Source: Stramenopiles sp. TOSAG23-6 (taxonomy: Eukaryota > Sar). From it: a stretch of DNA of 32,369 nt. The DNA lies in NCBI GenBank assembly GCA_900128565.1, contig LT635957.1, positions 472-32,840 of the forward strand. Direction: 5' to 3'. The position numbers were made by a program, and so were the translations under genes. Within the stretch, counting starts at the first letter, position 1, and each line of letters starts with the position of its first letter. Shown here one piece after another: positions 1 through 32,369 of the stretch. Below the pieces are notes generated by a model, which was not told where the DNA came from, did no database searches, and saw only the letters and a list, made by a program, of their open reading frames with translations.

Positions 1-1
1 T

Positions 2-3000
2 ACTTATCCATTTGGTGTTGAGGGTGCTCGTTTGGAAACAAATGTACCACTAACTGTTACAGTTGGTGATCCTGCTGATCTGGTCTGGACTACCTCAATG
101 TCGCAATGTCTCGGCGGGATTCCTTGTGCAATACAGCCTAAAATAACAATAGTCGATGCGGGTAACAATACTGTTGATACAAATAAAGCCGTTGCAATTT
201 CATTAACGTTTCCGGAATCAGGAGTAACATTGACTGGTGAAGAGACTAAAATCGAGGCAAAGAATGGAATAGCTGATTTTGGTGCAGAAGACGCACAATT
301 AACTATAGATAAAACAACTGTCGGATTAGCAGAAAAGCATACACTTACTGCGTCGATTGTCTTTGAATCTGTAACCATTTCAAAAACGTCTGATGTATCT
401 GTGGCAATAGGACCCGCGGCACAGCTCCACTGGCAAACAGGAGCATCAGTATGTCGAGGTGGTGAATTGTGTGATATTCAACCACAGATACATATTCAAG
501 ACTTAGGTGGGAATGTCGTCAATGAGTCTTCTTTAATAGTTATCACAATAGTAACTGGTCCTGTAGGCGGAACTTTAGTGAATGCTACTACTGACGCTAC
601 AACAGTGAGTGGAATTGCAAACTTTGCAAAGCTTGGTATGACAACAAAAGGTAGCTATAAATTAAAAGCCACTTATAAAGACACATCTATATTTAAAGAA
701 ACAACTGATGATGTTGTAGTTATTATCGGTGCACCACATTCTCTCGAGGTAACTACACCACCTTCGACGAGTTCATTCGGTGGTTCGCCATTTGATATTC
801 AACCTGCAGTAAAGTTAATAGATAAAGGTCTGAATATATGCATGGGTACAGAATATACTGTTATTCCTGTTATTGATGATATGTCTGCAAGTATTTTACC
901 AGTGGGTGCAATAAATATCAAAACAACAACTGGAGTTGCCGAATGGGGTGGTGGGACTAATCTTGCTATAAATCTAAAAGGAACATATTCAATGAAATTC
1001 AGAGTGAATGCTGTTGAATCTTCATCAAGTTCAATCACAGTCAGTGTAGGTCCACCAGCAACATTTGAATATGCTACTGTGATAACACAATGTAAAGCAA
1101 CAGAACCATGTGTAAAACAAGCCATTATAAAAGTTCTTGATCTTGGTACTAATCTTGTGACTGATGATAGTCAAATGATATCAAAAGTGAAATTATCAAT
1201 AGTATCAGGTCCGGTTGGTGGTACTTTATCAGGTACGGATTCTATTACTGCTGTTGATGGTGTTGCCACTTGGCCTGATGTTGGCGGTATAAAGTTTGAT
1301 AAGGTTGGAGAATATGTACTCAAGGCAGAAGGCACCAGAGCAGATGATACAACATTTTCTATTACGTTGAGTAAAATTATTGTATCACATAGTTCTCCTG
1401 CAAGTTTAGTATGGACAAAAGAGCTATCAAATTGTACTGGTGGCATTGCATGTGTGGAACGCCCCAGCGTTACAATACTAGATGCTGGTTTTAATGTATG
1501 CACATCATATGTTGAAAAATTAGTGTCTATAGTAGATACGTCGTATTTAGATGGCCCATTGAATGATCTGTTAGGTGTAAATGCTCGTAGTGTATCCACG
1601 CAAGCTCCTGTAAATGGCATTGCTAACTGGAGTTCCCCAACGAACGATATTATTTTGAATGAAGCAGGTGATCATAAATTAGTAGCTGTACTGATCGGAA
1701 CAACTGTAAAGAGTCCAACAAGCACTGTCATAGTATCCATTGGTACACCAGACAATTTAGACTGGGATTGGAATGCACCCCAGAACTGCAAAGGAGGAGA
1801 ACCTTGTGATACTGCAAGGGTTCTCATAAAAGATAAGGGAGGAAACACAGTAACTTCAGCGACCTCGAAGGTAACAATAGTGATTGATAGTCCAAATAAT
1901 GGATCTACTTTATCAGGAAATATTCAAGTGCCAGCTGTATCTGGTATTGCATCTTTTACGGATCTTACTATTGATAAAGCTGCAACGAATTATATTCTTC
2001 GAGCTTCAATTACTGACCCAACAAATATATTTTCCTTGAGTCCACAAATCAGTGTAGCAATTGGTGCAGTTTCGCACTTGCATTGGTTTACTCAACCTGG
2101 ATCTTGCCTAGGGGGCTCTCCCTGTTCAGTCCAACCATTGGTACAAGCACGAGACAAGGGAAACAACGTAGTTATTTCTTACACAGGCGGTCCTACTGTT
2201 GTTGTAACAAAAAAGAGTGGAACAGGTTCCTTGACAGGTACAACAACAATTGCGTTTATAAACGGTGTGGCTGATTTCGCTTTACTTGACATTGCAAATA
2301 GACTGACGTTGGATAAAATAGGATCATACAGATTGAATGCAAAATCATCTTCGAGTGGCTCCGCTCACTCAGCTAATTCAGGTACATTCAGTGTTACTGC
2401 GGGTCAAGCTCATTCTCTCACTTGGTCGAAAGAGATTGGTACCGGACAATGTAAAGGGGGCGAAAAATGCGAAACTCAACCAGAAATCACACTACTTGAT
2501 GAGGGAGGAAATGTTGCAACTGGTTCAACAGCGATTGTAACAATAACTATTAACAGCAGTAATCCAGTAAGTAATGGTGCCACTCTCACTGGTACGTCAT
2601 CAAAGAAGGTTTCGGGAGGCACTGGTAAAGCAATTTTTACTGATCTTACAATAGATAAAGCACCTGCTACGTACGTTTTAAAAGCTTCAATTACTACACC
2701 GACAAGTATACATGCTTTGAGCTCGAGTTTCAATGTAGAAGTTGGTGCAGTTTCACACTTGCATTGGTTTACTCAACCTGGATCATGCTTAGGGGGTACT
2801 CCATGCTCAGTCCAACCATTGATACAAGCAAGAGATGCAGGAAACAACGTAGTTACTGCTTATACAGGCGGTCCTACTGTTGTTGTAACAAAAAAGAGTG
2901 GAACNGGTTCCTTGACAGGTACAACAACAATTGCGTTTGTAAATGGTGTGGCTGATTTTGGTCAACTTGATGTTGGAAATAGACTAAAAATAGACAAAAT

Positions 3001-6000
3001 TGGATCTGATTACGTATTGAATGCAAAGTCATCAGACAATTTACATACATCCGATTCATCTACTATCAGTGTTAATGTAGGATCTGCGACAAGTCTACAT
3101 GCATCTATAACAATAAGCGGCTGCAAAGGTGGTTCTATTTGCATTCAACAACCTGTCATTGAAATTCAAGATGCTGGCGGCAACACAAGAACAATGGATT
3201 CGTCGTCTTCAATTACAATTAGTATATTCGATCCATTGGCTGGACAAGAACTATTCGGTGCATCGGGTTTAACATTTAATGCTGTTAAAGGTGTTGTAAC
3301 ATTTAAAGATATCCGAATGACAAAGGAAGGATTGTATACTCTTCAATTTGTCCAAAAGAACATATTAGATGTTCCATATATAGCTACTGTAGCTACTTTA
3401 AAATTATCAACCAATGTAGTAATTGGACCTGTGGCATCGTTAGAATGGACTCGTCCATTTAAAGATTGTGTTGGGGGGACAATTTGTGTTGAGCAACCGA
3501 TCGTTACTGCAAAAGATCTTGGAAACAATATTGTCACATCTCTTTCAAAAGATATCACTATACGAAAAACGAGTGGTCCTTCAATAAATGCCAAGTTATC
3601 TGGTATAACAACAAAAGTAACGACTGAGAAAGGTGTTGCTGACTTTAAAGATTCTGGTATGAAGTTTGACATCATTGGAACTTATGAAATTGAAGCTGTT
3701 ATCATCGATTTAGGAATTGTATCAGTAAAAGGTTCTATTGAAGTGACTCTGGGTTCAAGGGAAACTATTTCATTCACACAAAATATGTCAGGTTGTCTAG
3801 GTGGTGAAATTTGTTCGCAAATGCCGATTGTAACAATCTATGATGCGGGGGGGAATGTTAAAGCGGATGAGGTCGGTGAGGTGATAATACAAATTAAAAC
3901 AGGTCCAGTTGGTGGTACATTAAGTATGAGCGGTGCTGGTGATTTTAAGGCAACTGTGAAAAATGGTCATGCTTCCTTTACTGGTTTATCAATCGATCTT
4001 GTGGGCGATTATACTCTTGAGGCGAGTGTAGATACACATACAGCTCAGAGTGGTGTCGTCGCAGTTTCTGTGGGTTCAGTAGTTGGAGTGAAATGGGACG
4101 TTCAGCCAAGTGGGTGCACTGGAGGTTCTGTATGTTCGACTAGTCCTGTTGTCAAAGTTATTGATAGAGGAGGAAATGCCATTGGCAGTGAGCACTTTGC
4201 AGGTAAAGTTCTCATAAGTAAATTTGTAGGACCTGATTCTCTTCAACCTCCTGGAGTTGGACTAAAAGATGTAAAAGCTAATGGATTAGTTGACTATAGT
4301 AGCCCGCACGGAATTATGATGAACGTGGCGTGCTCAGGCGATGAAAAATGTTATGTGCTCAATGCTGTTGCTCAATTAGATGGGAAGTCAGTTGGGGCTT
4401 CTGCTAAATCAGAGGCATTTGCGGTTACAGTTGGTGATCCTGCAGATCTTGTCTGGACTACCCCTATATCACAATGTTTCGGTGGTAGTCCTTGTGGAAC
4501 AATGCCTGTGATAAAAATTGTCGATGCGGGTAACAATACTGTTGATACAAATCTTGCTGTGACAATATCATTAACGTTTCCAAAAAATGATGTTGCACTG
4601 TCTGGTGCAAAGACTTCCATCGCGGCAAAGAATGGAATAGCTGATTTTGGAGCTGAAAACGCACAATTAACTATAGATAAAACAACTGTCGGATTAGCAG
4701 AAAAGCATACACTTACTGCAAAGATTGTCAGTAAATCTGAAACCATTTCTAAATCGTCTGATGTATCTGTGGCAATAGGACCCGCTGCAGGATTTTATTG
4801 GCCTGCATCAAAGCAACCATCCGGGTGCAAAGGCGGTGAATCGTGCAACGTTTCAGAAGTTACACTTGTCGATTTAGGTGGCAACATTGCAAAAGGTTCA
4901 ACGTCGACTATATCAATAACTATTGACAGTAGTGATCCAGTAAGTAATGGTGCTACTCTCACTGGTACTACATCGAAGAAGGTATCTACAGGGACTGGTA
5001 AGTCAAGTTTTACTGATCTCACAATCGACAAAGCACCTGCTACGTATATATTGCAAGCGTCCATAACACATCCGACTAATGCGAGTATAAAAAGTTCAAC
5101 TATTGCGGTTACTGTTGGAGAAGTTTCAGATCTTGCATGGCTACATTATCCTAATAATGCCGAGGGAGGAACAGTTTTTGAACATCAACCAACTTTACGT
5201 GTTGTTGACAAAGGTCATAATACTGTTACAACATATTCAGGTGCAGTTTATATGAGAAAAAAGGAAACTACATGTGTTACCAGTACTCTTAGTGGAATGT
5301 TCCAAATTTCTTTTGTAAAAGGTATTGCAGATTTCAGTCTCTTAGACAAAACAAAACAATTAAAAATGGATAAGATTGGAACAAATTGTCAATTGAAAGC
5401 AACAACAGTGGATAATTTGTATACATCGGATTCTTCAGTATTTGCTGTAACAGTCGGCCCTGCAGCTCGATTATCTGTGAGCTCTGCTATTAGTGGTGCT
5501 CGAGGCGGAGAAGTGTTTGATAACATGCCAGTCATTCAAATACAAGATGCTGGTGGTAATTTATGTATAACAAATAATGACACAACTGTTTCGATTGACA
5601 CTGTTCCAACTGGTTCATTGCTTGGAACACTTGAAGCTAAAACAATCAACGGTATTGCAACTTTTGACAAAGTCAAGAATGCATTAAAAATTTTAACAAA
5701 GGGTGTTTATAATCTGGAAGCAACTGCAAAAGGAAATGAGTTTTTCCCTCGAGTGAGGCCTAATTTCACTATTTCACATTTACACGCACCATCGCCATGG
5801 ACCGTAAATGTTCAGATAGGAAAAGTTGTAAGTTTACAATGGGCCAGAGGATTTTCGTCGTGCTCAGGAGGAGTTCCGTGTATTCAAATGCCCATCGTTA
5901 GTTTACACGACATGGGAGGGAACATTGTATTAAATGATGATACTGACATGGAGGTAAATATTGCTATAGGTGATGTATCACCAAATGGAAGTTCTGCGAT

Positions 6001-9000
6001 TGCTGGAACAACATTAATACAAACTAATTCTGGAATGGCTGATTTTACAGGAAAGGGGTTAATCTTTGATAAAGCTGGTGATTACGAAGTAGTAGCTACG
6101 TGGGCTGACAAAGCTTCAAAAGGCGCTATAGAAGAGTCAAAAGGTATTTCAACAAGTATATCGTCGCCTCCTTTAATGGTGGCTGTTTCTGTCGGTGCAA
6201 GTAGTCATATAGAATGGACAAAACTTCCTGGTGAGTGTGAAGGTGGACATGCTTGTAAAGTACATGCAGAAATAAAAATATTTGATAAAGGCGGCAATGT
6301 CGTGTTAAGTGAAGATGGTAATGAGGTATCTATAACGATTCATCATTCATCATTGAATAAATCCCAATCTGGTCAAATATTAACAGGCACGTCTGATAAA
6401 GTGGTCGCTGTATTTAAAGATGGTAAAGCTCAATTTCCAAATTTAATCATCGATAAAGTTGATACGTATATTTTAACCGCTTCTACATCAGGAATTGCGC
6501 CAGTCCAAAGCTCGGTTATAACAGTAAAAGTTGGTGATGTAGAAAATGTACAATGGGCTAATGATTTGACTGGCTGTATTGGAGCAGAAGTATGCAATCA
6601 AGCAATTTTGTATGCTACTGATAGAGGAGGTAATATTGTTCCTACATTTACAGAAAATATTAAATTTCAATTGAAAGATGAATTAGGTGCAACGTTAAAA
6701 ACGTTGGAGGGTAAATCGTGGGCTCTAGGTCATGTGTGTTCCCCGCATTGCGAGAAATCTTTTGTAAAGGGTATTGCTACACTCAATGATGTTGCAATTG
6801 ATCGAGTTGGTACGTATGTCATCGTTGCGAGTATCCCAAGTGTCCTTGATGATGAAGGAAACCCTATTCAACAACAATCAGGAAGCATTACCGTCGCCAG
6901 CGGTCATCCTTTTCAATTATTTTGGAGTCAACGGTTGAGCGGATGCAGAGGAGGCGAACAATGTGATATTATGCCTTTTATTGAAATTCAGGATAAGGGT
7001 AGAAATAGAGTTGAAGCAGAGACATCAAAAGTTACACTTCAATTACTCACTTATCCTGATGCTGCAAAGGATTTGGATAGTAACAAGAGACTTGTGGGGG
7101 ACTTTCTACAAAAGAATGCAGTTAATGGAATAGCTGATTTTAGCACTGCGAAAATAAAGCTTCCAATTGTTGGTGATTATAACATTGAGGCATCTGTGGG
7201 TGGTAAAATGGGGAAGATTTCAAGCGCAATTCAGTTCACAGTTTCTGTAGGTTTTCCAGTAGAAGTACGTTGGACATTGAATCCTAATGAGTGCGTAAGT
7301 ATGCTTCCATGCAAAATTCATCCAAAGATCACATTGTATGACTTGGGTGGTAATATTGCAATTCCAGCAACAGAAGCGGATAGTAGAAACGTATCAATTT
7401 CTATAGTAAGTGCACCTAAAACAAGAAAGGGAAAAGCAGCGTCCTTGTTTGGAACTACCTCATCAAAGGCATTGAATGGTGTTGCTGATTTTGCTTCGAA
7501 TGTAGATAAGTTGACAATGGATGCCACGGGAAAATATAAATTGAAAGCATCTTTCATTTCAAAGGGTGGAAATATTGAGTACAGTGCAACATCTGCGGAG
7601 TTTTCCGTTGCTGTTGGCGCAGAATCATCTTTAGAATGGGTATCTACCTTTACTGGATGTGTCGGTGGTTCTCAATGTAATACGTATGGCTCCGTTGAGG
7701 TACTCGATGCAGGAGGCAATTTAGTAACCGAATCAAGCACTTCAATAACCGTAGCTATCGATAGTCCTACCGACAATGATTCTACATTGAAAGGCACCGT
7801 AACAAAGTCTCTTTCAAAAACAGGAATTGCTCATTTTGATGATTTAGTTATAGACAAGGCACATTCAAAATATATATTACGCGCATCAACGCCAGCGCCA
7901 CTCAGTCTCGCTGTAAATAGTAGTTCGTTTGCTGTAGTAGTAGGTCCACCTCATGTACTTGTGTGGCAAAAGAAAATCTCAGGTTGTTTCGGAGGTACTT
8001 CGTGCAAAGTTCAACCGATAGTCGTCGTGGAGGATAAAGGTGGTAACACCGTTGTGCCTGCGTACGGAGGGGAAATAACATTGAAAATGGAAGCTGGACC
8101 GTCGGGTATTACTTCACCTGGGGGACATGTATCAGCTGCTGGATCATTACGTGGTGATTTAGTTCGTTCGTGTTCATCAGGATCATCCAATTGGGGAGAT
8201 ACTGATGTATCGAAACCATTGGTATTTGATACTAGTGGTATATATAGTGTGTCAGCATGTGTCGCATTATATGATGATACAAACAAAAATAGTTCAAATA
8301 AAGTGGTACTCCCATGTGTAAATGAAAGTGTTGATGTGCTGATTGGAGAAGCTAGTCAATTAGAATGGACAGCCAATGCCGAAGGATGTCATGGAGGACA
8401 AAAGTGTTATCAAAATCCAGTGGTTTCAATTCTTGATGCAGGTTCAAATGTTGTTACTACTTCATTCTCTCATGTTGTATTGAGTATATCTGAAGGACCA
8501 GCAAACGGTGAAGTTAGTGCTGGAGTGATGAAAGCAAAGAACGGTGTTGCAGATTTCAGAGAATCGCATATGCATTTAAATATTATCGGGACGTATACTC
8601 TATTGGCAACAGTGTCACTAGGAGGGAAAGCATCCATAGAAGCAAAATCTTCGTCATTTAGTGTACTGGCAGGTGTTCTTTCATATCTAATATGGTCTCG
8701 TGAACCAGCAGGTTGTATTGGTGGAAAGTTTTGCTCTACTCAGCCTTCAGTTACTGCTGTGGATGCTGGTTATAATGTAATAACAGATGGCCCTCCATTG
8801 GAATTATCGCTTGAAGTGTTGGTAGGGCCTGGAGTGGTTAGTGCAAGTACTGCATTGACAGAACATGGTGTGGCGACTTGGGATGACCTATCACTTGATG
8901 TTGCAGGTACATATGTACTATCCGTATCAGCAACAGATAATAAGAAATTATCTGCAGCAAGTAAGGTAGTCAACGTACGTAATGGTAATCTCACAACAGT

Positions 9001-10810
9001 GAAATGGACTACAATACCTAGTGAATGCTTAGGAGGTAGTCCATGTAAAAAACAACCAGTGCTAACATTTACAGATTCTGCAGGCAATCAAGCATTTTTA
9101 GGAGATATGGGAGTAGATATTACCATAGAAATTAAAAATGGTCCACCAGATTCAACAATTAAATACAACACTGATTTAGATTTTAATGATGTAACAGCCG
9201 TAAAAGATCTAACATTAAATGTTGCTGGCGAGTACACGCTAGAGGCAACAGTATTTAGTCATTGGTCTGGGAAAAAACTTGTATCTTTGGACCCTGTAAA
9301 CGTTACTGTTGGTGTTGGTCCTCCTGCTACTGTTGAAGTGGTTGGAGAGATTTCAGGTTGTCGAGGTGGAGATAAGTGCGATAAATTACCAGATATTGTT
9401 TGTCGAGATCTCGGTGGAAATAAAGTATTGCCTGAAAATTTGCCAGACGATTTGAAGTTGGAAGCTAGTCTTGTTGTCGTCCAAGGACCATCAGGGGGTG
9501 TCATGCAAGAAATCAATGGAGATAAACCATTCGATTTTAGCTGTCAAAAAGCGTTGCTTCGTCAAATCTATTTAGATTCCACCAGCGTTACAGATTCCAC
9601 CACCGGAAAAGAAGGTGATACTGCTATAACTATGCCAAAGGAGTGTCCAAATCCTGCAAATGAAAAGGTACCTGCAAGTACGATGTCTGCTGATGGCATG
9701 TCAAAAGTTCCAGAAAATCTAGGATTGACGAGAGTTGGAAATTACACGATCAAACCTGTAGTCACACTTCTTGGTGTTGATAGTTTAGGACAAACAGATA
9801 CACAAAAAGAGTCAGACGAAAAGAAGGAAGAGACAGGCGAGAAAGAACTTCAACCAGGCGATGATTCAAAAACCCCACCAAAGAATGGCCAAGGTGCTGA
9901 TGATTCAGGATCATCACGTAGTCGGAAATTAATATCTGTAGGTCAATCCATGACAATATCTGGTCCAGAGACACAAGTAACAGTTGAACAAGGTAATGCA
10001 AGTCAATTAATATGGGTAACAGAAGCAAATAGCTGTGTTGAAGCAACTTCTTGTCAAATATTCCCGCTCATTGCCCTAGTTGATAGCGGTGCAAATTTGG
10101 TGAAATTAGGCAATGATGAAAAACCATTGCAAGTTGAACTGAAAATCATCTCCAGCCCAGAAGGTGGAGCTATTCATGGAATACGTGCACCACTTGAAGA
10201 TGGCTTTGCTGTCTTTACAGGACTAATGTTTGATCTTACTGGGTCATATGTTTTACGAGCAGAAATAGTGGAAGAAATTGAAGGTGCTACAAATCCAGTC
10301 AAAGGACTTCCCCTTGATGCTGTTCAAGTAATACGTCGTATATGCCCTGCTAATTATTATGGAAAAAGTGGTAAATGTCTTAAATGTCCTAATGGTTTTG
10401 GAAGCCCAGAAGGAAGTACAGCTGTAGGCGAATGCATTCAAGTTGGGGATAAGAAGGACGAAATAAATGAAGATCACAAACTGAATACAAAAACTGAGAC
10501 ATCGACGAGTATATTGAGTATAATATTGCTCATTGCGCTTATCCTTTCATGGTGTTGCATTATGTTGTATTGTTGTTTGTTTTGTTGGAAAAGACGAAAT
10601 ACTTTGGCGTATGATGGAGCTGATCCTGATTTGAAATGGTGGCAAAAGATTGCTGCAACACGTAAACGCAACGCTGATCTTGCTAAAAAAGGACGTTTTA
10701 ACGATGCAGAATCCGCATGGAAAGAACCAGGCCAAGATCATCAAGGGGTAGATGTTGGTCCTGAAAAAGAAGGGGAGCATAAGACTTCAATTATAAGTGC
10801 AGTGATGTAG
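2..10810 (+). CDS. Giant type I membrane protein with about 29 Ig-like repeats (5' partial)
   Basis: The reading frame is open from base 2 to a TAG stop at 10808-10810. It has no convincing start in the window (position 32 is TTG), so the gene begins upstream. I count about 29 units of roughly 105-140 residues. Each opens with G-x-hydrophobic-W, then C-x-GG-x-x-C, Q-P and a D-x-GGN motif, and ends with an 'IDK-G-Y-L-A' strand and an 'SVTVG' boundary. This pattern suggests an Ig-like beta-sandwich with a local disulphide; units 3, 16 and 17 lack the Cys pair. A charged, low-complexity linker lies near 9780-9940. After the last repeat come a short Cys-rich module (about 10333-10437, CPANYYGK...CLKCPNGFG, like GCC2/GCC3 or ephrin-receptor motifs), one TM helix (about 10509-10590) rich in Leu, Ile and Cys, and a basic cytosolic tail of about 70 residues. 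Inferred role: cell-surface or flagellar-surface adhesion or matrix protein. No function is established. No introns are evident. Confidence 0.85.
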   Translation, partial: TYPFGVEGARLETNVPLTVTVGDPADLVWTTSMSQCLGGIPCAIQPKITIVDAGNNTVDTNKAVAISLTFPESGVTLTGEETKIEAKNGIADFGAEDAQLTIDKTTVGLAEKHTLTASIVFESVTISKTSDVSVAIGPAAQLHWQTGASVCRGGELCDIQPQIHIQDLGGNVVNESSLIVITIVTGPVGGTLVNATTDATTVSGIANFAKLGMTTKGSYKLKATYKDTSIFKETTDDVVVIIGAPHSLEVTTPPSTSSFGGSPFDIQPAVKLIDKGLNICMGTEYTVIPVIDDMSASILPVGAINIKTTTGVAEWGGGTNLAINLKGTYSMKFRVNAVESSSSSITVSVGPPATFEYATVITQCKATEPCVKQAIIKVLDLGTNLVTDDSQMISKVKLSIVSGPVGGTLSGTDSITAVDGVATWPDVGGIKFDKVGEYVLKAEGTRADDTTFSITLSKIIVSHSSPASLVWTKELSNCTGGIACVERPSVTILDAGFNVCTSYVEKLVSIVDTSYLDGPLNDLLGVNARSVSTQAPVNGIANWSSPTNDIILNEAGDHKLVAVLIGTTVKSPTSTVIVSIGTPDNLDWDWNAPQNCKGGEPCDTARVLIKDKGGNTVTSATSKVTIVIDSPNNGSTLSGNIQVPAVSGIASFTDLTIDKAATNYILRASITDPTNIFSLSPQISVAIGAVSHLHWFTQPGSCLGGSPCSVQPLVQARDKGNNVVISYTGGPTVVVTKKSGTGSLTGTTTIAFINGVADFALLDIANRLTLDKIGSYRLNAKSSSSGSAHSANSGTFSVTAGQAHSLTWSKEIGTGQCKGGEKCETQPEITLLDEGGNVATGSTAIVTITINSSNPVSNGATLTGTSSKKVSGGTGKAIFTDLTIDKAPATYVLKASITTPTSIHALSSSFNVEVGAVSHLHWFTQPGSCLGGTPCSVQPLIQARDAGNNVVTAYTGGPTVVVTKKSGXGSLTGTTTIAFVNGVADFGQLDVGNRLKIDKIGSDYVLNAKSSDNLHTSDSSTISVNVGSATSLHASITISGCKGGSICIQQPVIEIQDAGGNTRTMDSSSSITISIFDPLAGQELFGASGLTFNAVKGVVTFKDIRMTKEGLYTLQFVQKNILDVPYIATVATLKLSTNVVIGPVASLEWTRPFKDCVGGTICVEQPIVTAKDLGNNIVTSLSKDITIRKTSGPSINAKLSGITTKVTTEKGVADFKDSGMKFDIIGTYEIEAVIIDLGIVSVKGSIEVTLGSRETISFTQNMSGCLGGEICSQMPIVTIYDAGGNVKADEVGEVIIQIKTGPVGGTLSMSGAGDFKATVKNGHASFTGLSIDLVGDYTLEASVDTHTAQSGVVAVSVGSVVGVKWDVQPSGCTGGSVCSTSPVVKVIDRGGNAIGSEHFAGKVLISKFVGPDSLQPPGVGLKDVKANGLVDYSSPHGIMMNVACSGDEKCYVLNAVAQLDGKSVGASAKSEAFAVTVGDPADLVWTTPISQCFGGSPCGTMPVIKIVDAGNNTVDTNLAVTISLTFPKNDVALSGAKTSIAAKNGIADFGAENAQLTIDKTTVGLAEKHTLTAKIVSKSETISKSSDVSVAIGPAAGFYWPASKQPSGCKGGESCNVSEVTLVDLGGNIAKGSTSTISITIDSSDPVSNGATLTGTTSKKVSTGTGKSSFTDLTIDKAPATYILQASITHPTNASIKSSTIAVTVGEVSDLAWLHYPNNAEGGTVFEHQPTLRVVDKGHNTVTTYSGAVYMRKKETTCVTSTLSGMFQISFVKGIADFSLLDKTKQLKMDKIGTNCQLKATTVDNLYTSDSSVFAVTVGPAARLSVSSAISGARGGEVFDNMPVIQIQDAGGNLCITNNDTTVSIDTVPTGSLLGTLEAKTINGIATFDKVKNALKILTKGVYNLEATAKGNEFFPRVRPNFTISHLHAPSPWTVNVQIGKVVSLQWARGFSSCSGGVPCIQMPIVSLHDMGGNIVLNDDTDMEVNIAIGDVSPNGSSAIAGTTLIQTNSGMADFTGKGLIFDKAGDYEVVATWADKASKGAIEESKGISTSISSPPLMVAVSVGASSHIEWTKLPGECEGGHACKVHAEIKIFDKGGNVVLSEDGNEVSITIHHSSLNKSQSGQILTGTSDKVVAVFKDGKAQFPNLIIDKVDTYILTASTSGIAPVQSSVITVKVGDVENVQWANDLTGCIGAEVCNQAILYATDRGGNIVPTFTENIKFQLKDELGATLKTLEGKSWALGHVCSPHCEKSFVKGIATLNDVAIDRVGTYVIVASIPSVLDDEGNPIQQQSGSITVASGHPFQLFWSQRLSGCRGGEQCDIMPFIEIQDKGRNRVEAETSKVTLQLLTYPDAAKDLDSNKRLVGDFLQKNAVNGIADFSTAKIKLPIVGDYNIEASVGGKMGKISSAIQFTVSVGFPVEVRWTLNPNECVSMLPCKIHPKITLYDLGGNIAIPATEADSRNVSISIVSAPKTRKGKAASLFGTTSSKALNGVADFASNVDKLTMDATGKYKLKASFISKGGNIEYSATSAEFSVAVGAESSLEWVSTFTGCVGGSQCNTYGSVEVLDAGGNLVTESSTSITVAIDSPTDNDSTLKGTVTKSLSKTGIAHFDDLVIDKAHSKYILRASTPAPLSLAVNSSSFAVVVGPPHVLVWQKKISGCFGGTSCKVQPIVVVEDKGGNTVVPAYGGEITLKMEAGPSGITSPGGHVSAAGSLRGDLVRSCSSGSSNWGDTDVSKPLVFDTSGIYSVSACVALYDDTNKNSSNKVVLPCVNESVDVLIGEASQLEWTANAEGCHGGQKCYQNPVVSILDAGSNVVTTSFSHVVLSISEGPANGEVSAGVMKAKNGVADFRESHMHLNIIGTYTLLATVSLGGKASIEAKSSSFSVLAGVLSYLIWSREPAGCIGGKFCSTQPSVTAVDAGYNVITDGPPLELSLEVLVGPGVVSASTALTEHGVATWDDLSLDVAGTYVLSVSATDNKKLSAASKVVNVRNGNLTTVKWTTIPSECLGGSPCKKQPVLTFTDSAGNQAFLGDMGVDITIEIKNGPPDSTIKYNTDLDFNDVTAVKDLTLNVAGEYTLEATVFSHWSGKKLVSLDPVNVTVGVGPPATVEVVGEISGCRGGDKCDKLPDIVCRDLGGNKVLPENLPDDLKLEASLVVVQGPSGGVMQEINGDKPFDFSCQKALLRQIYLDSTSVTDSTTGKEGDTAITMPKECPNPANEKVPASTMSADGMSKVPENLGLTRVGNYTIKPVVTLLGVDSLGQTDTQKESDEKKEETGEKELQPGDDSKTPPKNGQGADDSGSSRSRKLISVGQSMTISGPETQVTVEQGNASQLIWVTEANSCVEATSCQIFPLIALVDSGANLVKLGNDEKPLQVELKIISSPEGGAIHGIRAPLEDGFAVFTGLMFDLTGSYVLRAEIVEEIEGATNPVKGLPLDAVQVIRRICPANYYGKSGKCLKCPNGFGSPEGSTAVGECIQVGDKKDEINEDHKLNTKTETSTSILSIILLIALILSWCCIMLYCCLFCWKRRNTLAYDGADPDLKWWQKIAATRKRNADLAKKGRFNDAESAWKEPGQDHQGVDVGPEKEGEHKTSIISAVM
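62..10330 (+). repeat. Array of about 29 tandem Ig-like coding repeats
   Basis: These are protein-level tandem repeats of about 320-400 bp within the giant gene. Most copies are well diverged, but some pairs remain almost identical in DNA. The unit at 62-410 and the unit at 4430-4790 share runs such as 292-350 with 4660-4718. The unit at 2065-2400 closely matches 2745-3070. The unit at about 2520-2720 resembles 4890-5090. The similar pairs are not adjacent, which suggests block duplication or gene conversion among distant units rather than simple stepwise expansion. Confidence 0.85.
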
Positions 10811-11171
10811 AGAATTTATATCATTATTAAAAGTATTTTCTTTAATCTATTTGTCTTTTGAATCATATTTTGGGTCATATAAAAGTAATGATATAATGAA
10901 ATATTCAAATTATTTGTCACATCTGCATCTCTACGGCTTTGCCCTCTTCAAAGGCTTAAAAAATACTTTAGTATTATCATTTTATAATTTTATGTCCGAT
11001 TTGTAATGAAGATTTCATAGATAAAATAAATTTGAATTTCGATAGAAACCCTAACCCTAAAAGAGTTCTGTTCGGAACTTCGCGGATCGCTCCCAGGTAT
11101 TCCAACACCACCGTGGACTGAATTTTATTCAGTTCAAATCTCCTAGTGGGTAATTCCAATTGCATTACACA
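10811..11171. other. Intergenic region with a telomere-like box
   Basis: This 361-bp gap separates two genes on the same strand, so it should hold the 3' UTR of the giant gene and the promoter of the LYR-PB1 gene. It is AT-rich, especially 10811-11030. I see no RNA gene or further coding sequence. The only distinctive site is the two-and-a-half-unit CCCTAA repeat at 11046-11062. An in-frame TAA at 11151 lies just before the LYR-PB1 start. Confidence 0.6.
11046..11062 (+). promoter_or_regulatory. Interstitial telomere-like (telo-box) motif
   Basis: The sequence reads AAACCCTAACCCTAAAA, about 110 bp upstream of the LYR-PB1 start codon. Similar AAACCCTAA boxes act as promoter elements of growth and translation genes in plants. 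Here the role is only inferred from position. It could equally be a short interstitial telomere remnant, because a related motif lies inside the hAT element at 29604-29618. Confidence 0.35.
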
Positions 11172-11888
11172 ATGGTTTTGGGTGTACCAGTTGCCAATGG
11201 TGCTTCAAAAATCACTAGAGAATCTGTACTCAGTTTATACCGCAAATGTTTGCGCACAGCGATGCGTTGTTGTCCTACAAATGAAAAGAGAATGGAAATG
11301 ACTTTCTATGCGAGGCTGAAATTTAGGCAGAACTCTTCTCTTGTTGATAAAAATCGAATTAGATTAGCATATACAGACGGGTTGGAGCAAGTACAGAGTA
11401 CTATCGCTTACCATATAGCATATTCTACGAGTAGAAACCAATTGGAAGAATTACCACGATCTGAATTTGGGAGGATAATACCAAATGAAGAAGGGTTGAA
11501 ACCTTCTTTGAAAAGTGAAACTGCGGTTGCCAATAATACAGATAGTATTGAAACACATCAGAAAATTAAATTGGTGATGGGCCAACATAAACGTAGAATC
11601 TCTTCACACTCTCCGGTTGGTTTATTTCAATTAAGAAAACTAATACAGAATACCTTCTGCGATGAGCTAAAGCAGTTACCTCCTTCACCTTCCACAGATT
11701 GTCCAGCAGCTAACTACACAATAGAATATACTGACGACGACGGTGATATGATACAAATAACTAATGATGAAGAACTGGTTGAAGCAATCCAAATAATGGA
11801 AAGTATGGGTACGTCCGTCGCGAAATTTGAAGTTCAACTTCAAACACCAGTTGATGATTCAGATGACTACAATAAACCTAATAAATAA
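11172..11888 (+). CDS. LYR-motif protein with C-terminal PB1 domain
   Basis: A 238-residue protein. I chose the ATG at 11172 because a TAA lies in frame at 11151 and no ATG comes earlier. Residues about 18-85 look like a Complex1_LYR domain: SVLSLYRKCLR with the LYR triplet at 22-24, then a Phe-centred LKFRQN-x-x-L-x-D segment around 49-59. LYR proteins normally bind the mitochondrial acyl carrier protein and help assemble respiratory complexes or Fe-S proteins. Residues about 131-227 look like a PB1 domain, with a KIKL first strand, a basic HKRRI and an acidic OPCA stretch (YTDDDGDMIQITNDEEL, about 186-202). PB1 domains mediate front-to-back heterodimers in cytosolic signalling and autophagy scaffolds. 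The two are joined by a polar linker of about 45 residues. I do not know this combination from any named family. The 3' end lies 61 bp from the convergent dynein gene. Confidence 0.75.
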   Translation: MVLGVPVANGASKITRESVLSLYRKCLRTAMRCCPTNEKRMEMTFYARLKFRQNSSLVDKNRIRLAYTDGLEQVQSTIAYHIAYSTSRNQLEELPRSEFGRIIPNEEGLKPSLKSETAVANNTDSIETHQKIKLVMGQHKRRISSHSPVGLFQLRKLIQNTFCDELKQLPPSPSTDCPAANYTIEYTDDDGDMIQITNDEELVEAIQIMESMGTSVAKFEVQLQTPVDDSDDYNKPNK

Positions 11889-11949
11889 ACCAGCACCAAA
11901 CATATGCTATATGTTATTAGTTTTATAAATAATATGAAAATGACTTTTT

Positions 11950-14900
11950 TTAACAATCCTCCAGGAACAAAGCTACTCCCGCCAAAATCCACTTTTCACG
12001 CTGTCCTTTTATCGGCAAACCTAGTTCAGTGAGAAGCCGTTCTCTTGAAGTGTTATAATACAAAGGTGCGTGTAAAGTGTTTTCTGATCCATAAGGTTCT
12101 ACAGTATCATTAGGTACAAAGCCAATGTAACAAGTTGGAGCCGACATTAGTTCTAAATCATTCACATTTGCTTCTTCTAATACTTTATCTGTAAAAACAG
12201 CTCCTTGTAGGAGAAGTCCTTCAACACATACTTTCAAAGAACCCTTCACAAGGGATCTATCCCAAGCTGAAATAAGTTTGAGATCATCCAATGGACACTT
12301 TGTCACGCGTGAAGTCTCTTGTCGAAGTGCATTTAAAAATGTTCCAGGGTGTAACAAGTCGGCAAGATTCAACGGTGAATCTAAAAGTGATTTTGAATTT
12401 ATCAACTCACGCCAGTGATGTACGGCTTCACACTTTGCTGCTACAGCAGACATGTACACTTGAGGAGTTTCTGGACCTTCCCATTTTCTATCCCATCTTA
12501 CTGGAACAATACTGTTCATAAGACACCGGGCTGTATTTGCAATTGCGGGTGTCAGTAAAGCATTTCCATGTAAAACTTGTTTTACTGCTTTTAAGTCCCC
12601 GTCAACAATGTGCATTAAAGATGAAGCCCCTGCCAGCTCCATTTGAACAAACTGCGACACAGGACTTTCTGGATCAAATGCACCCCCTTCAAAACTTTTA
12701 CTCTTTCCTTCAAAATTATTTTTCCCTTCATCCTTTCCTTCGCGTGACTTACCCTCATTATATCGCGGGGATATAAGTGAACCATTGGCTTTAGAATTTT
12801 TCAGTGTCTTTTCCCATGTATCAATCACAGGACCCAGCTGAGCTCGCCACACATCCTGATTAAAAGCCGAATGCTCCCCGGATGATCTTTTCAATCTTTT
12901 CAAATCTTTTATTATTCTCGTACTATTTGCACGTTGTGCAGATCTTTCAATATTTGCTGGTAGTCCAAATAAGGAAGGAGCATCAGAATCAGGAAGTCTT
13001 CCAATAAAAGAGAAATATTCGCCATGGTTTGAAGATTTTGGAATGCTTAGTCCAATAGATGGAATCTCTATATTTCCAGATAACATGGCATCACTAAAGT
13101 AAAATGAAAGATATGCTTTCAAAACTCTCATATCAAATATATTGGATACACGGCCACCATATAATGCATTCTCCATCATACCATGTACAGTGTTCCATAG
13201 TCCATGCACTGCTCCTCCATGCTTTGACTCTCTGCCTCCACCACTTGTATCAGAGCTTTTTAATGCAGATTCAATCACATTTGTAGCAGCGCGTAAATCT
13301 CCTAGAGAAAATTCATAGAATTCTGACCATCCTTGCGGAATATAATTACGCCTCTCTTGAACTATTGCATGAATAAATGCTAAAAGGAACATTACCTGTG
13401 ATCGTTTTCCAGAGCCTGCAGATACAAACTCTTCATTCCAGGAATCATAAGTACGCTGTAGATTTTTCTTGACTCCTGGTGGTGCTTCAACTGTACATTT
13501 CAATGCTTGTTGTACTAAAATAGTAGGAAATTTATCGTGACTCTCTGCAGTGAGCCACAGACGAAAATTTTTATGAGAATGAAGTGAATTTAATGTCTTT
13601 TCCAAGACTGGTAACCAAGCAATGACTAAATGTAAATTTTTCAGGCAAAGCCATGTACCTCTCTCCGCGCATCGCTGTAATAATCTAATCGCTTTATCCT
13701 GTGTTCCACCACCCATTGCCATTTCAAAGTAGTTATCTTCTCCGACAGTCTGAGCAGCATAATCTTGAAGGTCTTTACATGGGTCAACTCCAGTAGTGAC
13801 AATAAACAAAATCGGAGTTTCGCAACTTGACTCTTCCTGGTGCAATCGCGATACATTTGTTGGTGTTGGAGATATGCTTGATAAGCCAAGCAACTCGCAT
13901 GCAAAAACATCCATGGCTGACTGGAGTCTATCAGGTCGAAGGACTTGAACTGTTAACAATCTTTGAAAAGCAGAAAGCTTTTGAGCCATTTTCTTTGGAA
14001 AATTTCTTTCGCATGTTGCAGATCTAGACCACTTTGACCACATATCTGAATCAAGCAACTCCAATCGTGATACTAGTTCTGGAAATGTGTCTGAAAATAA
14101 TCTAAATGTGGATGCGCGTTCGCGAGGTGCCCACGAAGGAAATCCTTTTGGTTCTCCCCTTGCTCTTAAGTCTGGTGCAAGGTAGCCTCCAAAAAACTCC
14201 CATTCATTCTCTTCAAATTCATTGGGATACATACCATGTACGAGATGTATCGCCCACATCTGTCTATCTGCTTTAAACAAGGATCTGCCAACATAAAAAA
14301 GTGTTCTTTGAATTAGCAGTGGTGTTAAAACCTTTAATCGTTCGTGAATAGTTTCATAAGTTACCTTCGTATCTAATGTTGCATTGAACAATCCAAGATA
14401 AGATTGAAGTGAAAACTGGTACATGTGATTGATATTTTGTAATTGCTTGACTAAGAAAAAGAGTTGCGCTCCATCCCTTGCAAAGTCCAAATATACATCC
14501 CGTTGGGAATCTAATTCTTCTGAAGCTTTGGTTGATTCTTCTAATGCAATCATGATTTCTTTTGATTTAATCTTTGTTTGTGTCAAAGAATCAATTAAAT
14601 CTTGATTTTCAAGGAGATTTCCAGATGATTCAGCTAAAGTTTTCAAAAGATCCTTTTCTAAGCTTGCTAACTGAACTTTGAAACTTTCTTCTCTTTGTAA
14701 CATGTCACTCTTTTGTTTCTCTAATTCAGGTTTTTCGTGTTGAATTGTCGCACCCAATAACTGGCCTTCTAAACCACTTTTTGTTACAGTAAAATTCACA
14801 ACTGTAATAAGGGATGCAGCATCAGGTGGTATGCTCGGGTTGGGATTTCTTGTAACCATATACATTACAAACTTTTCATTGAAATCGATCGTCTTTTCAC

Positions 14901-17900
14901 CAATCTGTACAACCAACCGACTTCCTTGTCGAGAAAAGTCGCGGCGTACTAAAGGATACAGCATAGGTTCGACACCATCTACTTCCATTAGCATTAACGT
15001 TTTTCCAAATCGCACAGCTAACTCCACTTGGTTTGCAAATCGAGGATCTTGGGACGGTAAGCATTCTACGGTAACACCACTTTTTTGTAAATGTCCTTTC
15101 AACCAAGATGTTGCAGCAGAAGACGGGTCAATAATGAAAGGTGTCCTCTTAGAATTCAAGATAACTATACTATTTTCCATTGTTAGATTGTCAGATGGCA
15201 AACCTGCTGCTTTCCAGGTTAATTGCTCACTTTCAGATGATAAAACAGAGCGAAAATCAAATGAATCCAAACCTGTGATTTTCGTCCATACCCTAGTAGC
15301 TTGTCTACGAATATTTTCATCGCTTTTTGCTAGATATGTGACAAAGCCTGCAGCTAAAAGAATGCGATATGGCAAATCTTGTACCTCAGAACGAAGTTGT
15401 TTCACTGTACTCTCCCACCGAGATTGTTCACCACTTAATTTTCCTAATAGAGTTTCTGCTTTTTCAAGTACAATTTCAGTTTTTTCTAAACTTGAGCGAG
15501 TTTGTTCAGCTTCGCGTGTCTTTTGTGCAAACTCTTTCTTTAGTCGATTTACTTTATTTTGTATTGTCTTCAGCTCCTTGGCATTACTTTTTAACTTCTC
15601 GGATGCATATTTTAATTCGGAATTAGCTTTGTCAAGCTCTTCTTGCAGAGGCATAACAGTTTCTAAAACTACAGAATATTCAATGTTTGCCTTGACCCAT
15701 TCTGCAAGAGGTGCAGCAGCTATAGATACACGACGAATCGCTTTCTTTTCAAATGAATTCGGATTCTTCTTCATCGTTTTACCAACTAATTTTCTCATCT
15801 CTCTTGTGATTCTCGCAGTATCAAAATTTAAAATGTCGTCCTTTACTCCACGTTTTCCTAGGAAGTTCCTCATCGATAACCAAGAAGTATCATTAATTCC
15901 AAGCAAAGTCAACACCGCAGATAAAACATGTCTAATAGGATCTGGTGGTGTCTTTAAAGAACGAATTTCATCAAGATTCTCGCTCTTAATCTGACCAACG
16001 GCTTTTTTAGCAGCATCGAGTACAGGTTGAATCCCACTGAGCTCTTCTTCGATAAGACCTTTACGTTTATCTGTTTTGCTCTTTGCCGCAGATAGAACTG
16101 TTTGCAACTCAGTAACTTCACTCTTTCTTTCAGATGCAAGTTCTAATGCCTCAGTTATCTTTACCATTGCAGCATCGGCCTCCTGTTGTTTTTCCGCTAA
16201 TGTAGCTCTCTGCTGAACAGCATTCTTTGAAAGTTCATCAACTGTCATCGATGCTTCCTGAAGTTTTGCAAGTCCTCCCTCCATTCGATTTGCATTGCTC
16301 AAAATATCAACTTTCATATTTTCATATAGTATAAGATACGTTTCGAGAAAACTCATGAAATCACGGGGGGTTGCTGTGTCCGTTTTCCTTCTAAAAAATG
16401 CATTTTCACTATCTTCATCGTCCCCGCATAAAAGGCAACTTTTATGTATATCAACCATACTCTGAACTAAAGTATCGCTATCTGCTACTTCTTCGAGGAA
16501 ATCAGGCATTAACAGTTTTGGTACTACAAGCATTGAGGAATACTCCCATTCACCAAACCATTGTATTGAGCATCTCGTAAACAAAGCTGGATTACTCATG
16601 CACCTCTGTCGAAATTCAGGTGAAATGTGGTCCATACCCAGGGCTATATGTACGTTGTCACGACATCTTTGTACAAAATAATCAAAAGCTGTTTTATACA
16701 CCATATCTAGACCTCGTTCGTTCATTTCCTCTTTTAATGGGGAAAGTAACTGCTCTAATTCTTCATGTGTATATAAACCTGAGATTTCTCCAGCAGATAA
16801 TAAAGAATTCACTGACTGTAAAATATAGTCACCGATGAAGTGATAATCTTCTAAATAGAACACAACTGGTCGACCTTCAATCCCACCTTCAAATAAAACA
16901 TTTTTTAAATCAACATGAAATGATTTTTGAGAATATCTCCTAGTTATAAATGGTGTAATGAAACGAATATCCTGCATAAATGCACATAGTTGTACAGTAG
17001 TTTTCCTACCACACCCGCTACGACCAACAAGGAGAAGAGAACCTCCTGGTCTAGACAAAACCCGATCTACTCGAGAAATATGTTCCAACACTTCAGTGAA
17101 TAGTAATAATGTTAAATCTTTTTCCTCGCGCTCATATAACAACTTACCTCGCTTCACAACATCAATAAAATCAGATTCACTCACTCGTATAAGTTTCCGA
17201 AAAGATTGTTCGGTCATATCACTTTCTTTGTTTTCGTCTCCACTTAGGACTTCACCATTATCTTTGCCTTCAGATGCATGCTTTCCTTCTATTCCATTCG
17301 AAGAAGAATCTTTCACTAAAGTACTAAAGAAAATATTTTCTAGATCAATTCTATGGGACCAATCTTTTCTAAACAATGCGCTTAATATGGTGTCAAACTT
17401 CTTTTCACTAGACGAATCAACTAAACGGTCCTTCATTAGACGCCTTGCCTCGTATATCACAACATCGAGAAGTGATTCGATACTTAAGTCATAATGACCA
17501 AGGCCTAGAACCCAATTTGTAAGATCTCTTGGTGTGAGTAGATAATGTCGGTGCTCATCTACAGTGAACTTTGCTCGAATTTGCTCATAAAATTTTACCA
17601 TTGTACTTGCCAATTTCTCGATATTTTTGACTTGTTTGAACGCTTTATCAGCATCTCTTAAGGCAACACCGGAAAGAGCAGCACGTAAGTATATAGTATA
17701 AATGTAAGACAATTCGTCCGGGGTTGGTTCCTCCATGTAGGCTATATTTACAATGGCCGTGAAACGTGATGATAGCTGGTGTCTACCCAAAGTTGTGGCT
17801 GGATTAATAGAACATACTACGACTACACGATCTAGACCAAGAAATTCCAAATCGTCGTCGTAAAAACCTTGAAAAGTACAAAGCTGTTGTAAAAACGCGA

Positions 17901-20900
17901 CGAGCATACTTGTATTATACTTATCAGGTTTCGATAAATTAATATTTTTCAAGAAAAGAACTAGTCTTTCACAGTCACGGGGGCGTAATACTCTACCGGT
18001 GTTTGTAGAGAATACACCACACGATGATCGTAGTTTTTGAATGACATGCTCAGCAGTTGTGCGTGCATTACAATGCAATGTACAAATATTTGTATTTTTG
18101 TGACTTCCCAACACTTCTTCTATCAATGCAGATTTACCGGAACCTTCAGGCCCGACAATTATAAAAGGTTTCATATTCTCTGCCCAAGTTCCTACCATTG
18201 TGACATTTCTTTGGTATGCGGCTGTCGGTATTACAATGCCTCTACGAAGAGTCTTTGGATCGAGTGATATGTGGGGAGCATGTGATATGTACTGTATCAG
18301 TTTATGTGTTTTAGAATCCCAGACACTATTTAAGGGATCTTCTGGATCAGGAGGACGCTCATTGGCCCAACTAAATAATTGTGTTGCTAGATTTGCACGA
18401 TCTTCTGTTACGAGATTTCCACCTAAACCTCGAATAATTGCGCGAATAAATTGGGCAAGTTCCGTAACATTTTCTAAATGAGAAAGTCCATTATTTACCG
18501 TACCAACCATTGTAGTATCAACGACAAATCTATCAAGGTCTAGGACCCATTTTAATGCACGATAAAAGTAATCATCAATCCAGCTAACCATAGCCAATTG
18601 ATTGGCGCTTGGTAAAGTAGAAAGCCATTTTCTAACTAACCTCTTTACGTCTACATCTTCATCGGATAGAAATATCATACCCATCCTAGATATTGTTGCT
18701 GGTGATGCGAATTGTAAGTCATGTGTCTCAAAAAGAAAATTGACATTCGGTCCAAAATTTATTCTTTCCCCACTTGGAAGAGTTAGCAAATGATTGTCAT
18801 CCAATACAGAATTTAAAGACTCAATCCATTCAGGATCAACGTCACCATCACAAATAATCCAACTTCGAACATTCGAAGGTTCTTTGACTACCTGCTTCGC
18901 AGCTGATGTAAGTACGCCATCAAACCACTCTCTCGTATCTAAATCCATATGTCCCAGTAATAGTTCTCTGGGCATCGATTTCGGATTCATCACATATGTT
19001 TTTAGTTCCTGACCACATTTTATCATTGCTTCTTTCAGTACCCGCCAAACTGTACTTTTACCACACCCAGAGGGCCCGACAATGACACAACCCATTCGCT
19101 GATCTAATGACTCTTTCAATTGTAACATTTTACTTAATTGCCCCTCATCAAATTCCAATGAACCTCCAAAGGCACCATCGTTCTGCTCCATTACAGCTCG
19201 TATTGCATCCTCAAGTTTCGGTACGGCAATGTCTTCAACCTTGGCGTTTGGAAAAATATCGCTACATAACCCAACGAACCGACTCGCATCTTGGTAAGTT
19301 AATTTAGATAAAGTATTCACCCGAACAGATTTGATAAGAATTTCTTCTTCTGCTGTTTCTGTGATTGTAGTCTCGCCCGATTCTGCTTTCAAGTTCTGAA
19401 TAAGTTTTCCACCTGTGACTAAAATAGATTTTAGAGCGCGAAGTCCCCAATCATAATGTTGTTGAGGGCTTAACAGTTCTTTACTCAGACCAAACAAACT
19501 ACATATCTTCTTGCCCAATTCTTTTGCATGTTTGAAACCTTCGGAGTATAAGATCACATTTGCAATAAGCTCATTATCTGGTCTCGACATTGCAACTGGT
19601 CTGAAAAGTTGCTTCAAATTATCGGGAAGTTTTGACCTTCCCCCATATCCTTTTTTAGGTGGGTTTAAAGTAACAAATATACCTGCATTGGAATCCACTT
19701 GAATATTTCGTCCAAGCAAAGACATTCTTTCATCCTTATTTTTGATTGCAGCTTGAATTAATTGAATCTGTTGTGACACAGCAGATAACTGATCTTCTTT
19801 TAATCTATTAAATTCGTCGAAACAACCCCAAGCTCCACATTTAACCAAACCGGTAAAAATACGACCCATCGATTGAAAATCAATCCCCTCGTCGCAATTG
19901 AATACTAAAACTTGTCTACCTAGAGCCGCACCTAATGCTTTTACAGATTCTGTTTTCCCTGTACCAGCAGGCCCATAAGGATTACCCCCGTAACCTTGAT
20001 GCATCCCTTGAGTGAGTGTCAAGTAACACTTGTCTGTTAAAGGTGTATGTACTAATTTCGATGCATTACCTTGATACTCATATGTATAATTAAATTGAGC
20101 ATTGCTCATTTTCGCAATACATAAGTCTCTTTTGTTCATATAGAAGCGCAATTGTTTCTGCCATGACCATGTATTTATCGACGGACAGCCATTTTGTATT
20201 AAGTAATCAACAACGTCCATATTATGAATCAAATCTAACACCATCGCCTTAACTTTAATGCGAATTAGAGGCTTTCCGGTGAGGTCATAGCTTGTGTAGG
20301 TTTGTAGTGTTTCTGCCAATTGAGTTTTTAGTGATGCTAAATTTCCATTATGTATGGCAGCTTCTGTTCTCAAGGTGAAATTAACTATTTCAGAGAGACA
20401 AAGAACTTGCGATGCAAATCGAGTCATATCAAGTGATTTCATAGCTAAACAATCTACAAGTTGCGTCTGCAGAGCATTTTTACTCTCCTCTTGTAGTACA
20501 ATCAACCATTCCTCTGTTTCTTCAGAAACCGGGACTGGGTCAGGCAGTTGAACAACTTCTCCCTTACCTGACTTTATTGCAATGATTTTTGAATTGTCCT
20601 CATTAAACTCAACAGTTTGAACACCTTGGAATAGCTTCTTTAAATGAGCCTGTATAACAGTTGGATTTTTAGCTTGACCAAGAATTTCTAATAAATCTTC
20701 ATCGCCAATAAAATAAAATCTTGGCATTTTTTCACGTTTTTGTTCCAAGAAATCCGCCAGTGCTTTTGTACATCTTTCGAGCTGTTCGAGTAAAGCTTCA
20801 ACATTCGATAATAAATTTGGGTGTACAGAAGAATCACACAATGTTAAAACTCGTTTATCGTCTTCAACTTTCGACATTATATCACGAAATTCGTCGTCAA

Positions 20901-23900
20901 TTCTTTGAAATCTTTGATGTTCATGAGGCAAAGCACCACGTCCAAAGATTGGTTCTAAATAAAGCCATTTTCGTTGAATTAAGTTAAGATTATGTAAAAT
21001 TTGATCTAAATCTGAGAAATTCTTCTCGAATACAGATGCTTCTGCGGCAAATGCACGAAAGTATGGCGAATCTTTGAGTGATCCAAGTAGCGATTGATTG
21101 TCTCCTAAAGCAGTGAAAAGATCTTTCCATTCAGTCAGGAGCATTGTCGTTCTACCCAGCTCTGTGTGTTCAAACAGAACAAGCTCAGCCGAGGCACACC
21201 AGTCTTTCAGCTCTACCATAGCCTCGCGGATACGAACTTCGCCAGTAGCTCGGGCAGTAAGGTCTCGGCAAAATTTGTCACTTTTTGCAACAGCTTCTAA
21301 TCGATCCAGAAAGTGCCCTGCATTGAGATTCTCAAGTCTAGTGCCCTTTGGGATTCCAAGTTGACGAAACAAAGAAGCCCAATGAACTTCATTAAATGGT
21401 ACATCACCTTTACAGAATTTAAGTGCAGGTAACGCAGACTTTAAAATGCCAAGCACTTCCTTCAAATGTATAGAAACAACATCTTTTTTTGTTTTGACTT
21501 TAGGTAACCAGTTTTGTACAAAATCAGATAATTCGTAAATCCTTGTACGAAAATTAATCCAATCTTGGACACGAAATGCTTCCCATTCTTCTAGATATTT
21601 TTGCATTAAACTCCAACTCTCCTGGGTTTCTTGCATATCAGCCTGTAATTCTGTTAATGTTGGAAATTTTGGCACAGGCATATCAAAATGTACACAATTA
21701 TTTTTCAGTGTATTTACTTCTTTAACTTTTTCTTCCATTTGTTCTTGCCAATCTTCAAGAGAATCAAATATACCTTGAATTGTTTCTGGATTCCAATTAT
21801 TGACTTCTCCCTGAGGCTTAAGTGCATGCCATCGTAAAGCTAATTTCTCAACTGATTCATTAGCTTCTTTTATGCGCATGTCAATTTCTCCTTTTAACGT
21901 TTCACGTTGTTCCTCCACCAAGTCATTAAAAGCCTCCATAGCAACTTCAAAATTTTCCCATCTGGAAGGAAGCCTTCCGAGACGAACACGAACCTCTTCA
22001 ACATCAACTCGATTACCAGCGACACTAATGAGTAATTTTCTTCTTTCATCCGCTCGCCTCATTTCCATCTTTATTGACTTCTTTGAACCAGATAATTCTC
22101 CCCATGCCTTTTGTGCAAGACCTATTTCTTCTATAGATGTAGGTCTGGAGTTGAGTTGTTGCATGCCATTATCAAGGAACTCCTCAACTGTTGAAACCAT
22201 CCGCAGTACAGATCTTTTCAGGGAAAGCAGAAGAGCATCACTCATTCGTTGTATATGATCTTCTACAGCTGATTTAAATGGCGCTGCACTTACATTAATA
22301 CAATCCAGCTTGTAAAATTCTGGTAGCTTTTCGCTTTGTTTTAATCTTTTTTTTAACATTGCAAAATTAACTTGATACTCAGCCGCAGAGCTTACGTTTT
22401 CTTCGACATATTCGTCCATATCCGGAACAGTGCCCAATGCCACCCATAACTCTAAACCTTGTTTCAATTCCTTCAAACGCCGAAAAAGATCTTCTGCCTT
22501 TTTATATACCTGTATTAGACTTTCAGCATTTTCTTTTTCGATACTTTTATAGACTGCTTTATTACCAAAACCATCAAAAGCAACGGGTATAGCTAAAAAC
22601 CGACGCAATTCACGAAAATATTGTGTACGTATATCTTCTATCGCAGGACGGAATTCTAGACGTCGCTGAGTGAAACATAATTCAACCTTAATTTCCAACA
22701 TATTTTCATTCAAAGATTCAAGACCCATACAATATCCAGCTTCGAGTGCTTTACACAATTGATGATCCCAATGTAACTTCCAATTTGCCATCCTTTCTGT
22801 AGGATATTTTCGAGTTAAATCAGAGACCTTATCTCGCATATCGAACCATTTACTTTTCCATTGATCTCTTTGGCGCAGTAAATCGATATTCATTAACTCC
22901 GCAGTTTGCACTGCCAACTGCATATGTATTTTACGCAAACTTCTATTTTCCTCAGACAGTGCATTTGCAGATAGTTGTAAATGCTCCACAAAGTCTTGAC
23001 ATTCTCGAGGGTTATTCCAAGTAACAGCCTTTTTTGCCCCTCGCTTGTTTCCTCGATGTAACTGGTTTTCAAAACGCTTCAATGCATCTAGCAGCATAGG
23101 CTTCTGTGTGACGACAATTTGATTTCCCATTGAGTTGTAAAAGTTAGCTATCTTTTTGAGCATTACTCCATATCGGTAATATTTCTCACCATCACTTGCA
23201 ACGCCTTTGATTCTCGAATTCACTTGGTGACCAAGATCTTCAAGTTGTCTAACTTCCCTCAAAAGTCGCACAAGCTTTTCCGAATAATTTACAATGAGCT
23301 CTCCATCGACATCAATTTCCATTAATTGGCCCGAAACTTCCAACGAAAGCTCGCCATCATCAAGTAGGTATTCCGTAGCATCTACCCAATTTTGAAATTC
23401 GTTTCGACGCCAAGTACGCAATTTTTCCATGAGTTCTTGAATCATTCCCTTGAAATCGTCGTATAAAGAGAGATCTGACAGAATATGTCTAGACCGAGTA
23501 AGTAGTCCTCTCATTCGAGCTTCACATTGTTTGGCCCATACTATATTATTTGTGACTATCGGAAGGTTACGACCTAATGGAGCACCTGACGATACATTAG
23601 CAGAAGATTTACTCTCTCTTTGGTGCATCGCACGAGATTGGTCTTTGACAGACTCGTAATCTTGGTCGCACTGTTCAACATATGCTGATAACTGAGCGAG
23701 TAAGGTTTCTCTCTCTCCATGTAGAGCCTTTGCAATTGTACGCCGCCCAAGAAGTTGCCGATAGCGAAGAAATTCTCTGAGCAACTGCTGCGGATGTTCG
23801 GACATCCCTGAAATTTGTTTCCTTAGATTAGAAGCGATATGTTGCTCAATGGGTGCTAGCTGACGATCATGCATAGCAACTGCATCTTCCCAGCGAGATT

Positions 23901-25098
23901 TTGTATATGGATTATAGTGCAAAGGACGTAGATCCGAAGCATTAAATGGATCAAATGCAGAAGCAACATTGAGTTCACGCTGTTCTTGTATTGATAATAA
24001 ACGTAACAATTCTTCGTGTGTTGTGCGAACTTTTAGTATACTTTCTAATCTCTCGGATAAATTTTTTATGTGCTGCTCTTCATAAGCAGCACCTTCCCAA
24101 GGATGCTCCTCACAGGATGGCCAGAAAGACCCACTTAGATCTGCAGTCACAAGTGACCATCTTTCACAAACAAGAATAGCTTCCTGTAGACGACTCGCAA
24201 CTTCCGCATATGCACCCTGCCATATATCAGTTGAACCGAGATAACTGGAAACATATCGAGCCAATGCACTGGCAATCACAGAAAATATATGTTTCATGCG
24301 ATGTTGAGGATACTGAGATGACTGCCGAACATCTGCTTTCCAAATATCATCGAGACAGTTTTGTGTGTCATCCACTAATTCTAAAATATCAGGCAAAGTC
24401 ATTGTTAAATTATCACCCATTTCGTCTACCTTACTTATACGTTGGAACCGACTTGAAATTCCCGAGAATATTTCTGAAAACTTTTGAGCTGACTCACCAT
24501 TCGTACGATTATTGGCTAGCATTTTCCAAACGTCGAACTCGTCAGATGGAACGAGGATAGAAGCCATAGCTTTTTTGTCGTGAATATCAGCTAACTCTGA
24601 CGAACCTCTTCGTACTAATGAACCTAAACCCGAATCCATAACAGCTAATAACTTTTGCATCTTTGGTGCCATTTTTGTTGACCAAGATTTATCACGTAAA
24701 AGCATTGGTGCATAGACCCGATGAGTTGCATTATATAATGCATGTATTGGAGAATCTAACATAGAACTAACCATGATAACTTGTGCAAAGTTGTCGTCCG
24801 TAATAGGAGTAGGTCTTAACTTTACAAAAAGTACCTGGGAACAACGGAAATCTTTGCCGTCCCATACTGTATCGCTACGCATTTTATTCGATAAAACAAT
24901 TTCCGGTGTTGAGTTGTTTTTTGTTGGTATTGAGCATATTACTTGCAAAAGAGAGCAATTTTCATTCTCTAGAAATGTTGTCACTGCTTTAGACGATTCG
25001 ATACAATCTCGTACTTTACTAGAGGTTTTAGAATCATCCAAGTATCCAAGCAGTGTACTCGCAGAAGTAATTATAAACTTTCGTCGACTGTCACTCAT
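11950..25098 (-). CDS. DYNC2H1: Cytoplasmic dynein-2 (IFT dynein) heavy chain
   Basis: A 4382-residue protein in one uninterrupted 13.1-kb frame, from an ATG at 25096-25098 to a TAA at 11950-11952. It drives retrograde intraflagellar transport, moving IFT trains from the ciliary tip to the base. The N-terminus carries dynein-2 signatures such as KLRP-x-x-ITDDN and VSSMLDSPI...APMLLRD. The linker is followed by six AAA modules. P-loops are visible in AAA1 (GPAGTGKT, about residue 1709, with Walker B GCFDEFN), AAA2 (GPSGCGKST, about 2007), AAA3 (GPEGSGKS, about 2315) and AAA4 (GRSGCGRKT, about 2691). The stalk coiled coils and microtubule-binding tip span about 2920-3230. The C-terminal end, W-ILAGVALFLEDC, fits the dynein-2 C-terminus. 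The length is close to the roughly 4300 residues of animal DYNC2H1. Two Gly/Lys/Glu-rich 'EGK' insertions look lineage-specific. The call as dynein-2 rather than dynein-1 or axonemal dynein is firm. Confidence 0.97.
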   Translation of the reverse strand: MSDSRRKFIITSASTLLGYLDDSKTSSKVRDCIESSKAVTTFLENENCSLLQVICSIPTKNNSTPEIVLSNKMRSDTVWDGKDFRCSQVLFVKLRPTPITDDNFAQVIMVSSMLDSPIHALYNATHRVYAPMLLRDKSWSTKMAPKMQKLLAVMDSGLGSLVRRGSSELADIHDKKAMASILVPSDEFDVWKMLANNRTNGESAQKFSEIFSGISSRFQRISKVDEMGDNLTMTLPDILELVDDTQNCLDDIWKADVRQSSQYPQHRMKHIFSVIASALARYVSSYLGSTDIWQGAYAEVASRLQEAILVCERWSLVTADLSGSFWPSCEEHPWEGAAYEEQHIKNLSERLESILKVRTTHEELLRLLSIQEQRELNVASAFDPFNASDLRPLHYNPYTKSRWEDAVAMHDRQLAPIEQHIASNLRKQISGMSEHPQQLLREFLRYRQLLGRRTIAKALHGERETLLAQLSAYVEQCDQDYESVKDQSRAMHQRESKSSANVSSGAPLGRNLPIVTNNIVWAKQCEARMRGLLTRSRHILSDLSLYDDFKGMIQELMEKLRTWRRNEFQNWVDATEYLLDDGELSLEVSGQLMEIDVDGELIVNYSEKLVRLLREVRQLEDLGHQVNSRIKGVASDGEKYYRYGVMLKKIANFYNSMGNQIVVTQKPMLLDALKRFENQLHRGNKRGAKKAVTWNNPRECQDFVEHLQLSANALSEENRSLRKIHMQLAVQTAELMNIDLLRQRDQWKSKWFDMRDKVSDLTRKYPTERMANWKLHWDHQLCKALEAGYCMGLESLNENMLEIKVELCFTQRRLEFRPAIEDIRTQYFRELRRFLAIPVAFDGFGNKAVYKSIEKENAESLIQVYKKAEDLFRRLKELKQGLELWVALGTVPDMDEYVEENVSSAAEYQVNFAMLKKRLKQSEKLPEFYKLDCINVSAAPFKSAVEDHIQRMSDALLLSLKRSVLRMVSTVEEFLDNGMQQLNSRPTSIEEIGLAQKAWGELSGSKKSIKMEMRRADERRKLLISVAGNRVDVEEVRVRLGRLPSRWENFEVAMEAFNDLVEEQRETLKGEIDMRIKEANESVEKLALRWHALKPQGEVNNWNPETIQGIFDSLEDWQEQMEEKVKEVNTLKNNCVHFDMPVPKFPTLTELQADMQETQESWSLMQKYLEEWEAFRVQDWINFRTRIYELSDFVQNWLPKVKTKKDVVSIHLKEVLGILKSALPALKFCKGDVPFNEVHWASLFRQLGIPKGTRLENLNAGHFLDRLEAVAKSDKFCRDLTARATGEVRIREAMVELKDWCASAELVLFEHTELGRTTMLLTEWKDLFTALGDNQSLLGSLKDSPYFRAFAAEASVFEKNFSDLDQILHNLNLIQRKWLYLEPIFGRGALPHEHQRFQRIDDEFRDIMSKVEDDKRVLTLCDSSVHPNLLSNVEALLEQLERCTKALADFLEQKREKMPRFYFIGDEDLLEILGQAKNPTVIQAHLKKLFQGVQTVEFNEDNSKIIAIKSGKGEVVQLPDPVPVSEETEEWLIVLQEESKNALQTQLVDCLAMKSLDMTRFASQVLCLSEIVNFTLRTEAAIHNGNLASLKTQLAETLQTYTSYDLTGKPLIRIKVKAMVLDLIHNMDVVDYLIQNGCPSINTWSWQKQLRFYMNKRDLCIAKMSNAQFNYTYEYQGNASKLVHTPLTDKCYLTLTQGMHQGYGGNPYGPAGTGKTESVKALGAALGRQVLVFNCDEGIDFQSMGRIFTGLVKCGAWGCFDEFNRLKEDQLSAVSQQIQLIQAAIKNKDERMSLLGRNIQVDSNAGIFVTLNPPKKGYGGRSKLPDNLKQLFRPVAMSRPDNELIANVILYSEGFKHAKELGKKICSLFGLSKELLSPQQHYDWGLRALKSILVTGGKLIQNLKAESGETTITETAEEEILIKSVRVNTLSKLTYQDASRFVGLCSDIFPNAKVEDIAVPKLEDAIRAVMEQNDGAFGGSLEFDEGQLSKMLQLKESLDQRMGCVIVGPSGCGKSTVWRVLKEAMIKCGQELKTYVMNPKSMPRELLLGHMDLDTREWFDGVLTSAAKQVVKEPSNVRSWIICDGDVDPEWIESLNSVLDDNHLLTLPSGERINFGPNVNFLFETHDLQFASPATISRMGMIFLSDEDVDVKRLVRKWLSTLPSANQLAMVSWIDDYFYRALKWVLDLDRFVVDTTMVGTVNNGLSHLENVTELAQFIRAIIRGLGGNLVTEDRANLATQLFSWANERPPDPEDPLNSVWDSKTHKLIQYISHAPHISLDPKTLRRGIVIPTAAYQRNVTMVGTWAENMKPFIIVGPEGSGKSALIEEVLGSHKNTNICTLHCNARTTAEHVIQKLRSSCGVFSTNTGRVLRPRDCERLVLFLKNINLSKPDKYNTSMLVAFLQQLCTFQGFYDDDLEFLGLDRVVVVCSINPATTLGRHQLSSRFTAIVNIAYMEEPTPDELSYIYTIYLRAALSGVALRDADKAFKQVKNIEKLASTMVKFYEQIRAKFTVDEHRHYLLTPRDLTNWVLGLGHYDLSIESLLDVVIYEARRLMKDRLVDSSSEKKFDTILSALFRKDWSHRIDLENIFFSTLVKDSSSNGIEGKHASEGKDNGEVLSGDENKESDMTEQSFRKLIRVSESDFIDVVKRGKLLYEREEKDLTLLLFTEVLEHISRVDRVLSRPGGSLLLVGRSGCGRKTTVQLCAFMQDIRFITPFITRRYSQKSFHVDLKNVLFEGGIEGRPVVFYLEDYHFIGDYILQSVNSLLSAGEISGLYTHEELEQLLSPLKEEMNERGLDMVYKTAFDYFVQRCRDNVHIALGMDHISPEFRQRCMSNPALFTRCSIQWFGEWEYSSMLVVPKLLMPDFLEEVADSDTLVQSMVDIHKSCLLCGDDEDSENAFFRRKTDTATPRDFMSFLETYLILYENMKVDILSNANRMEGGLAKLQEASMTVDELSKNAVQQRATLAEKQQEADAAMVKITEALELASERKSEVTELQTVLSAAKSKTDKRKGLIEEELSGIQPVLDAAKKAVGQIKSENLDEIRSLKTPPDPIRHVLSAVLTLLGINDTSWLSMRNFLGKRGVKDDILNFDTARITREMRKLVGKTMKKNPNSFEKKAIRRVSIAAAPLAEWVKANIEYSVVLETVMPLQEELDKANSELKYASEKLKSNAKELKTIQNKVNRLKKEFAQKTREAEQTRSSLEKTEIVLEKAETLLGKLSGEQSRWESTVKQLRSEVQDLPYRILLAAGFVTYLAKSDENIRRQATRVWTKITGLDSFDFRSVLSSESEQLTWKAAGLPSDNLTMENSIVILNSKRTPFIIDPSSAATSWLKGHLQKSGVTVECLPSQDPRFANQVELAVRFGKTLMLMEVDGVEPMLYPLVRRDFSRQGSRLVVQIGEKTIDFNEKFVMYMVTRNPNPSIPPDAASLITVVNFTVTKSGLEGQLLGATIQHEKPELEKQKSDMLQREESFKVQLASLEKDLLKTLAESSGNLLENQDLIDSLTQTKIKSKEIMIALEESTKASEELDSQRDVYLDFARDGAQLFFLVKQLQNINHMYQFSLQSYLGLFNATLDTKVTYETIHERLKVLTPLLIQRTLFYVGRSLFKADRQMWAIHLVHGMYPNEFEENEWEFFGGYLAPDLRARGEPKGFPSWAPRERASTFRLFSDTFPELVSRLELLDSDMWSKWSRSATCERNFPKKMAQKLSAFQRLLTVQVLRPDRLQSAMDVFACELLGLSSISPTPTNVSRLHQEESSCETPILFIVTTGVDPCKDLQDYAAQTVGEDNYFEMAMGGGTQDKAIRLLQRCAERGTWLCLKNLHLVIAWLPVLEKTLNSLHSHKNFRLWLTAESHDKFPTILVQQALKCTVEAPPGVKKNLQRTYDSWNEEFVSAGSGKRSQVMFLLAFIHAIVQERRNYIPQGWSEFYEFSLGDLRAATNVIESALKSSDTSGGGRESKHGGAVHGLWNTVHGMMENALYGGRVSNIFDMRVLKAYLSFYFSDAMLSGNIEIPSIGLSIPKSSNHGEYFSFIGRLPDSDAPSLFGLPANIERSAQRANSTRIIKDLKRLKRSSGEHSAFNQDVWRAQLGPVIDTWEKTLKNSKANGSLISPRYNEGKSREGKDEGKNNFEGKSKSFEGGAFDPESPVSQFVQMELAGASSLMHIVDGDLKAVKQVLHGNALLTPAIANTARCLMNSIVPVRWDRKWEGPETPQVYMSAVAAKCEAVHHWRELINSKSLLDSPLNLADLLHPGTFLNALRQETSRVTKCPLDDLKLISAWDRSLVKGSLKVCVEGLLLQGAVFTDKVLEEANVNDLELMSAPTCYIGFVPNDTVEPYGSENTLHAPLYYNTSRERLLTELGLPIKGQREKWILAGVALFLEDC

Positions 25099-25421
25099 TG
25101 TGGTTTGCTTTACTTTGAGAGGACTACAAACGTATTCGGGATAGAGCTAATCTCAAAAAGCCTGAGCAATATCAAGGTTAAATAAGTTCACTTTTAAAGG
25201 AAGATATACAAAGATGATGAACAAAAAGAGTTTGGCGAGCTACTACTAACCAATCTAGCCTACTTATAGTGAATATTTTAACGTAGTATTGCCTAAATGT
25301 AACTGTTGTTTTTCCGTTTCATCTCCGAACTACGAGTCCTACGTTATTAAACGGTTGGTAGGGTACCGCTAGTTAAAGAAGGATTTCATAATCTGTAGAA
25401 CGTGCGCCGCTGATACTAAAA
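25099..25421. promoter_or_regulatory. Shared divergent promoter region
   Basis: These 323 bp lie between the start codons of the dynein-2 gene (leftward) and the two-barrel/NTF2-like gene (rightward), so both promoters and 5' UTRs must fit here or upstream in coding sequence. I recognise no TATA box, known ciliary X-box or spliced-leader sequence. The segment is moderately AT-rich, without long repeats or coding potential. Confidence 0.55.
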
Positions 25422-26612
25422 ATGTCAAATTTTTACCTGGTAGAACAAAAGTTTAAAGCTGGAAAAGCTGAGGGTTGGTGGAAAAGAATATTCGAATTAA
25501 AGAAGTCTGTCAAAGAAACGAAAAAATTTATGGATATGGCAAAATCATTAGGCTACTTCCTTCATTCTCTCAATGCAAGCGATACTAAATCTACCATTTG
25601 GTGTTTCTGGGAAGTTAAGCCCACCAATTCAGAACACGACTTATACAAATTTATCAATGGCCCCCATGGTCTTTCATTTGGTTGCTGCTCTAGTATTTTC
25701 CATTCTATTCCTAATGATATTTTACATGGAGGTACTGTGTATAAACAATATTTCTCTAATGACAAATACGTCGAGCCTATAATCCTTAACCCGGGAGAAA
25801 ATCCATCGCAGTTTTACATCGTGCGCCATGATCTTAAAAGACACCATCAAGACACTTGTTGGGATTTTTTTTCTACTCTAGGGAAAGATTACAAGAAGTT
25901 GACGGCAACTCTTGAATCGTGGGATCTTCTTGGTTTTCACAACCACTCCTTCAACCCAATAGGACCTGAAGGTCCTTTTTTTAGCGTATGGGAAACTAAA
26001 CCGGACAAAACACATAAAGATTTCGACGATTTTCTAACGCATACTTTTTACCCACTTGGCATCACTAGTGTATTGAATCCAATTGATCACACGTTATCCG
26101 GTTTAGCGGGAAGTTTAACACCATATCCTCGTTTTTTCACCGATGCTGGAATGGAAATACGAATGTCAATTGAAAATCACTTTAAAGGCATCCAAGAATA
26201 TAATATGTACCAATTGAAGCACGGATTCAATGAGCAACGGTTTAAAAAAACATGGTCAAAGAGTACATCATTAAACGCGGAGTTTATCGGACCCAACGGG
26301 AGGGTGATAACATTTGAAGATGTCATTAAAGCTAAGAAGAAGGAAGAAGACCTTACAGAAGTTCATCAAGAGTTATTTAGCATAGAAGATATAGTTATTT
26401 TACCCGGCAAACTTTCAGCTTACGTGCGCTACGTTGAACACAGTTTGTGTAAGGTCGGAGGTGTAACCCACGACGTCCACGTAACTTGGACAGCAGTTTT
26501 GCTAAAAAGAGGTCCAGGGTTGTGGATGATTTATGGAGGTCATAGGTCGAGAACTCATGGAGCCTTAAAACAACCACCAAAAGAAGATGATGCAAGGGTA
26601 GTATTAGTATAA
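25422..26612 (+). CDS. Protein with two alpha/beta-barrel-like repeats and a C-terminal NTF2/SnoaL-like domain
   Basis: A 396-residue protein from an ATG at 25422 to a TAA at 26610-26612. Two related segments are visible. Residues about 4-95 begin FYLVEQKFK, contain LGYFLHSLN and end in WCFWEVKP...FINGPHG. Residues about 131-225 begin FYIVRHDLK, contain LLGFHNHSFNP and end in FSVWETKP...FLTHTFYP. The spacing suggests two ferredoxin-like alpha/beta barrel (ABM-type) modules that could pair within one chain. Residues about 243-377 (HFKGIQEYNMYQLKHGFNE, GPNGRVITFEDV, AYVRYVEHS, WTAVLLKRGPGLWMIYGGHRS) match the order of an NTF2-like SnoaL/DUF4440 fold: a helix with a W, strands, then a closing W-x-I-x-GGHRS. 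There is no signal peptide or TM helix, so it is probably cytosolic. Fold calls come from pattern only. No catalytic function is assigned. Confidence 0.8.
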   Translation: MSNFYLVEQKFKAGKAEGWWKRIFELKKSVKETKKFMDMAKSLGYFLHSLNASDTKSTIWCFWEVKPTNSEHDLYKFINGPHGLSFGCCSSIFHSIPNDILHGGTVYKQYFSNDKYVEPIILNPGENPSQFYIVRHDLKRHHQDTCWDFFSTLGKDYKKLTATLESWDLLGFHNHSFNPIGPEGPFFSVWETKPDKTHKDFDDFLTHTFYPLGITSVLNPIDHTLSGLAGSLTPYPRFFTDAGMEIRMSIENHFKGIQEYNMYQLKHGFNEQRFKKTWSKSTSLNAEFIGPNGRVITFEDVIKAKKKEEDLTEVHQELFSIEDIVILPGKLSAYVRYVEHSLCKVGGVTHDVHVTWTAVLLKRGPGLWMIYGGHRSRTHGALKQPPKEDDARVVLV

Positions 26613-26829
26613 AAATAATGTTTACAATACAATCAATAAATATCAATAAATATAAAGAATTATTTGAGTTCAAAACATTTTATTTAGACAAAACTATTAA
26701 TAGCCAACCATTAAGTTACATATACCTCCTGGAACAGCACGGCGAAAGCTTCACACGACGTTGACATCCATTACACATTTCAATTAATTTTAACGACCCT
26801 CAGGATCTCATTGGTTGGTGGATTAAAAT
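26613..26829. other. Tail-to-tail intergenic region
   Basis: The 217 bp between two convergent genes hold their 3' UTRs. AATAAA-like strings occur just after the upstream gene (around 26634-26650). Nothing else is visible. Confidence 0.5.
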
Positions 26830-27660
26830 TTATAACCACCATATTAACATAATAATTAAAGTATACAATGACAATGATGTAAACGAAAGCACAAAAACAT
26901 TAAAGCAAAACAAATTATTGCAACCTATTACAGTACCAGTCCATGGACAGTAATGATCGATTTCTTCTATCTTATAATATGTGCAATATGTAAGCTATGA
27001 AACAAATGAATAAACTCTGTTGTACAAAGACAAATAGTATCACTGTATTATACATAAAAAATACAGTGTTTGAGTTTCCGAGCAAAACAAAATCCTTCGC
27101 TCGGACATTGGCGGTCTAAATGAATCTGTCAGTGGATGCTGTCGCCAGTTTTCAGCTTGCGGTGCGGAATACCTGGGAAATATTCCAGGTGAGCGACAAG
27201 CAGTACACATGAGAGACACTCCGGTAAGAATAACTAGAGGAATGGCAGGTATGTATAGCCCCCACGGTAAATTTGGCAGAGTAACCACAAATAATAGTAT
27301 CGATGGTAGGATAAGAAGTACCGGCACAGTAATGAAGACGAGACATACCCAATCTGGACCAATAATACATCTTGGATACGGTTTTCCATCTTTTGTTTTG
27401 CTTTCCGAAAACATCCAGAATCGACCAACAGGTTCGGGGCGACAACAGCGAAAACAGCAGAATACACACGGAGGTTTCGGTGACGACCGAGTTGGAACAT
27501 AATTAAGTTGACCATTCTCAATTATGATGGGTACTCTTTTTACAATCCTTTCACCACTTTTATTTAGTGAGTTGTTTGTCGCGTCGTCTAACATATGTAC
27601 TGATGAGCTATCCGGAGAGTTGCTCGCCCTTACAGGTTTAACTTTTGCCTGTAAGGACAT
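26830..27660 (-). CDS. DHHC-family S-palmitoyltransferase (DHYC variant), interrupted; join 27660-27064 and 26970-26830
   Basis: The first block (27660-27064) starts with an ATG and encodes 199 residues: a polar N-terminus, a Cys cluster at 65-73, a GRFWMF segment, two TM helices (about 103-126 and 133-153), SPGIFPR at 157-163 and FRPP...FCSETQTL ending at 199. The second block (26970-26830) encodes 46 residues, IEEIDHYCPWTGTVIG followed by a third hydrophobic helix and a TAA. Joined, they give the usual order TM1-TM2-cytosolic Cys-rich domain-active site-TM3 of a 245-residue protein acyltransferase that would attach palmitate to membrane protein cysteines. DHYC in place of DHHC is a known active variant, for example in yeast Akr1. 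The zinc-binding Cys residues of the Cys-rich domain are mostly missing, and no fourth TM helix is seen. The blocks share a frame but are separated by 93 bp with TGA and TAG stops. Either an unusual intron or a decayed gene would explain this. Confidence 0.7.
26971..27063 (-). other. 93-bp interruption of the DHHC gene (putative non-canonical intron)
   Basis: This AT-rich segment separates the codons for SETQTL and IEEIDHYC, which are adjacent by the normal spacing of DHHC Cys-rich domains. It has two in-frame stops. I tried every GT donor around the end of block 1 with every AG acceptor before DHYC. None restores the frame without a stop. The boundary that preserves the protein would read either GT...AA or TA...AG. 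A GT starts at the last base of the Leu codon, and AAG precedes the Ile codon. Confidence 0.5.
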
Positions 27661-28052
27661 TTATCAAAGTGGCATCATATAGAGAGCTAATTTACCATAA
27701 GTGAACTTAACTGATCTCGTTAATTAAGGTAAGAAACAACTATTCATAAAATAACCACATCTGGTGCGTTTCATTGTATTTTTTCAACTTAATTCTCTTA
27801 GGAATTCGTCATCCGTTAACTTTTATTTAACGGAAAAAAGAAAAAGATCAAGATGTATTCTCTTACTCTTACTATTCAATATATCACACAATCTTACAGA
27901 ATCTTCTTTATATATAATAATATAAAATCAAAATATAAATAAAAAATGCGTGAATATCAAATATAACGTTTATTATTTTAAGATTTCCATTCATGACTGT
28001 TTTCGGAAAAGAAACACTGAAAGGGCTATTTATTAGAATTAAACAGGGTAAA
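27661..28052. other. AT-rich intergenic region
   Basis: The 392 bp between two leftward genes hold the upstream region of the DHHC gene and the 3' flank of the secreted-protein gene. The stretch is very AT-rich, especially 27830-27970. I see no RNA gene, no repeat shared with the rest of the window and no convincing reading frame. Confidence 0.5.
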
Positions 28053-29075
28053 TTAAAAAAAGAAATCCGAATTTATATCGTGGTCCAATATTTTTTTGGA
28101 AGGGAATTCTTCCCCAGTCTCACCAGTTCTCAGCACATCGTGCTCTCGAGTACCGCGTTTCCGTGGTGTCACTACCCTGACAGCGTGTAGTGTACGCATT
28201 GCATTGAGCTGTTCAAAAGGAATATACTTTTTGTCCGTATAGTTAGAAGTTTTCTCAGAGCCTAAAGAAAAGCGTCTTGTATTGCGATGTTCAAAAGGAA
28301 CATACTTTTTGTCTTTTAACTTTTTGAGGGAGTCTAAAGAAAAGCGTCTTGTATGTCTTACTAGTCCTTTTTTGGGCTTCGGAATAATTGCAACAACTTC
28401 TCCTGATGGTGTCGACTTTTTCTTTGTCACTGCTTCAGACAATACTTTAGGTAATTTATATATCCTTTCAAAGGAAAATGTCATACCTTCTGGGACTCCA
28501 TGACCATGTATATCAAGCCATTGTGCTAATACCATTTCCAAGCAATCATAGTTAACTTTCTTTGTAGATGATTTTTCTTTATGGTGAAGAATGACTTCTC
28601 GAAGGATGTATGCATCGATATCTTTCAAGGGAACTTGCTTCGTAGAATACTTCACGTACGCAGATTTCGCTATTCGCTTTACATCAAACATTGCGTCATT
28701 TCGAGAAGTGCCACTGTGGCGAAGTAACGGAGAATCTCCAGTGTCATCCTGACTTTTGTTATGCTCTCTCAACCACTGAAGGAATGTTTCCGCGAGGACT
28801 TCATCAACGTTTTCTTCAGATAGATCTTCATAAGGCAAAGTATTGACCTCCAAAGCTAAGTTCACCAATGTACTGACATTATTGTAGAAAGCTTCGATTG
28901 TTGAAATAGCACCCATGTATTCGAAGTTTTCAAATAGGAGTTGAGGTGTACAAATAATATGTTTCTGCTCTTTCATTTCAACTGAGAGTACTGAGCTAGG
29001 GGCCAGCAAAAAAGCAGCGTGTACAGCTGGGCTGTACATAACGTAGAATAAACACACAATAAAAATATACTTCAT
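28053..29075 (-). CDS. Secreted protein of unknown function with duplicated RRFSL motif
   Basis: I chose the ATG at 29073-29075, giving 340 residues. The frame stays open for another 28 codons upstream but has no ATG, and this start gives a clean signal peptide. Residues 1-20 are hydrophobic (MKYIFIVCLFYVMYSPAVHA), with cleavage expected near VHA-A or HAA-F, so the mature protein begins AFLLAPSS or FLLAPSS. The middle (about 60-215) is polar and probably helical, with two similar WL segments (LAETFLQWLREH and LEMVLAQWLDIH). The C-terminal third is very basic. It holds a two-fold repeat of 24-26 residues, TRRFSL-x-S...DKKY-(V/I)-PFE, at about 242-290; RRFSL resembles a PKA phosphorylation site. 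I recognise no family. A Phe just after the signal peptide recalls plastid-targeting pre-sequences of algae with complex plastids, but the following region is not a clear transit peptide. Confidence 0.7.
   Translation of the reverse strand: MKYIFIVCLFYVMYSPAVHAAFLLAPSSVLSVEMKEQKHIICTPQLLFENFEYMGAISTIEAFYNNVSTLVNLALEVNTLPYEDLSEENVDEVLAETFLQWLREHNKSQDDTGDSPLLRHSGTSRNDAMFDVKRIAKSAYVKYSTKQVPLKDIDAYILREVILHHKEKSSTKKVNYDCLEMVLAQWLDIHGHGVPEGMTFSFERIYKLPKVLSEAVTKKKSTPSGEVVAIIPKPKKGLVRHTRRFSLDSLKKLKDKKYVPFEHRNTRRFSLGSEKTSNYTDKKYIPFEQLNAMRTLHAVRVVTPRKRGTREHDVLRTGETGEEFPSKKILDHDINSDFFF
28212..28365 (-). repeat. Two-copy coding repeat in the secreted-protein gene
   Basis: Two DNA units with a period of about 78 bp share runs such as TTCAAAAGGAA (28212 and 28290) and CTAAAGAAAAGCGTCTTGTA (around 28262 and 28335). 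They encode the paired RRFSL...DKKY-PFE segments. The spacer between conserved blocks differs by two codons, and the retained identity suggests a fairly recent duplication or strong constraint. Confidence 0.75.
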
Positions 29076-29330
29076 CGATTTATCCGCCTTTATCGAATAG
29101 TGCACTTTGTTTTTCAATGGATTTCTTTCTCGACTTTTTTTTAACTGTGTCGTTAAAACCTATAGCTAGGCTGCGTTTAAATGAATTCAATAGTATAAAG
29201 ACATAGCCTCCCCTGGGGGCTGTCCTTTAAAAAAATAGTAGCAAATTTGAAATTATTTGCCATCCCAAAAAAATTGGAATTTCGTGCGTCTGTTTTTTTT
29301 ACAATAATCGTATCTTCCTATCTTTCGTTC
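29076..29330. other. Upstream flank of the secreted-protein gene
   Basis: About 255 bp between the start codon and the transposon. It has T- and A-tracts and one short GC-rich inverted repeat near 29205-29222 (AGCCTCCCCTGGGGGCT) that could form a small hairpin. No coding sequence or RNA gene is recognised. Confidence 0.45.
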
Positions 29331-29338
29331 CTCACGAG
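29331..29338. repeat. hAT target-site duplication, left copy
   Basis: CTCACGAG, identical to the right copy at 30039-30046, directly abuts the CAGGG terminus. Confidence 0.9.
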
Positions 29339-29603
29339 CAGGGCTGGCATCGGACGAAATCGGCCGGTTTCGTTCCATTATAATTTATAATGGCGTTCCA
29401 TTCCATTACATTCCATTCCATGAGAGCGCCGGGGATTTCGTGTATAATGGAATGGAATGCCATTATAGATTTTCAGATTCCATTATAATGGAATGGAATG
29501 GAATGGGATTTTTTTGGAAAATTTATAATGAGCCATTATAATATATAATGAAATCTCATTATATTATAATGAAATCTCATTATATTATAAGCCTCGTATT
29601 ACC

Positions 29604-29618
29604 TAGGGTTAGGGTTTT
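29604..29618 (-). repeat. Interstitial telomere-like motif inside the hAT element
   Basis: TAGGGTTAGGGTTTT, the reverse complement of AAAACCCTAACCCTA, is almost the same string as the box at 11046-11062. It may be chance or captured sequence. Confidence 0.35.
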
Positions 29619-29812
29619 CCCCTTTATTCCTTAAAAAAAAAGATCACATAAACAAGTGTAATTTCACTAATATTCAATATTTTTCTAAAGTAAATAGCAG
29701 TAAATGATCCCATGATTACATGCAATCTTCCTATAGCCTTCTTGTGTACACTATATTTGTGAAATTACATTTTATTTTGTTGCTGCCAATTTTTTTTTTT
29801 TTTTTTGGTTTT

Positions 29813-29837
29813 CGTAGTAAATTTTGTACCTAACGAT
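29813..29837 (+). repeat. Shared motif copy A (inside the hAT element)
   Basis: CGTAGTAAATTTTGTACCTA followed by ACGAT, directly after a 17-base T-tract. It matches the motif found in the introns at 31397, 31551, 31872 (inverted), 31951 and 32306, but lies outside any gene. Confidence 0.7.
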
Positions 29838-29890
29838 TTTAGCTAACGATTTAGAAAATTATTCCATTATAACGCAAAAAAAATTGGGTT

Positions 29891-29990
29891 ATAATGGAAT
29901 GGAATGCCATTATAGATTTTCAGATTCCATTATAATGGAATGGAATGCCATTATAGATTTTCAGATTCCATTATAATGGAATGAAACTCC
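29891..29990. repeat. About 41-bp tandem repeat inside the hAT element
   Basis: The unit GGAATGCCATTATAGATTTT plus CAGATTCCATTATAATGGAAT occurs twice in tandem here and once more near 29443-29500 in the left half. Each unit contains the palindrome CCATTATAATGG. This subterminal repeat structure is typical of hAT elements. Confidence 0.75.
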
Positions 29991-30038
29991 ATTCCATTTT
30001 TTGATTTCGTGTTATAACGGCGTCCGATGCCAGCCCTG

Positions 30039-30046
30039 CTCACGAG
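30039..30046. repeat. hAT target-site duplication, right copy
   Basis: CTCACGAG directly follows the GCCCTG terminus and matches 29331-29338 without mismatch. Confidence 0.9.
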
Positions 30047-30184
30047 TTGTTGTAGCAAAATCTAAAAAATCTAAATCCTTCCAAGTTTACATTACATTAT
30101 TCTTAGATTTAGATAATTTTCGGATAGTATTCAAACCTTTAGCATTCTGAACTATTTATATCTGCACCAAATTCAGATCCAGCA
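30047..30184. promoter_or_regulatory. Upstream region of the coiled-coil gene
   Basis: The 138 bp between the hAT insertion and the start codon are AT-rich. With so little space left, the promoter may include the transposon or lie beyond it. No specific element is recognised. Confidence 0.35.
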
Positions 30185-31364
30185 ATGAATGATTCAGAAA
30201 TAACCGAGCGTAGCTCACAGTTAAATATTTGGTTAGATGAACTTTCAAAAACCCCAACAGCAAAGCTTTTGGGAATTAGCCCTGCTGAACGTGACGAATT
30301 ATTACGATTACGAGACGAAAATAATTCTTTACAGATGAATCTTGAGTCAATTGAAGATGAAATTTCAAGAAAAGAAAAAGTATTGAGAGATACCAAAGTA
30401 AAAGCTGCTACAGGGAGAAAAGAGTTACAGTCTGATTTAGCTCCATTTGCTAGAGTCCTCCAAGACCTGGAGGTTGAAGAGCGAGTATTACGACACAAAG
30501 TTATAAAAGAGAATAAAGTTGCCGAGTTAAAGGAGTTTCTAGAGCGCCAGGAAGCATTACGAAAGGAGGAGGAGAAAATGAAAAGAAAGTTGGAAGAAGC
30601 AGAGGACGAGTTACAAGAACTGCGTGATTCCATTGCCAGTGTTGATCCTGGAAGTTTACTGCCAAATCAACTAAAAAATATTGCATTGTATATAAAATGG
30701 AAAAAACTGCTCGCAAAGAAGAATAAAATGGAGAGAAAGAATCGTGAAGAATCGTACAAAAAGATGGAAATCGAAGAAGCCAAAGAGGAGTTGGACATTA
30801 TCGTAAAAGAAATGGAGAAAAAGGCTGAAATTTTGCAGATAGAAGCAAAAACTAAAGAACATGAAGATGCAATCAATGAATGTAACACAAGAATTGCAAC
30901 AATGGAGATGGGTACTAAAATAGCTATGAGCGAAATGCAAAGTTTTGGTGAAGAATTTAAGAAAGTTAGTGCCGCAATTAAGAAAAGTAAAGAATTGAAA
31001 ACAAAAGAGTTACATGATCTTTTACAACATAAAAAAAAATTACAACAAGCGGAATCATGGTTTAATGAGCTAATGAAGAAGGAAGTAGATCAAATACGCA
31101 AACAAGTATCTGACAAATGGAAAATCATTCTCCAAGAGCAACAAGATAAAGCAGCGATCAAACTTGATGAAGAACGTCAATCTTTCAAATCTAAAATAGA
31201 GAATGCAAAACATGAGTTGGGTGTAAAATATTCAGGTGGGTTTGAAACACTTTTAAATGCAGCAAAAGAAAAATATTTAGTTGCCAAAACTGAAGCAGAA
31301 CAATTACAACAGGAGGTTAATCATAAAAAAATACTTGTTGATCAAGCTGAAAAGGATATTGTAT
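30185..31364 (+). CDS. Coiled-coil protein or N-terminal exon of a coiled-coil/Iml1 gene
   Basis: The frame opens at an ATG (30185) and encodes about 392 residues to the intron boundary near 31360-31364. After a short N-terminus (to about residue 40) it is almost continuous heptad-like coiled coil rich in Glu, Lys and Leu. There is one break around 152-175 (PGSLLPNQLKNIALYIKWKKLL), where a Pro/Gly turn precedes an amphipathic segment. No family is recognised. The residues encoded after 31364 turn into poly-Phe/Ile from a T-rich intron and should not be counted. With the strong donor at 31361 (GTATGT) and the acceptor at 31467-31468, the protein would end at once (KDI-A-stop). With the donor four bases later (31365, GTTTTA), the frame continues into the Iml1 exons. 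The gene starts 139 bp to the right of the hAT insertion. Confidence 0.7.
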
Positions 31365-31468
31365 GTTTTATTTTTTTTCAAATTCGTTTTTTTTTTCGTA
31401 CGAAATTTTGTACCTAATGAATTTTTTGTTTTGAAATATTTTTCCAAAATACATGCGTTTCACCACAG
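31365..31468 (+). other. Intron 1 (T-rich, introner-like)
   Basis: Boundaries are either GT at 31361 or GT at 31365, with AG at 31467-31468. The second choice keeps the frame open into exon 2. The interior carries T-tracts, the CGTACGAAATTTTGTACCTAA motif (31397-31417) and the string GAAATATTTTTCCAAAATAC. All of these recur in the same order in the intron that starts near 32271, so the two introns are copies of one sequence. Confidence 0.65.
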
Positions 31469-31525
31469 GCTTAAATCAAATGGTGTTTCTCTGTCAACGG
31501 GTGAATGCACGTTTTCATCATGAAT
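31469..31525 (+). CDS. Short exon leading into the Iml1/DEPDC5 domain
   Basis: This 57-bp exon reads, in the frame that joins the next exon, LNQMVFLCQRVNARFHHE, followed by a split Ser codon. The final E before S/A-V-N-L matches the 'LEAINL' start of the conserved Iml1 segment, which supports the frame. The upstream part has no clear match. Confidence 0.5.
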
Positions 31526-31635
31526 GTATTACTTTATAGTTTTCTTTTTTCATAGTACATTTCGTACCTAACGATTTTTTTTTTTTTGTAAAATTCTTGT
31601 TTTTTTTCACAATACATGTGGTAATATTTTAGAAG
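31526..31635 (+). other. Intron 2 (T-rich, introner-like)
   Basis: Donor GTATTA at 31526 and acceptor AGAAG ending at 31635 give a clean GT-AG intron of 110 bp that joins ...FHHE-S to VNLTLN in frame. Using the nearer AG at 31631-31632 would create a stop. The intron carries the shared motif CATAGTACATTTCGTACCTA at 31551-31570, followed by AC and a long T-tract. Confidence 0.7.
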
Positions 31636-31827
31636 CTGTAAATCTCACACTCAATATTTTTGATGTTTCCTATGTTGATCGAAATTTAGGTAGTAGTGGT
31701 ATGACCATTCAACTACTCACAGCTTCAAATGGAACATTTCGTGTTGACACAGACTTGAGTGATTTAACACATGCGCGCATGAAACGATCTGGTGTTGGAT
31801 GTGATTGTATCTGTTTTGACTTGTACG
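31636..31827 (+). CDS. Iml1/DEPDC5 (GATOR1 subunit) exon
   Basis: The exon encodes VNLTLNIFDVSYVDRNLG, then SSGMTIQLLT, then FRVD-x-DLSDLTHARM and GVGCDCICFDLY. This matches, motif for motif, the conserved N-terminal domain of Iml1/DEPDC5 (animal form: AINL-x-x-NVFD-x-HYINRNFDRTG, then ITPG-x-GVFEVD, LT-x-QRM, GIGVDLVC). Iml1 is the core subunit of GATOR1, the Rag GTPase-activating complex that restrains TORC1 at the lysosome or vacuole when amino acids are scarce. The domain's usual upstream part is not present in the preceding exons. The remainder of Iml1, including the DEP domain, would lie past the window end. Confidence 0.8.
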
Positions 31828-32045
31828 GTATTCACTTACATTTCATTTTTTTGTTTTTTTTGTTTTTTTTTGTTAGGTACAAATTTTACTATGAAAAAAA
31901 TATTTCAAAAATATTTTTGAATTTGTATTCACTTATTTCATTTTTTTTTTCATCGTACATTTTCATAAAAACAAATTTTATATCTAACGATGTTTTTCAA
32001 AAATATAACATATTTTTCTACAATATTAACGTCCTTCCCACCCAG
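31828..32045 (+). other. Intron 3, with inverted copies of the shared motif
   Basis: GT at 31828 and AG at 32044-32045 give a 218-bp intron that joins DLY to VPLF in frame. Inside, the shared motif appears inverted at 31872-31893 (GTTAGGTACAAATTTTACTA) and direct at 31951-31992 (CATCGTACATTTTC...ATATCTAACGATG), so the intron can fold into a long hairpin. The VPLF on the far side matches the 'HAVPLF' of Iml1, which supports the junction. The three codons just past the donor read GIH and might belong to the exon if splicing is non-canonical. Confidence 0.75.
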
Positions 32046-32270
32046 TACCTTTATTTATTTTTAATCCAAAGAATACAAAATCTAAAATAGACAGTAAATC
32101 TTCAGAGCATTCTTCAAGTCGGTCGCGACGAACTCATAATCGGACTCACTCTCGTTCAACATTTCGATATACTAAAAATAATACTAAAATATCTAAAACG
32201 TCTAAAAATAATCGAAACCCCAACCCTAATTATAAACATACTCAAAGATACGAAGAATCATTTGGTGCAT
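32046..32270 (+). CDS. Iml1/DEPDC5 next exon, with Ser/Arg/Asn-rich insertion
   Basis: The exon begins VPLFIFNPK, the expected continuation of the Iml1 domain. It then runs into about 60 low-complexity residues (SSRSRRTHNRTHSRS..., KISKTSKNNRNPNPNYK) where other Iml1 proteins have a short loop before a conserved H-W-x-x-x-S-F-Y segment. The exon ends at or near 32270, before GTATGTTTTA. Confidence 0.6.
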
Positions 32271-32369
32271 GTATGTTTTATTTTTTTTTTGTATGAATTT
32301 TTTTTCGTACGACATTTTGTACCTAACAAAAATTAAATTTTTTTTTTGAAATATTTTTCCAAAATACAT
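32271..32369 (+). other. Intron 4 (partial), copy of intron 1
   Basis: It starts GTATGTTTTATTTTTTTT like the start of intron 1, carries CGTACGACATTTTGTACCTA plus AC at 32306-32327, and ends at the window edge in GAAATATTTTTCCAAAATAC plus AT, the same string found at the corresponding place of intron 1. The acceptor lies outside the window. Confidence 0.65.

Follow-up and report, generated by a model that had tools for sequence, protein, structure and literature searches.

A probable introner family with a target-supplied, mostly AT, 3′ splice site in Stramenopiles sp. TOSAG23-6

The window, i.e., the whole stretch of 32,369 nucleotides analyzed here, ends in a gene on the forward strand (30185..32270) that can be followed by translation through four exons (30185-31360, 31455-31506, 31618-31827, and 32046-32270); 554 codons are open and the frame runs on beyond the contig end. 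No match was obtained in a Pfam search with frame 30185-31417 of this gene or in a homologue search with one window ORF of unknown function, and no Rfam family reached its gathering score in the window and 11 loci. Intron 1 (31361..31454, forward strand) has GT-AT ends with which the frame stays open, and gives a 66-bit match to the family profile described below. It consists of the element (31361-31452) followed by AT (31453-31454), and its core, CGTACGAAATTTTGTACCTAAT (31397..31418), includes CTAA(C/T), a branch-point-like motif. Intron 4 (32271..32369, forward strand), also GT-AT, gives a 56-bit profile match and has its core, CGTACGACATTTTGTACCTAAC, at 32306..32327; its final base is the contig end (C7), and the downstream exon lies outside the assembly piece. 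Intron 2 (31507..31617, forward strand) is an older copy with GC-AT ends (GCACGTTTTCATC...CACAATACAT), the removal of which restores the frame. The profile match covers only its 3′ part (31542-31616), where the branch-point-like motif GTACCTAAC is found at 31564..31572. Judged by their sequence, introns 1, 2, and 4 are three members of one introner family. Intron 3 (31828..32045, forward strand, 218 nt) runs from GT to CCCAG; exons 3 and 4 stay open with the AG end, and one alternative end, tried by hand only, ran into a stop. It harbors a weak antisense core-like remnant at 31870-31902 (profile, E 0.0054) and a second degenerate core-like stretch, spotted by eye (TATATCTAACGATG).

The first-pass annotation had proposed that introns 1 and 4 share, in the same order, their 5′ end (GTATGTTTTATTTTTTTT), a CGTACGA-ATTTTGTACCTAA core, and a GAAATATTTTTCCAAAATACAT block, and the sequence bears this out. 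The core had also been assigned to introns 2 and 3; it is indeed present in intron 2 (GTACATTTCGTACCTAAC), the 3′ block of which has diverged from that of introns 1 and 4, but intron 3 holds degenerate stretches only. The end given for intron 1, at 31468, has to be corrected to 31454: the CACCACAG end puts stops in the joined frame, and the sequence common to the copies ends at AATACAT.

An assembly-wide search with 31361-31468 returned at least 46 matches (40 of 1543 first-look candidates scored). The exact core 21-mer occurs 661 times and the exact 3′ end 583 times in 8.03 Mb, redundant contigs being counted, and the reversed pattern of either occurs 0 times. With a profile built from 34 copies, 86 matches at E<1e-3 were found in 152,632 nonredundant bases and 0 in the dinucleotide-shuffled version; most of the loci were chosen because their contigs held matches, with the exception of L028-L030 (30 kb). 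The motif is present far outside the introns of this gene, with hundreds of near-identical copies in the assembly, and the likeness is not a matter of T-tracts only, mean agreement among 35 young copies reaching 0.90 over 42 non-T consensus columns. The median identity of these young copies is 0.885, and the median length in the family is 96.5 nt. Contig pairs C13/C14 and C388/C69/C64 show zero substitutions over the shared parts compared and were therefore taken as what looks like assembly redundancy, not as allelic presence/absence. A pattern search for two adjacent insertions gave 0 matches.

An intact copy starts at base 1 with the 5′ splice site GTATGT (GTACGT in many older copies), strongly keeps GTACCTAAC about 38 nt upstream of the intron end, and finishes in CAAAATAC or CACAATAC, the ends of the element being GTATGTTTTATT...CCAAAATAC. 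Among 93 copies, the donor GT is found in 87, GTATGT or GTACGT in 72, CTAAC in 78, and the exact GTACCTAAC in 67. AG is depleted between the branch point and the end (27 vs. 58 expected) but also further upstream (30 vs. 86), so that its depletion before the intron end is uninformative.

The intron boundaries were examined by reading frame, a junction being considered open when the frame extends over at least 25 codons on each side, and the offset being the number of bases removed past GTATGT...AATAC. An offset of +2 keeps both sides open at 75 of 77 junctions and fails at 2, while with offsets of 0, 1, and 3 the open junctions number 20, 23, and 20, respectively. It is also the best of the three frames at 69/77 junctions, another frame being better at 8/77, and in 64 of 66 cases the longest sense frame crossing the junction exceeds the longest antisense one. 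Protein alignments lead to the same place: those of VIT1 and Trm5 run ungapped through the splice point, as do 8 homologues aligned through the junctions of two alpha-actinin introns, and there is no gap at the kinesin junction, though KIF4 is without two residues immediately before it. With the element removed, a DEAD helicase reads EPYIHRLGRTARA at the junction, a helicase motif. The element is probably the entire intron, end to end. In one intron, at 3386 of locus L025, no simple boundary fitted among those tried by hand.

It could be argued instead that these are GT-AG introns in which the element forms the 5′ part only, splicing continuing to the next AG downstream. Canonical GT-AG introns do co-occur with the family, e.g., intron 3 of the window and a GTAAGT..TACTAAC..CAG intron in L012 (frame checked by hand); AG follows 12 of the 583 exact ends, and where an AG occurs in the next 30 nt (66 confident copies), the nearest one keeps the frame in 29, somewhat more than a third, the +2 position itself accounting for 3. 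Leaving these 3 aside, however, the 26/63 in frame are indistinguishable from chance (p 0.18), and in 14 of 80 copies the next 30 nt contain no AG at all. Moreover, the CACCACAG AG in the window leaves stop codons, and the next AG at the first alpha-actinin junction would delete residues aligned by 8 homologues. Both the CACCACAG acceptor and a general first-AG rule were rejected on the reading frame, and this explanation is extremely improbable.

The two bases that follow the 583 exact ends are AT in 515 cases, AG in 12, and others in 56; canonical GT/GC-AG ends are not the rule in these copies. Six copies end in AG and have AT on the upstream flank; in three of these the donor is GC or GA. 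In 65 of 93 copies the two flanks carry the same dinucleotide (permutation mean 51.6), and identical pairs other than AT number 7 where 0.75 are expected; none of 20,000 permutations reached 65 identical or 7 non-AT identical pairs. Examples of the latter are GG/GG, AC/AC, GT/GT, and TT/TT; CT/CT and AG/AG were observed as well. Where the flanks differ (28 pairs), AT is left on the downstream side only in 17 and on the upstream side only in 5 (two-sided p 0.017). AT is the usual 2-bp target, and G is mildly preferred as the next base. As far as the flanks tell, the two extra bases represent the downstream repeat of a duplicated 2-bp target, and such duplications are found at the splice junctions of the strong sense-genic copies. 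Neither the want of an AG acceptor nor the apparent supply of the acceptor by the duplicated target figured in the first-pass annotation.

Because of the AT/AT repeat, the same mRNA would be obtained for most copies if these were AT-AC introns (ATGTATG...AATAC) removed by a minor-type or relaxed spliceosome, AT then being the donor and not the acceptor. Of the 37 weakest copies (<30 bits), 18 still show the AC that precedes the final AT, which fits that reading, but AC decays faster than the final AT (29/37) and the GT donor (33/37). CTAAC is kept in 31 of these copies. The upstream AT is kept in 23, and the conserved AT donor and AC acceptor of minor-type introns are not observed in them. The mismatched pairs, too, retain the downstream AT alone more often than the upstream one (17 vs. 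5), and the donor resembles GTATGT, not ATATCC, the minor-type donor motif. Altogether, an AT-AC identity is unlikely.

Regarding placement, 59 of the 63 copies scoring at least 30 bits are sense-genic, none is antisense, none is intergenic, and 4 lie near stretch ends, genic frames (defined once the copies had been removed) making up 89.1% of the sampled bases. MITE-like placement, in both orientations and outside genes, is not seen among these 63 copies, while weak core-only matches include 2 in antisense and some outside frames. The earlier proposal that one element inserted recently and became introns (introner-like) is supported by copy number, sense-genic placement, and the 2-bp duplications.

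Internal eliminated sequences leave DNA by precise excision of the element together with one short direct repeat, and a ciliate-like process of this kind, acting on DNA instead of RNA, would fit the boundaries found here. Yet a DNA-level process needs no bias such as the 0 antisense and 0 intergenic copies among those of at least 30 bits, weak copies still have the donor and CTAAC, and the targets are not TA. Furthermore, the first 15 organism-named dynein relatives include 14 stramenopiles and 0 ciliates. DNA excision is accordingly very unlikely. It is also unlikely, though less so, that the family spreads without a DNA transposase, the excised intron being reverse spliced into transcripts or into transcribed DNA. 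The flanking AT would then reflect a target preference plus the last bases of the intron itself, and the confinement of strong copies to the sense strand of genes would be in line with it. So would the weakness of the terminal inverted repeats (6.5/12 vs. 4.3 shuffled, amounting to GTAT...ATAC and a slight T/A-rich likeness) and the search for a DDE_Tnp_4 transposase (PF13359), which gave no match in the probably partial assembly, its control having matched in 1 of 14 genomes. On the other hand, non-AT flanks match 7 times against 0.75 by chance, as in staggered-cut duplication.

Self-pairing non-conventional introns of the euglenid, hemistasiid, or Amoebophrya type, with paired ends, are suggested by a mean end pairing, over 80 copies, of -2.26 kcal/mol, compared to -1.43 once the 3′ ends are shuffled. 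Real ends, however, pair no better than swapped ones (-2.26 vs. -2.31; -2.04 vs. -2.06 in old copies), hence no sign of maintained pairing, and it is very improbable that the family belongs to that type. Likewise, a core hairpin (GTACGAAATTTTGTAC) was discarded, its real pairing not being above swapped pairing.

The whole is best explained, with good probability, by an introner family with a target-supplied, mostly AT, acceptor. The element would carry the GTAYGT donor and the CTAAC branch-point-like motif, and the target would provide the acceptor, normally AT. The ordinary U2-type spliceosome would process the transcript with the donor and branch point of the element, and the 3′ end would be the dinucleotide left by the target duplication. 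AG would then be dispensable, and the position of the second step would depend on the distance from the branch point, on the AAUAC context, or on a modified 3′-site reader. Searches for U2 and U6 snRNA gave no match, but none was obtained in control genomes either, so that they have no bearing on absence. Spread may be that of a non-autonomous, cut-and-paste-like element generating 2-bp duplications; sense-genic copies would survive because they are spliced out, and the lack of strong intergenic copies points to an insertion bias toward transcribed DNA. The chances are about even that, beside GT-AG introns, an entire mobile class of U2-type introns with a normal donor and branch point follows an AG-independent 3′ splice rule, in which case the spliceosome would accept any dinucleotide that the 2-bp duplication places behind AAUAC, most often AT.

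Introners are a leading explanation for rapid intron gain, and an AT-ended family would seem to add something new to the ways in which introns arise and are recognized. If the AG-independent rule is true, it would imply a mobile element free of the AG requirement and able to land at nearly any AT in a gene. Copies with one donor and one branch-point-like motif, but with last two bases that vary because of the landing site, may constitute a natural series of variants with which to ask what is required for the second splicing step. The lack of strong antisense or intergenic copies makes the choice of genes by introners testable, and gene prediction requiring AG would break most genes carrying these introners.

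The phrase "GT-AT introns" had no match in the literature searched, which covers few subscription papers or preprints, and no introner family with an AT acceptor was found in titles and abstract openings of the literature on introners and non-canonical introns. As in the introners surveyed by Gozashti et al. (2022; PMC9860276), including those of Micromonas and Aureococcus, there are many near-identical introns, target duplications, and an enrichment in genes. In some of those families the element brings its own 5′ splice site and co-opts the duplication for the 3′ site, e.g., in Chrysochromulina, where a 4-bp duplication supplies it (Fig. 2C, PMC9860276). Their duplications are of 3-9 bp, whereas the present family duplicates 2 bp and takes AT as its co-opted acceptor; GC and GA are named there as rare 5′ sites, and the parts available describe no non-AG 3′ end (PMC9860276). 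Amoebophrya, too, has repeated introns, the ends of which are non-canonical and the boundaries of which overlap with short direct repeats (Farhat et al., 2021; PMC7789003). Since Amoebophrya introners lack GT/GC-AG ends too, a non-AG end was counted as a variant and not as disqualifying introner status. Those introns lack a clear dinucleotide signature; their direct repeats measure 3-5 nt, and their inverted repeats, of 8-20 nt, form hairpins (PMC7789003). Unlike them, the present family largely keeps GT and CTAAC, ends mostly in AT, and has no visibly maintained pairing; no Amoebophrya-type hairpin joining the ends is found, real end pairing equaling swapped pairing. Where some known introners co-opt an AG acceptor and Amoebophrya drops the signature at both ends, the acceptor alone departs here. 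The same holds against Fritillaria borealis (NAR 2026, PMC13326754), the non-canonical introns of which are mostly AG-A(N) (per PMC7789003), the 5′ end being normal and only the 3′ end departing in the present family. For the non-canonical introns of diplonemids and euglenids a MITE-like origin has been suggested (RNA 2025, PMC12621601); those of euglenids have direct repeats at their borders, and three diplonemids have (G)/GTATG donors, as here. Contrary to the present family, these introns combine extensive end pairing with the absence of GT-AG, and YTRAY is present in 2.4-15.8% of introns per species (PMC12621601), compared to CTAAC in 78 of 93 copies here.

The gene at the right end of the window, which comprises the terminal 32,369 bases of contig C7 (472-32840) in an assembly of 8.03 Mb and 408 contigs, starts at 30185 on the forward strand, and its predicted translation stays open over 554 codons once four exons (30185-31360, 31455-31506, 31618-31827, and 32046-32270) are joined. 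Introns 1 (31361-31454) and 4 (32271-32369) are related, as the first-pass annotation proposed, and together with intron 2 (31507-31617) they belong to one repeat family, which is well supported as an introner family. The shared core also claimed for intron 3 (31828-32045) is present there as degenerate remnants only, in what otherwise reads as an ordinary GT...CAG intron, and the end of intron 1 formerly set at 31468 had to be moved, several stops appearing in the joined frame. A weak antisense core-like fragment can be found in intron 3 (31870-31902, E 0.0054); it may be an antisense insertion that was tolerated for its intronic position, or may stem from the core being nearly palindromic.

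The expectation that the motif would occur outside this gene was borne out by many further copies, the assembly offering at least 46 matching places for the first copy (40 of 1543 first-look candidates scored) and at least 41 for the fourth (40 of 1502). The exact core GTACGAAATTTYGTACCTAAC occurs 661 times (343 + 318) and the exact 3' end AAATATTTTTCCAAAATAC 583 times (300 + 283), both counts taking in redundant contigs (C13/C14, C388/C69/C64) as well as those whose copies are mirror images of one another (C2, C27, C369, C372); read backwards as an assembly-wide control, the two patterns have 0 occurrences. With a profile of 34 copies, 86 matches reach E<1e-3 across the fetched sequence (152,632 nonredundant bases), and none does so after shuffling. 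Three 10-kb stretches picked regardless of matches hold 15 at E<1e-3, ten within one of them, and extrapolation from this small, uneven sample would put the number of young and old copies together at a few thousand. Their distribution is patchy: the 59 frames that reach 300 codons or more share 82 copies (chi-square 263, 58 degrees of freedom), and 28 of these frames have no introner. These include the two giant frames of the window, of 3,602 (2-10807) and 4,398 codons (11953-25146), the second being a dynein-2 heavy chain; in contrast, one gene in a sampled stretch (L010, 523-3824) harbors 12 introners. The mirror-image copies inside C2, C27, C369, and C372 are placed as inverted duplicates of the kind seen in DNA amplified from single cells. 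The starts of C4, C18, C19, C21, C37, C43, and C45, like the right end of the window, fall within an introner.

The consensus of young copies (n=35) reads GTATGTTTTATTTTTTTTCAAATTCGA..TTTCGTACGAAATTTTGTACCTAACGAA..TTTTGAAATATTTTTCCAAAATAC. Among 93 full-ended copies from 194,047 nonredundant bases, 87 start with GT (72 with GTATGT or GTACGT), 78 contain the branch-point-like CTAAC and 67 the exact GTACCTAAC, shares that are biased upwards because ends were located via likeness to GTAYGTTTT and the 3' block. The core is recognized in 85 of the 93, and the median distance from its A to the intron end downstream is 38 nt (range 21-48). The 80 confident copies have a median length of 96.5 nt including the last two bases (range 57-137), and 26 of these lengths are divisible by three, which is the chance level, so most copies, if retained, would cause a frameshift.

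Target duplications at the splice junctions, also anticipated earlier, are 2 bp long. The dinucleotides before and after the element are identical in 65 of the 93 copies (permutation mean 51.6, with 0/20,000 reaching this value), there are 7 identical non-AT pairs where 0.75 are expected, and three-base identity is seen in only two copies. In a set of 37 young matched targets, almost every one is AT. Where both flanks are complete (36), the base after is G 19 times and the base before is C 15 times, and the whole CATG occurs in 8 of the 37.

Excision ending two bases past AATAC (offset +2), thereby including the second copy of the target, leaves at least 25 codons open on both sides in 75 of 77 confident copies with enough flank; offsets 0, 1, and 3 do so in 20, 23, and 20, and +2 beats the other two frames at 69 of the 77 junctions. 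This being a frame test, offsets that lie three bases away pass it as well (67-74), and it is on the repeat and the protein comparisons that the precise excision point depends. No gap falls at the junction in a VIT1-like protein compared with 6iu3 or a Trm5-like protein compared with 5yac, and eight homologues run continuous and gap-free across both of two alpha-actinin introns. In a DEAD helicase, the exon join yields EPYIHRLGRTARA, which we take to be the expected motif. A kinesin junction is likewise gap-free against KIF4, a weaker case because two residues are missing from KIF4 one position before it. Splicing at the next downstream AG was considered, an AG lying within 30 nt in 66 of the 80 confident copies; the first such AG is in frame in 29 of the 66, three at +2 itself, and once these are dropped the 26 of 63 do not differ from chance (p 0.18). 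Excision at +2 predicts a GT-AT class of introns, well supported by frame and homology.

The dinucleotide that comes next after the exact 3' end is, assembly-wide, AT in 515 cases, AG in 12, and another one in 56. Fourteen stretches with non-AT ends gave 14 scored rows (none from L038, one copy twice, mirrored, from L039, and L033 mirroring a copy already in the set), the best two-sided opening being at +2 in 13. A rival offset is nearly as good in L034, L042, and L043, the opening in L035 is short (21 codons), and L046, which has unread bases, does not fit +2 excision. Matching flanks were TT, CT, AG (L039), and AG (L046); those of L035, L036, and L043 are unequal and of other kinds. Six AG-ended copies have AT upstream and are probable AT-to-AG changes; three of them (L037, L041, L042) have GC or GA in place of the usual donor, as though a canonical AG acceptor had eased the demands on it. 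In the mirror arms of C2 (L029 2393-2452; L034, C2:31450-31970), one arm has a full CT/CT-flanked introner and the other is without its second half, CTAAC through the end; the two arms may be alleles, or the difference may have arisen during amplification.

Owing to the repeat, an AT-AC reading would give the same mRNA as GT-AT in most copies. Among 37 copies below 30 bits (profile score), GT survives in 33 and the final AT in 29, as against 23 for the upstream AT and 18 for the AC that precedes the final AT; among 28 mismatched flank pairs, AT is downstream alone in 17, upstream alone in 5, and in neither place in 6 (p 0.017). This decay pattern, read from sequence, favours GT-AT over AT-AC.

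With genic sequence defined after copy removal as frames of at least 100 codons plus a 30-nt margin (89.1% of bases), 59 of the 63 copies scoring 30 bits or more lie sense in frames and four outside frames yet less than 400 nt from a stretch end, none of the 63 being antisense or intergenic. Random insertion followed by antisense loss predicts about 20% intergenic copies, giving a probability near 3e-6 for 59 copies and of 1.6e-4 for 40. Of 94 matches in a wider set (E<0.02), 80 are sense, 2 antisense, and 12 outside frames; both antisense matches and about half of those outside frames are core-only, and the others are close to the end of a stretch or within shorter open frames.

Insertion would most likely make a 2-bp staggered duplication, mostly at AT, the element supplying donor and branch point and the duplicated target the last two bases, with the spliceosome, judging from the frames, using AT as acceptor. 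Distance or the AAUAC context may set the 3' end, given that 16 AGs sitting 10-19 nt past the branch-point A are apparently skipped; a modified U2AF, as proposed for Fritillaria (PMC13326754), is one candidate. In the Chrysochromulina case described in PMC9860276, too, the element carries its own 5' site and takes the 3' site from the duplicated target, but the acceptor co-opted here would be AT.

Ordinary GT-AG introns also occur in this genome, namely window intron 3 and one in L012 (GTAAGT..TACTAAC..CAACAG, in frame by hand check). A non-family intron at L025 3386-3475 starts with GTATGT and has TTTTTTACAG near its end; its GT-AG reading was rejected, the frame between flanking ORFs not being kept by hand check. 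The host is probably a stramenopile, since among the best 120 of 1646 dynein-2 heavy chain relatives 14 of the first 15 organism-named entries are stramenopiles (Triparma, Heterosigma, Aphanomyces, and Phytophthora are among those listed), the remaining one being from a dinoflagellate; the top two among the matches listed are unnamed proteins (68 and 66%), and a EukProt entry with the prefix PLAT (67%) may be Platysulcus. A 396-aa ORF (25422-26612) has no Pfam domain, and a search of 5.8 billion proteins, with 1336 candidates scored, gave no homologue to it at E<=0.001. The intergenic stretch 29340-30040 is made of CCATTATAATGG / CCATTATAGATTTTCAGATTCC repeats, which enclose a core-only introner fragment (29804-29866); three exact words of these repeats are absent from the other loci among 18 sampled. 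Telomere-like CCCTAA / CCCCAACCCTAA repeats lie between genes, and NPNPN runs, encoded by such repeats, inside coding exons (L016 ~8124, L026 1262-3827, and window ~32215-32235).
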